NCBI GenBank assembly: GCA_003225055.1
Contig: QIAU01000175.1
Span: forward strand, 1-53,768
Origin: Acidobacteriota bacterium
Lineage (GTDB): Bacteria > Acidobacteriota > Terriglobia > Terriglobales > Acidobacteriaceae
Direction of reading: 5' to 3'
DNA length: 53,768 nt
A program made the position numbers and the translations under genes. The notes beneath the pieces are model-generated. The model was not told the origin of the DNA. It searched no databases and worked only from the letters and a program-made list of their open reading frames with translations. This document shows positions 1-53,768 of the stretch, piece by piece; the stretch's first letter is position 1; each line of letters starts with the position of its first letter.

Positions 1-21
1 CCGGACGCTCCACAGAGTTGC

Positions 22-116
22 CGGACCGCGTGCCCGGCCCGCCAAATCAACTGATCTCGCACCTTCGCCTTGGGCCGCCACCTGCTGGAGTAGGTCGCCG
101 TTTGGTGCACGGAAAG
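22..116. repeat. Dispersed repeat A, copy 1
   Basis: About 95 bp that recur at 32363-32457 in the same orientation with, by eye, 5 mismatches. No gene is assigned to it. The flanks of the two copies do not match. Repeat B follows downstream at both loci (3435-3514 here, 32707-32786 there), so the pair keeps order and orientation although the gap between them is about 3.3 kb here and 250 bp there. Confidence 0.85.
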
Positions 117-204
117 CAGAAAGCCAGATTTCTGGTCGTGCGCTCTTCTGGAGGGAAAGAGCAATTACCGGGAGGCGTCGAAGGTGCCCCGCACCTCTTT
201 GCGC

Positions 205-669
205 TTAAACGCCTAGAGGATTTAGGATGCGCAGTCCGGGAAAGCGGGTGAAGTCACGATCGGTAGTCGCCAGTATCGCACCGTGCTCAATCGCCAGCGT
301 AGCGAGATGCGCGTCTGAGACGAGAGAGCTTTGGGCCTGTCCTTTCACCGATAACTCCCGGAAGATCTCCCAGTGCCGCTTCGTCGGGTTCACCGTTATG
401 ACGTTCGGCCTACCGAGCCACTCTGAAACGATCTCTAAGCCACCGGCCATCGAAAACGGATGCCGTAGCGCACGCGGGTTTGTGCTGATGCGCAGGAAGG
501 CAAAGATGGTCATCCATTCGAAAGCCGACAACTCAGGCCCGGACAGGCTTGATTCCAGCCACTTCCGTGCCTGTTCGTGCCGAGGCGAGGAGGAATCGTA
601 CGCATACAGCAGGAGGTTCGCATCGACCAGTGTCACCGGTGGAAGGTCCCCTCGGTTCTTTGCCTTCAC
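205..669 (-). CDS. vapC: PIN-domain toxin, VapC-like
   Basis: This is the toxin half of a type II toxin-antitoxin pair, a predicted Mg2+-dependent endoribonuclease. The first acidic motif VDANLLLYAYD lies near the N-terminus. The second, SDAHLATLA, is followed by the usual end TTDRDFTRFPGL, so the PIN fold looks complete (about 154 aa). I chose the GTG at 669 because it overlaps the antitoxin stop in a GTGA arrangement that suggests translational coupling; the frame is open to an ATG at 699, and a GTG just before VTLVDAN is a third option. PIN-domain RNases of this type commonly cleave tRNA or rRNA, but the target cannot be read from sequence. It neighbours another toxin-like gene (Fic) and recombination scars, which fits an accessory region. 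Confidence 0.88.
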   Translation of the reverse strand: MKAKNRGDLPPVTLVDANLLLYAYDSSSPRHEQARKWLESSLSGPELSAFEWMTIFAFLRISTNPRALRHPFSMAGGLEIVSEWLGRPNVITVNPTKRHWEIFRELSVKGQAQSSLVSDAHLATLAIEHGAILATTDRDFTRFPGLRILNPLGV

Positions 670-827
670 CGTAAAAGGAGGTAGGGCCCTTGTCCGCACT
701 GGCGTGTTATTTTAAGAGCAAGCCGCAGTAAGTTGTTCACCAACTGCTTGAACGGCGAGCCGGTTCTCCGGGCCTCAGCTCGGAGCTTAGCAGCAACGTC
801 GTCATCCAAGGTGAGCGTCGTTCGCAC
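666..827 (-). CDS. vapB: VapB-like RHH antitoxin (53 aa)
   Basis: This is a short reading frame directly upstream of the PIN toxin. Translated by hand it starts VRTTLTLDDDVAAKLRAEA and continues to FKQLVNNLLRLAL. That is the classical beta-strand plus two helices of a ribbon-helix-helix DNA-binding antitoxin. The GTG start is chosen because homologues begin M-R-T-T-L-T-[LI]-D-D-[DE], and an in-frame TGA lies eight codons upstream. Its TGA overlaps the GTG of vapC. Such proteins neutralise the toxin with their C-terminus and repress their own promoter. The tail after the RHH (KITRQCGQGPYLLLR) is short. No strong Shine-Dalgarno is visible. Confidence 0.85.
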   Translation of the reverse strand: MRTTLTLDDDVAAKLRAEARRTGSPFKQLVNNLLRLALKITRQCGQGPYLLLR

Positions 828-1217
828 GATGTCAACAGGGCTAAAGGCTCAACAGGAGCTCCGCTTCTGACCGGAAGCAGCGATCGCCTTTAGTTCTCAG
901 CATCAGTGCCCGTATTTCCGAGGGCACACCAGAGCGCTGGTATGGCCAGTTGCTTACCGGTTGTCGCGACGCTGACGAAAGCCCAAACAAAAAGCTTTGG
1001 GAATACACCACCTTTGCCACCCTTGAGCGTAGGGTGTATGGGTCGTTTAACTCGCCCTCGGTAACCTTCACGCTGAAATGCTTTGCAAGCCCAGACCCCA
1101 TCCCCAAAAACAACCCCTGGTCGTTTACACAAAAATCTGGACACACCTAACGCCCAGGACATCGCTCCTTTGCGGCGGTGTTCTCGGCACCAATTAAACA
1201 TTGCATGCGCATGTTGC
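828..1217. other. Gene-free gap with a possible IS end
   Basis: I find no convincing gene in these 390 bp. The stretch around 1122-1149 (core TTTACACAAAAATCTGGACA) resembles the terminal inverted repeats I recall from some IS256-like elements, but no partner end or transposase is present. The frames across it do not resemble a known protein. The gap may be the scar of a lost insertion; this is a weak inference. Confidence 0.3.
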
Positions 1218-2168
1218 TCATGAACGAGCAAACTTTAGAAGCGGCTGGATGTCCCCATTGTCAGCCGCTCTTATCGCCTCCAGATACTTCGTGCGTGCCT
1301 CACCTTCTTTGACTAGGTTGGCAGAGCCCCAACTAAATGCAGGGCGGCCAAGCTTGATTAGGAGTATGTCTGCGATCAGGCGTGCGTGCCTGCCATTGCC
1401 GTTTGGAAACGGATGGATGAATGTGAGTCTATGGTGAAAGCGAACGGCTATTTCATCAGGGGGGTAGGTATTGTTCTCGATCCAATAGCGTACGTCACCG
1501 CCCAACGCCACGAATCTCTCCCGAATTTCGTGGACTGGAACTCCGATGTTCTTTTCGGTGCGCCGGTACTCCCCGGCCCACTTCCACGTTTGGTCGAACA
1601 TCCTTTTGTGTAGCTTTCGAACATATTCGTCGGAAGGGATATCTGCCGGGCTCGAGCGATCTTCAATCGCCCTGGCTCTCGCCTCCAGATTGTTCTCGCG
1701 TTCCCATTCGTTGAGCTCCTCTTTTGTTGCCAAACTCGGAATGAGATCAGCGAGCTCTTCAGGCGAGAGTGGGGTATTGCCCTCGCTGTTTGTTCCGAGT
1801 GTCGTCATTTTGTGCTCAACGGCGCGGACGTTTTCCGCCGCCTTCGTCCTCGCACCTTCTTCGGCGAGCTGCTGAATGCTTCCGCTTTTTGGCACAAGGG
1901 CGTAGACGAGGTGACATCCAAGAGCGTCCGCAGCATCGCGAAGGCTCGCTAAGGTAATTCGATATTCCGCTTCAGACTTCTCTAGTTTTGCCGCCAATGT
2001 GGGGGTCTTTTTCAGTCGCGTCGCCATTTCCCGTAGACTGATTCCGGTCGCTTCGCGGATTGCGCGAAGCCAGCCCTTCTGCGGGCGTGTGGAGTTTTTC
2101 GCCGCCTGGAATGCTTCCAAGGCTCTCTCTAACTGTTTGGCTCGCAATGTTCTGAACTCGGGCCTCAT
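1218..2168 (-). CDS. Fused mobile-mystery A/B: HTH-Fic protein
   Basis: The 316-residue protein joins two families usually encoded by adjacent genes. Residues 1-120 match mobile mystery protein A: the GWLRAIREATGISLREM region and KLEKSEAEYRITLASLRDAADALGC (in two parts) form a Xre-like HTH. Residues 121-316 match mobile mystery protein B, a Fic/DOC protein with motif HPFPNGNGR at about 252-260; such proteins transfer AMP or a related group to target proteins. Met121 (MTTLGTNSEG) is where a separate B protein would start, but no stop separates the halves and no good Shine-Dalgarno precedes it. The start at 2168 has CGGAGAAAAAC upstream; an ATG at 2240 would add 24 residues lying over the operator. 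The usual C-terminal tail of A appears lost at the fusion. The HTH half probably represses the repeats upstream. Confidence 0.86.
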   Translation of the reverse strand: MRPEFRTLRAKQLERALEAFQAAKNSTRPQKGWLRAIREATGISLREMATRLKKTPTLAAKLEKSEAEYRITLASLRDAADALGCHLVYALVPKSGSIQQLAEEGARTKAAENVRAVEHKMTTLGTNSEGNTPLSPEELADLIPSLATKEELNEWERENNLEARARAIEDRSSPADIPSDEYVRKLHKRMFDQTWKWAGEYRRTEKNIGVPVHEIRERFVALGGDVRYWIENNTYPPDEIAVRFHHRLTFIHPFPNGNGRHARLIADILLIKLGRPAFSWGSANLVKEGEARTKYLEAIRAADNGDIQPLLKFARS

Positions 2169-2196
2169 GTTTTTCTCCGGCGCAGTTAGTAAACGC

Positions 2197-2305
2197 ATAG
2201 GTGTTCGCAAACGAAGGAGAGTACACCTATTGGTTAACAAATAGTGGAAATATGAACACCTTTAGGTTATCACAAACCATTGTAAAGTGCACCTATAGGC
2301 GTAAT
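2197..2305. promoter_or_regulatory. Three 33-bp-spaced CACCTWTW operator repeats
   Basis: CACCTATT starts at 2224, CACCTTTA at 2257 and CACCTATA at 2290, exactly 33 bp apart, with similarity running on into GGTTAWCA in the first two. ATAGGTGT at 2197-2204 is the inverted form facing ACACCTAT at 2223-2230. A possible minus-strand promoter TTGTGA-17-TATTTC lies within the block. Three sites about three helical turns apart, directly upstream of a gene for an HTH protein, suggest autoregulation. Confidence 0.6.
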
Positions 2306-2334
2306 AACGGGCGGGAGCGACCCAGCCTCACTGA

Positions 2335-3369
2335 AGGGCGGCGAGACTGACGGCGGAGATTGGAAGACTTCCTGGCGTCTCTGCGGTTACTCAGGCCTCT
2401 CCTGCCCCGCTCTCAGGGGGAAACCGGTTCGTGCCGGTTGCGACGTCCGACGCGAAGCCCCTCGCTAGTGGCGAGGGTGAGGACAAACGTCCCGCAGTTG
2501 GCTACAGCTACGTCTTGCCGAACTATTTCGAGACGCTTGGCATTCCCGTCGTTAGCGGGCGCACTTTTACAGCGCAAGAGGCCGACACGGAAGCTCCTGT
2601 GGTTGTAATCAGCGAAGGTGCAGCGCGGCGCTTCTGGCGCGGCCAAAATCCCATCGGCAAGCGCTTGGTGATTGGGTCAGCAAATGCGCGCTCTCCTTTC
2701 GCTGGAGAGCGGGTTCCGTTTTCTCTCGCCAGCGAAGTAGTTGGTGTGGTTCGTGATGCGCGCACCCTCTTTCTGAACAAGCTGGACGACTCCTATATTT
2801 ATTTGCCGTTTTCGCCGGCGCGCCATCCAACTAGCACGTTGCTCGTTCGGACAAGCGGCAGCGCATCCAGTCTGATGGCCGTGCTCGGTGGCACAGTCCG
2901 CCGTGTAGACGCCAATGTGCCTGTCGTCGCAGCGCCGCTCGACTGGATGGTTTCCTTTGATCCTTACTTCGTGATCTCGCGCATCGGCGGCATGCTTTCC
3001 ACCGTTGTCGGCGCGCTCGGCTTGTTTCTAGCCTGTCTGGGTGTTTACGGCATGGTGGGTTATAGCGTCGTGGAGCAAACGCGAGAAATCGGTATCCGCG
3101 TGGCTCTCGGGGCGCAGCACGGGCAGGTCGTTGGGCTCATGCTGAGCCAAAGCACGCGCGCGATGATGCTTGGAACCATGATTGGCATCGCTCTGTCTGC
3201 GGCAGGTTCGCGATTGCTTTCGGCCATGCTTTTTGGCTTGAACCCGATGGACGCGATTTCCTTCGCAGCAGTCTCACTGCTCCTGGTTGCCGTCGCCCTG
3301 TTTGCAAGTTGGCTTCCTGCCCGCCGCGCCGCCCGCGTCGATCCCATCGTGGCCTTGCGCTATGAATGA
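2335..3369 (+). pseudogene. ADOP/MacB-type ABC permease, 5'-truncated
   Basis: Only the C-terminal part of an ADOP-type permease (normally about 800 aa) remains. The frame is open from a TGA at 2332 and the coding similarity begins before any start codon: IGRLPGVSAVTQASPAPLSG at about 2359-2418 is the conserved stretch of the second periplasmic MacB-PCD-like domain. LPNYFETLGIPVVSGRTF follows, then three C-terminal membrane segments, with EIGIRVALGA of the FtsX-like domain between the first and second, and the typical end LPARRAARVDPIVALRYE. All N-terminal membrane and periplasmic parts are missing, and the break lies right after the Fic operator block. A GTG at 2431 could give a 312-aa product, but it would not make a working exporter. 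Confidence 0.85.
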
Positions 3370-3798
3370 GGAACTGTGAATCCGTAGCATCGCTTCCCTT
3401 CCTGGCTAGGAGCCATTCTGTGGCACTCTCGCCTGGGGCATTCCGGATGTAATGTGCTCATGTCCAAAGGTACGCCTCCTACCCCTTGGCAGACGCAGCG
3501 ACAATCGGTCAGACTGCACCGGAGTGACTCCTGGTGTAAAAAAACGACGTTGTGGGGACAGCAAATCGAGTGCGAATAATCTCAGTCGGAGCGCAGCCTT
3601 TTCAGAGTCACGCTTAACAGTGATTACAACACTTTGGAGGTGCCTCCCGGCGCTCGAAGTCACTGGAAATCACAGCAGGCCAAGCCAACTGCCGGTAAAA
3701 ATGGCCGGCAGGCTTTTGGGCCTCCGGTCCGGCAATTTCGAATACCGCTAGCTGGCAAACCACCATCCGCCTTCGCAGTAGGACGAAGAATTTAAATC
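3370..3798. other. Gene-free gap holding repeat B and a hairpin
   Basis: This 429-bp stretch lies between two broken genes. It contains repeat B copy 1 (3435-3514) and a perfect 7-bp inverted repeat CTGCCGG/CCGGCAG at 3689-3711 with a 9-base loop. No protein-like frame, tRNA or clear promoter was seen. Confidence 0.5.
3435..3514. repeat. Dispersed repeat B, copy 1
   Basis: 80 bp that recur at 32707-32786 in the same orientation with, by eye, 4 mismatches. No protein is assigned. See repeat A for the shared arrangement. Confidence 0.85.
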
Positions 3799-4401
3799 AT
3801 GCCCGCTCAAAATGGATGGTTGCGAAAACGACACGGTAAGGCAGGCGATGTATGGGTTTATTGCCATCGTCGTCGTCGGCTCGACGGAAAATGGGTCGAG
3901 GCTACAGGAATCCACGTGGGCCCGGTTACGGAGCTTCCCACCGAAGAAGCTGCTTGGCAGCGCGTGGAAGAGCTCGGACTCAAACCTGAACCATTCCCTG
4001 CTCGCACTCCGACGCATTTGACCTTTGGAGAACTTGCGGCACACTACATCCAGCACGAATGGTCTGAGGACCAAAGCGACGCCACCATTCAGAAAGTGCG
4101 ACCGACACTCCTGAAGTACAAACACTATCTCAGCCGCCGGGCGCCGCCGCGATGGCAACGAACCGCACCTTTAGCTGTGCATCCCTTTGAAGTGGAGACC
4201 TGGTTCAAGGAGATCGAGCACGAACACCATCTTAAGACCGCAACCTTGGTTGAAATACGGAAGGTCATGAGCCTGGTGTACCGACACGGCCAACGATGCG
4301 GCTTTCTTCCCCGAGCAGATGATGGCAATCCCATACTGTTCGTGCGCGTTCCGGGTGATCGCAGATCAAGCAGAGGTTCCGAACCTGCAAGTGCCGCATG
4401 A
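3799..4401 (+). pseudogene. Tyrosine recombinase integrase, N-terminal remnant
   Basis: The 200-aa frame resembles the N-terminal arm and SAM-like core-binding domain of phage/island tyrosine integrases. Supporting stretches are HLTFGELAAHYIQHEW, a central YKHYLSRRAPPRW, and LVEIRKVMSLVYRHGQRCG, which precedes the catalytic domain in homologues. Similarity stops after NPILFVRV, and the tail PGDRRSSRGSEPASAA is unrelated. The whole catalytic domain with its R-HxxR-Y residues is absent, and I could not find it in another frame downstream. It should be inactive, and marks an old integration event in this accessory block. Confidence 0.8.
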
Positions 4402-4621
4402 CAACGGCAAACGTGCAAGCAGATAGAGCGGCACTGACGACCCGATCAGTCGGGGATCGCGTTCCTATTGTTTCATCTTGTCTTTCTTGGTTTTTTGTTT
4501 TCTGGCCTTCGATCCAGAAGCTGAAATCTACTTTGAATGGAAATCACAGGGATTTGTGCACCAGGACTCGTGAGGTTTTGCGGCCCATTGGTGATATCGA
4601 GTTTCTGCCTGTAGCCCACAG

Positions 4622-5671
4622 CTATTTGCGGGTCTTGAGCCATTCCATGTATTCCGTGTAAAGCCTCGTGGAGCCTAGGGATCCGCAAAAGGCAGGGGAG
4701 CCAGGTTTATTCATCATGCCCTGGTATTGGTAGACAAGGATCTTATCCACCCACGGCGATACTGCTTCGATCTGGCGAAGAACGCGCTCAAAGGGCGCAG
4801 GAAGCAACGCACTCTTGTAGACAACGTTTTCAAACTCGAATATTTCGAGATCCGCCCAGATAGCCCGCCTACCAGCACGGTCGTGAGCTTTTCTCAGCCC
4901 CTCATAGAACGCTGAGGTTTCCTCCACCCTCGATTTGCGCACACCGACCTCATCCTGGTATGCAATGATGTCAACATCTAAGGATGCAAGTTGGCGGACA
5001 TATTCGTCGTCGGGCACGGCCACACGTGTCCCGTAAGGCGCGATCATAATCTGCGCCCGCGGTGTCAGTTGACGCCCGAGGCGTGAACATGTGTTTACAT
5101 AATTGATGAATTCGTTTGAAAAATGCCGATCAATAAAGGCCTCATTCGGCCAGTACCATCCGTAGAAGCTTTTGTGGTGGCCGTAGAGTAGAGTAATCTC
5201 GTCAATTGCCTGTAGCCGTTTCTTTGCCGCCACTGGATCTGCCACAATACTAGGGCTATCCCACTCGCCGTAGAAGCCTCCGCCAATAAAAAACTTGATG
5301 CCGTACTTGTCTGCTGCTGAAAGAACGGCTTCGATCGGGTCGTCGCATGCCAATCTCCATGCGGGAAAAATCTTCGTATGGTAAAAGGAGCGATAATAAA
5401 GGGCGGTTGCCATCAGCACCAGATATTCCATTCCCGTCTCGGCAATTTCTTTGATTTTGAGCTCCCACTGTTCGCACGTGAAGTTGGCTAACGCGGGATT
5501 CCAATCCACCCCCTCGACCGTGGCATGATGCTGAAACTCGAACCAACTTCCAGAGATCGGTTTCGCCAGTGGTGATGTGGGCGGCGGACTTCCACTTGCG
5601 AGTAGAGCTCCAACCATGGTACCGCCGGCCCCCAGTGCGCAAAGAAAATCGCGGCGGTTCAACGTAGTCAT
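4622..5671 (-). CDS. DUF4434 putative glycosidase, Tat-like signal
   Basis: This 349-aa exported protein has an N-terminal RRDFLCALGAGG that looks like a twin-arginine signal. The rest matches the DUF4434 family, thought to be TIM-barrel glycoside hydrolases without a settled activity. Alignment by eye to the paralogue at 30228-31607 shows shared blocks: GHHKSFYGWYWPNEAF against GHHPSFYGWYVSEETY, and WADLEIFEFE against WMDMEAFLFE. Glu177 and Glu276 are the strictly matching acidic residues and are my candidates for acid/base and nucleophile. The start at 5671 follows GGGAGGGAAA. It lies downstream of the GntR-receptor-TPR operon after a 379-bp gap and probably has its own promoter with GTTCGA repeats. 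Confidence 0.82.
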   Translation of the reverse strand: MTTLNRRDFLCALGAGGTMVGALLASGSPPPTSPLAKPISGSWFEFQHHATVEGVDWNPALANFTCEQWELKIKEIAETGMEYLVLMATALYYRSFYHTKIFPAWRLACDDPIEAVLSAADKYGIKFFIGGGFYGEWDSPSIVADPVAAKKRLQAIDEITLLYGHHKSFYGWYWPNEAFIDRHFSNEFINYVNTCSRLGRQLTPRAQIMIAPYGTRVAVPDDEYVRQLASLDVDIIAYQDEVGVRKSRVEETSAFYEGLRKAHDRAGRRAIWADLEIFEFENVVYKSALLPAPFERVLRQIEAVSPWVDKILVYQYQGMMNKPGSPAFCGSLGSTRLYTEYMEWLKTRK

Positions 5672-6050
5672 TTTCCCTCCCGTTATTAAGCACCGCTGTA
5701 CCGTGGTTCGATTGACTACCCGACGTTCGATCATTGAAGGTCGAACCCGGCAGCATTGATTAGCGCATCGCAACGGGTGGCTCTATCTAACCGGCGATGC
5801 GTATGGCTTTGAAAATAGCCTCTGGCCTTCGAAACACAAAAGCTGGTTCGGAGCGATAACCTGCCGCGCTAACCCTGCAGTCTCATTCCCCCGAGCTTTC
5901 ATCGCTGAAACTCGATACAACTCAGCGAACAAGAATGGACTTGCTTCTTTGCCGAAGCTTCCCAGAATTTCCGAGCCCCGCAGCCATTCACGTGACCTGG
6001 CACAGTCTGCACCTTCTTCCCGATCACGTTGGAGTCCGCATAGGTTCACG
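5672..6050. other. Intergenic region upstream of the DUF4434 gene
   Basis: 379 bp between two minus-strand genes. Apart from the GTTCGA cluster at 5706-5746 I see no convincing gene. A GTG-started frame (5783-6049) begins one base after the TPR stop, but it has no Shine-Dalgarno and no family resemblance. Confidence 0.5.
5706..5746. promoter_or_regulatory. GTTCGA/TCGAAC repeats upstream of DUF4434
   Basis: GTTCGA occurs at 5706-5711 and 5725-5730, and the inverted TCGAAC at 5741-5746, forming a 6-bp palindrome with a 10-bp spacer plus an extra direct half-site 19 bp away. The block is 35-75 bp upstream of the chosen start at 5671, the right place for an operator. The cognate regulator is unknown. 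Confidence 0.4.
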
Positions 6051-7412
6051 TTATTTCTTACCTCCGACCGGATCGGACGCTATTTCCAGGACATGCACGA
6101 ACCGCCGCTCTTCCTTCGCCTGAGTGAACAAATCGAGTTCTTTCTTGGCTTCAGCATAACGACGCAGACGTTCGAGCGTTATCGCCAAGGCGTAATGTGC
6201 CTGCGGGTCCTTCGGGTCCTCGCTCACGGCGTGACGCAAGAAGACTTCAGCCTGATCGAATTTCCCCTCACTTTTATAGAGTTTTCCGAGGCTGCGATTT
6301 ATGGCAGGGTTGTCCTTATTGGACTTGCTCATTTCATTCAGCATTTTCTCAGCCTCGGGGTAGCGACCCGAGTGGATGAGAAATTCGGCGTATTCCACGG
6401 TATGGTCAACCGTAGCGTCCACGCTAAGCGCTCTGCGGAAGGCTTCGTCAGCCTCGTCGACCTGCCCTTCATGAGCGCGGAGGCGTCCGAGCAATGACCA
6501 GACATCTGCCCGCAAGGGATCTTGCTCAATGGAGTTCATTGCTGAATGTATAGCCAAGTCATAACTGCCTAAGTGTTCGTAGAGTATCGCTTGGCCGTAG
6601 AGCAGCAGCGCTGAATTTGGGATTGCGTCCAAGCCTACGGCCAATGTGTCCTTAGCTTCTCCATCACGCTGGCCCTGCAAGAACGTCAATGCAAGCCGAA
6701 AGTATGCGTCCGGGTTTTGCGGCGCGGTTCGCACAGCAGATTGGAACGTACTCACCGCGGCAGGCAAATCATTCGAAAGCGCCTGGGAAGAGCCGAGCAA
6801 TAAGCAAGAGGCCACTTCGGAGCAGGCAGAAGAGATCTGGAGGAGGGCTTTCGCTTCTGCGTACCTGCCGAGCTTAAACAGCGCAGTCCCTTCGCCCAGC
6901 GCCAAGGTCTCAACGGGTGCGGGGGGGTCGGGTGCCTTACGCGCCGCTTGAAAGGCCCCGACGGCTTCTTCGTAACCCTTCAGCCGAATAGCGATCACAC
7001 CCAGGTTGTAGGCTGCTCGCCCGTTGTGCGGATCGATCCTTAGGGCTTTCCGAAGCAGAGGAGCCGCGCGATCGATCTGCCCCTGGCTCGCGAGGCTCAA
7101 CGCTAAATCGTTTAGCGCGGGCTCATACTGTGGATCAATGGCAAGCGCTTTTTGATACCAGCGCTCCGCTTGTTCATGACGGGCACCGAGATCCAAAGCC
7201 GCGCCGATACTGGTAGCGAGCACCGCGTCTCCGGGAAACGAGGCGCCAAGAGCCTCTAACTCTCGAACTCCAACTTCTGGCTTACCGGTACGGATGTGTC
7301 CGAGAGCGACGTTGTAAGACGAGATCCAGGGAGGCTGGGTCTGCGCTCGCATCGCAACCACAATCAGCGTGATAGCGACGACAATGTGGATCTCAACCCA
7401 GCCTCTGCGCAA
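6051..7412 (-). CDS. Exported TPR-repeat protein
   Basis: The 453-aa product has a hydrophobic N-terminal segment (VAITLIVVAM) as signal or anchor, then about ten tetratricopeptide repeats, for example ERWYQKALAIDPQYEPALNDL and LLRKALRIDPHNGRAAYNLG. TPR superhelices bind proteins; a role next to the outer-membrane receptor, perhaps scaffolding or glycan handling in the periplasm, is inference. The TTG start is supported by GGAGGG five bases upstream, which lies next to the receptor stop at 7424-7426, so translation is probably coupled. The gene closes the operon GntR - receptor - TPR. A similar TPR gene follows a DUF5107-TPR gene at 50316, so this pairing recurs in the window. Confidence 0.85.
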   Translation of the reverse strand: MRRGWVEIHIVVAITLIVVAMRAQTQPPWISSYNVALGHIRTGKPEVGVRELEALGASFPGDAVLATSIGAALDLGARHEQAERWYQKALAIDPQYEPALNDLALSLASQGQIDRAAPLLRKALRIDPHNGRAAYNLGVIAIRLKGYEEAVGAFQAARKAPDPPAPVETLALGEGTALFKLGRYAEAKALLQISSACSEVASCLLLGSSQALSNDLPAAVSTFQSAVRTAPQNPDAYFRLALTFLQGQRDGEAKDTLAVGLDAIPNSALLLYGQAILYEHLGSYDLAIHSAMNSIEQDPLRADVWSLLGRLRAHEGQVDEADEAFRRALSVDATVDHTVEYAEFLIHSGRYPEAEKMLNEMSKSNKDNPAINRSLGKLYKSEGKFDQAEVFLRHAVSEDPKDPQAHYALAITLERLRRYAEAKKELDLFTQAKEERRFVHVLEIASDPVGGKK

Positions 7413-7423
7413 GAATCCCTCCG

Positions 7424-10400
7424 TCAGAAACCAAGGACTAGTGACAGCTGCATGATGCGAGGGTTCAGCGGGTTATGCAAGTACCCGAAATCGGGATTTG
7501 CAGACGCCGGATTGAACAAGGTTGTATCGACGGTTTGATACGAAACGTGATTGAAAATGTTGAATGCTTCCGCCTTGAATTGCAAGTCCTTTGATTCACC
7601 TATCGCGAATCGCTTGCCCAACGCAAAGTCGAAGTTGATGAAGCCTGGCCCTCGCACCGCACCGACCTTTTCGTTCCCAAAGGTCGCCGCCATCGGATAT
7701 GAGAAAGCGCTGGTGTTGAACCACTGGGTCCGGGTCTTCGGGCCGCTCGCGCTACCAGTTTGGTTGGCACGCTCCGGGCCACAGCACGGCACACCTTCGT
7801 TGTCCGTTGCCAATGTCACAGTGGCCGGGAAGCCTTTTTGCATTTCCGTGATTCCAGAGACTTGCCAGCCGCCCAGGGTTGCCTTCTTCACGCCAGAGCT
7901 GCCACGGAAGACCGGGATGTCCCACACATAATTAAACGTGAGAATCTGCGGGACATCGAAGTTCGCCAGGCCATTATCCGCAGCAATATTGCGTGAATCC
8001 TGGGGCATGTTCCACGCACTGGAGTTGTCCGTCTTGGTTTGCGAGTAGGTGTATGAAACCTGGAAGGCAACATCATGCGTCAGCCGATGGATCACCGACA
8101 CTTGCAAGGCGTTGTAGTTCGAGTTGAAAACAGGGTCCACGAAGTAGACGGGTCCATAGCCTTGGTACGGTACGACCGTATTCGGATTCGCCCCGGCCAC
8201 AATTTGTTGCTGTCCGGCCGGCGTCGGCTGATTTAGGTTGAGAGATCCCAAAAGGTGCGTTCCCCTAGTTCCGACGTAGCTTACGGCGACAGAAGTGTCA
8301 AACCCGACTTCCTGTTGAATCCCTGCTGACCATTTCTGGATTGTGGGGTATTTCCACGGGTTGGCAACGCCCCAAATTAGCGGTGGAAAAATAGTGCCAG
8401 GAGCCCCCCCGGGATTGCTCAAAGCGGTATCAAAAATGAGAGGCTTTTGATTGAGCGGTGGATTATACAACCCGCCGAACTGACTGTAGGATCCCCAGCG
8501 GTCGTAGAAGATCCCGTATCCCGCGCGCACCGAAGTTTTCCCTCGCCCTGCCACGTCCCAGGCCAGTCCAATTCTGGGAGCAAAGGCATTCTTCCTGGAA
8601 GCAAACAAGGCGTTGCCATAAGGAGAGTTCTTGCCGGCAACGATGATACCGTTGGCAAAATTGCCCGAACCTGGCACTAGCGTACCATCAGAGTTGACTG
8701 TTGGTGCCTGGCTCGCAACCCACGTTGCCGCATCGAAACTGGCGAAGAAATTCTGTTCTTCGTATTCCGGTTGATAGTACGTGTACCGCAGACCAGCCGT
8801 CAGTGTAAGGTTACGGCGCAACTTCCACTGGTCTTCCACATACGGTTCCACGTTGATCCAGCGGTATTTGGCATAGGGATCCAAGGCCGTCTCCGAGTAG
8901 CTGTGGGCTTTGCCAAGCAGGAAGTCCGCCATCCCATCTCCCGAGGCCGAGCCATCGAAGCTGAAAACCCCGTTGGTAGAGTTATTTGAAGGATTAGCTA
9001 GCTCATTCTTTCCTTCGCGGGTCACAGCAAAACCGAATTTTGCCGTGTGCGCGCCATGACTCCAGGTATTGTCGTTTTGGAAAGGCATACTGTACGAGGC
9101 GTTGTAGAAATACCACTGCTCAACAATTCCCGAATAGCCAGCAATGTTGAGAGTAGGAATACGGTCTCCTTCATTCAACGGAAACAGTTCTGGGATATTT
9201 AGCCCCGGCACACGGCAGCGGCAGGACCTTGGACCGTTCCTTAGATAGAGGTCGTTGTCCCGATAGAGGCCAAAAAGAAACTGGGAGACCAAGGTTGGCT
9301 TCGGGCTGTAGGTAACATTGAAGACGCCGCTGTAGATCGGATATTTCTGGGTTGCGTCTCCTACGTATGGCAGCGAGTTCTCACCAAACAAGCCGTACGG
9401 ACGGTAAAGCAATGCCGTGTCCTGAGTCATCCGAAGAAAAGCGGAGAGACGCTCCGTTGGTTTGTAATCCAGGCGAAGCGATTCCTCCCGCCAGCGCGTA
9501 TGATCGGGCACCGCGGAAAGGAAATTACTGCTTAGGCCAGGGGCGTTCGGCTCTGGCCAGAAGAGGTTCGGAGCCAGGAGTAACTGGGCATTGGGATCCT
9601 GTTCTGAACTCGGAATTACATTTCGGGTTGCAAAAGGCTGGCCTGTATTGGGATCCGTTAAGGTATTGGGCAAAGCGCTGAAGTCGCCTCCGCGTTCCGC
9701 ATCAGTTGGCACGGTGCCATTGCGCAATCCGCTACTCTGAATAATCCGGCGCCACTCTTCGGACCAAAAGAAGAAAAGTTTGTTCTTCACCAAGGGACCG
9801 CCCACATCGTAGCCGAAATCGTTGTAACGGTTCTCCGGCAGCAGACCCGGTTTGCCGGCAGCTGGCGCGGCAAAGGGAGCGTTGAGGGCGTCGTTGCGGA
9901 AGAATTCGAAAACATTTCCGTGAAACTGATTGGTCCCGTTTCGAGAGATAAGGTTGACCTGAGCGCCAGCGGAGTGGCCGGTAGCAGCTGAATAGGAGTT
10001 GTTCTCGACGCGAAACTCGGAAACAGCGAACAGGTTGGGCGCGACAAACGCGTTGCCGCCGAACGTATCCAGGTCACGGACACCATCAATCATTGGGTTG
10101 TTCTCGTCGTTGCGAACACCATTCACACTGAACAGCACCTCGGAGTTTGAGCCGAAGCCTGGATTCTGATCGAGCGCCGAGGCTACACCCGGCTCGAGAT
10201 TTACGAGCTGGGTGAACAACCGATTGGTCAGCGGCAGTTCGTTCAATTGTTTGCCCGTTACCGTGTTGCCTTCGCTGGCCGTGACTGTATCAATGGTCGG
10301 GACGGCGGAAGTGACTTCAACGCTTTCTGAAACCTGCCCCACTGTCATCGCCACTGTGAGGTGGACTGGCTCGGCAGCGTGAACTGTGATATCCCGCTGG

Positions 10401-10678
10401 ACAAAGGACTTGAATGCAGGTTTGGATACCTCAAGCCGATACTGCCCCACGGGCACAATCGGGAAATTGAAACTGCCCGCAGAATCCGTCTGCGCTGACT
10501 GAACCGAGCCGGTGTCTTGCGAGACCAATATCACTCGAGCGTCCGACAGTACGGCACCAGAGGGATCGGTTATCGTGCCCTGAACCGAACCTGTATTCGC
10601 AATCTGGGCACTAATTGGCGGAATAAGCAGCATTCCGAACATTACAAAAGCAACAGCCAACCCACGACGCGTCTTCAT
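7424..10678 (-). CDS. TonB-dependent receptor, Oar-like (1084 aa)
   Basis: An outer-membrane receptor for TonB-driven uptake of a large substrate, probably an oligosaccharide given the neighbourhood. After the signal peptide (ending ISAQ) comes a carboxypeptidase-regulatory-like domain (GSVQGTITDPSGAVLSDARV, about 30-115). The plug domain follows (QLNELPLTNRLFTQLVNLEPG; VNGVRNDENNPMIDGV), then a long barrel ending in LSLVLGF with terminal aromatic Phe for Bam recognition. The start at 10678 has AAGGAG nine bases upstream and lies 18 bp after the GntR stop. It is one of four intact receptors here; none has a SusD-like partner. The exact ligand cannot be read from sequence. Confidence 0.93.
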   Translation of the reverse strand: MKTRRGLAVAFVMFGMLLIPPISAQIANTGSVQGTITDPSGAVLSDARVILVSQDTGSVQSAQTDSAGSFNFPIVPVGQYRLEVSKPAFKSFVQRDITVHAAEPVHLTVAMTVGQVSESVEVTSAVPTIDTVTASEGNTVTGKQLNELPLTNRLFTQLVNLEPGVASALDQNPGFGSNSEVLFSVNGVRNDENNPMIDGVRDLDTFGGNAFVAPNLFAVSEFRVENNSYSAATGHSAGAQVNLISRNGTNQFHGNVFEFFRNDALNAPFAAPAAGKPGLLPENRYNDFGYDVGGPLVKNKLFFFWSEEWRRIIQSSGLRNGTVPTDAERGGDFSALPNTLTDPNTGQPFATRNVIPSSEQDPNAQLLLAPNLFWPEPNAPGLSSNFLSAVPDHTRWREESLRLDYKPTERLSAFLRMTQDTALLYRPYGLFGENSLPYVGDATQKYPIYSGVFNVTYSPKPTLVSQFLFGLYRDNDLYLRNGPRSCRCRVPGLNIPELFPLNEGDRIPTLNIAGYSGIVEQWYFYNASYSMPFQNDNTWSHGAHTAKFGFAVTREGKNELANPSNNSTNGVFSFDGSASGDGMADFLLGKAHSYSETALDPYAKYRWINVEPYVEDQWKLRRNLTLTAGLRYTYYQPEYEEQNFFASFDAATWVASQAPTVNSDGTLVPGSGNFANGIIVAGKNSPYGNALFASRKNAFAPRIGLAWDVAGRGKTSVRAGYGIFYDRWGSYSQFGGLYNPPLNQKPLIFDTALSNPGGAPGTIFPPLIWGVANPWKYPTIQKWSAGIQQEVGFDTSVAVSYVGTRGTHLLGSLNLNQPTPAGQQQIVAGANPNTVVPYQGYGPVYFVDPVFNSNYNALQVSVIHRLTHDVAFQVSYTYSQTKTDNSSAWNMPQDSRNIAADNGLANFDVPQILTFNYVWDIPVFRGSSGVKKATLGGWQVSGITEMQKGFPATVTLATDNEGVPCCGPERANQTGSASGPKTRTQWFNTSAFSYPMAATFGNEKVGAVRGPGFINFDFALGKRFAIGESKDLQFKAEAFNIFNHVSYQTVDTTLFNPASANPDFGYLHNPLNPRIMQLSLVLGF

Positions 10679-10696
10679 ATGTCATCTCCTTAAGAT

Positions 10697-11398
10697 CTAG
10701 GAACTGCTCGGACCTTTCAGGATCGACTTCTTTTTGCGGACGGAGTGCACCATAGCACTGTGGCGATCGCCACGGAATACCGAACGAGTGAATTCAACGG
10801 CGCGTCCGTCGTCAGTGTAGGTTTTTCGACTGACTACAAGAACGGCGGTATTTCTTGGTAAGCTCAGGAGTTTCCGATATTGTGAACTCGGGATCCCCGC
10901 GGAAATCTCCTCAGAACAACTCTCCAGCCGGAGTCCATACGATTCCTCCAGGATCTGGTAGAGCGAAGTCTTGACTACTTCGAATCGTTCAAGTCCTGGA
11001 CACAACCGTTCAGGAATACGAGCGAGTTCCCAGGCCAACGGCTCACCGTCGCTCAAGCGCAGACGCTGAATTTCGTATACCTTTTGCTGCTCGTGGAGTT
11101 CGAAGAAGTCCCGCACGGATCGAGCCGGAATGGCCAAATCAAGCGAGTCTCGAATTTCTTCGCTCAAGCTGCGCAGCTCCTGTTGTTGTTTCCGGAGACG
11201 GCTGTGCGTGACCACCGTTCCCATGCCTCGTCGCGAATCGATTAAACCCTCGCGGTCGAGCAAGCTCATTGCTTGGCGCAACGTCATACGGCTTATGCCA
11301 AATTGTTCACACAGTACCCGCTCAGGCGGCAGAACGTACCCGCGAGGCAAGACTGCACTCGTAAAAGGAACTGATGGCTTCCATTCGCCGAACGCCAA
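10697..11398 (-). CDS. GntR/HutC-family regulator with odd N-terminus
   Basis: A cytoplasmic transcription factor of the HutC subfamily. The recognition part of the winged helix (LPPERVLCEQFGISRMTLRQ) and wing (GLIDSRRGMGTVV) are present, followed by a UTRA effector domain (about 75-225) that normally binds a sugar phosphate or similar ligand. The first helix, normally reading like PLYxQVxxxIRxxIxSG, is missing: upstream of LPRGYVLPP the frame reads KPSVPFTSAV and then a serine/arginine-rich run without ATG or Shine-Dalgarno. The TTG at 11398 is only the first start in the open frame. The gene may be 5'-truncated. It heads the operon with the receptor and TPR gene. Confidence 0.78.
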   Translation of the reverse strand: MAFGEWKPSVPFTSAVLPRGYVLPPERVLCEQFGISRMTLRQAMSLLDREGLIDSRRGMGTVVTHSRLRKQQQELRSLSEEIRDSLDLAIPARSVRDFFELHEQQKVYEIQRLRLSDGEPLAWELARIPERLCPGLERFEVVKTSLYQILEESYGLRLESCSEEISAGIPSSQYRKLLSLPRNTAVLVVSRKTYTDDGRAVEFTRSVFRGDRHSAMVHSVRKKKSILKGPSSS

Positions 11399-11839
11399 AG
11401 AGGCTCTGGAGGCGCAGCTCGAACGGGAGTCTGATCCCGAGCTACGAAATTCTATAGAAAAATCCCTTAAGCACTAGGGTCCCGTGTCCCCTGAGCTGAG
11501 CCGAAGCGCATCGTCGCTCCCCGCCCAGTGCACGAACATTCTACCCCCGGCCCTGTGTTCTTGGCGCAAAACACATGCAAGCATCCAAGTGCCGCCGCCA
11601 GCGCTGATAGCGCTCGCAAAACCGGCTGTAGCGGTACCGGTGGGATTCGTGCTCAAATTTTCCCTATTGCGTTAGCTTACCGGCATGACCCGTAATCACT
11701 TGTTGGACAGGCATATATGTGGTTTCCTCGTTCCCTGTCGAGCGTGAGCACGCCAGTTCAAAACGTTTTCGCACTTGACACCATATGCGCATATGCGGTT
11801 TCTATGTTGCCGCATAACCGCTCACCCAGGAGAAATCCT
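11399..11839. other. Divergent intergenic region
   Basis: This 441-bp region separates the minus-strand GntR operon from the plus-strand receptor operon. At about 11370-11477 the plus strand reads SPNAKEALEAQLERESDPEL and ends IEKSLKH, which looks like the C-terminal tail of a helical (HEAT-like) protein and may be a fragment of a lost gene. TTCTATAGAA at 11450-11459 is a small palindrome. The promoter/operator at 11775-11816 is listed separately. Confidence 0.45.
11775..11816 (+). promoter_or_regulatory. Receptor promoter with nested palindromes
   Basis: A perfect -35 TTGACA (11775-11780) is followed after about 18 bp by a weak -10 (TTTCTA or TTCTAT). The spacer contains the perfect 14-bp palindrome CATATGCGCATATG (11782-11795). 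A second inverted repeat TATGCGG/CCGCATA (11792-11798 and 11810-11816) overlaps it and spans the -10. A repressor bound here would block RNA polymerase. The divergent GntR is one candidate regulator; a LacI-type protein encoded elsewhere is another. Confidence 0.6.
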
Positions 11840-14800
11840 ATGCGTTCCCGCCGCGGCGTCCCCGTCGTTGTATTCATACTTGGTTGCGTCCTTCTTCTCG
11901 CCCCATTTGTCCCGGCACAAGTCGAATCCGCCAAACTGGTGGGCACGATTCATGACGTCAGCGGGGCAGTGTTGCCGGGCTGCAGAGTCGTCGTCACCAA
12001 CACTGCGACGAACGTGTCCCGGACCGCGGATACCGACAGCGGAGGCGATTATGTCGTAACAGAACTACGGCCGGGTACCTACGTGGTTTCGGTCAGCCAT
12101 GAGGGTTTTAAGCGAGCCGAGCAAGCGCCCTTCCCCCTCGATGTAAACCAAGTGGTGCGCGTCGACCTCACGCTGGCGGTGGGCGATGTCAACGAAAAAA
12201 TCGAAGTCACGGCGGCCGAACCTCTGGTTGAATCGCAAACGTCTTCCATCGGACAGGTCGTCGAGGAACAGCGGGTGCATGAGCTTCCGTTGAACGGCAG
12301 GAACTTTGTCGAACTGGCTTATCTGACACCGGGAGTAAACCAAGGACCAGAGGGCGCGGTGCAGCAAGGCGGCATTCCAGAAAACCAGCGGGGCACCGGG
12401 TCCATTCAGGCAAACGGACTCACCGCCACCAATAACAATTTCCTGTTGAACGGCTTCGACAACAACGAGCAACAGATTGGGATTGAAGTGATCCAGCCGC
12501 CTATCGATGCCATCCAGGAGTTCAAAGTTCAGACCAACAATTTCGGAGCTGATATGGGCAAGGGCGGCGCTGTCGTCAACGTCGTGCTCAAGTCGGGGAC
12601 AAATCAGATGCACGGCAGTGCCTACGAATTTGTGCGGAACTCGGTTCTTGACGCCAAGAACTACTTTGACGACCCGACGCTGCCGATCGCCCCGTTCAAG
12701 CAGAACCAGTTTGGCGGATCGATCGGTGGAGCGATCATCAAGAACAAGACTTTCTTCTTCGGCGACTATCAGGGCACGCGCATTCGCCGGTCAGAAACTG
12801 ACATCTCGACCGTCCCCGTTCTTGCGGAGCGCGGAGGTGACTTCAAGGATCGGCTCACGGGCATGACGTTCTCTCCATGTCCTTCGGGCGGGCCGCAATA
12901 TGACACTGGCACGATCTTCGATCCGATTGCGCCCAACCAGGTTTGTCCGGACGGCGTTACGACTTATCGTGTTCCCATCGCCTCCAATGGGCAGGTGAAC
13001 GTCATTCCACCTTGCGTGGGAACGAGCGGTCTGAGTTCCACGGGCGGCGCGTGTCTCGACCCGGTGGCGCTCAACATCGTGCAACTCTTCCCCGCTCCGA
13101 ACCGCGCTCGTTTCACGACTTCCAGCAACTACCTCTTTAACCCCGTTTACCGGAACAATCAGAACTCGTTCGATATTCGTGTTGACCATCAGCTCACGAG
13201 TAAAGACAGCATGTTCGTGACTTTCAGCTTCGGCAATGTGGATGCGCATGTGCCCGATCCCTTTCCCGGAAAAGCCGGCGGCGGAGTGTTCTCCGGAGAT
13301 GTCAAGAATCTCGCCCGAGCGGGAGGCATTACCGACGTGCACACGTACTCGTCAAACAAAATTAACGAGATCAAAATCGGCTACACCCGCTATGTGGTGC
13401 AGGCTCTCCCCAACTTTGCAGGGCAGCCACTGGCACAGCAATTGGGCATACCCGGCATCTTTGATCCGACTCGGCCGGCGGCGACCGGAGGACTCCCTCA
13501 CATCGGATTCTCCACCTTGAGCGCTTTGGGGACGACTGACTGGTTTCCGGAATTCCTGCGCGAGAACAACTACCAGTACCAGGATGCCTTCACGTATGTT
13601 CGCGGGCACCACTCCTTTAAATTCGGAGCAGACGTTCGGCGCCGGTTGCACGGATTCTTCCAAACACAGAACGGGCGCGGCGACATGACCTTCGACCAGC
13701 AGTTCACCTCCGATCTCAACACCGGCAATGGTGGCGCCGACCTGGCCAGCTTCCTCATGGGCTATCCCATTTCGGCCTACCGTGATGGTCAGAAAGGAAG
13801 TTTCGGTATGCGCTGGATCGAGTTCAGCGCCTATGCCATGGACGACTGGCGCGTCTCCCCAAAGCTGACCCTGAATCTCGGGATTCGCCATGACCTGTTT
13901 ACTCCTATGGTCGAGCAGCATAACCGGCTGGCCAATTTCAATTTTCCCACCGGGACGTTTGTCGCCCCCGGAATGCCGGGTGTCAGCCGGTCAGGAAACG
14001 TCGTCACTGATTACAACAACTTCGCTCCCCGACTCGGGTTTGCGTGGACACCGTGGGGCGAAACAACGGTATTCCGTGGCGGCCACGGAATCTTCTACGA
14101 CCAACAGGCGAACCAAAACGACGCTGAACTCGCCTACAATCCGACGGGATTGTTCTTCAGCCAGACGATCTACAATCCACCTTCCGCGCCAAGCATGAGA
14201 ATTTCCCACGGGTACCCCACCTCGTCCTACCCGACGCTGGCGAGGCCTTCCGGTCGTGCCAGTGCGGCGCGGTTCAATAATCGAACGAGCTACATCGAGG
14301 AATGGAATCTGAACATTGAGCGCGCACTGGCCAAGGACATGGTGCTGCAAGTTGCGTATGTGGGAACGCACGGAGTGAAGCTGGCGCACCTTGCAAATCT
14401 GAACCAGCCGGTTCAACCGCTGGATTCTAACTTCCAGCCGCCGTGCAACGGCTGCCCACCTTCGAACATCGGCCGGCCCTACTTCAGCACAGTGCCAGAA
14501 ATTGCTTCCATCCGCACCGAGGCTCACGACTATTCGTCCATCTCCCATGGGCTCCAGCTGAAGTTTGAGAAGCGCTTCTCCGCCGATTGGAGCATGTTGA
14601 GCGCATATACCTGGCAACACACCATCGGCCAGTCGGAGGAGAACGAGTGGCTGGAGCCGCAGAACACGCATAACCTGGCTGCCGAGCGTGGCAATAACGG
14701 GCCCGACTATCGCCATCAGTTCACATCCGCCTGGTCATATCAGCTGCCGATCGGTCCTGGCAAACACCTGCTCGCCAGCTCGGGTCCCGCACGATGGATA

Positions 14801-15316
14801 TCAGAAGGCTGGCAACTGAATGGGATTGTCAGCATGTACTCTGGCCAGGCGTTTACACCGGTGTTGTCGTTTGATCCGACCAACACCGGATCGGGTGCGC
14901 CTCGACCCGACGTAATTGGAAACGCCTACAACTTTGCAAACGCCACCAGCGTCGGATGCCCGTCTGATTCACAGAGTATTCAATGCTGGTATAACCCGCT
15001 GGCGTTCGCGATCCCCGCCCTCGCGCCGGGACAAACTACCGCACACCAGTTCGGCAACGCGCGCCGGGGAATTCTCCGTGGTCCTGCGCAATACAATGTC
15101 GACTTCTCTATCTTCAAGAACTTCAAAATCACAGAACGCACGAACTTGCAGTTCCGGGCAGAAGCCTTCAACCTGTTTAATACTCCGGAATTCGGACTGC
15201 CGTATGCGGCCGTCGATACAACCGGATCTCCGGGGTCGCCCGGCCTCGCCGGCTCCATTACCAGTACTGTGCACGCCCCCCGGCAGTTGCAGCTCGCACT
15301 GAAGCTGACTTTCTAG
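11840..15316 (+). CDS. TonB-dependent receptor, Oar-like (1158 aa)
   Basis: First gene of a plus-strand sugar operon. The signal peptide (GVPVVVFILGCVLLLAPFVPAQ) precedes a carboxypeptidase-regulatory-like domain (LVGTIHDVSGAVLPGCRVVV). The plug has the conserved HELPLNGRNFVELAYLTPG and the barrel ends LQLALKLTF. The ATG at 11840 is preferred over the more upstream frame opening at 11717 because it follows CAGGAGAAATCCT and directly begins the signal peptide. The GH5-like gene follows after 22 bp. The product should bring in the oligosaccharide acted on by the downstream enzymes. Its promoter carries clear palindromes, so expression is probably substrate-induced. Confidence 0.93.
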   Translation: MRSRRGVPVVVFILGCVLLLAPFVPAQVESAKLVGTIHDVSGAVLPGCRVVVTNTATNVSRTADTDSGGDYVVTELRPGTYVVSVSHEGFKRAEQAPFPLDVNQVVRVDLTLAVGDVNEKIEVTAAEPLVESQTSSIGQVVEEQRVHELPLNGRNFVELAYLTPGVNQGPEGAVQQGGIPENQRGTGSIQANGLTATNNNFLLNGFDNNEQQIGIEVIQPPIDAIQEFKVQTNNFGADMGKGGAVVNVVLKSGTNQMHGSAYEFVRNSVLDAKNYFDDPTLPIAPFKQNQFGGSIGGAIIKNKTFFFGDYQGTRIRRSETDISTVPVLAERGGDFKDRLTGMTFSPCPSGGPQYDTGTIFDPIAPNQVCPDGVTTYRVPIASNGQVNVIPPCVGTSGLSSTGGACLDPVALNIVQLFPAPNRARFTTSSNYLFNPVYRNNQNSFDIRVDHQLTSKDSMFVTFSFGNVDAHVPDPFPGKAGGGVFSGDVKNLARAGGITDVHTYSSNKINEIKIGYTRYVVQALPNFAGQPLAQQLGIPGIFDPTRPAATGGLPHIGFSTLSALGTTDWFPEFLRENNYQYQDAFTYVRGHHSFKFGADVRRRLHGFFQTQNGRGDMTFDQQFTSDLNTGNGGADLASFLMGYPISAYRDGQKGSFGMRWIEFSAYAMDDWRVSPKLTLNLGIRHDLFTPMVEQHNRLANFNFPTGTFVAPGMPGVSRSGNVVTDYNNFAPRLGFAWTPWGETTVFRGGHGIFYDQQANQNDAELAYNPTGLFFSQTIYNPPSAPSMRISHGYPTSSYPTLARPSGRASAARFNNRTSYIEEWNLNIERALAKDMVLQVAYVGTHGVKLAHLANLNQPVQPLDSNFQPPCNGCPPSNIGRPYFSTVPEIASIRTEAHDYSSISHGLQLKFEKRFSADWSMLSAYTWQHTIGQSEENEWLEPQNTHNLAAERGNNGPDYRHQFTSAWSYQLPIGPGKHLLASSGPARWISEGWQLNGIVSMYSGQAFTPVLSFDPTNTGSGAPRPDVIGNAYNFANATSVGCPSDSQSIQCWYNPLAFAIPALAPGQTTAHQFGNARRGILRGPAQYNVDFSIFKNFKITERTNLQFRAEAFNLFNTPEFGLPYAAVDTTGSPGSPGLAGSITSTVHAPRQLQLALKLTF

Positions 15317-15338
15317 TCCAATCGCGAAAGGAACAGTG

Positions 15339-17528
15339 ATGCGGCACCAAACGCTGAAAACGTGCGTGGCAGTTGTGATCCTCTGTTCGATCTCCCTGCT
15401 TAATGCGCCCGGAGCCGAACCGCCGGCCCAAAGCACAAGGCGAAACAATGCCGGCGCCAGTGCCCGCCTGCCTGAGGTCCATCTCGAGGGGACTTACTTC
15501 AGCCGCGACGGCAAGCGCTTCATACCCGTTGGAGCGCACTGGGTTCCCGCAAAGGCGGCAATGCAGTGGCCAGTCGAATGGGATCCGAAAGATATCGAAG
15601 CCGATTTTGCCAAGATGCACGAACTCGGCTACTCCATCGTGCGACTCGACATGATGTGGGCTTGGTTTGAGCCGCGCCCTGGGGACTACAACCCAACCGC
15701 CTTTCAGCAGCTTGACTACATGGTTTCACTCGCGCACAAGTACCAGATCTATCTTCACCCAAGCTTGTTCATTGGCGGAGAAGTTGGGGAGGCGTACTGG
15801 GACGTGGCGTGGCGACATGGTCGGCATCCACACGCGGATGCCGACATGTTGCGCCTGGAAACTAACCTTGCCGCCGAGTTCGGCCGCCACTATGCCAATG
15901 AGAGCGCGATTATCGGGTGGGACCTTACTGACGAGCCGCCGTTCTGGATTGTGGGTGGCGGGGCGACGACTGACTCGATGGCGATCAACTGGACACGGCT
16001 GATCGTTGACGGTATCCGGCAATACGACAAGCTGCACCCGATCGTGGTGGGCACCAGCGGTGAAGAAACAGGCCACGGACCGTTCCGCGCGGACAACATC
16101 GCGAAATTTGTGAACTTCTTCAGCGTGCACCCGTTCACGCTGTATGCTTCGGACCTCTTTCCTGACCCGCTGTTGTCCGCCCGCGGCACGTACGGCGCTG
16201 CCTTTGAGATCGCGCTATCGCAGAGCGCCGGCCGCCCGGTCATGATCCACGAGATGGGAGCATCCACCGCCCAGTTCGCGCCAGAAAGGATCGCCTCCTA
16301 CGATCGCGCCCAGATCTATTCCGGACTGGGCGCCGGCAGCATTGGCGTGGATCTTTGGTGCTACACCGATGCTTCACCGCAGCAGTTCCACAAGGCACCG
16401 TACCTCCGCACTCCTCAAGAGACGGGCTGGGGTATGACAACCTGGGACCGGCAGGACAAGCCGCTGGCGCGAGAGTTCAAGAAGATTTCCCAAGTGGTCA
16501 GGCAGCTTGATCTTGCTGGCGTAAGCCCCGCGCCGGCGGAAATCGGGATTGTTATCCCCGACGAATGGGCGAAACCGCACGGCGACTTCTCACATTTCGG
16601 ACTCACGGGCCCGGAAGTCACTCCGTACGTTTCAACCTCTGATGCTGACGCCATGCCGGGACATGCCCAGCCGGACGTCAGTGCGGCTAACCGCTGGCTG
16701 ATGGGCTCTGCCCTAACCTCTTTTGTATTGGCCCGCCGCGCGCACCTGAAAGCTGACTTCCCTCGAGAATACGCCGATTGGGCGAAACGCCCCATGCTAT
16801 TCATGCCCTCCCCCATTACGGGCACGTCCGATCCTTTCCTCACACACATACATTCCGATTTTTATGAGAACGCCCGAAAGTATGTTGAGAATGGCGGGTT
16901 CCTGTACGCATCGGTTGCATCGGACGGCGCGATCCCCGACATGGCATCGCTGTTTGGGGCGCGTCTTGTCGATCGGGCGCCCAGTTCCGAGGTAACCTTG
17001 AAGATCGTCGCGCCATTCGGGGAACTCAAACCCGGAGATACTTTCCATTACACGGTTCCAACCCAAACCATCGAATCCTGGGGCACACTGCTGGAAGTGA
17101 CGAGCGGTAGGGTGATCGCCGTCGATCAGAACAACAACCCCGCACTAGTCGCCAATAGTATCGGACGTGGAAAGACGCTGCTCAGTGCCTATCCTATCGA
17201 GCACTACCTGGCGAACGTTCCCGCTGTTTTTGATCAGCCTGAGAACACTCACCGGATCTACGAGGCTTTTCGCGACTGGGTAGGCCTGAAACCCGTATTT
17301 CGTGCCGACGATCCCGCAATCGAAATTACGGCCTTGAATGGCGATCATCGTGGCTACGTTGTGGTGGTCAACCATGCAGCACAAGCGAAGAACGTAACTA
17401 TCACCGCGTCCGGAGTACGCTCGGCCAGCAGATTCGAACCGCAGGGAGCGACAGCGATACCGATGGATGGATCCGGGTGGAAGATGCAACTCGGTCCTTA
17501 CGAAGGGGCCATAGTCGAGTGGAAATAA
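15339..17528 (+). CDS. GH5-like (clan A) exported glycosidase
   Basis: A 729-aa secreted enzyme. A signal peptide (about 1-26) precedes a TIM barrel with the GH-A signature: IIGWDLTDEPPFW puts the acid/base at Glu199 and VMIHEMG puts the nucleophile at Glu305. Retaining beta-glycosidase chemistry is therefore expected, for example beta-mannosidase- or cellulase-like; the linkage is not decidable. After about residue 400 comes a second region with AEIGIVIPDEW and GGFLYASVASDGAIPDMASL that resembles the glutamine-amidotransferase-like trimerisation domain of GH42 enzymes. A small beta-domain follows at the end. ATG 15339 lies behind AAAGGAACAGTG; a GTG at 15336 is the alternative. The ROK gene overlaps its 3' end by about 10 bp. 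Confidence 0.82.
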   Translation: MRHQTLKTCVAVVILCSISLLNAPGAEPPAQSTRRNNAGASARLPEVHLEGTYFSRDGKRFIPVGAHWVPAKAAMQWPVEWDPKDIEADFAKMHELGYSIVRLDMMWAWFEPRPGDYNPTAFQQLDYMVSLAHKYQIYLHPSLFIGGEVGEAYWDVAWRHGRHPHADADMLRLETNLAAEFGRHYANESAIIGWDLTDEPPFWIVGGGATTDSMAINWTRLIVDGIRQYDKLHPIVVGTSGEETGHGPFRADNIAKFVNFFSVHPFTLYASDLFPDPLLSARGTYGAAFEIALSQSAGRPVMIHEMGASTAQFAPERIASYDRAQIYSGLGAGSIGVDLWCYTDASPQQFHKAPYLRTPQETGWGMTTWDRQDKPLAREFKKISQVVRQLDLAGVSPAPAEIGIVIPDEWAKPHGDFSHFGLTGPEVTPYVSTSDADAMPGHAQPDVSAANRWLMGSALTSFVLARRAHLKADFPREYADWAKRPMLFMPSPITGTSDPFLTHIHSDFYENARKYVENGGFLYASVASDGAIPDMASLFGARLVDRAPSSEVTLKIVAPFGELKPGDTFHYTVPTQTIESWGTLLEVTSGRVIAVDQNNNPALVANSIGRGKTLLSAYPIEHYLANVPAVFDQPENTHRIYEAFRDWVGLKPVFRADDPAIEITALNGDHRGYVVVVNHAAQAKNVTITASGVRSASRFEPQGATAIPMDGSGWKMQLGPYEGAIVEWK

Positions 17529-18478
17529 GCGGGGTGATTGGCGCAGTCGATATCGGCGGAACGAAGATCGCTGTTGGAATTACAGATTCCGCCGGCAAGG
17601 TTCTAACTCGCCTGGAGTGTCCGACGGAAGGGCATGGACCTTACGAGAGCGCACTTCAGCGAACGGTCACGATGCTGAAAGCAGCCGTCGCCAAGGCAGG
17701 TGCAAAGCTGAAAGGGATCGGCATCGGCTCCACCGGCCCTGTGTATCCGTTTACCGGCGAGATCGGCGATGTAAACTTTTTTCCCCATTGGCGAGGACAA
17801 AATCCGGTTAAGGATTTGGAGAAAGCCTTCGGGGTGACAACCGCGATCGAAAATGATGCCGATGCCGCCGCGTTGGGCGAAGCTCGATGGGGAGCAGGCA
17901 AGAACAAGGCGCGCCTCATTTACGTAACGGTAGGCACCGGCATTGGTGTCGGCGTCATTCTCGACGGCCACGTGTACCGCGGCGTTGATCAGGCACATCC
18001 TGAAATTGGGCACCACGTCATCGACGCGACGGGCCCGCTTTGCGATTGCGGTTTCCGGGGATGCTGGGAATCGTTAGCAGCAGGGCCGGCGATGGTCGCG
18101 TGGCTGCGAACTAATGCGCCGCCGAACCATCCACAGATACCCGAGCTCACTGCGAAAAGGATTTGTGAATTAGCGACGGAAGGCGACGAATGGGCCGTCA
18201 AGGCAGTCGCGCGCCAAGCTCGCTATCTAGGGCTGGGGCTGGCAAATCTCGTGACGATTTTTGTTCCTGACGCAATCGTTTTGGGCGGCAGCGTCATGAA
18301 CAGCGCCGTTCTGTTCCTGGACGAAATCCGCCGGACGATTGCGGCCAGTTGCCGTTTCGTTCCATATGAGCGGACGGAATTGGCGCTGGCTTCGCTAGGC
18401 AAAGACGCGAACCTGATCGGGGCAGCCAGTGTCTGGCATCACCGGTTTGACCCTATGGAGGTTAGCAATGTTGGCTGA
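17519..18478 (+). CDS. ROK-family sugar kinase
   Basis: Cytoplasmic ATP-dependent sugar kinase. The ATP-binding signature VIGAVDIGGTKIAVG is at the N-terminus and the ROK zinc motif CDCGFRGCWE lies near residue 180, with the catalytic IENDADAAALGEA region between. No helix-turn-helix precedes it, so it is the kinase and not the repressor branch. About 320 aa is normal for the family. GTG 17519 overlaps the preceding stop; GTG 17534, which begins V-I-G-A-V-D-I-G-G, is equally possible. With the SIS protein and transporter next to it, it probably phosphorylates the imported hexose or amino sugar. Its 3' end overlaps the next gene by 11 bp. Confidence 0.9.
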   Translation: MEISGVIGAVDIGGTKIAVGITDSAGKVLTRLECPTEGHGPYESALQRTVTMLKAAVAKAGAKLKGIGIGSTGPVYPFTGEIGDVNFFPHWRGQNPVKDLEKAFGVTTAIENDADAAALGEARWGAGKNKARLIYVTVGTGIGVGVILDGHVYRGVDQAHPEIGHHVIDATGPLCDCGFRGCWESLAAGPAMVAWLRTNAPPNHPQIPELTAKRICELATEGDEWAVKAVARQARYLGLGLANLVTIFVPDAIVLGGSVMNSAVLFLDEIRRTIAASCRFVPYERTELALASLGKDANLIGAASVWHHRFDPMEVSNVG

Positions 18479-19517
18479 GTTTTCCGTTATTCAAGGCGAA
18501 TATCTTCGCGACATTCTCGACCAGCCCCGGGCGCTAGAAGAGACCCTGGCCAGCTTAACGGAACTCAAACCGCTCCGAGTCGTCGCCTCGCGCGTGGATT
18601 CCGGTAAGTTCGACAGAATTGTGCTGACCGGAATGGGATCCTCCTTCCACGCGCTCCATCCCCTGTACTTGGACTTGATCGATCGTGGCATCACGTCCGT
18701 AATGGTAGAAACCTCCGAACTGGTCCACTACCAGACTCGACTCTTCGATCCCAAGACTCTAATCATCGCGGTCTCGCAATCGGGCCAGAGTGCGGAGGTC
18801 GTCCGTCTTTTGAAGGCGAATCGCGGAAAATCACGCCTGGTAGCGGTCACGAACACTCAAAAGAGCCCTCTCGCCAAGGAAGCCGACGGCGTAATCGTCA
18901 CCCGCGCTGGCAGAGAGTTCTCGGTGTCATGCAAAACCTTCGTCACCGGTTTGATGGCTTTGAAATGGCTTGGCGACATATTCGGCGGCGGCAACTTGCG
19001 CGAAACCCGGGAGGAACTCGAGACGGTTTGTTCTGCCGTTCGTAGTTACCTCAATGACTGGAAGGATCATACGGAAAAATTCGCGCAACGGCTCACTGGT
19101 ATCCGTCACCTGTTTTTTGTCGGAAGAGGATCCTCACTGGCGGCGGTCGAGATGGGTGCGTTGATCGTAAAGGAAGCCGATCACTTCCCCGCTGAGGGCA
19201 TGAGCTGTGCCGGGTTTCGGCACGGCCCGTTCGAGATGCTGAGCAAAGATACTTTCGTTTTGGTGTTTGCCGGCGCCGAGAAGACACGTGATTTGAACCT
19301 GCGCTTGCTGGGAGACATACGGGAGCAATCGGGGCGCGCCGAGCTGGTCAGTGAGGGCGGGCATTTCGAGCCATGCATTCTGCCCAAGGTGCCGGAAGCG
19401 GTCCGCCCCATCGTGGAAGCCCTGCCAGTGCAAATGATCACTCTGGCTCTTGCGGCCCAAGCCGGCCGCGAGCCGGGTCGCTTCCAGCTCGCGACCAAAA
19501 TCACCACCACGGAATAA
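18468..19517 (+). CDS. GlmS/AgaS-like double-SIS sugar isomerase
   Basis: A 349-aa cytoplasmic protein with two SIS (sugar isomerase) domains. The first carries VLTGMGSSFHALHPLYLDL and IAVSQSGQSAEVVRLL. The second carries LFFVGRGSSLAAVEMGALI and AGFRHGPFEML. This is the GlmS C-terminal layout without the glutaminase domain, as in deaminating/isomerising enzymes such as AgaS, NagB-II or FrlB, which convert an amino-sugar 6-phosphate to a keto-sugar phosphate. GlcN-6-P deamination is the most likely role but is inference. ATG 18468 follows GGAGGTTAGC inside the ROK gene, so the two are translationally coupled. Confidence 0.88.
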   Translation: MLAEFSVIQGEYLRDILDQPRALEETLASLTELKPLRVVASRVDSGKFDRIVLTGMGSSFHALHPLYLDLIDRGITSVMVETSELVHYQTRLFDPKTLIIAVSQSGQSAEVVRLLKANRGKSRLVAVTNTQKSPLAKEADGVIVTRAGREFSVSCKTFVTGLMALKWLGDIFGGGNLRETREELETVCSAVRSYLNDWKDHTEKFAQRLTGIRHLFFVGRGSSLAAVEMGALIVKEADHFPAEGMSCAGFRHGPFEMLSKDTFVLVFAGAEKTRDLNLRLLGDIREQSGRAELVSEGGHFEPCILPKVPEAVRPIVEALPVQMITLALAAQAGREPGRFQLATKITTTE

Positions 19518-19534
19518 GGGGGCTTTGCCCAAAT

Positions 19535-20797
19535 ATGGTTCGCAGCCGCTACATGGTCAGCATCGTTTTCCTGACATTCTTCGTAATGTCGCTTCTGACC
19601 AACATCCTGGGGCCGCTCGTGCCCGACATCATTAGCAGCTTCCATGTAAGCCTCGCGGCGGCGGCTTTCTTGCCGTTCTCCTTCTTTATCGCCTATGGCG
19701 TAATGTCCATTCCGGCGGGATTCCTGATCGAACGGCTCGGTGAGAAGACAGTCATGATTGCGGCTTTCCTCGCTGGAACTTTGGGTTCTCTGGGCTTCGC
19801 CGTTCACCCCACGTACGAAGTCGCGGTAGTTTCATTGTTCGTAATGGGGTCGGGGATGGCGACTTTACAAACCGCAATCAACCCTCTGCTGCGCGTAGCT
19901 GGAGGAGAGGAGCACTTCGCCTTCAATTCTGCGTTCGCGCAACTAATTTTCGGGATCGCGTCCTTCATCAGTCCCTACATTTATTCCTACCTGGTCTTGA
20001 ACCTCAGCCGCGCCGAAAAGCAGAACCCGATATTGCAGGTGCTTCGTCCGGTCACGCCCGGCACGCTGCCATGGGCGTCAATGTATTGGATCTTCGCAGC
20101 CTTCACCGTGGTGATGATCGTCGTTTTGGTTCTCAGCAGGTTTCCAAAGGTTGAACGCACGGCGGACGAATCGGCCGGATCGTTCGAGATGTACAGTAGC
20201 CTGTTTCGCAGGCCCATGGTGTGGGCGTTCTTCGGGTGCGTGTTTGCTTATGTCGGTTGCGAGCAAGGCACCGCCGATTGGATCTCTAAGTTTCTCGCTA
20301 CCTACCACGGGTTTGACCCGCACACGACCGGAGCGACAGCCGTGTCCTGGTTCTGGGGGTTGCTGACAGCCGGCTGCTTTATCGGTATGGGATTGCTAAA
20401 ACTTTTCGACAGTCGGCACGTACTGATCGGGACCTGTTCGGGTGCGTTAGTTTGCCTGACTCTCGCAATTTTCGGCCCCGCCAATGTCTCCCGGTTCGCG
20501 TTTCCCGCGATTGGACTGTTCGCGTCGGTGATGTGGCCGATCTTGGTATCGCTAGGCCTCAACTCGGTCGCGGAGCACCATGGCTCGTTCTCGGGAATTT
20601 TGAGCACTGGAATCATGGGTGGCGCGGTGGTGCCGGTGATCATCGGCCAGATCGGCGATCACTTCGGCCTGCGCGCCGGAGTTGCCTTCCTGTATCTGAT
20701 GTTTGGCTGCGTGCTGAGCGTGGGGTTCTGGGCAAAACCCATCATCACCAACGCAACCATCACACTGAAGAAGGCGATGGCCGAACACACAACTTAG
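19535..20797 (+). CDS. MFS sugar transporter (FHS/FucP-like)
   Basis: A 420-aa inner-membrane transporter with about twelve hydrophobic segments. The N-terminal half contains LVPDIISSFHVSLAAAAFLP and the A-like loop AGFLIERLGEKTVMIAA. The overall look is that of the FucP/GluP-type sugar:proton symporters of the major facilitator superfamily. ATG 19535 lies 17 bp after the SIS stop, with AAGGGGG upstream at a rather long distance. In the operon it would carry the monosaccharide or disaccharide released in the periplasm to the ROK kinase and SIS enzyme. Confidence 0.88.
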   Translation: MVRSRYMVSIVFLTFFVMSLLTNILGPLVPDIISSFHVSLAAAAFLPFSFFIAYGVMSIPAGFLIERLGEKTVMIAAFLAGTLGSLGFAVHPTYEVAVVSLFVMGSGMATLQTAINPLLRVAGGEEHFAFNSAFAQLIFGIASFISPYIYSYLVLNLSRAEKQNPILQVLRPVTPGTLPWASMYWIFAAFTVVMIVVLVLSRFPKVERTADESAGSFEMYSSLFRRPMVWAFFGCVFAYVGCEQGTADWISKFLATYHGFDPHTTGATAVSWFWGLLTAGCFIGMGLLKLFDSRHVLIGTCSGALVCLTLAIFGPANVSRFAFPAIGLFASVMWPILVSLGLNSVAEHHGSFSGILSTGIMGGAVVPVIIGQIGDHFGLRAGVAFLYLMFGCVLSVGFWAKPIITNATITLKKAMAEHTT

Positions 20798-20811
20798 TGT
20801 GAGGAGCACTC

Positions 20812-21225
20812 ATGACGAATTTTTAAAACGTCCTGAGTGTCGCTGGCGCAGTCGCTGTGGCAAGCATCTTTCTCTGTGCACAAGCCGCGAAACAAACTGG
20901 TTCGATCCCGTACCTCAAGCTAACCAGTCCGCGTCACGTCTTGCCGGACGCGCAGCCGTGGGAAGGAAATGAATTCCCGCACACGATGTCAGTACTGGAT
21001 ATGAAGCGCGGCGGTTTCCGTTACCGCGGCTGGTACGGCCTGAACGAGGGCCGCGGTATCGGTCTGGCCCGCAGCAACGACCTGGTGAATTGGACCAAGT
21101 ACGAGCAGAATCCTTTGTGGACCAACGCGTGCTGGCCAACGCCAATCCAAAACGGCCCAGCAGCCACATCGTCCTTGCCGATGGGAGAGTTCACGGGTGC
21201 AATCTTCCATTACGGAGTGGGTCGT
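20812..21225 (+). pseudogene. GH43/GH32-like glycosidase, broken
   Basis: The gene starts with a good site (GAGGAG then ATG at 20812) but codon 5 is TAA. After this the frame reads a signal peptide (VLSVAGAVAVASIFLCAQA) and a five-bladed-propeller-like start, with GWYGLNEGRGIGLARSNDLV and NWTKYEQNPLW. Around 21125 the coding similarity moves to another frame (SSHIVLADGRVHG), so there is a frameshift as well. Nothing is left of the remaining blades, and the convergent gene at 21235 begins to read in from the other side. It was the last gene of the receptor operon and is now dead in this strain, unless sequencing errors explain both lesions. Confidence 0.75.
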
Positions 21226-21234
21226 TTCACTCGC

Positions 21235-22431
21235 CTAGTCGAACGGCAGAAATCCGAGCAGAGCGATCAAGCAAAATCCTGCGACGTTGTTGTACTCGTA
21301 GCTGTCAGGATCTGCCGACTCGTGGACACCTCCCGTAGCAGGGTCGTACAGCTTGGTCACCATCCACCGCAACGATTGCGATGGCTCCGGTTGTCGGAGA
21401 GCAGCGGCGGCCATGCTAAGCAAGGCGACGCTCAGGCTGGAGGCAGGTTTACCGTTGGCTTCGACCAGGGCGCCGTCGCTGCGCACCTTGGAGCGTAACC
21501 ACGCCAGAGCGTGACGGTTTTCCGGAGTATCTCCCCACATCCATGCCAGGTAGCCCTGCGCAAAGGCATATTGCGCATAATCGAGAACCCCTTTCTCATT
21601 GAGGCCCAATCCGTATCGCCCTTTCGTCTTTCGAAACAACCGCTGCGGTGTCGATGCCATGAGGAATCGGGCGATCCGTTCGTAGGCACTGACGTGGTAC
21701 AAAAGGGCTCCTGCCTGCATGCCGAGGTACACATCGCCCTGATCTGCGCTGTACTTGAATGCATAGAGATGCCATTGCCCATCGGAGGCATGTTGCTGCC
21801 ATGAGCTCCGGCTGAAACCATCCCTATCCAGGTTGTGCTGGATAACGAAATCCAACGCTGCTTTGGCGTTCGCGGCATAGGTCCGAGCCAAGTTATCGCT
21901 GCCAGTAAGCTCCTTATCTAGATACAAGAGGTAAACGAAGAGCCCTGAAGTCGCATCCACACCACGCACGTCCGTGATACCCGCGCCCGGTGAGATCGGA
22001 ATCGAAGCAAACGGCGAGTTGGCCGAGTATACATAATGCCAGCTTCCTCTCCAGCGCTGGTCGCTCATTTCCTCGCGTGCCGCCAGCCAACGAATCCCGC
22101 GCTCCAACCCGTCCAGGTAACGCCGATCCTTGGTAGCAGCGTATGCCGCGCCGAGCCCGATGAGAGCGTACTCCATATTGGAGTCCTCATTCACCGTGTT
22201 CACACCCGAGCGATCGGGAATGGCCCCTGCGGCGTTTTGAAGCGAAAGAATGAAATCCGCGATGCGCAGGGCCTGCGGCCATTCGGTGGCTCTCCGGTTC
22301 ACACTGGCCTTGCTGTCCGAGACTGCTTGCGCATTCAAAATTGACGGCGTTGAGCAAGCGCCCGGACACATTGCGGCGCTAAGCAGGAGCGCGGCCGCTG
22401 CTCTCGTCCGGACCATGGTCAACGATCTCAC
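21235..22431 (-). CDS. Exported alpha/alpha-barrel protein, putative glycosidase
   Basis: A 398-aa protein with a signal peptide (AAALLLSAAMCPGAC). The rest is helical with repeated aromatic-rich turns typical of six-hairpin (alpha/alpha)6 barrels, for example GLERGIRWLAAREE, GSWHYVYSAN and QYAFAQGYLAWMWG. I could not assign a GH or polysaccharide-lyase family, and an epimerase-type role is also possible. It is downstream of the receptor at 22503 with 71 bp between them, so they probably form one transcript under the GTATAGAC-containing promoter. The GTG at 22431 and ATG at 22416 are both possible starts. Confidence 0.7.
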   Translation of the reverse strand: MRSLTMVRTRAAAALLLSAAMCPGACSTPSILNAQAVSDSKASVNRRATEWPQALRIADFILSLQNAAGAIPDRSGVNTVNEDSNMEYALIGLGAAYAATKDRRYLDGLERGIRWLAAREEMSDQRWRGSWHYVYSANSPFASIPISPGAGITDVRGVDATSGLFVYLLYLDKELTGSDNLARTYAANAKAALDFVIQHNLDRDGFSRSSWQQHASDGQWHLYAFKYSADQGDVYLGMQAGALLYHVSAYERIARFLMASTPQRLFRKTKGRYGLGLNEKGVLDYAQYAFAQGYLAWMWGDTPENRHALAWLRSKVRSDGALVEANGKPASSLSVALLSMAAAALRQPEPSQSLRWMVTKLYDPATGGVHESADPDSYEYNNVAGFCLIALLGFLPFD

Positions 22432-22502
22432 GCAGTGTCTTCTTCTATTGCAGCCATTAGACGCAACCTGTGAGCAAGTTGCTGATCTCTAGCCGGGTTG
22501 AA

Positions 22503-25500
22503 TTACCAGTCGAACCGGGCGCTCAACTGCCCATAGCGATAGCCGGAGATGCTCGTCACATGCCCGAAGAAAGCGCTGGTCATGTCTAAAGTGGGAGTGC
22601 CCCAGTGGTGGCGGTTGAAGACGTCGAAGAACTGCGCGCGCAAGCTGAGTAGATAACGCTCGCTCGAGCCAAACCGGAAGTGCTTGGCGATGTTCAGGTC
22701 CTCATCCGAGTTTCCGAAGTCCCTCAGGTACCCGAGGTAAGAATACTTCTCCGTGGAGAAACTTCCCGGGGCGGGTTGCGAAAAAGCGTTCGGATTGAAG
22801 ACGAGGCTGCCGGGATCGGATCCTACACCGCCGCCTTGAACCCAACCTGGGTTGTACCCCTTGAACGTGCCACTGGACAAGTTCACGTTCGGATTTCTCT
22901 GTGCGAAAACGCCAGACCAGCCGGGATATTGTACCGGTGCCATGATGGTGTTCAGCGGCGCGCCGGTGCGATAGCTCAACTGCATCCCAATCTTCCAGCC
23001 GCCCAGGACATAGTTGTCCAGCCACTCCCGGTTTGTCTTCCACCGCTGCTGCGATCCGAACGGCAGATCGTAGAGCACATAGCCCTTCAGCTGATGGGTA
23101 TAGTCCCACGGTGTCAACTGATCGGTAAGACGAGGCAGCAGATAGGGATCCTGCGTGTGGATCGTCCCAGACTGCGAATCGGCAAAGGCGCCGTTCGGGC
23201 TGGCGCTTCCCGTAGAACGGGACAGGGTGTAGTTGACATCCATGGTGACGCCGCGGAGGTTGTTCGTTTTGACCTCAGCAACCATGGCTTCATAGTTGCT
23301 CACGGAAAGATCGGCGTTGACGAGAAAGACACCACTTTGGGGCGCCTGAGAGGTTATCTGCGGGTACGGCGCGAGGGCTTGGTAAGCGGTTCCCGAAAAG
23401 CCTGCAAAGGGATACGGAACCCCAGCCGTCGCAGCGCTGGCCGGATCTGTCACCATGTCTTGCACATGACCCGAGTTATACAGCTTTAAATAGGTGCTCT
23501 GGGCAGGAAAGTTATGTGGCCAAATGCTCCCGTCATGCAGGTGGCGGCCGTGATTTCCCAGGTAATTCAGCGAAAGCACCGTGCCCTTGCCGAGCTGACA
23601 TTCACCGCCTACATTCCAGTTCTGCACCATGCCCATGGTCAGCGCATCGGGCCAGACGTAGGCTACACCGCCGCTGAGGTTGGATTGGCTAGGAACGCGC
23701 GCCGGATAAACAGTCTGTCCAGGGTAGGCGCCGGATGCGGCGTCCCAGTTAAACGAAGGCACGACGGGAATGTTGTTGACCACCGTGTTGGATCCCGCGA
23801 ACCCGAAAGCGCCCGCGGTGAACCCCGGCGGATAGAAGGCCGGAACGCCATTCCACTGGTTCATTGCCAGCGGAGCGTAAGTGATTCCGTAGTGGCTGCG
23901 CAGCACCAGATTGCCCAGCGCCCGGTAGGACACACCGATGTGCGGTGCAAACTGATGGAAATTCTGGTTGCGCTCAAATGAATCGCTGCCATTTTGAGCC
24001 CACTCCCAGGCACCATTGTAGGGGCCCCAAATTCCCCGATTAATCCCGATATCGAAGTTGGACCAATGGCCGTTCTTTTCGTGGAACCGGCCGTTGACGT
24101 CCCAGCGCAGGCCCAGATTGAGTGTCAGGCGACTGCTGACCTTAAAATCGTCGGAGGCAAACAGTGACATGCGCTTCCGACGCCCATACAAGGCCGAGGT
24201 GACGCTTTGCGAACCGTCGTGCACTTCGCCTAGCATGAAGTTAGCAAACGCAAAACCCACGTAGGGCCATACTTGATTGTTGTTCGGCGCAAGGGTTTGG
24301 CTGGTGAAGTTGTATGCGCGAATCCCTCCCAGGTAGACAGCGTTCATGCCGCGCGCCTGCACGTCGCCGCCAAACTTCAGCATATGCCGCCCGCCTGCCC
24401 ACGACACCGTGTCGCTGGCCACGACGTTGTACGGAGTGTAACGGTCGTTATAGGGCGGGCCAATGGTCGACTCAGAGTATCCTCCGCCGGCCCCGCCGTC
24501 CGTAAAGGCTATGGTGGGAAAGTTGCTGCCATTCGTCCCAGGGATTCCCACGCCGCTCGAGTTAAACGGCGTCGGCGGTTTGTCTGAGGCCATGTGCTGG
24601 TTGTATGCCACAGATGCAGTGTTCAAGAGCGTCGGGCTGACCGTGTAAAAGTGCTGCAGGCGAACCGACCAGTCCCGCTGCGGCTGATTGTCGCCAGTGC
24701 TCAGCGGCCCGCCGGTTGAACTCCCAATCTGCCAAAGCGATCCTGGGGCCAAAGAGTAAAAATTCCACCAGTTGAAGCCTCCGGAAATGCGCTGCTTAGC
24801 GTTAATGTTCTGGTCCAGCTTCAGGTCCAAGTGGGTGCTGGTGACGTGCGAATAGCCACCCGACAACGCGGGGAAATTATTCACCAATCCCGGGCCGATT
24901 GGGGCGTAGCCATTGCCATACAGCTTTTGTGCGACGCCCACGGCAATGGGACTGAGTTGACTCTGGGGAATAATGTTTCCCGGAAACGGCTGATGGCAGG
25001 TATTCCCGCCACTCACGACCGGATTCTGGGGATTGTAGATCTCTCCGATGTTGATTTGACGCCCGCAGGCGTCCGCGGCCGGACTACCGTTGATCATCAG
25101 TGGGCCGCCAAGTAGGGCGCTGAAATCGCCATGCAGGAAAGCGGGAGTCGGAACCGTGGCCGCATTGGGCGAAAATGTGAGCTGGGCGTTGTGGAAACGC
25201 TCGTACGATGCAAAAAAGAAAGTGTGGTTTTTCCTGATCGGTCCGCCAAGACTGGCGCCCCAGTCGTCAAACCGATTCCGCTGTCGCTGAATGTGAAAGT
25301 AATTATTGTCCGAGGAATTGGCATTCAGCACCTCATTCTGCAAGAAACCGTAGCCGCTGCCATGGAACTGGTTCGTGCCGGATTTCATTTCCAACAGGAT
25401 CGTGCCGCCGCCGGTCGACGCTCCTTCCGCAGTCATCCCACTGATCTGCACGTTCATCTCCTGCACCGCCTCCATGCCGATGTCTTGGATGAACCCTTGT

Positions 25501-26105
25501 AGTCCCGCTGTGGCGTCGACGCCGTCCACCATCACGTTCTTGGTAACGTTCTGCGATCCGGCGATGTGCCCACTGTAGTTGCCGCCGTTGGTGGTCGCTA
25601 TATTCGAATAGATGAAGCTAGTTACGTCCCGTCCTACGCCGGAGGAATTGATGTCCAGCGGCAGGTCCTTCATCGAGTTGGCAGTCATCACTGTGCCAAC
25701 ATCGGTGGTCTCCGTGTCCAGCATCACGGGTGCGGTTGTGACTTCCACCAATTCGGTGACTGCTCCGGGCATCATCTTGACATTGATCTGAGCCACCTGC
25801 GCGGTTGCCAGTGTCAAATCGGAACGAACTACTTTCTTGAAACCATTCTTTTGGTACTCGACCGAGTACGTTCCCACGGGGAGCGCCGACACGCGGTAGA
25901 TGCCCGCCTCGTTGGACTCTCCCGTGAAGCGTGCTCCAGTATCCATGTTCGTCACGGTCACGCTCGCGCCGAGAATCACCGCACCGGAGGAATCGGTGAC
26001 GGTGCCGGTGATCGTTGCTTTGTCCACCTGAGCCGGCAGCAACGCGGTGAACAGGAGTGGGAGGACCAACCCTACTGCCCAGCTAGTCAACTTGCCTATT
26101 CTCAT
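22503..26105 (-). CDS. TonB-dependent receptor, Oar-like (1200 aa)
   Basis: The signal peptide (WAVGLVLPLLFTALLPAQ) precedes the regulatory-like domain (ATITGTVTDSSGAVILGASV). The plug follows with VMVDGVDATAGLQGFIQDIG, and the barrel ends QLSARFDW with a terminal Trp. In place of the common LPLNGRN motif the plug reads LPLDINSSGVGRDV, so it belongs to a different receptor subgroup from those at 11840 and 42726. ATG 26105 is chosen because it follows AGAGAGGTTTCC and starts the signal peptide directly; the frame extends to 26213 but would cross the promoter. A near-perfect promoter with an internal GntR-type site lies 80-110 bp upstream, so import is likely controlled by the adjacent GntR. 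Confidence 0.93.
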   Translation of the reverse strand: MRIGKLTSWAVGLVLPLLFTALLPAQVDKATITGTVTDSSGAVILGASVTVTNMDTGARFTGESNEAGIYRVSALPVGTYSVEYQKNGFKKVVRSDLTLATAQVAQINVKMMPGAVTELVEVTTAPVMLDTETTDVGTVMTANSMKDLPLDINSSGVGRDVTSFIYSNIATTNGGNYSGHIAGSQNVTKNVMVDGVDATAGLQGFIQDIGMEAVQEMNVQISGMTAEGASTGGGTILLEMKSGTNQFHGSGYGFLQNEVLNANSSDNNYFHIQRQRNRFDDWGASLGGPIRKNHTFFFASYERFHNAQLTFSPNAATVPTPAFLHGDFSALLGGPLMINGSPAADACGRQINIGEIYNPQNPVVSGGNTCHQPFPGNIIPQSQLSPIAVGVAQKLYGNGYAPIGPGLVNNFPALSGGYSHVTSTHLDLKLDQNINAKQRISGGFNWWNFYSLAPGSLWQIGSSTGGPLSTGDNQPQRDWSVRLQHFYTVSPTLLNTASVAYNQHMASDKPPTPFNSSGVGIPGTNGSNFPTIAFTDGGAGGGYSESTIGPPYNDRYTPYNVVASDTVSWAGGRHMLKFGGDVQARGMNAVYLGGIRAYNFTSQTLAPNNNQVWPYVGFAFANFMLGEVHDGSQSVTSALYGRRKRMSLFASDDFKVSSRLTLNLGLRWDVNGRFHEKNGHWSNFDIGINRGIWGPYNGAWEWAQNGSDSFERNQNFHQFAPHIGVSYRALGNLVLRSHYGITYAPLAMNQWNGVPAFYPPGFTAGAFGFAGSNTVVNNIPVVPSFNWDAASGAYPGQTVYPARVPSQSNLSGGVAYVWPDALTMGMVQNWNVGGECQLGKGTVLSLNYLGNHGRHLHDGSIWPHNFPAQSTYLKLYNSGHVQDMVTDPASAATAGVPYPFAGFSGTAYQALAPYPQITSQAPQSGVFLVNADLSVSNYEAMVAEVKTNNLRGVTMDVNYTLSRSTGSASPNGAFADSQSGTIHTQDPYLLPRLTDQLTPWDYTHQLKGYVLYDLPFGSQQRWKTNREWLDNYVLGGWKIGMQLSYRTGAPLNTIMAPVQYPGWSGVFAQRNPNVNLSSGTFKGYNPGWVQGGGVGSDPGSLVFNPNAFSQPAPGSFSTEKYSYLGYLRDFGNSDEDLNIAKHFRFGSSERYLLSLRAQFFDVFNRHHWGTPTLDMTSAFFGHVTSISGYRYGQLSARFDW

Positions 26106-26184
26106 GGAAACCTCTCTGTTGGCCGCCTCGTGCACGGACCGGTTGCATCGGAGGGGCTTGCGTCGTACACGGTAAATTCCCGGA

Positions 26185-26213
26185 AATGTATTCCTGTCTA
26201 TACATATTGTCAA
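26185..26213 (-). promoter_or_regulatory. Receptor promoter with GTATAGAC operator in spacer
   Basis: Read on the minus strand: TTGACA (26213-26208), exactly 17 bp, then TACATT (26190-26185). GTATAGAC (26203-26196) is inside the spacer, where a bound repressor excludes polymerase. The 8-mer agrees with the HutC-type consensus GTMTAKAC and resembles Bacillus NagR (YvoA) dre sites as I recall them. The same 8-mer occurs at 28462-28469. Confidence 0.75.
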
Positions 26214-26280
26214 GCACTTTTATTCTGCCATTTTTATTCTGCCACCGGGAACCATCCCATACTCCGCCCTCATCCACCAC

Positions 26281-26375
26281 ATTGTCATCCCGAGCAAAGC
26301 GAGGGATCCGGGTTTTGTGACTGCAGCAGCAGAAGCCAAGATTCTCGCTTCGCGCGGTCAGCCTTGCGCCAGGCT
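26281..26375. repeat. REP-like dispersed intergenic element
   Basis: The stretch starting GTCATCCCGAGCAAAGCGAG and running into AGATTCTCGCTTCGCGC is a type of repeat seen many times between genes of Acidobacteriota; its spurious translation CHPEQSEGSGF is familiar from annotated genomes. It is only present once here, so repeat status rests on recall. Confidence 0.55.
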
Positions 26376-26450
26376 TGCTTGTATTCGGTGCTTTGTATTT
26401 GGCCTCATCGCGGTGGCGGAGCTCAATTGGCCTGCTGCTGGAAAACTGCG

Positions 26451-27281
26451 CTACTCAACAGCTGTGGCGGGAATGGCAAGCACTGCCCGGTAGCGATCCC
26501 CACGATAGACGGAATGGGCGGTCTCAACCGGCTTTCCCTCCACGCTCCACAAGGTCCGGGTGATCGCCAGCAGACTGGCGTGGCGTGGAATTTCCAGCAG
26601 TTCTGCCTGCTGGCGGGTGGCCGAGCGGGCTTCCAGGATCTCGTCGGCCCGGGTCACGCGAATACCATAGCGTTCACGCAGCGTTTGGTACAGTGAGGCA
26701 GAAGCGAAATCGATCTTATCCAGGCCCGGAAATTGCTCGCGCGAAAGCCATACCTCCTCAATCGCGACGGGCACGCCATCTGCGCACCTTAAGCGGCGCA
26801 AATGAAAAACAGGTGACCCAATCTCGATGCGTAGGCCGGACGCGACCTCGGCTGGGGCCGGTATCATGTCTGCACTAAGCACGCGGGAGGAGGGCTGCAG
26901 CCCTAAAGCCCGCATTTCGGCGGTGAATCCAGCCAGGTGCATGATGTCCTTTTCAACCTTGGGTTGGCTGACAAAGGTACCTTGGCCCTTGTGGCGTGAA
27001 GCAAAACCTTGCGTCTTGAGAGCCTGCAAAGCATGGCGCGCTGTCATCCTGCTGACGGCGCAGGCGCGGCTGAGTTCGTCTTCACTGGGCAGAGCGTCCC
27101 CGGGACGCAATCGCCCACTCTGAATCATCTTCAGCAGTTGCGTCTGGATCTGAAAATACATGGGTGTGAAGCTGCTCTTGTCCAGCGGGGCGAACTCCCA
27201 GTGGCGGTGATTGGAATTCGGTTTGACCGCAGATATCGCGGATTTCTTTTTTCGTGTTTGGACACTCGCTGTCTCGCGCAT
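26451..27281 (-). CDS. GntR regulator, NagR/DasR-like (HutC subfamily)
   Basis: A 276-aa repressor-type regulator. After a basic N-terminal extension (about 30 aa) comes the complete winged helix (PMYFQIQTQLLKMIQSGRL; LPSEDELSRACAVSRMTARH; HKGQGTFV). The UTRA domain follows (about 120-272, with VFHLRRLRCADGVPVAIEEV and RADEILEARSA), which in NagR/DasR binds GlcN-6-P or GlcNAc-6-P. It is 27 bp downstream of the RhaT-like gene in the same direction. Two identical 8-mers matching the consensus for this subfamily lie in the promoters of the adjacent receptor and the NanE-NanK gene, so it most likely represses both until an amino-sugar phosphate is present. Confidence 0.9.
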   Translation of the reverse strand: MRETASVQTRKKKSAISAVKPNSNHRHWEFAPLDKSSFTPMYFQIQTQLLKMIQSGRLRPGDALPSEDELSRACAVSRMTARHALQALKTQGFASRHKGQGTFVSQPKVEKDIMHLAGFTAEMRALGLQPSSRVLSADMIPAPAEVASGLRIEIGSPVFHLRRLRCADGVPVAIEEVWLSREQFPGLDKIDFASASLYQTLRERYGIRVTRADEILEARSATRQQAELLEIPRHASLLAITRTLWSVEGKPVETAHSVYRGDRYRAVLAIPATAVE

Positions 27282-27308
27282 GCAGTGGCTCCTCGCCTGC
27301 TCTGTTCT

Positions 27309-28340
27309 TCAGTAACTCGCCCTGCTCAGCACGACGATGGCGACTAGCAAAACTAGAATACCGGAATACATCAAGTTCCGTGTAGCGCGCGAAACGCGCC
27401 GCCATTCACCGACTCCGACGCCGATCGCATTGGCAAGGAGAAGACCGGTAGCCAGGCTCAGCGGCCAACCGATCGAGGTGCCGAGAGGACCAAGCCGGGG
27501 CGCGGCGGCGCCATACACGAAGATGCTTCCGCCCCACAACACAGCCATCAAAGCTGTGAGTGAATACAAGCGCACTGCGCCGGGCTGGCTAAACTTTGCC
27601 ATACTGCGATTCTTTAACATCAGATACCCGCAAAAAATAAGGTTGGCAATCGATCCTGCGCCGAGCATCACCCACCAGATCAGATTTGTGCTGGAAAACT
27701 CGCTCAGCCCGGCGTTTCGCCCGTATTCGGCGATGGGCTTGGCCAGAGCGAACCCGATGTTGAAAACGGCGGAAAGCACACCTGCTCCAGCAGCCAAGAG
27801 CAGCGCCACGCTCATGGGACGTGCGCGCCCCACCAAGTCGCCACGCTCGCCTTCGACCCCAATCCTCTGCTCGCGGCGGCGCCCCGCCACGCCACATAAG
27901 GCAATTCCTATAACCTCGATGGCCACTCCGGCTACGATCATTTTTCCGGTGAAGGAAAACAGTTTTCGTGGCGCCAGCAAGAGCATCGGCAGCAACGATC
28001 CCAGCGCAGAGCTGATCGCGAGTACGAGGGTGTTGGCCAAGGAGATACCGATAGCGCTGACACTCTGCCCAAACATGATGGCCCCGAAACCCCAAGTAAA
28101 TCCTGCAGCTATGGCGATCCAGATAGCATGCTTAGGTGCGTGCGCAAGAACTGTCCAACTTTGTGGTGCGATCGCAGCGAGGATCACGGTCGGCAGGAGC
28201 AAGCAAGAAAATGCAATGAAAACACTCCACACGTTTTCCCATTCCCAGCGCCCCAAGAAGCGCATAGGGAGTGTGAAGCTTCCGTTCATCAGTCCGGACA
28301 AGATCGCCAACAGCGAGCCCACCAGCAGCGTGTTTTTCAT
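27309..28340 (-). CDS. RhaT-family sugar transporter
   Basis: A 343-aa inner-membrane protein with about ten hydrophobic segments matching the L-rhamnose:proton symporter family (RhaT, DMT superfamily). Recognisable parts are LLAILSGLMNGSFTLPMRFL, FTWGFGAIMFGQSVSAIGIS and GSIFVYGAAAPRLGPLGTSIG. No rhamnose catabolic gene (RhaA, RhaB, RhaD) is in the window; its partners are a NagR-like regulator and a NanE-NanK fusion. Transport of ManNAc or a related sugar is therefore a better guess than rhamnose, by context only. ATG 28340 follows GGCGGAGAA. It is divergent from NanE-NanK and shares their 157-bp control region. Confidence 0.85.
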   Translation of the reverse strand: MKNTLLVGSLLAILSGLMNGSFTLPMRFLGRWEWENVWSVFIAFSCLLLPTVILAAIAPQSWTVLAHAPKHAIWIAIAAGFTWGFGAIMFGQSVSAIGISLANTLVLAISSALGSLLPMLLLAPRKLFSFTGKMIVAGVAIEVIGIALCGVAGRRREQRIGVEGERGDLVGRARPMSVALLLAAGAGVLSAVFNIGFALAKPIAEYGRNAGLSEFSSTNLIWWVMLGAGSIANLIFCGYLMLKNRSMAKFSQPGAVRLYSLTALMAVLWGGSIFVYGAAAPRLGPLGTSIGWPLSLATGLLLANAIGVGVGEWRRVSRATRNLMYSGILVLLVAIVVLSRASY

Positions 28341-28431
28341 TTCTCCGCCCCGTATCTCTCGAGAAAGGCTCAGCTAAGGTGTACTGCCCCTGTGCCTCTT
28401 TAAGAAAAATTCGTTGAGGCACGGTGTGGTT

Positions 28432-28469
28432 TTGTGTTGTTATTGCAGAATAAGTATCATAGTCTATAC
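28432..28469 (+). promoter_or_regulatory. NanE-NanK promoter with GTCTATAC operator
   Basis: TTGTGT (28432-28437), exactly 17 bp, then TATCAT (28455-28460). GTCTATAC (28462-28469) follows directly and should cover the transcription start. It is the reverse complement of the GTATAGAC in the receptor promoter. A bound regulator here would block initiation, and could also affect the divergent RhaT-GntR transcript. Confidence 0.7.
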
Positions 28470-28497
28470 AACCAGACAATGCACCTAGGAAAATCGT

Positions 28498-30147
28498 ATG
28501 GGACGCGAGGAAGGTATGCCAGAGATTCTGCAACAACTGAGAGGCGGCTTGGTGGTGTCGTGTCAGGCGGCGCCGGGGGACCCTTTGGAGGATACCGAAA
28601 CCATTCGCCGCATCGCCCGCTCAGTAACTGCGGCAGGGGCAGTCGGTCTGCGCATCAACAGTGCCGAGCATATAGCGGCCATACGCAGGGATTCCAAGCT
28701 CCCGATCATCGGAATTCAGAAACGTTGCAGCGGGGGCAAGACCCGCATAACTCCTGATTTCGCGGCGGCGGCGGCGCTGGCCGAAGCGGGCGCCTCTATC
28801 ATCGCCCTGGACTGCACGAGCCGCGATTGGCCGAATGGCGAGCCTTGGCGAGTTCTGATCGAGCGCATTCATCGCGAATTGAACCTTCCCGTGATGGCTG
28901 ACATCGCCACTTTAGAGGAGGCCCTGGCCGCTGCCGCCGCCGGGGCCGACATGGTCGGGACCACCCTGAATGGATATACCGAGCCAACTCGCAGCAATCA
29001 TCGTTTCAGCTGGCCCTTGTTGGCTGATATGGTAAGCCAGGTTCGAGCGCCTGTTGTCGCGGAAGGTCATATCTCTTCTCCGGAAGAAGCCCAACGAGCG
29101 CTCTCTATGGGGGCCTGGTGTGTCATTGTCGGTTCGGCCATCACTCGCCCGGGCGCGATTACCGCCAATTTTGTTCGCGCCCTTCAGAAGAGAGCAAGCG
29201 CCGCTCCCGCCGTCGGAGTGGACATCGGTGGAACCTGCATTAAGGCTGGGCTGGTGAATCCCAGCGGCGAGGTGAGCTTGGTAGCGGAGGCGCCTACTCA
29301 AGCGAGCGGAGGGCGAGATGCGATTACGGCGAGTCTCTGCCGCGCCGTACAGCAGGTGATATCTGCGGCACACAACCGAGGGGTTAAGCCTGCGGGATTG
29401 GGCATCGCCAGTGCCGGCGCGATCGATCCCCAGGATGGTTCCGTTTTTGCCGCAACCGAAAATCTTCCCGGTTGGGCGGGCTTTCCGTTGCGATTCTTCG
29501 CCGAAGAGAGATTTGATCTGGCCACCTGGGTCGTGAACGATGCCCATGCCGCTGTACTTGCCGAATTGCACTTTGGACTCGGGCGCAGCCTGTCCGATTT
29601 CGTGGCCGTCACGATCGGGACTGGTATTGGCGGGGGCGTCGTATGCGGAAGAAAACTGCTCAGTGGTCGACACGGTTTCGCAGGCACCATTGGTCACCAC
29701 GTCATACGAGAAGGTGGGCGTCCGTGCAACTGTGGTCGGCACGGCTGCTTGGAGGCGTATGTCTCAACTGCCGCCCTGATACGGGAATATGAGGATCGGG
29801 GCGGTCCGATTCCCGATCACCGGTCGTTCGACGATGCAGCCCTCGCTTTGCACATTAACCAACTTGCAATCTCCGGCGATCCTGGCGCCGTAAACGCATA
29901 TGAGGCTCTTGCCCGTTACCTGGCCGAGGGCATCGCAAACATCTTCAACCTCTTTGATCCGGAAGCGGTACTGATTTCGGGTGGACTTGTCGAAGGTCAG
30001 GCGCAGTTTGTCTCCAGTGTGGCCGAACAGGTTTCTGCCCTCTTACATTTCGGCTGCAAGCGCAAGCCATGTGTGAAGGCGGCGACCTCCGGACGGCTAG
30101 CCGGCGTACAGGGGGCTGCCACTCTCGTGTTTGGAGGGCAACGCTAG
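28498..30147 (+). CDS. Bifunctional NanE-NanK (ManNAc-6-P epimerase/ManNAc kinase)
   Basis: A 549-aa fusion of two consecutive steps of ManNAc catabolism. Residues 1-230 are the NanE TIM barrel: GGLVVSCQAAPGDPL, LPIIGIQKR, GADMVGTTLNGYT and IVGSAITRPGAITANFVRAL match ManNAc-6-phosphate 2-epimerase. From about 236 a ROK kinase begins (VGVDIGGTCIKAGLV) with the zinc motif CNCGRHGCLE. ManNAc is phosphorylated by the C-terminal half and epimerised to GlcNAc-6-P by the N-terminal half. ATG 28498 follows TAGGAAAATCGT; a second ATG at 28516 has GAGGAAGG close by. No sialic-acid lyase (NanA) or NagA is seen in the window, so the source of ManNAc and the deacetylation step lie elsewhere. Confidence 0.92.
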   Translation: MGREEGMPEILQQLRGGLVVSCQAAPGDPLEDTETIRRIARSVTAAGAVGLRINSAEHIAAIRRDSKLPIIGIQKRCSGGKTRITPDFAAAAALAEAGASIIALDCTSRDWPNGEPWRVLIERIHRELNLPVMADIATLEEALAAAAAGADMVGTTLNGYTEPTRSNHRFSWPLLADMVSQVRAPVVAEGHISSPEEAQRALSMGAWCVIVGSAITRPGAITANFVRALQKRASAAPAVGVDIGGTCIKAGLVNPSGEVSLVAEAPTQASGGRDAITASLCRAVQQVISAAHNRGVKPAGLGIASAGAIDPQDGSVFAATENLPGWAGFPLRFFAEERFDLATWVVNDAHAAVLAELHFGLGRSLSDFVAVTIGTGIGGGVVCGRKLLSGRHGFAGTIGHHVIREGGRPCNCGRHGCLEAYVSTAALIREYEDRGGPIPDHRSFDDAALALHINQLAISGDPGAVNAYEALARYLAEGIANIFNLFDPEAVLISGGLVEGQAQFVSSVAEQVSALLHFGCKRKPCVKAATSGRLAGVQGAATLVFGGQR

Positions 30148-30227
30148 TTTCCGTCTGTCAGCCCCTCTGCTTCCGTAGCGAATGGGAATGCTCATTGAAA
30201 CGCAATTGTTATAGGAGTGAAATCGCC

Positions 30228-31607
30228 GTGCAAGGACCGCGTATCTGGTTAATCTCCCTGCTCGTTGCACTCGTCTCGACATCAGCTTGGGCGCAACAGC
30301 AGGTCGCGCGCCTGGAACTAATCCCGCCATCGCCAGTGACCAACAGAGTGATGCTGGACATTCGCGGGGCCGTGGAGAATAACGGCGATTCGGACCGACA
30401 GTATTCGCTCTCGCTCTTTCTGGACCGGGAGTCGGCAGCTACTCTGCTCCATAAGGAGAACGTGAAAGTACACGCTCATAGCAACGTCGGCATTTACTAT
30501 CGTCATTCTACTGAGCAATGGGCGGGCCGGCATCGCCTGATCCTTGTCGCAGCCAACGCGAGCGGCCCTGTTCGCGTGATGCGCAATCTGGAAGTACTTC
30601 CCTCTGACATTCGCTCCACTCGTACGATCGATGGCGCCTGGGTAGGCATCGCACACTGGAGCGAGGAGGAAGGCCGCCATTGGAATTCGACGATCCGAAG
30701 GCTGACCGACGCCGACTGGCACGACCAGATTCGTGGTATGCACAGCCTGGGCATGGACACAGTCGTTATTCAGGAGAGCTTTCGGAATCAGGAATACTAT
30801 GGCAGGAACAGGATGTCCAGCACGGGCTATAAAGGATTGGCTTATTATCCGTCCGAACTGTTCCCGGGACGCGCGCAGGTTAACGCACACGACGCCATCG
30901 AGGCGGTCTTGTCGGAAGCGGACCGCCTGCAGATGAATGTTTTTCTTGGTGTGGGCATGTATGCGTGGTTCGATTTCAGTAAAGATTCCCTCGACTGGCA
31001 CAAGAAGGTTGCTCAGGAGCTATGGCATCGCTATGGCCATCATCCTTCTTTCTATGGCTGGTACGTCTCTGAGGAAACGTATGGCAGCCTGATCCCCGAC
31101 CAGGGGGAATCGGTGAAAGATCGTTACAGGCAGGAAGTAATCACGTTTTTTCGCGAGTTCCAGGCGTTTTGCCGCCAACTTGCGCCAGAGAAACCGATCA
31201 TGCTCGCGCCGAATGCCCACGGAATGCTGAAGTCGCAGGATGTCTGGCCGGTTGTGCTGGCCCATCTCGATATTGTTTGCCCCTTTGCCTTTCATCGCAT
31301 GCCCGAAGGGGACATCACCGGCGAACAGTCTGCACAGATTTGGCAGGCCATGTGCGATAAGGCCCAAGCGCATTTGTGGATGGATATGGAAGCATTCCTG
31401 TTTGAAGGCGTGGCTCTAATTCCTCGTCCGATTGGCGGCTTAATCCAAGATCTTCAGCGTTTCCCGAATTTCGAGAAGATTCTTTGTTACCAATATTCGG
31501 GCATCTTCAATTCCCCGAAAGCAAGAGTGCAGCCAGGTGGGTCTCCCACCGTCGTGCTCTATCGAGACTATCTGGCGTATCGGCAGGCCAGGAATCAAGA
31601 AAACTAA
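30228..31607 (+). CDS. DUF4434 putative glycosidase with N-terminal beta domain
   Basis: 459 aa. A signal peptide ends at WAQQQ; residues 25-125 look like a beta-sandwich (VMLDIRGAVENNGDSDRQYS), and from about 135 the DUF4434 barrel follows. Glu283 in GWYVSEETY and Glu388 in WMDMEAF match Glu177 and Glu276 of the paralogue at 4622-5671 and are candidate catalytic residues. The paralogue has a Tat-like signal and lacks the beta domain. GTG 30228 follows ATAGGAGTGAAATCGCC; the frame is open further upstream into the NanE-NanK gene but without a convincing start. Position 80 bp after NanE-NanK suggests cotranscription and an amino-sugar glycan as substrate, which is inference. Confidence 0.8.
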   Translation: MQGPRIWLISLLVALVSTSAWAQQQVARLELIPPSPVTNRVMLDIRGAVENNGDSDRQYSLSLFLDRESAATLLHKENVKVHAHSNVGIYYRHSTEQWAGRHRLILVAANASGPVRVMRNLEVLPSDIRSTRTIDGAWVGIAHWSEEEGRHWNSTIRRLTDADWHDQIRGMHSLGMDTVVIQESFRNQEYYGRNRMSSTGYKGLAYYPSELFPGRAQVNAHDAIEAVLSEADRLQMNVFLGVGMYAWFDFSKDSLDWHKKVAQELWHRYGHHPSFYGWYVSEETYGSLIPDQGESVKDRYRQEVITFFREFQAFCRQLAPEKPIMLAPNAHGMLKSQDVWPVVLAHLDIVCPFAFHRMPEGDITGEQSAQIWQAMCDKAQAHLWMDMEAFLFEGVALIPRPIGGLIQDLQRFPNFEKILCYQYSGIFNSPKARVQPGGSPTVVLYRDYLAYRQARNQEN

Positions 31608-31749
31608 TGACGGACGTCGAGATTTGTCGTCCGCAGTGTGGCGAAAACAATGCCGCGGCCCCGCCGTGATCTACAATTCTGATCGCTGGAAGCCAACGGT
31701 CATTTCAGGCAGCAGGTGGCTCGGACGCAATCGAACGTGTCCCGCCGTC

Positions 31750-31950
31750 TTGCCGCATCGATCGGGAAGTTTCCGCCGGTTCGAAGGTGACGCTGCGCAA
31801 TCAAGGTACAAATTAGACTCGCACGGTATCAACCAACGCCGAGGGCTTCTTTCCGCGCTGGCGAGCTTCCCGTGGGCCAGTACGAGCTTCGCTTGGAATC
31901 ACCCGGTTCTTCCCCGTACCTGAACAGCAAAGCAACGCCTCAAAAGCCGT
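31750..31950 (+). pseudogene. TonB-receptor N-terminal domain remnant
   Basis: The frame reads REVSAGSKVTLRNQGTN, then TAG, then TRTVSTNAEGFF. After a frameshift near 31855 it continues with GELPVGQYELRLESPG and PYLNSKATPQ. This is the carboxypeptidase-regulatory-like domain at the start of Oar-type receptors (compare ATVTV..GTYxLxVxxPGF in the intact ones). No plug or barrel follows. A nonsense codon, a frameshift and truncation make it a clear relic. Confidence 0.72.
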
Positions 31951-31985
31951 CTCGGGTCAGCAAACCGCAGCTCAACAAACCTTGA

Positions 31986-32258
31986 GAGAAGGCTAATGCC
32001 GACGAAGGGGAAGAGGGCGAAGAAGGGCTAGCCATTCCTCTGCGGTGGCTGCCGAAAAACCTGCTCCTCGACGGAGTGGCATTCGGAAAACGCTTTATCT
32101 GCAATCCGCATCTGCCGCTTCGCCTGAGGCTCGAGACGGCGCTGAGCGATTACGACCACGCCACGTCCTACGGCGGGGGCATGAAGGGATACACGGACTA
32201 CCCAACGCTCGAAATTGCGATCCATACCCAGGTCGCAGAAGTCGAAGCTTGCCGTTGA
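31986..32258 (+). other. Unassigned open frame, possible gene fragment
   Basis: From a TGA at 31983 the frame is open for 91 codons: an acidic run (ADEGEEGEEG), then PLRWLPKNLLLDGVAFGKRF and TSYGGGMKGYTDYPTLEIAI. The second part has the balance of a real protein, but I do not recognise a family, there is no Shine-Dalgarno, and it ends shortly before repeat A. It may be the tail of a lost gene. Confidence 0.3.
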
Positions 32259-32362
32259 GCAAAGGAAGCGCGCAATGAGAGGTCACTTGAAGGAAAGATC
32301 GCTTTGGTGACAGGGGATGTGCGTCCCATCCCTCGAAGACTTCTCGCCTGGTATTTAGCCAG

Positions 32363-32457
32363 CGGATCGCGTGCCCGGCCCGCCAAATCAACTGATCTCG
32401 CACCTTCGCCTTGTGCCGCCACCTGCCGGAGTATGTCGGCGTTTGGTGCACGGAAAG
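32363..32457. repeat. Dispersed repeat A, copy 2
   Basis: Second copy of the 95-bp sequence at 22-116, about 95% identical by eye and in the same orientation. It is followed 250 bp on by repeat B copy 2. Confidence 0.85.
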
Positions 32458-32549
32458 GGCCAAAAGAGGGCAACGAAGTGGGGCCAAGCGCCAAACATCC
32501 CGGCGACGACACCCATTCCCGTTGCTCCGCGGTGCTCCCTCCGAGTACC

Positions 32550-32650
32550 CGTCGTCGTCTTTGTCGTCATCACCGTCATCTTCTTTACCGTTGCCTACAT
32601 CTTCATCTTCATCTTCCTCTTCCTCTTCCTCTTCTTCATCTTCATCGTCT
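32550..32650. repeat. Low-complexity (TCWTCN) triplet tract
   Basis: A pyrimidine-rich run of TTC/ATC/CTC triplets. Translated on the plus strand it gives a purely hydrophobic stretch (VAYIFIFIFLFLFLFFIFIV); on the minus strand it gives an almost purely acidic one (PDDEDEEEEEEEEDEDEDVG). Neither reading has a credible start, and both run into repeat A, so I treat it as a simple-sequence repeat and not a gene. Confidence 0.75.
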
Positions 32651-32706
32651 GGCTCTTGTCGAAGGAAGACATCGGCAGCTAGCAAGCGATTAGGAGGGTC
32701 TGAGTC

Positions 32707-32786
32707 GGGGCATTCCGGACGTAATCTGCTCATGTCCAATGGTACGCCTCCTACCCCTTGGCAGACGCAGCGACAATCGATCAGAC
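32707..32786. repeat. Dispersed repeat B, copy 2
   Basis: Second copy of the 80-bp sequence at 3435-3514, with 4 mismatches by eye and the same orientation. Confidence 0.85.
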
Positions 32787-32880
32787 CCCATGCTCCTTCC
32801 CGCCCCGAGTCATTTGCTGGAAGGCTCGGTGTGGAAGTACGAATTGAACTTGGGTGGATTGGGTCGACAATTCCTCGCAG

Positions 32881-33618
32881 CTAGTGCAGACCCAGGTTGA
32901 ACATAGCAGCGTAGCCATCGCCCTTTTTCTTAACGTCGAGCAACAACTGATCGCCGCCTTCGCGGAAGATCTCGTCCTGCTGGTTGCGAACCCTCCGCGG
33001 ACCTCTTCCAGCATATTCCGCGCGGGCGAACACCCGATCCGTGAACGTGTCGTTGAAGTAGAGCTGTGATGTAAATTCGTGACCGCGCGCCGACCCGGCA
33101 TTCGCTCGCACCTTGAAGTGGATGTGAACCGTCCTGATCGGATACCAGCCGGGATAAATCGTGCTAAATCGGACGCTTCCGTTTGCGTCCGTCACCTGGT
33201 AACCGCGCAGGAATTTCCGGCCGAAGGTATTGAATGCCGGATTGTCAACATCGGAATAAACGCCCGATGCGTCGCAGTGCCAAATATCCACTTGCGCCCC
33301 CGCTAGCGGGACGCAGCCACCGCTGGCGAAGGTGCTAATGGTCATCACCAATTCCAAAGGTGCGCCGGCTGTCACCTTACCAGTTGTCGGATCCGTGCGA
33401 ATGTCGGCCCGGTTCAGACGCTCCTCCACGAAGTACGGACCTTCAGTCTGCGCCGGCCGCACCACGCATGACGGTGCCAATCTTTTCGTTCCGAAAGAGT
33501 GAAGCAGGCCGTGGGAGATCCGGGAAACGACAGCGATGCCCGAGATTGCCAGCAGTGCGACGGTTTCCCTTCTTGTGACTACGCGACCAATTTGCCTGTC
33601 GTCGTTAGCATTCATCAT
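32881..33618 (-). CDS. Intradiol ring-cleavage dioxygenase-like protein
   Basis: A 245-aa protein of the protocatechuate 3,4-/catechol 1,2-dioxygenase superfamily. An N-terminal TRRETVALLAISGIAVVS looks like a Tat-type signal, as in exported members of the family. The core reads CVVRPAQTEGPYFVEERLNR, VDIWHCDASGVYSDV, and YPGWYPIRTVHIHFKV. The non-haem Fe(III) ligands are probably Tyr121, Tyr159, His165 and His167. Exported members often have unknown aromatic substrates. Starts at 33618 and 33615 are equivalent (ATGATG). It stands alone between two decayed regions. Confidence 0.9.
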   Translation of the reverse strand: MMNANDDRQIGRVVTRRETVALLAISGIAVVSRISHGLLHSFGTKRLAPSCVVRPAQTEGPYFVEERLNRADIRTDPTTGKVTAGAPLELVMTISTFASGGCVPLAGAQVDIWHCDASGVYSDVDNPAFNTFGRKFLRGYQVTDANGSVRFSTIYPGWYPIRTVHIHFKVRANAGSARGHEFTSQLYFNDTFTDRVFARAEYAGRGPRRVRNQQDEIFREGGDQLLLDVKKKGDGYAAMFNLGLH

Positions 33619-33863
33619 GCCCCACGTCCACGAAGAGCTTCATTCTCGCAAGCCGTATCATACCTTAATGAAGCGGCCAGCAATGGGCGGGTAAATTTCT
33701 GCTTCGGCAACCGATCGGTATCCCGACGGGCGGCGCTGAAAGCCAGTTTCAGAGTGCTCAGAAATCTTTAACGGACCATAACTGAACCATAAATCCACTA
33801 GCCCGTCCTATCTGGGGTTTGCCGGTCAGCCCTTGAACCGCGCAACTGATTGAAAAGCTCGAT

Positions 33864-33908
33864 TGCAGGGGATGGATTTGAACCACCGACCTTTGGGTTA
33901 TGAGCCGA
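33864..33908 (-). other. tRNA-Met(CAU) 3'-end fragment, probable att scar
   Basis: The minus strand reads CGGCTCATAACCCAAAGGTC (anticodon loop CAT and variable region) followed by GGTGGTTCAAATCCATCCCC (T-arm and acceptor). These are the 3' half of a tRNA-Met. The D-arm and 5' acceptor strand are absent: upstream sequence does not pair. A 3' tRNA end alone is the usual product of island integration at a tRNA gene, so this probably marks one border of an integrated element. The frame on the other strand (MDLNHRPLGYE) is not a gene. Confidence 0.8.
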
Positions 33909-34024
33909 AGCAAACAATCTCCCGCCTTTACTCCTCAATGATTTACCCCGACCCTGTTACACGGTGTTCCACCCTGTTTTGCGGCATTTTGTTCCCAATT
34001 TGTTCCTCGTTTTGTTCTTGGAAA

Positions 34025-34049
34025 ATCGTTGGGCATTTTGCCCAACGAT
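34025..34049. terminator. Strong hairpin ATCGTTGGGCA/TGCCCAACGAT
   Basis: A perfect 11-bp inverted repeat with a 3-base loop. There is no immediate T-run on either side, though TAGGGATTTTT follows 3' on the plus strand. It could be a terminator or part of an island border. Confidence 0.5.
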
Positions 34050-34237
34050 CTAGGGATTTTTCCCCGCTGAAACGACCGTTGGTTTTCTTGATCAACGAAC
34101 GTTGGGCTGATGGCCGACGCGCTATGGAATTTTCGCGCTGGAACCGGCTAGAGTAGTTACGCGACATCCCATGAGCGGATCCAAGGACAGCGTCGGACCT
34201 GCTCCGTGAGTTCTAGCTTAGCTAGGGTACGTTCGGA

Positions 34238-34918
34238 ATGCCCGACGAGGGTCCTCCGCCAGACTTCAACGTCACTGATACACTCGGGGAACACTGGCCA
34301 CAAGCGGAGATCGACGTTCTACGGACTGCCCTTCGCGATGGCGTGGCGCGCAAGCAACTCAGCGATTGCCGCGAACTTCTTGATCACTTGGCCACGCGGC
34401 TCACAAGCGAGGAATTGCTACGAGAGCTAAGTGGCATTCCGCTGCGGGTGGGACGCAGCGCCGAGGAACTCTCTAGCGGTGTCTTTTGGTTCGCCCTCGC
34501 AGGGAACCTCGACAAGCGGGAAGGAGCGGTTCCTGTGACGCCTTTGGATGGGAAGGTCGACCTGCCTTTCCCCCTAAAGGTGCAGATGACCGTCCAAGGT
34601 TCCCATGTGCTGCGGCTCTACATTGCACTTGTCTACCTACGAGAAGGAGTTCTTGCTGAATTGATCGCAGCGAGTGCCCGTGTTGGCGGTCCTTGTTCCA
34701 ACCGGGTCAAGACGCTTCTCAACTTGGACTTCGCCCGGCGGGTTCGAAATGCGTTATCTCATGGGTCCTTCTTACCGTGCCTAGCCGGTCTGGTCTTCCG
34801 CGGTGAGAAGGGCACAGTGCTGGCGACGTCTGGTTTCTTGAGCTGGCTCTGTACAGGGCTCATGCTCATCCAGCTTCAGGCACTTGCCGCTGGCACAACA
34901 AAGCCACGAGTCACCTAA
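34238..34918 (+). CDS. Hypothetical protein with HEPN-like RNxxxH motif
   Basis: A 226-aa protein I cannot assign to a named family. It is mainly helical and soluble, with a proline-rich middle (VTPLDGKVDLPFPLKV). Near residue 168 it has FARRVRNALSHGSF, in which RNALSH fits the R-N-x-x-x-H motif of HEPN ribonuclease-type domains found in toxins and defence proteins. The surroundings (tRNA scar, BrnT pair) are what one expects for a defence or toxin gene. No catalytic role is proven. ATG 34238 has only a weak Shine-Dalgarno. Confidence 0.6.
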   Translation: MPDEGPPPDFNVTDTLGEHWPQAEIDVLRTALRDGVARKQLSDCRELLDHLATRLTSEELLRELSGIPLRVGRSAEELSSGVFWFALAGNLDKREGAVPVTPLDGKVDLPFPLKVQMTVQGSHVLRLYIALVYLREGVLAELIAASARVGGPCSNRVKTLLNLDFARRVRNALSHGSFLPCLAGLVFRGEKGTVLATSGFLSWLCTGLMLIQLQALAAGTTKPRVT

Positions 34919-35062
34919 AGAGGTCCAGCCGACGGCAACAGGCCCGCTTGCCCAGCGCCGACGGAAGCTCTGACTGCGTCATCGTCTCCCTGTTCAACGT
35001 TCTAAACACGTGCTCAAAACGCTCGCAATTGTTCATTGTGCTTTCGGAGCGCTCCGGAAATG

Positions 35063-35090
35063 TTGGGTATAGCGTCGTTCGGTTTATACT
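35063..35090 (+). promoter_or_regulatory. BrnT promoter, possibly leaderless
   Basis: TTGGGT (35063-35068), 16 bp, TATACT (35085-35090). The ATG at 35099 lies only 9 bases after the -10, close to where transcription should start, so the message may be leaderless; this fits the lack of a Shine-Dalgarno. GTATA (35067-35071) and TATAC (35085-35089) form an inverted repeat that could be the operator of the toxin-antitoxin complex. Confidence 0.55.
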
Positions 35091-35098
35091 GAGTTCGG

Positions 35099-35374
35099 AT
35101 GGAATTCGAATGGGACCTCCGCAAAGACGCGGCGAACCGGCGGAAGCACGGCATTGGTTTCCGGGAAGCGACAACGGTTTTTGGCGATCCGTTCGCGACA
35201 ACATTTCCGGATGTCGACCATTCGATATCCGCGCAGCGATTTCTGACTATAGGTGCGTCAGCGGGCGGGCGTCTCCTAGTCGTGGCGCACACTGAAACCG
35301 AAGAAAGCATACGCATCATCAGCGCGAGAGCAGTTACGCGATCGGAAAGAAAATTTTATGAAGAGAACCGTTGA
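35099..35374 (+). CDS. brnT: BrnT-family ribonuclease toxin
   Basis: A 91-aa type II toxin with the RelE-like fold of BrnT. The family opening is clear: FEWDLRKDAANRRKHGIGF, then EATTVFGDPFATTFPDVDHS, and the end ESIRIISARAVTRSERKFYE with the conserved RIISAR. BrnT acts as a ribonuclease. The antitoxin gene overlaps the 3' end by 17 bp. Length is normal. It sits in the accessory block near the tRNA scar. Confidence 0.92.
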   Translation: MEFEWDLRKDAANRRKHGIGFREATTVFGDPFATTFPDVDHSISAQRFLTIGASAGGRLLVVAHTETEESIRIISARAVTRSERKFYEENR

Positions 35375-35645
35375 GCATCGGAATCGCAACGGCATGCGGC
35401 AGGAGTACGATTTTGCGTCCATGAAGGGTGGCATTCGGGGCAAGCACTTCGAGGAGTATCGGAGAGGGACGAACGTTGTCGTGCTGAAGCCAGATGTCGC
35501 CGAGGCGTTCCCTACCGAAGATGCCGTCAACGAAGCGCTTCGTGGCATCCTCACCACGGCACGCGCAGTGCGACGAATTGGTGGCCTAACTGATCGTGCG
35601 CTGCAGTCCACCCCCAGCGCACCGAAGCGCCGTCGCCGCAGCTAA
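35358..35645 (+). CDS. Antitoxin partner of BrnT
   Basis: A 95-aa protein whose gene starts inside brnT, so synthesis is coupled. It contains MRQEYDFASMKGGIRGKHFE and GTNVVVLKPDVAEAFPTEDA, the pattern of small antitoxin-like proteins that accompany BrnT/RelE-type toxins, with a ribbon-helix-helix-type region (VNEALRGILTTARAV) and a basic tail. It lacks the typical BrnA wording, so I do not give it the brnA name. Its role would be to bind the toxin and repress the promoter at 35063-35090. Confidence 0.8.
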   Translation: MKRTVEHRNRNGMRQEYDFASMKGGIRGKHFEEYRRGTNVVVLKPDVAEAFPTEDAVNEALRGILTTARAVRRIGGLTDRALQSTPSAPKRRRRS

Positions 35646-35710
35646 ACCGACAATCCCCGAACCAGAACGCGATGCCGCCGTTGCCGTAGAACCGGCGATC
35701 TACGGGGGAT

Positions 35711-35741
35711 TTGTTCCCAATTGTTCCCAAAACTGGGAACA
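35711..35741. repeat. TTGTTCCCAA direct repeat and TGTTCCCA palindrome
   Basis: TTGTTCCCAA occurs twice in tandem (35711-35720, 35721-35730); the second copy forms an inverted repeat TGTTCCCA/TGGGAACA (35722-35729 and 35734-35741) with a 4-base loop. A similar TTGTTCCCAATTTGTTCC word occurs near 33990 beside the tRNA scar. It may be a terminator stem or an island-border motif. Confidence 0.5.
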
Positions 35742-35879
35742 GGAACAGCCAAACAGCGACGAAGGAAGGTAAGGAAGGAAGGAAGGCTCCCCTGGCGAAA
35801 ATGCCGGTCGCGCGTGAGTCGGCAAGACGCTCGAGGTGTGTCCTTCCCGCAGCCCCCGGCACAAACTTTCTGGACTTGA

Positions 35880-36140
35880 CCATTCCTCAAATAGCGCTTG
35901 TACATCAGTTGTGACCAGAACGAGGCGGGAATCCTGACCGATTCTCCGGCGGTCATCGGAATTCGCTGAAGGTGTCACCAAAACCACACACACCGAACGA
36001 TCAGAAGGTTCAAAAACAATCCAGCGGCCACCAGACGGCACATGTTCGTCGACTACCAAGCGAAATCAGAGTTGGTCGACATAAAACCTCAGGCGATCCG
36101 GATTGCCGCTGCTGTTGTAGGCCTTTACGCCGCCGCGATA
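35880..36140 (-). pseudogene. VOC (glyoxalase-like) protein, broken
   Basis: Read on the minus strand: DRLRFYVDQL, then TGA, then FRLVVDEHVPSGGRWIVFEP. The stretch continues with VCVVLVTPSA, DDRRRIG and LVLVTTDVQALFEEW. This is a VOC-fold protein in which the glycine expected after YVDQL has become a stop (GGA to TGA). Upstream there is no start region, only GYRGGVKAYNSSGNP. After LFEEW similarity ends and the second half of the fold is lost. Confidence 0.7.
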
Positions 36141-36523
36141 ACCTGTTCCTCATCTGGGCGATGTCCATGTCGAAGCCGAATCTTTGCGCTTCTGCTTTCA
36201 GGGCTTGAGACATTTTGGCGACCCGCTTTGAAGCCGAGGAGGAACATCCATTGCGAAACTACGGCCAACTGCCGTTAGGGCTTCAGACGTTTAGCGAAGC
36301 CCGCATTGGTGCTACTCCTTCCAAGGTCAAAAGGACTCGAAAGCACATCGACGAAGTGATGTCACACACCTTTGGGCGAAATTCGGCCCTACCCCCAATC
36401 AACGTCCTGACGTCGCGGATATCGCAGAGGGCGCTCCGGGAATGGGAGGCAGGTCTTACCCTTTCGCTGCGGCCTTTGCTTGAGAACCGCCCACGCCCAG
36501 GCAGGTGTTGTCTCGCTTATCTC

Positions 36524-36558
36524 TACAGCTTTTCCCGGACGTACAGCTTCTCCCGGAT
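36524..36558. repeat. Tandem 18-bp repeat (TACAGCTTYTCCCGGA)
   Basis: TACAGCTTTTCCCGGAC at 36524-36540 is followed after one base by TACAGCTTCTCCCGGAT at 36542-36558. Function unknown. Confidence 0.6.
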
Positions 36559-36750
36559 TGACTACTTAGAGCTCAAAATGGCATAAAGCCGTGGCTTGGA
36601 CGATTGGTAACTCGACAGGCCATTGTTGCCCCATCCGATTCCTTCACAAATGACTTGCGCTCCGAACCAAAAGTTTCTTGGTGTGCATCCATCGGCGCCG
36701 GACAACGCGGTGTTTGCCTGCGGCCATAAGTGAACCGGGGAAGGAGGGCC

Positions 36751-39027
36751 ATGAGAGTTATTACTGCATTCGAAGGGATGTGGCCAGAAACAGCCAGATC
36801 GTCGAAGCTCTCCCGCTACGCGGAGAAGACGCATGTAGGGAGCACTTTGACCTTCCGAAAACTGATGATTACACAGATGCTTGGTCATAGCTTGACGAAG
36901 GTCCTTCCTGCGCTGTGCTTCTTCCTCGGCTCTCTGGCCAATGCGCAGGTCAACGGGGTCGCCGACAAACCATATCTGGGCTGGAGTAGCTTTCCCGAGC
37001 AAACGATACGGAGTAATTTTCTGACTCAGGCAAATATGATCGCCCAATCGGATGCGCTGCTGGCCTCAGGCCTACAAGCCCATGGGTTCCGGTACATTAA
37101 TTTGGATTCAGGATGGCAGGGCAGTTTCGATGGTTACGGGCGCCCGATCCCCAATTCCACAAGCTTTCCCGACATCTCTGCTCTGGTAGCACACATTCAC
37201 CAGAACGGCCAAAAAGCTGGAATTTACTGGATTCCCGGTGTGGAATATCCGGCTGTTGTCGCCAACCCGACAATCCTCGGAAGGCCCTATCATATCCAGG
37301 ACATACTTGCAGTTCCGTATCGAGCAGGCAATGCCTTTGGCATACCTGGAACCACTTCTCCTTATCACTATAAGATTGACTTCTCAAAGCCGGGCGCACA
37401 GGAATATATCAATTCTGTGGTTGAGTTGTTTGCTTCATGGGGCTTTGATCTCATTAAGCTCGATGCCGTTACGCCAGGTTCCTATAGCTATAACTTATCC
37501 ATCGACAACCGAGCGGATGTACGGGCTTGGTCCACTGCGATTGCCCAAAGCGGGCGCCCGATTTGGTTGACCATCTCCTGGGCGTTGGACAAGGACTATC
37601 TTAGTACTTGGCAGCAGTATTCCAATGCGCGTCGGATTGAAGGTGACATCGACTGCGAGGGTAACTGCGCCACGAGCACGAATTGGGCTTTAACGTCATA
37701 CCGCTTTTACGACCTTGTTGGATGGCAGAACGCTTCTGGCGTCACACTGAGCTGGAATGATCTGGACTCGCTCGAGGTGGGTAGCGCGAGCTCAGGTTTG
37801 AGCGACGAAGAGCGCCGAACCGCTACGACACTATGGGCTATAGCCAACGCTCCGATCTATCTGGGCGGCGATTTGACTGCCCTGGATGCTGTCGGCAAAC
37901 AGCTGTTGAGCAATGACGAAGTGATCGCGGTAGACCAGTCCGGACATCCCGGACAGCAGATTTCAGGTGGCGACACACCGGTTTGGGCGTCAGCGCTTGG
38001 CGATGGAACGTATTATGTGGCTTTGTTCAATCTGAACGCCTTTCCCTCTCGTGTCGAATTCCCGTGGAGCAGTCTGGGCTTCGCAAATGCAACGCAGGTG
38101 CGCGATTTGTGGAATCACCTTGACCTTGGAAACTTTAACCACGGCTTCAGTGCGGTTATTCCTGGCCACGGTGCACGACTGCTGAAGCTGACGGCAAGAG
38201 GACATGTTGCGGAGTCGCCCTCGGCCATTTCGCAGAGCTATGAGGCGGAATCAGCCACGCTAAATGGTACAGCTGTGCTTGCCAAGTGCCCGGCCTGCTC
38301 TGGTGGAGCGAAGGTCGGCGGCCTCTGTTGTGGCGCTAATAACAATGTCATTTTCCAAAACGTCGTTGTCCCTCGGAAGGGGACCTATCTGATGGAAATC
38401 GACTCACTCACCCAGGGCCCTCGCTCGTTGCTTTTCCGCGTGAATGGCGGTCATTTCACAACGCTGAACGTAGGCGGGGGAAGTTTTTTCCTGCCATCGA
38501 GCACAACTGTCCCCCTCGAGTTGGAGGCCGGAGTTAACAGCATCCAATTCGGCAACCCCACCAGTTATGCCCCCGACTTGGATCATATTGTGATTAGCGG
38601 AAATGGATCTGCTTCTCCTCCACAGTCAATCACCTATGAAGCGGAGAATGCGACACTGGAAGGCGGGACGGGACACTTTTACTGCGCATATTGCTCGGGC
38701 GCTGCGGAGGCGGGCTTCATCGGCGGCGGTACCGGCAACAATGTGCTCTTCTCTGAAGTTACCGTCCCGGTCTCTGGAACATATGAGATGGAGATCGACT
38801 ATTTGACCAGCGGCCCGCGGTCATTCTTCATAAGCGTCAATGGGGGCCCCGATGCAGAACTGGATTTAAATGGCAGCAGCTTTAGCTTGCCCACCAGCGC
38901 TGTGATTCCGGTTCGGCTAAAGGCGGGTTCGAATACCGTCCGATTCGGGAACCCTACTGGGTACGCACCTGCGCTGGACCGCATTGCCGTACCGTTAACA
39001 CCGGCCCATACAACGACACAGGAATAA
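36751..39027 (+). CDS. GH27 alpha-galactosidase-like enzyme with two CBM-like repeats
   Basis: Secreted enzyme of about 758 aa. The barrel shows the GH27 pattern: KPYLGWSSF, GFRYINLDSGWQG, FDLIKLDAVTPG with the nucleophile Asp, and SWNDLDSLEVG with the acid/base Asp. Usual GH27 motifs are KYDNC and NDPDMLEVG, so both active-site surroundings are unusual. Two related modules follow, each starting YEAESATLNG or YEAENATLEG and ending with IQFGNPTSYAPDLDHI or VRFGNPTGYAPALDRI; they resemble CBM35/CBM6 domains and each has a CxxC pair. ATG 36751 has a perfect GGAAGGAGG, but the signal peptide begins only about 45 residues later; ATG 36865 or 36877 are alternatives without Shine-Dalgarno. Confidence 0.85.
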   Translation: MRVITAFEGMWPETARSSKLSRYAEKTHVGSTLTFRKLMITQMLGHSLTKVLPALCFFLGSLANAQVNGVADKPYLGWSSFPEQTIRSNFLTQANMIAQSDALLASGLQAHGFRYINLDSGWQGSFDGYGRPIPNSTSFPDISALVAHIHQNGQKAGIYWIPGVEYPAVVANPTILGRPYHIQDILAVPYRAGNAFGIPGTTSPYHYKIDFSKPGAQEYINSVVELFASWGFDLIKLDAVTPGSYSYNLSIDNRADVRAWSTAIAQSGRPIWLTISWALDKDYLSTWQQYSNARRIEGDIDCEGNCATSTNWALTSYRFYDLVGWQNASGVTLSWNDLDSLEVGSASSGLSDEERRTATTLWAIANAPIYLGGDLTALDAVGKQLLSNDEVIAVDQSGHPGQQISGGDTPVWASALGDGTYYVALFNLNAFPSRVEFPWSSLGFANATQVRDLWNHLDLGNFNHGFSAVIPGHGARLLKLTARGHVAESPSAISQSYEAESATLNGTAVLAKCPACSGGAKVGGLCCGANNNVIFQNVVVPRKGTYLMEIDSLTQGPRSLLFRVNGGHFTTLNVGGGSFFLPSSTTVPLELEAGVNSIQFGNPTSYAPDLDHIVISGNGSASPPQSITYEAENATLEGGTGHFYCAYCSGAAEAGFIGGGTGNNVLFSEVTVPVSGTYEMEIDYLTSGPRSFFISVNGGPDAELDLNGSSFSLPTSAVIPVRLKAGSNTVRFGNPTGYAPALDRIAVPLTPAHTTTQE

Positions 39028-39101
39028 CCGAGGAAAAACAGCTCTGATCTGACTCCATTTCCGTCCTCGGCGCGACGAGGGCACGCCGGGGCGTAGTGCG
39101 G

Positions 39102-40661
39102 TCAGCGCAGTGGTGCCGATGCACCACTGGCGGCGATCCGCGGAACTTCTTGCACCACAAACGTGTATACCGATCTTGGATACAGATCGCTGGTGTACGT
39201 CTTCGTCGCGCGATCAAACGGCAACGTATCACTGTGCTGTTTCCAGTCGGGTATCTCGCCGCCAGGAGCCGTAGTGGTGGCAATCCGCTGAACAACGCCA
39301 CCGGAAGCGTTGAACTTTGACAGATCATATCTGATCGACATTGCATCAACGCCGGTCACGGTGACAATCACCAGCTTTTGCTCGGTCTCGTCGTAAGCCG
39401 CGATCGAGTTCGGATCGTTTATCTCGATGATCTGAAAACCGGGACGCATATAGCGGGTGAATTGTCCATATACGAAGAATTTCCGATTAACGCGAACCAG
39501 GTCGGTTCGGGAATCGGGCTTGATCTGGTCCCCCGTGTCGACGTACGTGGCGTTAATAAAGCCCCACCCGGACTCCGGTTCCACCGGCTGCCAGTACACC
39601 CAGGCTTTGGGCTTGAGTTCGCGGATATCAAGAATAATGGACTCGGCCATCTCGAGGCCTGAGCCATCGGGACCGCCGTACTCGGATTGCCAGATGTCTT
39701 TGCCCCCGACGGCTTGCCGAAGAGCAATCCGGTTAGAGCCGCGATATGGATTCGTGCCTCGGTAATAGCCGTGCACATTGAGCTTGCCGATCGAGGCTCT
39801 CGTGGCGGTATCGAATGCATTCCAGGTGTGCAAGGCGACGTCCACATCGTTTTCATCGGAAGCGGCAATGGGTGTGTCGCCGAGTTGCTCTCGCTCCAGC
39901 GACCGGCGCAGTTTCTCGATAATGACTTTTTGAGTGCCAATATCGAAGTGGCAGCCCTCCTGCCGTTCTGGATACTTCCACCAGTCAGCAGACGGCTCGT
40001 TGAACGGCTCCACTGAACGGAACTTAATTCCCCAATGGTTGGCAGCGTAGCGCGCGACGGTGGCCAAATAGACAGCGAAGCGCTCGTAGTTGGCCGGCGC
40101 GAGGCAGTCGCCGCCATTGTCGCTGCCCGCAGTGCTGCGGTTGGAATTCATCCACCACATGGGGGAGTCGGAGAACAGCTCGAACACGTCTGCACCGCGC
40201 TGGCGGGCCTTGAGCATCATGGTGCGCTGGTTCAAGTCAGCGGCCCAATGCCAGCTGGGGGAGTTGGGATCCTCGCTCTTTGGATCCACCCAATATCCGT
40301 GAATATCCATTTGCCATTTCAGTTTGGGGCCTTTGTTTTCGCGCGGCTGATCGCTGCCTCCACCACCCACGTTGTAGCGTACGACATTGAGGCCGAGCCC
40401 GGGATAGCCATCGACCGACTTGAGCGTGTAAATGAGGTCCGCATAGTAATCGGCATTGCCGGTTCCGCCTATCGCACGTCCCCACCACGCCAGTGAGCTA
40501 CCCCAGCCCTCCCATTTACCTTGATCGTGATCGGGGTCGACCACAGCGACTTTCGCCACTGGCCCCGGGGTGTCGCTCAGCTCGCGGGCACGATTCGCGC
40601 CAAACATGCAACTGGCCGCCAAGGTTGTAATCAGGAGTATTGAGCGAAGCGTAACCGACAT
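39102..40661 (-). CDS. GH30 glycosidase, endo-beta-1,6-galactanase-like
   Basis: A 519-aa secreted clan-A enzyme. After a signal peptide (SILLITTLAASCMFGA) comes GWGSSLAWWGRAIGG, the opening of GH30 enzymes of the galactanase-like group. VEPFNEPSADWW carries the acid/base Glu222 and WQSEYGGPDGSG the nucleophile Glu327. A beta-domain (YGQFTRYMRPGFQIIEIND) completes the usual two-domain structure. The subfamily assignment is by resemblance; beta-1,6-galactan side chains of arabinogalactan would suit the neighbouring alpha-galactosidases and mutarotase. ATG 40661 follows GGAGGTGTTCATT. It is downstream of the mutarotase gene by 34 bp and convergent with GH27. Confidence 0.88.
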   Translation of the reverse strand: MSVTLRSILLITTLAASCMFGANRARELSDTPGPVAKVAVVDPDHDQGKWEGWGSSLAWWGRAIGGTGNADYYADLIYTLKSVDGYPGLGLNVVRYNVGGGGSDQPRENKGPKLKWQMDIHGYWVDPKSEDPNSPSWHWAADLNQRTMMLKARQRGADVFELFSDSPMWWMNSNRSTAGSDNGGDCLAPANYERFAVYLATVARYAANHWGIKFRSVEPFNEPSADWWKYPERQEGCHFDIGTQKVIIEKLRRSLEREQLGDTPIAASDENDVDVALHTWNAFDTATRASIGKLNVHGYYRGTNPYRGSNRIALRQAVGGKDIWQSEYGGPDGSGLEMAESIILDIRELKPKAWVYWQPVEPESGWGFINATYVDTGDQIKPDSRTDLVRVNRKFFVYGQFTRYMRPGFQIIEINDPNSIAAYDETEQKLVIVTVTGVDAMSIRYDLSKFNASGGVVQRIATTTAPGGEIPDWKQHSDTLPFDRATKTYTSDLYPRSVYTFVVQEVPRIAASGASAPLR

Positions 40662-40695
40662 AATGAACACCTCCAGTTTCACAGCGAGATAGGCT

Positions 40696-41655
40696 TCAGC
40701 AGAACCACTGCTGAGCGATCTGTTGCACTCGCAAGCGCAAGGTCCAGTTCTTTGTGGCACGGGGTCGGAGCAGATCGTTTTCTCCACGCGTTATCGCTTC
40801 GCACAATGAATCGGGACGTCCGCTACATGGCTCCAGTGCCACCGTGTAGTGCCCCCCACGCGCAGGATCGGGCCATCCGCCCTGGCAGGTCCAAAGGCCG
40901 ATGTATGGCACCTTCATGGGGTCAAAGCGAAAGGAAATTGATTCGCCGGAAGAAGGCTTTGCAAACGAGCAACTCCCATCCGTAAGCCGAGCAGTGAACA
41001 CTTTATCCGCCAAGCCTGCGGTCGGAGGGGCGAGGATATCAAGACGTTCGCTGCCACGATGGGTTCCCGCCACCGGCCAACGACATCTGTTGCCGAATTT
41101 CCCCAGGCGATCGTGGAGCGAGTAGTTGATCAACACCTCCTTGACCTCAGCCGGGAGGACGATTCGGCTTCCAGGGTCCACCGCCAACAGCGGATGCGCA
41201 GACCAAAGGAATTTCATATCTGAATCGCTGTCATTCACAAGCTCATAATCGATGACCACGTCTTGTGATTCGAGACGAATGGCCTTTGTTAAGTGATATG
41301 GCAGGACTCTTCCAGAGGCCGAAAGATGGAGTCGCTCACCGCTAACCCTGGCGTGCCAAGGCACGGACCATAGTTCTCCGTGATCGGGCAACAACTGCCC
41401 GCTTGGATCACGACAGGCTGAAACAGTTGGCAAACACTCATCGAAGCCGCTCGTGTCGAATGCTTCGAACGGATCGCCGTATTTCGGACGGCGGAGAGGC
41501 CGCTGTGGCTGGAGGAGAAACTCGTGGCCGCTTGCGATCCTCACCAGCGACGTCATCTTGGCGCCCAACTCCGGCAGGAATCGCACTCTTACCGTGCGAT
41601 TGTCCATGGTGACGCGACGGAAACCACCGACTGCGTCTTCTGTGATTACGGTCAT
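40696..41655 (-). CDS. Aldose-1-epimerase-like protein
   Basis: A 319-aa protein of the galactose mutarotase-like beta-sandwich superfamily. VRFLPELGAKMTSLVR, FDECLPTVSAC, LPDHGELWSVPW and the central FLWSAHPLLAVDPGS (with the catalytic-type His) fit the family. The end reads YTVALEPCSGRPDSL, where EP is the usual position of the catalytic Glu. It would interconvert alpha and beta anomers of a released sugar. No signal peptide is visible, so it should be cytoplasmic. It precedes the GH30 gene in one probable operon. Confidence 0.85.
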   Translation of the reverse strand: MTVITEDAVGGFRRVTMDNRTVRVRFLPELGAKMTSLVRIASGHEFLLQPQRPLRRPKYGDPFEAFDTSGFDECLPTVSACRDPSGQLLPDHGELWSVPWHARVSGERLHLSASGRVLPYHLTKAIRLESQDVVIDYELVNDSDSDMKFLWSAHPLLAVDPGSRIVLPAEVKEVLINYSLHDRLGKFGNRCRWPVAGTHRGSERLDILAPPTAGLADKVFTARLTDGSCSFAKPSSGESISFRFDPMKVPYIGLWTCQGGWPDPARGGHYTVALEPCSGRPDSLCEAITRGENDLLRPRATKNWTLRLRVQQIAQQWFC

Positions 41656-41701
41656 AGAAGCTGATAACTCACTCGAAGCGCTGGCTGGCTGTGAGTGGAG
41701 G

Positions 41702-42298
41702 TCACTTGTATGAGGCTGGTGTGGGGCTTAGGGGTTCGTGGATTCGGAGCACCTGATTGGCTCGTACATTTGTGAGTTTCTGCATGATGCCACTTGCCCA
41801 GCGGATATCAATACTCGCAGCCGAGGTTTCGTGCCCTAAGCCGAAATGCACCCTCCTATCGCTGGAGGAAAGATAGCTGCCGGCCGTGGTTACCGTCGCA
41901 AACTGCAATCCTTGGGCGGTCTTAATCGTGACTTCTGCGCCGATGGCATCCCGGTTGCTGCGGTGACCGACCAGATCCAGAAGGAGTCGGTGATTGTGAG
42001 CAGGTGTCTCGCTACGGAGGATGTAAAGCGGCCCATTATTTGTCGTTACTAGGGCATCGAGTTTGCCATCATTATTTACGTCCCCATTTATGTCCCCGAT
42101 TGCCATCCCCCTGCTTGCCCAGGGAGTTTGAAAGCGTGTTCCGGATCCCGCTGAGACATCGACAAAACCATGCCCGGTGTTGCGGGCGAAAAACATCGGT
42201 TCCCGGTTACGTAGTAGCTGTGGATAGACCGTGTCGAGGACATGGGCCTGAGCTATCAAGAGGTCTTTCCAGCCGTCATTGTCGGGAATGCGGCCGTG
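41702..42298 (-). pseudogene. CRTAC1/ASPIC-UnbV protein, C-terminal remnant
   Basis: Only the last 200 or so residues of a normally 500-900-aa FG-GAP/ASPIC protein remain. DNDGWKDLLIAQAHVLDTV, then GMAIGDINGDVNNDGKLDAL are FG-GAP-like calcium-binding repeats. RDAIGAEVTIKTAQGLQFAT and VHFGLGHETSAASIDIRWASG form the ASPIC/UnbV domain. The frame continues upstream to 42493, but that part is antisense to a receptor fragment and does not resemble the family. The break is at about 42300. Confidence 0.82.
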
Positions 42299-42304
42299 CA
42301 CTAG

Positions 42305-42662
42305 GAATTCACTCCTAGCCAGACGATCACACTCCAATACGTGGGAAATAATGGCCACCACCTGTTGAACGGCAACAAGCGCAACCTGCCTACGGTGCTC
42401 CGGTCCCCCGGCACTCCGGCACCAACGCGGATCGTTATATTCCCTTCCCGGGCTTTTCGCACAACCGTGATTACGTGTCTTCCGATGGCTCAAGCTATTA
42501 CCTGCCGTACAGGTTGGTTACGAGCGAAGATTCAGCGCCGGTCTCATCTGGGTAGCCAACTACACCCGTTCCAAATGCATGATGGACCGCGGTCCTTGTT
42601 TTCACGACAGAACCGCGGTGGTGCACGTGCAGGACTCTTCCAGGCTACGCGCCATTTAGCGG
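42305..42662 (+). pseudogene. TonB-receptor barrel remnant
   Basis: A plus-strand piece of receptor barrel in three frames. TLQYVGNNGHHLLNGNKRNLP reads in the first. GAPVPRHSGTNADRYIPFPG and NRDYVSSDGSSYY are in the second. VGYERRFSAGLIWVANYTRS is in the third, which then hits a stop. The order is that of the late barrel of Oar-like receptors. Two frameshifts and missing ends show it is dead. It meets the CRTAC1 remnant head to head at about 42300. Confidence 0.8.
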
Positions 42663-42725
42663 CGGAAGTGGCCGAGATACCGCAGGCTTGCTGAAGGCCT
42701 GCGGGATCTCAGTTCCATCATTAGT

Positions 42726-45700
42726 TCACCAGTAAAACTTCAGTGCTAATTGCGTTTGTCGAGGATTTCCGCGCGTGTTGGTGATTCGCGAGAAGTTGTT
42801 GTTCGGAGAGCTGGGATTTTGCGTGTAGTTTAAGCTCGCGAACGAGTTAGCGAAGTTCGGGTGATTCAGAAAGTTAAAGAACTCGCTACGGAACTCAAAA
42901 TACTTGTGTTCGCTAATGGGAAACTGTTTAAAGACGGAGAAATCCAGATCGTTAAAACCCGGTCCATGGACTTGGGTGGGAGATCCGCCCAATGGACTCA
43001 GGTCCGTTTGCCCCAATGTGGTCGCGACCGGCGGATTGACAAATGCCGCCTGGTTGAAGAAATGATCGATCCCGTGGGGGCCCTGCTGGGCATAGCGCGA
43101 GACGTTGGGTGCGACGAAAGCGGTACAACCTAAACCGTCAGTTACCGTACCGGTGGGGCACCCGATCGAGACTGGGAAACCGGTCTGCGAATTGAAAAGC
43201 CCGTTGACATCCCACCCGCCAAAAACCTGGTTAAGGAAGCTGCCGCTGTTCGCTCCGAACATGCGGCCATGGCCAAACGGCAGCTCCCAAGTAGAAGCAA
43301 TATGCAGCACGCGCGATGAATTGTCGCCGCATAGAGCCCAATCCCCTTTGGTGCCGAGGATGGCAGGAGCCCGGACGAAGGTTCCATTCCCAGGATTCTG
43401 ATCGTCAAGAATGTTGCGGAAATCCAGTTTGCAACGCGAGTGCGTGAAGTCAGCGAGCACGTAGAGCCCATGCGACATGCGCCGCTCATAGGTGACCTGC
43501 ACCCCGTAGTAGGTGGCGTCACCATTGGGTGCCACGAAATCGTCTCCCTGGCTAAAGTCAGGATATTGCAGGAGCAGGTTTTGATTTTTGGTTCCCGGAG
43601 GCACGATCTGGTTGACGACGTTGGTGCGCCAGCCATTGAGCTGGTGGATGCTGTGATTGCCGACGTAGCCAAGCTGAATGCTGTCGCTGGGCGTGATCGC
43701 ATATTGCAGAAAGCCACTCCACTCGTGCGTGCTGCCAGTCTTCCAAGGCAGGCCAAACGCCTCAAATGAGGAACCTTGAGGATTGAAGGCGGGACTAGTC
43801 GGGTTAGGTGTGACGTATGTCAGAGCGGTCTCCAGTGTTACTGGAGTGGGGCCATTCGTGAACACCGCCGGGTACTGGCTGGCAAGAGACTGTGTTCCGT
43901 TCGAGCTCTCACTTAGCGACGGCGTGACACCGAACGGGTAATTCGTTCCCGGATCGGGAGCGCCACCGATGTTTTCAAAACCCGCGTAGAAGATGCCATA
44001 AGAGGCGCGGAATACAAGATTGTTCATGATCTGGTAGGCGAGACCGACGCGCGGCGCCAAGTCATTCTTAGGTGTGTTCAGTATGCCGGGCACATTACTG
44101 TACTTGAGGGCGATGCCGTCCTTTGCCAGTTGCGAAGTAAAAGCAGCTGAAAGCGGGATATTCTTCGCGTCGCTTGAGATGATGTAGGCGGGTCCCTGCC
44201 ATGGGCCGCCAGGGCCATTCGGCACCATCATGGCCTCGCCTTTTAGGCCGCGGGGCTGGCCGAAGAACTCCCAACGAAGGCCGAGGTTGAGAGTCAGACT
44301 GCGAGTAGTCTTCCAATCATCCTGGAAATAGAGGCCATAATAGTGGCGAATTTCATCAGGATAGGCGTTACTGCTGGCGCGAATGAACGTCGGTCCACCC
44401 AGATTGTTAATGCCACTGGGAACAGTAGCCGTCGTAGGCGTTAACAATATGGCCGCCATGCCACTGCCGGCGTTCGATCCTGCGGGAATGCCCGTATAGT
44501 TCGTGTCAAAGTCCATACGGCCACGTGGATCCGCTGGATCGTCCCAGGCGAACCGGACGAACTGGCCTTCAAATCCGCCTTTGAAGGTATGCGACTTATG
44601 GATCTTTGTGAGGTTTTCCGTCAGCTGAATGGTGTTGCTCGCTCTCGTATTAGGGCTTGCGAACTCACCAGGTCCTACACCGGTGAGTCCCCTGATGTTA
44701 ACGATGGGCAGCCCACCCAGATCGTGTCCCTGAGGCGCTCCCTGTATGCCGAATTGAGGGGCTGCACTCGGCTGAGCGGCGACGGCGGGCAGCGCACTGT
44801 CTATCAGGCGGCTGTAGCCAAGACGAGCCTCGTTGATCATGGTTGGCGAAAAGACGTGGGTCGAACTCAGCGCGACGTTATGGGCAAGGCTGGGGAAATC
44901 ACCTTGTGCGAAACCAGAATTGTCGATCACTCCGGTAAAGGCGCCAAGAACATTCCGGTGCCGATGCGAGTAACTGTACCTGGCAAAAAGCTGGTCCTTG
45001 GTGCTGATGTTGTCGTCAACGCGGATGTCGAACTGATGAGTGTCATCAGGTTGTGGCCTGAGAATCTGGTAATTGTTAAAAAGTCCAAAATTGTTGGAGG
45101 CGGTGGGCGAAACGTTCGCTGCCGGATAGGCACTGAGCAGCTTGATGGCATTGGGATCGAGCCGGTTGGCAGGCAGAATGTTCATCAACGCTTCGTTCGC
45201 AGGGGTGGTGAAGTCGGTAATGCCTGCTACGCTTCCTTGGTAAAAGGGATCGCGAACGAACCCGGTCTTCGTAGCAACTAGTCCGGTTACGGGGTCGACC
45301 TGCCCGCTCGTCACCGGACGCGTGGTTGCCGGATCGAAGATCGTTCCCGTCGGTAAGACGCGGCCAAGAGCGTCACCGCTAGCTGTACCGGATTGTTTGG
45401 AGATCAGTTCCTGGAAATTCGTAAATCCGCTATTCACCATCTGGGCATTGGGGACGGTGATGTTATTGCGGAGCGCCTGCTGCCGAACGATCGTTCCCTG
45501 GTAGTCGCCGAAGAAAAACAGTTTGTTGCGAATAATCGGCCCGCCGACCGTGAACCCGAACTGGTTCTGGCGCAGCTCTGGCCTTTTTACTCCGTTGCGG
45601 TTGTTGAAAAACGAATTCGCGTCGAGAACGTCGTTGCGAAAAAACTCCCAAAAGTCACCGTGAAATGCATTGGTACCCGTCTTGGTCGTGGCATTCAACA

Positions 45701-46427
45701 CTGCCGAACCAGCGCGGCCATACTCGGCGTTGAAGTTGCTCGTCTGCACTCTGACTTCCTGAATCGCATCGGGGGGCGTTAAAGTCACGAATGCGGCGCC
45801 ATTGAGAAAATCGACAGTGTCATTGTTGTTGTCGATTCCATCCAGCAGATAGCTGTTGTGCGACCACTGCAATCCGTTTGCAGTAAATCCACCGGTGCCG
45901 CTGACGCGCGTGCTATTCCTGGTAACACCAGCCACAATCTGCGACAGATAGGTGTAGTTCCGGCCATTCAGCGGCAAGTCAGTAACTTCCTGCGCACGCA
46001 CACTCTGGCCAACAGAACTCGTCTGCGTCTGCAGCAAGGGCATCGCCGCCGTCACTTCCACCGTCTGCGTCACCGCTCCAGGTGTGAGAGTGAAGTTTGC
46101 TTTAACCTCTGCCCCGACGTTGACTGCGACATCGGTCTGCGTCGCCTTCTGAAAGCCCTGTTTCTCCACCGCGATGTCATAGCTGCTAATCTTGATTGGA
46201 CTGAAGACATAAGTACCATCTGGCGCGGTTGTGGCCGTCAGGGTTAGATTCGTGGCCCGGTTGGTCACTGTCACCTTGGAACCAGGGACGACCGCCCCTG
46301 TATTGTCCGTCACCGTTCCGACAATGGCGCCCTGATCAATCTGCGCCCATGAGACTCCGGTCATGAGGAGAAACACTGCCGAAGGAAACAACAGAGACCG
46401 GCGGATCACTGCACTGAAGTACATCAT
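42726..46427 (-). CDS. TonB-dependent receptor, Oar-like (1233 aa)
   Basis: The fourth intact receptor. The signal peptide (LLFPSAVFLLMTGVSWAQ) precedes the regulatory-like domain (AIVGTVTDNTGAVVPGSKVTV). The plug has VTDLPLNGRNYTYLSQIVAG and LLDGIDNNNDTVDFL, and the barrel ends TQLALKFYW with a terminal Trp. ATG 46427 follows GGAGGTGGCA; ATG 46424 is nearly as good and a GTG at 46433 overlaps the Shine-Dalgarno. It is divergent from the DUF5107-TPR gene with a 546-bp control region that has two CG-centred palindromes. Ligand unknown; neighbouring enzymes suggest a galactose-containing glycan. Confidence 0.93.
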   Translation of the reverse strand: MMYFSAVIRRSLLFPSAVFLLMTGVSWAQIDQGAIVGTVTDNTGAVVPGSKVTVTNRATNLTLTATTAPDGTYVFSPIKISSYDIAVEKQGFQKATQTDVAVNVGAEVKANFTLTPGAVTQTVEVTAAMPLLQTQTSSVGQSVRAQEVTDLPLNGRNYTYLSQIVAGVTRNSTRVSGTGGFTANGLQWSHNSYLLDGIDNNNDTVDFLNGAAFVTLTPPDAIQEVRVQTSNFNAEYGRAGSAVLNATTKTGTNAFHGDFWEFFRNDVLDANSFFNNRNGVKRPELRQNQFGFTVGGPIIRNKLFFFGDYQGTIVRQQALRNNITVPNAQMVNSGFTNFQELISKQSGTASGDALGRVLPTGTIFDPATTRPVTSGQVDPVTGLVATKTGFVRDPFYQGSVAGITDFTTPANEALMNILPANRLDPNAIKLLSAYPAANVSPTASNNFGLFNNYQILRPQPDDTHQFDIRVDDNISTKDQLFARYSYSHRHRNVLGAFTGVIDNSGFAQGDFPSLAHNVALSSTHVFSPTMINEARLGYSRLIDSALPAVAAQPSAAPQFGIQGAPQGHDLGGLPIVNIRGLTGVGPGEFASPNTRASNTIQLTENLTKIHKSHTFKGGFEGQFVRFAWDDPADPRGRMDFDTNYTGIPAGSNAGSGMAAILLTPTTATVPSGINNLGGPTFIRASSNAYPDEIRHYYGLYFQDDWKTTRSLTLNLGLRWEFFGQPRGLKGEAMMVPNGPGGPWQGPAYIISSDAKNIPLSAAFTSQLAKDGIALKYSNVPGILNTPKNDLAPRVGLAYQIMNNLVFRASYGIFYAGFENIGGAPDPGTNYPFGVTPSLSESSNGTQSLASQYPAVFTNGPTPVTLETALTYVTPNPTSPAFNPQGSSFEAFGLPWKTGSTHEWSGFLQYAITPSDSIQLGYVGNHSIHQLNGWRTNVVNQIVPPGTKNQNLLLQYPDFSQGDDFVAPNGDATYYGVQVTYERRMSHGLYVLADFTHSRCKLDFRNILDDQNPGNGTFVRAPAILGTKGDWALCGDNSSRVLHIASTWELPFGHGRMFGANSGSFLNQVFGGWDVNGLFNSQTGFPVSIGCPTGTVTDGLGCTAFVAPNVSRYAQQGPHGIDHFFNQAAFVNPPVATTLGQTDLSPLGGSPTQVHGPGFNDLDFSVFKQFPISEHKYFEFRSEFFNFLNHPNFANSFASLNYTQNPSSPNNNFSRITNTRGNPRQTQLALKFYW

Positions 46428-46973
46428 TGCCACCTCCAGTGGCTCTACCCGCCCGCGGGTAAAGCGCTTAACCGGTCACAAACCATAGTCTCACTCGATC
46501 ACCGTTGTCAAGGCACGGCAGATTGCTGTAGCCGCAATTCGAGAAGTTCCTCTTTGCGCAAAGTAGAAAGTTCCGCCTTTATTTCTGCTGTTGTTGATAG
46601 ATCATTCCCAGGAGGTCAGGAGGTTTAGACCATCCACGCTCCCGGGTGACTGCACAAGACCACGCTGTGCAGCAGAAAGCGCAAGGTCAAGCGAACCAGC
46701 AGAAAGCAATCACTTAGCCTTTTGAAAATCTGCGACGGCGCCGGTATTCGAAGTGCGGACTACCTGTCCGAAGACGCGCGATGGGAAGGTTGTGACAATA
46801 CGAGTCCGCAGCAAATAAGGAAGAGGGCTGATCGAAACGGCAACATGGGTGTGCAGTACAACGGGTCGCCATGCGGTCGGGAGTCCGAAAGAGTGTGGCG
46901 GGCACGTTTGCAAATGGTAACACCCGATGCGAGAATCTGGATACTATCGTTGGCACCTGAGGGGTGAAGGCGA
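46428..46973. other. Divergent control region
   Basis: 546 bp between the receptor and the DUF5107-TPR gene. Two CG-centred palindromes are listed separately. Short frames in the right half (46710-46980) overlap on both strands without family resemblance. Confidence 0.5.
46462..46563. promoter_or_regulatory. Two CG-centred palindromes, LacI-like
   Basis: AAGCGCTT (46462-46469, followed by AACCGGT) and the perfect 12-mer CTTTGCGCAAAG (46552-46563) lie 35 and 125 bp upstream of the receptor start. A central CG with flanking A/T-rich arms is typical of LacI-family operators. No LacI-type gene is in the window. Confidence 0.45.
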
Positions 46974-49900
46974 TTGGCAACTTCAGTCTCTAGTGAGCCG
47001 GTCAGGGTGTGGCAAGAAACGATCGTCATCCCGACCTATCGCGTTCTTCCTGCCGACCTTAATCCCATGTTCCTGGAAAAACGCGTCTACCAGGGCAGCA
47101 GCGGCAAGGTTTACCCCAATCCGTTCACGGACCGAATCTCTGACGAACGGCGAGACAAAGAGTATCGAGCAGTATTCCTCGAAAACGAATACATCCAGGT
47201 GATGGTGCTGCCAGAGATTGGCGGCCGCATCCATCGCGGCAAAACTAACCAGTATGACTTCTTCTACTACCAACATGTCATAAAGCCTGCGCTGGTAGGG
47301 TTACTCGGGCCGTGGATTTCCGGCGGAGTCGAATTCAATTGGCCGCAGCATCATCGGCCCTCGACGTTCATGCCTGTGGACTACTGCACTGAGCGCCACG
47401 CCGACGGCAGCGCCACAGTGTGGCTGAGCGAGCATGAGCCGATGAACCGCATGAAGGGGATGGCAGGCATCCCCCTCTATCCCGGCAAGGCGCTGGTCGA
47501 TGCATTGGTTCAGTGTTACAACCGAACGCCATTCATGCAGACTTTTCTCTGGTGGACCAACGCCGCCGTCCATGTTCATGATGAATACCAAGCGTTTTTC
47601 CCTCCCGACGTGACCTGGGTCGCCGACCACGCCAAACGGGCGGTATCCGAGTTTCCTATCGCACGGGGGTTCTACTACGGGGTGGATTACACGCGCGGTG
47701 TCGACATCCGCTGGTACAAGAATATTCCCGTTCCCACTTCGTACATGGTGATGCATTCGGAGTATGACTTTACCGGAGGTTCTCACCGGCGCGCCGGCAC
47801 TATCCATGTTGCGGACCAGCAGATTGCTCCCGGCAAGAAGGTGTGGACGTGGGGTTGCGATGAATTCGGCCAAGCATGGGATCGCGAACTAACCGACTCC
47901 GACGGGCCCTATTTCGAGCTCATGGCCGGTGTGTTTACCGACAACCAACCGGACTTTTCGTGGCTGCATCCGTTAGAAACTCGCACCCTCCGCCAGTGCT
48001 GGTATCCCATTCAACAAATCGGGGTTCCGAAAAACGCGGACTGGGCCGGAGCGGTCAGCCTCGCGGTGGATGGCCGGCGGTCGCATATCGGAGTCAGCGT
48101 CACCGAAAAACAACCGGGCGCAAGCGTGAGGCTGACGGTTGCCAACCGCGAATTGTTCGCCAGGACGATTGACCTGGTGCCGGGAGCACCGCTGCTGGAA
48201 GCAATTGAGCTTCCCCAAGGAACTAGGGAAGCCAATTTGCTGCTCTCGGTTCTCGATGGCGGGGGTTACGAGCTGGTCCGTTATGAGAACAGGAAACTGC
48301 GGGAGGGCAACTCGCCTTCGCCGGCGACAGAACCGCCTCGGCCCGCCGACATTGCCAGCAACGAGGAGTTGTACATAGTAGGACTGCACCTGGAACAGTA
48401 CCGGCATGCCACACGATCTCCTCAGCCATATTGGGAAGAAGCACTGCGCAGAGACCCGGGCGATTCAAGAGCGAACAACGCGCAGGGCGTACTCGAACTC
48501 CGCCGCGGCAGGTTTGATGAGTCAATGCGCTTCTTCGAGCGTTCCATCCAGCGGCTCACGGAACGAAATCCTAACCCACGCGACGGTGAACCTTACTACA
48601 ACCTGGGCCTGGCCCTGAAATATCAGAACCGGCTTCCGGAAGCGTGCTCCGCTTTCAGCAAAGCGACTTGGAATTATGCGTGGCAAGCAGCATCGCATTT
48701 CGCGCTGGCACAGATCGCGTGTTTGAAAGAAGACTATGCCGCCGCGTTGGAACATCTCCAGCAATCGATCGAGAGCGATCCCAGGAATTCCAAGGCGCAC
48801 AACCTGAAAACAGCTGTTTTGCGCCGCCTCGGCAGAATCGACGAGGCGGAATCGATCGCGCGCGAGACGGTGGCGCAGGATCGGCTCGACTTTTGGGCGC
48901 GCAACGAACAGATGCTGGCGCAGCGCGCGAGGGGAGAGTCTGCCGGAGCCGAGAGCCTGTCGGCGGCACTTTCGCTGCTGATGCGCGACCAGGCGCAGAC
49001 CTATCTGGATATCGCTTTCGATTATGCCGCGGCGGGTCTCTTCCAAGAGGCTGTTGAATTGCTGGAACGGATAACCGGAAAATCCAAATACCCGATGCTG
49101 TTCTACAGTCTCGGCCATCTGCATCAGCAGCTTTCCAACCAGAGCGGCGCGGCAGAATTCTATCGGTGCGGCGCTGAGGCTCCTCCGGATTACTGTTTCC
49201 CTGTGCGCCTCGAAGAGATGATTGTCCTCGAGAATGCTCAGAAAGCCGATCCGCGCGATGCGCGCGCCTGCTACTACCTCGGCAATCTCTTTTATGATAA
49301 GCAGCGCTACGAGGAGGCAATCTGGAACTGGGAGAGATCGTGCGAGCTCGATCCATCATTCTCGATCCCGTGGCGCAACTTGGGTATTGCATTCTTTAAC
49401 GTGCACCACAACCCAGCGAGGTCGGCCGAGTGCTATCGCAAAGCTTTCGAAGTCAATCCGGACGATGCCCGCTTGTTGTACGAAATGGACCAATTGGACA
49501 AGCGGATGGGCATGCGGCCCGAGCAGCGACTCGCGCGTCTCGAACAACACCGCAGACTGGTTGATCGCCGGGACGACCTGACCGTCGAACTCACCGCTCT
49601 CTACAATCAGGCGAGCGAGTCGAAAGAAGCACTGGAGATTCTGCTGTCGCGGCGTTTTCATCCCTGGGAAGGCGGGGAAGAACTGGTGTCCGGACAATAT
49701 GTATGGACGCATTTGATTCTTGGTCAAGAAGCCCTGCAAACCGGCAGCTTTCAAAAGGCGCTCAGCCATTTCGAAGCAGCGCAGCACTACCCGGAGAACC
49801 TGGGCGAGGGAAAGCATCTTTTGACGCCTGAGAATCACCTGCATTACCTGGCGGGGTCTGCTCGAAAGGCGCTCGGCGATCGCGACGGATCTCGACAGTT

Positions 49901-50285
49901 ATTCCAACGAGCTTCGGTTCAACAGCCGATCCTTTCACCCATGACTTATTACCGCGCCCTCGCGCTCTGCGAGCTCGGGCAAGAAGGCGAAGCCAACCGA
50001 TTGTTGGAGCAGCTTCTCGAATCGGCGCAGCGGCAGATGCAGCAGCGCATCACCATCGACTACTTTGCAACTTCTTTGCCGAATTTCCTGCTCTTCGAAG
50101 ATGACTTGCAGAAGCGCAATCGGATTGACAGCCTGTACCTGATCGGCTTGGCACAACTCGGGCTCGGACGTGTGGCAGAGGCGGAGGCATCGCTTCGCGA
50201 CACTCTCGCGCTCGACCTCAATCACCTGGGCGCCCAGCAGCACTTGCGGGGGCTGCAGTCAAGTGCGAGCACAGTAAAACTCTAG
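46974..50285 (+). CDS. DUF5107-TPR protein
   Basis: A large 1103-aa protein without a signal peptide. Residues about 10-340 form DUF5107, a galactose-mutarotase-like domain thought to bind or act on carbohydrate: VWQETIVIPTYRV, NPMFLEKRVYQGSSGKVYP, VMVLPEIGGRIHRG, GPWISGGVEFNWPQHHRPS. From about 450 to the end there are many TPR repeats, for example YYNLGLALKYQNRLPEACSA and YYLGNLFYDKQRYEEAIWNW. This domain order is standard for the family. The start is uncertain: TTG 46974 with GGGGTGAAGG, or GTG 47007, which gives the more common V-W-x-E-T beginning. It is followed by another TPR gene. Confidence 0.88.
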   Translation: MATSVSSEPVRVWQETIVIPTYRVLPADLNPMFLEKRVYQGSSGKVYPNPFTDRISDERRDKEYRAVFLENEYIQVMVLPEIGGRIHRGKTNQYDFFYYQHVIKPALVGLLGPWISGGVEFNWPQHHRPSTFMPVDYCTERHADGSATVWLSEHEPMNRMKGMAGIPLYPGKALVDALVQCYNRTPFMQTFLWWTNAAVHVHDEYQAFFPPDVTWVADHAKRAVSEFPIARGFYYGVDYTRGVDIRWYKNIPVPTSYMVMHSEYDFTGGSHRRAGTIHVADQQIAPGKKVWTWGCDEFGQAWDRELTDSDGPYFELMAGVFTDNQPDFSWLHPLETRTLRQCWYPIQQIGVPKNADWAGAVSLAVDGRRSHIGVSVTEKQPGASVRLTVANRELFARTIDLVPGAPLLEAIELPQGTREANLLLSVLDGGGYELVRYENRKLREGNSPSPATEPPRPADIASNEELYIVGLHLEQYRHATRSPQPYWEEALRRDPGDSRANNAQGVLELRRGRFDESMRFFERSIQRLTERNPNPRDGEPYYNLGLALKYQNRLPEACSAFSKATWNYAWQAASHFALAQIACLKEDYAAALEHLQQSIESDPRNSKAHNLKTAVLRRLGRIDEAESIARETVAQDRLDFWARNEQMLAQRARGESAGAESLSAALSLLMRDQAQTYLDIAFDYAAAGLFQEAVELLERITGKSKYPMLFYSLGHLHQQLSNQSGAAEFYRCGAEAPPDYCFPVRLEEMIVLENAQKADPRDARACYYLGNLFYDKQRYEEAIWNWERSCELDPSFSIPWRNLGIAFFNVHHNPARSAECYRKAFEVNPDDARLLYEMDQLDKRMGMRPEQRLARLEQHRRLVDRRDDLTVELTALYNQASESKEALEILLSRRFHPWEGGEELVSGQYVWTHLILGQEALQTGSFQKALSHFEAAQHYPENLGEGKHLLTPENHLHYLAGSARKALGDRDGSRQLFQRASVQQPILSPMTYYRALALCELGQEGEANRLLEQLLESAQRQMQQRITIDYFATSLPNFLLFEDDLQKRNRIDSLYLIGLAQLGLGRVAEAEASLRDTLALDLNHLGAQQHLRGLQSSASTVKL

Positions 50286-50315
50286 GCGGCAGGTTTCCGC
50301 CAAGCGACTCTGTCA

Positions 50316-51794
50316 ATGAGGATCTGCGGCGATCGGCTCAGACGACACCTTAGAGCGACATTGCTGACGGCGCTTGCGCTTTGCCAGCACTGTTCGCTGG
50401 CGCAGGGTCGTCCCCGGGCCCAGGCGACTCCTTCCACGAAATCATCCTCTCCTGTCGGTAGCCTGAAGCAGCAGTTCGCATCCGCGAGGGCAGCTTATCA
50501 GGCCGGACACTATTCTCAAGCGTGGAACGAGCTGCAACCGGTGTTGACTGGCAACCCCAACAACTCCGACGTCAATGAACTGGCGGGACTGGTTCAGGTC
50601 TCCATGGGTCAAGACGATAAGGCCCATTCATACCTGGCCAAGGCGGTTCGATTGAATCCGAATGTCGCGGAGTGGCGGACCACACTCGCTGTAAACCTGC
50701 TGAAGCTCCATCGTAATGGCGAGGCCGAAGCGCAGTTTCGTAAGGCAGTCGGACTTGAGCCGACTAACTACGACACGAACCACAATCTGGGCGAGTTTTA
50801 CATTCAGACCGGCAACTTAATGGCTGCTATTCCCTACTTGCGTAGGGCTCAGAGACTCAATCCCAACAGCTACAGCAATGGGTACGATCTCGCCCTTGCC
50901 TGCGAGCAAACAGGTGAACTGGATCAGGCCCGCCGGCAGCTGCAATCGCTCATCAAGATAAATGATCGGGCTGAGCTTCATAATCTGCTCGCAGAGGTGG
51001 AAGAGAAGAGCAGGAACTACCTGGCTTCGGCGGGCGAGTACGAAAAGGCAGCACGCATGGACCCAAGCGAAAGCAACATCTTCGATTGGGGAGCGGAGCT
51101 GCTCTTACACCAGACATTCGAACCAGCCCTTGCGGTGTTCAAAGCCGGTCTGGAACGCTTGCCGCAATCAACCCGCTTGCAACTCGCCGTCGGTATTGCC
51201 CTGTATGGGCTTGGACGTTTTGACGATGGAGCGCGGGAATTTTGCAAAGTGTGGGACAAAAGTCCCTCTGATTCTCTGCCACTCAGCCTGGCAGGGAAGG
51301 CGTACGAGAATCTTTCGTCTTCGATGGCTGATGAGGTCAGATCCCGCTTTCGACAGTTCGTGGAAAGCGGCGGCCGCGATGCGTCAATCCGCTACTACTA
51401 TGCAGTGAGTCTGTGGAGAGAACACGAGGGAAACCCGGAATCAGTTCAGCCGGCGGAAATTGAATCGCTGCTGAAGAGCGCGATTTCCCTGCAGCGGGAC
51501 TACGCCGATGCTTATTTACAACTAGGCATAATCTACGCCGAGCAGCACAAGTATGCGGAAGCGGCCGCGCAATACGAGCAGGCGCTGAAGACCGCGCCGA
51601 ATGTGCCGGCCACGCACTATCGTTTGGGGCAGGCTTTGTCTCGGATGGGGGATAAGTCGCGCGCGGAGCAGGAATTCACGGCATTCGAGCGTCTTCACAA
51701 TCAGGAAGTCGCAGCCACCGAGAAACAGAACAGCGACATCCAGCAATTCGTCTATACCATGCGGAATGCCGCTTCTCCGGCAAATTCGAACTGA
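50316..51794 (+). CDS. Exported TPR-repeat protein
   Basis: 492 aa. An N-terminal hydrophobic segment (LLTALALCQHCSLAQG) looks like a signal peptide and is followed by about ten TPR repeats, for example SYLAKAVRLNPNVAEWRTTL, YLRRAQRLNPNSYSNGYDLA and EAAAQYEQALKTAPNVPATH. Protein-binding scaffold in the periplasm is the likely role. It lies 30 bp after the DUF5107-TPR gene and is probably cotranscribed. It resembles the operon-bound TPR protein at 6051-7412 in size and layout. It converges on the GH36 gene with no clear terminator in the 112 bp between. Confidence 0.87.
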   Translation: MRICGDRLRRHLRATLLTALALCQHCSLAQGRPRAQATPSTKSSSPVGSLKQQFASARAAYQAGHYSQAWNELQPVLTGNPNNSDVNELAGLVQVSMGQDDKAHSYLAKAVRLNPNVAEWRTTLAVNLLKLHRNGEAEAQFRKAVGLEPTNYDTNHNLGEFYIQTGNLMAAIPYLRRAQRLNPNSYSNGYDLALACEQTGELDQARRQLQSLIKINDRAELHNLLAEVEEKSRNYLASAGEYEKAARMDPSESNIFDWGAELLLHQTFEPALAVFKAGLERLPQSTRLQLAVGIALYGLGRFDDGAREFCKVWDKSPSDSLPLSLAGKAYENLSSSMADEVRSRFRQFVESGGRDASIRYYYAVSLWREHEGNPESVQPAEIESLLKSAISLQRDYADAYLQLGIIYAEQHKYAEAAAQYEQALKTAPNVPATHYRLGQALSRMGDKSRAEQEFTAFERLHNQEVAATEKQNSDIQQFVYTMRNAASPANSN

Positions 51795-51906
51795 GGTAAG
51801 CCGAGTTGATGAGGCCAGTCTCCGGCAATCTTCTTGTCTCCCAGTGCGCGCCAGTCATTCGAGACCTGCTCGCCTGGATCCGTTGACACAAACCTGGCAG
51901 CTGCAC

Positions 51907-53768
51907 TCATTGGACGCGTTCCAAAATGAGCACGGTGCTATCGTAATCGCCCTTGAGATTGAGTGCGACTCCATGGTGCATGAGATAGGCGCCGTCGGTT
52001 GGTTCCATTCCCTTGACACCATCATCGACGGTTCGGACTCGGTAAACTGCATTCGAGTCCAGACCCTCCAAGCGGAGCACAGGCACACGCTGACCGAACT
52101 GCTGCGAATGCAGGAAAGCGAACAGCGCTACCTGGTGGCCATCCTGAGAGACGTACTCGCTTGCGCGGAACTCAGAATCGAGCGGCGAATGCAGCCGGTA
52201 CAGCTTTCCGTTCTGCACCGTGGGACGAATTTCCTTGTACAGGGCGATCATCTTAGTAGCAAACGCAGCATCATCGTCTGTCATCTTGTTCAGATTTGAC
52301 CCGATACCCAGCGCGCCGGTCATCGCCATCAGAAAACGAAATTTGAGCGGGGTTGTACGGCCATTGAGCCAATGCGGGACGTCGGTCACCCACGCCATCA
52401 TTACGTGCGGCGAGTATGCGTGAGTGAAACCGTTTTGGATAGTCAACCGGTCCAGCGCGTCAGTGTTGTCAGACGTCCAAAACTGATCGACACGGTGGAG
52501 CATGCCCAGATCCACGCGAGCACCGCCTCCCGAACAGCCTTCGATTTCCAGCTTTGGATGCTTCGCTCGCAGGCGATCGAGAATCTCATAAAGGTTCTGC
52601 ACATATCGGATCCAGATTTTCTTCTGATCAGCAAGCGGCGCCTCCGGCCAGCCCGGTTCTGACCAGTTGCGGTTGTAATCCCATTTCAAGAGGGCAATAT
52701 CGTTGTCGGTCACCAGACGGTCGAGCCAGCCGAAGGTGTACTCTTTGACATCATCACGCGCCAGGTTAAGAACGAGCTGGTTCCGCGCTTCGGTACGCGG
52801 GCGGCCGGGAAAGTTCATGGCCCAATCTGGGTGCTTGCGGTAGAGATCGCTGTCGGGGTTTACCATCTCCGGCTCAACCCACAAGCCGAAGTCCATACCG
52901 AGCGCGTGCACGCGATCGATGAGCGGCTTGAGCCCGTGCGGGAACTTCTGCGGATTCACATACCAGTCGCCTAAGCCGGCGTGGTCGTTGTTCCGCTGCC
53001 CGAACCATCCGTCATCGACGACGAAACGCTCGACTCCGAGACGCGCTGCTTTTTCAGCCAGCGCTATCTGGCCGGCCTCATTAACCTGGAATTCGGTCGC
53101 TTCCCAGGAGTTGTACAGAATTTTGCGGAGCGGCGCCTGCGGTGCACCCGGAACAATATTCGCCAGCTCGAAGCGGTGCATGATCCGCGACGCTTCCCCC
53201 ATCCCTCGCGCCGTAAGTCCCGCATAAAACCCGGGCGTCTCCAGCACTTCCCCCGCCGCCAGACGGTACGAAAAATCGAACGGACTGAACCCGCCCGTCA
53301 CCCGCACTTCTGATGCTGCCGAGCGCTCCACTGTGATCCGCCAGCTGCCGCTCCAGCCCAGCGCCCCGAACCATACTCGCCCATGTTCCTCATCCGTCTC
53401 CCTGCCGCTCACCGCAAACCACGGATTCACTTCGCTGCTCGTGCTCCCCCGCCGGCTCTCCAACACTCGCATCCCGACCGGCAACTCCTCCCTCTCCAGT
53501 TGCCACTCCCCCGCCCATCGCCCCGTCAGATAATTCAGCCGCGCTCCTTCCCCGGGCCACATCGTCCACGCCGCCGATTGCGCATCCTCCACCGTGACCG
53601 CCTCCGAGCCACGATTCTCGATGCGTGCCGAACGCTCGATCACTCCACTATCCCCGTAGACCCGGTAGCGCAGCCGGACCCACAGCGGCCATCCTTCATC
53701 CTTCAGCCGGATCTCCAGTCGGTCGCCCTTCAGCTCCTGGTCCACGTAATGCAGCACCACCCCGCGAT
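51907..53768 (-). CDS. GH36 alpha-galactosidase (5' end outside window)
   Basis: The frame is open to the right edge, so the first part of the protein is missing (about 620 residues seen of an expected 700 or so). The N-terminal beta-supersandwich is mostly present, then the barrel: RKILYNSWEATEF, VERFVVDDGWFGQRNNDHAG, FGLWVEPEMVNPDSDLYRKH. LLKWDYNRNWSEPG holds the nucleophile Asp, EIEGCSGGGARVD the substrate loop, and FWTSDNTDALDRL the acid/base Asp. All motifs are canonical. It releases terminal alpha-galactose from raffinose- or galactomannan-type oligosaccharides. Location cannot be judged without the N-terminus. With GH27 and GH30 it gives this end a galactose theme. Confidence 0.93.
   Translation of the reverse strand, partial: RGVVLHYVDQELKGDRLEIRLKDEGWPLWVRLRYRVYGDSGVIERSARIENRGSEAVTVEDAQSAAWTMWPGEGARLNYLTGRWAGEWQLEREELPVGMRVLESRRGSTSSEVNPWFAVSGRETDEEHGRVWFGALGWSGSWRITVERSAASEVRVTGGFSPFDFSYRLAAGEVLETPGFYAGLTARGMGEASRIMHRFELANIVPGAPQAPLRKILYNSWEATEFQVNEAGQIALAEKAARLGVERFVVDDGWFGQRNNDHAGLGDWYVNPQKFPHGLKPLIDRVHALGMDFGLWVEPEMVNPDSDLYRKHPDWAMNFPGRPRTEARNQLVLNLARDDVKEYTFGWLDRLVTDNDIALLKWDYNRNWSEPGWPEAPLADQKKIWIRYVQNLYEILDRLRAKHPKLEIEGCSGGGARVDLGMLHRVDQFWTSDNTDALDRLTIQNGFTHAYSPHVMMAWVTDVPHWLNGRTTPLKFRFLMAMTGALGIGSNLNKMTDDDAAFATKMIALYKEIRPTVQNGKLYRLHSPLDSEFRASEYVSQDGHQVALFAFLHSQQFGQRVPVLRLEGLDSNAVYRVRTVDDGVKGMEPTDGAYLMHHGVALNLKGDYDSTVLILERVQ

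Follow-up and report, generated by a model that had tools for sequence, protein, structure and literature searches.

RhaT of Escherichia coli is an L-rhamnose/proton symporter. The same bacterium takes up N-acetylmannosamine (ManNAc) by the ManXYZ PTS, the NagP transporter of Bacillus subtilis is a PTS permease as well, and among the enzymes handling these sugars NanE acts on ManNAc-6-P and AGE, the GlcNAc 2-epimerase, on free ManNAc. In the published rhamnose regulons RhaT is tied to the rha genes, in gammaproteobacteria as in Bacteroidales (PMC3870299), and ManNAc uptake in Streptococcus pneumoniae has been assigned to ABC transporters and a symporter (PMC3302838). A RhaT homologue in the agarose PUL of Bacteroides uniformis has been proposed, from its context, for AHG (anhydro-galactose) (PMC5849685), so that the idea of a non-rhamnose role for the RhaT family has been raised before. 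The case described here resembles that one in that a non-rhamnose sugar is proposed from context, and differs from it in the sugar, the accessible part of that work making no amino-sugar link. A link of RhaT to ManNAc or GlcNAc was not found in the literature searched, which included the available part of PMC10203303 and few subscription journals.

We have analysed a stretch of 53,768 nucleotides from a soil member of the Acidobacteriota, hereafter the window, in which a RhaT-family gene lies between a divergent nanE-nanK fusion and a gene for a GntR-type regulator (Table 1). The placement of this gene in a ManNAc locus, and the absence of rhamnose genes, had been put forward in an initial annotation, and both hold: the protein matches PF06379, NanE-NanK lies divergently 157 bp away, and E. 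coli protein queries for rhaA, rhaB, rhaD, rhaM, rhaS and rhaR give no match in the window at E≤1e-3. As no rha genes are present, an assignment as a rhamnose locus was rejected. Comparison with relatives places the conserved locus at about 21.2 to 31.6 kb, which is wider than the limits given initially, and a search of the window for structured RNA returned no Rfam match at the gathering threshold. We consider it probable that the RhaT-like protein is a DMT-fold importer of an N-acetylhexosamine, most likely free ManNAc. That it transports amino sugars appears somewhat more probable still, and ManNAc itself, although favoured from the context, stands at about even chances.

Table 1. Features of the conserved locus and its control elements (positions in the window)
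Feature	Position	Strand	Remarks
Protein without Pfam match	21235..22431	-	56-72% identity in L060-L063, L071, L088
CarboxypepD_reg + outer-membrane beta-barrel protein (OMP)	22503..26105	-	Downstream of the GntR gene
Second predicted operator, core GTCTATAC	26193..26206		Some 90-100 bp upstream of the probable OMP start
GntR/HutC-family (UTRA) regulator, NagR/YvoA-like	26451..27281	-	GntR + UTRA domains; 27 bp past the RhaT stop
RhaT-family (PF06379) DMT-fold transporter, 343 aa	27309..28340	-	ATG start; Pfam, model; proposed N-acetylhexosamine (ManNAc) importer
Divergent RhaT/NanE-NanK control region, 157 bp	28341..28497		Intergenic
Predicted operator, HutC core GTCTATAC	28459..28472		In the RhaT/NanE control region
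Fused NanE (ManNAc-6-P 2-epimerase) + NanK-type ROK kinase, 549 aa	28498..30147	+	Single ORF, divergent from RhaT
DUF4434 (PF14488) protein	30228..31607	+	GTG start at 30228; signal-like N-terminus by eye; glycosidase-like fold; after NanK

The transporter belongs to the RhaT family, with a match over profile positions 1-337 of 344 (81.7 bits, cut-off 27), and shares with E. coli RhaT this full-length match, the W-x-WE motif and a predicted helical DMT-type fold; however, the two are only 23% identical (77/335), fall into different clades and differ in that the window gene has no rhamnose genes about it. Indeed, all four NCBIfam RhaT equivalog models score it below their cut-offs (209.3/369, 175.5/468, 102.5/523 and 82/509 bits), and neither score nor grouping and rha linkage identifies it as an equivalog of the L-rhamnose/proton symporter. 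The AlphaFold2 model (pLDDT 87.4, pTM 0.86) predicts a helical transporter with the fold of the DMT superfamily, its best solved counterpart being the choline importer LicB (Z 28.8, rmsd 2.3 over 271 residues; Foldseek 4.6e-5), followed by 5i20, SLC35B1, nucleotide-sugar transporters and Vrg4. A search for a solved relative by sequence found none (best E 0.57).

The fused protein contains a NanE domain (PF04131, residues 38-230) and a ROK kinase domain (PF00480, residues 239-544). The former is a NanE, passing the PRK01130 subfamily cut-off (255 bits vs 189) and matching the solved NanE 4utt at 1.8e-43. The kinase part has a generic ROK match of 209.5 bits and misses the ManNAc kinase equivalog NF047821 (125.1 of 450 bits); among solved kinases it matches glucokinase 3vgk at 3.2e-42, human ManNAc kinase at 2.6e-38 and bacterial NanK at 1.2e-28, and so by these scores appears slightly nearer glucokinase than human ManNAc kinase and clearly nearer than bacterial NanK. 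The sugar of this domain cannot be read from its sequence, and both the likeness to glucokinase and the missed equivalog cut-off count against a firm assignment to ManNAc. With the E. coli nan operon (nanA-T-E-K) the window shares the NanE and NanK enzymes; it differs in having no NanA match and no NanT, in the fusion of NanE with NanK, and in a NagR-like rather than NanR control.

As to the outer genes of the locus, the ATG at 26105 appears by eye the likelier start of the OMP gene, whose reading frame is open up to a TTG at 26213. The model of the DUF4434 protein (pLDDT 74.7) has a likeness to GH2 enzymes and dextranases, with TM scores of about 0.4, and tells nothing about its sugar, while comparison with solved proteins gave no clear sequence relative (best E 0.048) and a literature search that covered few subscription journals returned no paper dealing with both DUF4434 and glycoside hydrolases. 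The DUF4434 alignment was built without L062, L070, L071, L072 and L092. The protein at 21235-22431 was not identified by comparison with solved proteins (best E 0.3). Elsewhere in the window we observed a second DUF4434 protein at 4622-5773 (-), a GH30_2 family protein at 39102-40787 (-) and a low-complexity segment at 32095-32739, with an Asp/Glu run on one strand, that is probably not a gene. A second sugar cluster lies at 11717-20797 (+), with an OMP barrel, a GH42/GH5-like protein, a ROK kinase, a GlmS/NagB-II-type SIS protein and a gluP/fucP-type MFS, the last two below their cut-offs, and may serve another amino sugar.

The regulator has the GntR helix-turn-helix and UTRA domains of the NagR/DasR type. 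That a NagR-like regulator follows RhaT had been proposed beforehand and is borne out by its best solved relatives, NagR/YvoA of B. subtilis (1.3e-42; 90 of 235 aligned columns identical) and DasR of Streptomyces (5.8e-40). NagR contacts GlcN-6-P or GlcNAc-6-P through 15 residues (PMC4333415), and of these 13 are kept in the window's protein, the exceptions being S88 to G and I166 to L. This agreement is not automatic, since the second GntR protein of the window keeps 9 of the 15. A different picture is obtained on the DNA side, where Arg38, which in NagR helps to read the GG of the operator (PMC4333415), is replaced by Asp, Glu or Ala in the window's regulator and most of its orthologues, and by Gly in L085 and L096; the operator predicted here is without the GG of dre sites. 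It does contain the HutC-type core GTMTAKAC (PMC4494728), as in the NagR and DasR systems. The control region shared with NanE-NanK, which the initial annotation had pointed out, is confirmed as the 157 bp between the divergent genes, with one predicted operator inside. The predicted regulon would differ from those of NagR and DasR in having a RhaT homologue, and not a PTS permease, as the transporter under control.

Conservation of this operator was analysed at several levels. The HutC core is found upstream of the OMP gene in all eight loci examined. A TTGTATAGTCTACTAT-like element, sought in the 21 divergent RhaT/NanE intergenics against 200 shuffles with a consensus built from the same rows, scores 13-16 of 16 in 16 of the 21, above all shuffles; it reaches 11-12 of 16, equal to the best shuffle, in L064, L088, L091 and L038, and is absent from the L161 intergenic (9 of 16). 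Across the 7.4 Mb assembly TTGTATAGNCTA has a single exact match, within the RhaT/NanE control region. Allowing one mismatch adds 11 sites, which is no enrichment (12 vs 44 for a reversed-pattern control). A looser core pattern also matches the window at 46620 and 51747, and a search near the NagA gene on contig C87 found no operator core.

We have then examined the gene neighbourhoods in relatives, using a profile built from four close RhaT homologues that led to 40 loci, all in Acidobacteriota; being built on two peptide patterns, the locus scan reaches little beyond the RhaT clade. Leaving aside contig-end pieces, NanE is present in each of the 18 loci in which RhaT is 61-82% identical to the window's (L060-L075, L088, L091), and within the same set NanK is found in 16 and GntR in most, L064 ending at a contig edge and L067 having a partial NanE only. 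In the latter (L067:9343-9762) the partial NanE, without a NanK match, lies beside a 71% identical RhaT and is either a broken gene or an assembly fault. No NanE is present on L098 and L099, which are short pieces from contig ends, and the RhaT of L095 is an outlier (32% identity). The 19 loci with RhaT of 50-57% identity have AGE in seven, NagA-like genes in four, NagB in four and NanE in three; nine of the 19 have no NanE, AGE, NagA or NagB in the stretch examined, several of these stretches being short, and in three of the nine (L083, L085, L092) the contig carries a NanE at a distance of 11-15 kb. Both RhaT subtypes occur together in L069 and L070, in one locus with NanE, NanK, NagB, NagA-like, AGE and GntR. 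The epimerase of L039 resembles solved GlcNAc 2-epimerases (6f04, 1.2e-79; 2gz6, 3e-76) far more than cellobiose epimerases (3.3e-19), and this search with one protein led us to reject a cellobiose epimerase assignment, the other AGE proteins being 64-76% identical to it.

In a larger set of 52 sequences (the window, the 40 loci and 11 further ones; 56 RhaT rows, with one contig entered twice as L096 and L179), NanE lies within 400 bp of RhaT divergently in 21 rows and co-directionally in six (gaps of 15-45 bp). Seven more RhaT rows have NanE further away on the same strand and one has it divergent and further away, the remaining 21 having no NanE in the stretch. Protein clustering over 49 loci recovered NanE/NanK in 31, OMP in 27, GntR in 25, DUF4434 in 20, AGE in 10, NagB in seven and NagA-like proteins in six, a count in which two contigs figure twice (L096 = L179, L083 = L182; recognised by their equal lengths and, for the first pair, by identical proteins as well), so that AGE stands for nine distinct contigs. 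Since the arrangement of RhaT with NanE recurs in other genomes it is not due to chance, and a one-off neighbourhood was rejected as it recurs across genera. Some loci have additional genes: GatZ/KbaZ-like and PfkB genes adjoin NanE-NanK in L037 (12090-15535), L071 and L074, and may point to a branch for tagatose phosphate or GalNAc there, and LacI-type genes occur in three loci in which no GntR was seen (L081, L087, L089).

Co-location was also analysed free of any bias from the way in which the loci had been retrieved, by searching the NanE and RhaT profiles separately in one set of 299 genomes of the class, taking the best 150 RhaT matches and NanE matches of at least 65 bits and leaving out G160, G177 and G057, which lie near the Pfam cut-off. 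Among these 150, a NanE occurs within 15 kb of 18 of the 23 RhaT genes with scores of 284 bits or more (within 2 kb of 12), as against none of the 127 scoring lower, 40 of which are in NanE-bearing genomes; the 284-bit line was set after the gap in the scores was seen, and the Fisher p of 4e-19 is overstated, related genomes having been treated as independent. Viewed from NanE, 13 of 22 in frames of at least 500 aa, which were taken as fusions, lie within 15 kb of a RhaT of at least 284 bits, compared with five of 28 in shorter frames.

The opposite case is given by 13 NanE loci without RhaT, four of which have an NCBIfam-confirmed MFS transporter (L189, L190, L173, L172). In L189 and L190 a gluP-type MFS adjoins NanE (323 and 332 bits at a cut-off of 203; with the NagP model, 212-215 out of 625), and these loci also carry NagA and a regulator of the window's type (53% identity). 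They look like one transporter replaced by another in the same role: as the RhaT-like proteins do, these NagP- and gluP/fucP-like porters adjoin NanE and this GntR, yet they belong to the MFS superfamily, which is unrelated to DMT. In L173 the MFS accompanies a NanA-like gene and NanE-NanK, and in L172 it accompanies NanE-NanK; L170 has a possible further MFS and L188 a sodium/solute symporter, and no such transporter was found near the other seven, some of whose contigs are short.

The relation between linkage and descent was analysed with a tree of 74 RhaT proteins (LG+C20), from which L053, L194 and the short fragments of L091, L093 (two), L097, L098 and L099 were left out. The window's protein falls in a clade of 48 rows with support 100/100, of which 34 are labelled with NanE, six with AGE and one with nag genes, seven being unlabelled; every row of the tree so labelled falls in this clade. 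A label takes account of genes up to 12 kb away, the stretches available for this being of unequal length, and two of the rows are identical to each other (L096 = L179). E. coli RhaT forms a separate branch (100/100) with two further proteins and with a rhamnose-type copy from contig C247 of the same genome as the window, and a third copy of this genome lies elsewhere, as do paralogues beside ROK kinases; the latter (L041-L046, L191-L193, L198) are about 35-38% identical to the window's protein where measured. Because some end branches are long, the deeper joins are unsure. When the 48 rows are aligned with four RhaT proteins of the rhamnose type, differences appear at 21 positions that are conserved within the clade, including W46 to C, L219 to N, 222 to W and a change from bulky residues to G-G at 270/271; the smaller helix residues could leave room for an N-acetyl group. 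The phylogeny with genome context thus gathers all NanE, AGE and nag rows in one clade, as the proposal of an amino-sugar substrate would have it, and constant linkage with rhaA, rhaB and rhaD, which would have spoken for rhamnose, is not seen, since rhaA/B/D/S/R have no match in the 52 sequences and one distant rhaM occurs in a single one (L161).

These results bear directly on the view that the protein is still an L-rhamnose/proton symporter which has amino-sugar genes as neighbours by chance. The full-length PF06379 match and the RhaT names returned by NCBIfam, at sub-threshold scores, are in its favour; the separate clade, the missing rha genes, the 21 conserved differences with the mere 77 of 335 residues shared with E. 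coli RhaT, and the presence in the same genome of another RhaT beside rhaM and rhaB homologues make it hardly tenable. The assembly (7.41 Mb, 98.7% complete) has three RhaT-family genes, in four rows of which two are pieces of one gene. The C247 copy shares 34% identity with E. coli RhaT, and its neighbours include rhaM (37%) and rhaB (38%) homologues, with no rhaA or rhaD seen nearby. The genome thus already has a plausible rhamnose RhaT, the window's protein being a different paralogue.

The genome also bears on sialic acid. NanE and NanK belong to the classical genes of sialic acid use, and Neu5Ac or a derivative might be imported and cut to ManNAc inside the cell; the relative L173, with a NanA-like gene beside an MFS and NanE-NanK, fits such a scheme. 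However, nanA has no match in the 52 RhaT sequences, and the best NanA match of the genome reaches 108.8 of 382 bits, none being over the cut-off, although the NanA-like protein of L173 is also under it (191.8 bits). Lacking the NanA lyase of a nan cluster, the locus was rejected as a sialic acid locus, and we regard this scheme as very improbable. The genome has a single NanE over cut-off, that of the window, and likewise a single NagA over its cut-off (339 bits), on C87, followed by a GlmS/NagB-II-like protein; a search for AGE gave no match. With this enzyme set a route from ManNAc over ManNAc-6-P, GlcNAc-6-P and GlcN-6-P to fructose-6-P can be drawn without sialic acid. A published survey took NanE as proxy for a sialic acid cluster and found the Acidobacteriota NanE mostly from environmental habitats (PMC10570557); the RhaT/NanE loci question this equation. 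There may be a further amino-sugar porter, since at 17-21 kb the window has a gluP/fucP-type MFS accompanied by a ROK kinase and a SIS protein of its own, and the genome contains three more gluP-type rows, none over cut-off.

What was observed directly comprises the genes present and their conservation, the separation in the tree, the class of fold predicted, the conserved operator and the conserved effector-contact residues. The linkage to NanE that follows phylogeny supports the ManNAc or other amino-sugar substrate initially suggested, which for ManNAc itself would remain a reading from sequence context. A different main sugar is conceivable, GlcNAc or several N-acetylhexosamines about equally, with no more than a minor side stream of ManNAc passing through NanE; the ManNAc explanation overlaps with this one, the difference lying solely in the main sugar. 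In agreement with it, six loci have nagB and RhaT as same-strand neighbours 65-108 bp apart, a pairing that suits any N-acetylhexosamine, six contain NagA-like genes, the ligand contacts of the regulator fit GlcNAc-6-P or GlcN-6-P, the MFS proteins beside NanE in L189 and L190 are gluP/NagP-like, and the NanK domain is glucokinase-like. On the other hand, NanE or AGE, both ManNAc enzymes, are found within 12 kb of 40 of the 48 clade rows, and GlcNAc alone needs neither. Since the sugar common to NanK-NanE and AGE is ManNAc, free or as the 6-phosphate, we favour it over GlcNAc alone and consider GlcNAc as main sugar doubtful.

The size of the substrate is a further point, as an amino-sugar disaccharide or uronic-acid conjugate might be carried instead of a monosaccharide, for which the GH-like neighbours of some loci would account (DUF4434, a weak GH88 match, GH31 and GH2). 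GH31 genes lie near RhaT in L082, L087, L089 and L090, directly after it in L087 and L089, and L087 also has the GH2 gene. This possibility appears rather improbable: no glycosidase is constant across the loci, and the signal-like N-terminus of the window's DUF4434 protein, as judged by eye, together with a TAT signal match on the L087 GH2, makes cleavage likely outside the cytoplasm.

For ManNAc as the imported sugar, the following pathway can be proposed, in which we infer substrate, coupling ion, direction, repression logic and the part played by DUF4434 from context. The outer-membrane barrel protein would admit a glycan or sugar, from which secreted glycosidase-like DUF4434 proteins may release the monomer, and its passage through the inner membrane would be the task of the RhaT-like protein, presumably in symport with protons as for E. 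coli RhaT. The NanK domain would then phosphorylate ManNAc and the NanE domain convert ManNAc-6-P to GlcNAc-6-P, with NagA and the GlmS/NagB-II-type protein from C87 leading on to fructose-6-P. The GntR protein would repress the RhaT/NanE-NanK pair and the OMP gene from the GTCTATAC operators, and would be released by GlcNAc-6-P or GlcN-6-P.

What would be new here is that, within a transporter family already known, a clearly bounded subfamily is predicted to have changed its substrate. We put forward, tentatively and at less than even chances, that this RhaT-derived DMT subfamily of the Acidobacteriota is a dedicated ManNAc importer for sialic-acid-independent scavenging, with its own NagR-type regulon, an outer-membrane barrel and secreted DUF4434 glycosidases by which ManNAc would be set free from polysaccharides of microbial or other origin. 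RhaT homologues commonly receive the name 'L-rhamnose/proton symporter', and if ManNAc import is true this name would be wrong for the Acidobacteriota group. In that case NanE without NanA would signal the use of ManNAc, and not of sialic acid, among bacteria of soil and peat, and the small number of reported ManNAc uptake systems would be extended by a secondary importer with a DMT fold. The two types, for rhamnose and for N-acetylhexosamine, would further constitute a natural pair for mapping substrate choice within the family, with 21 candidate positions.
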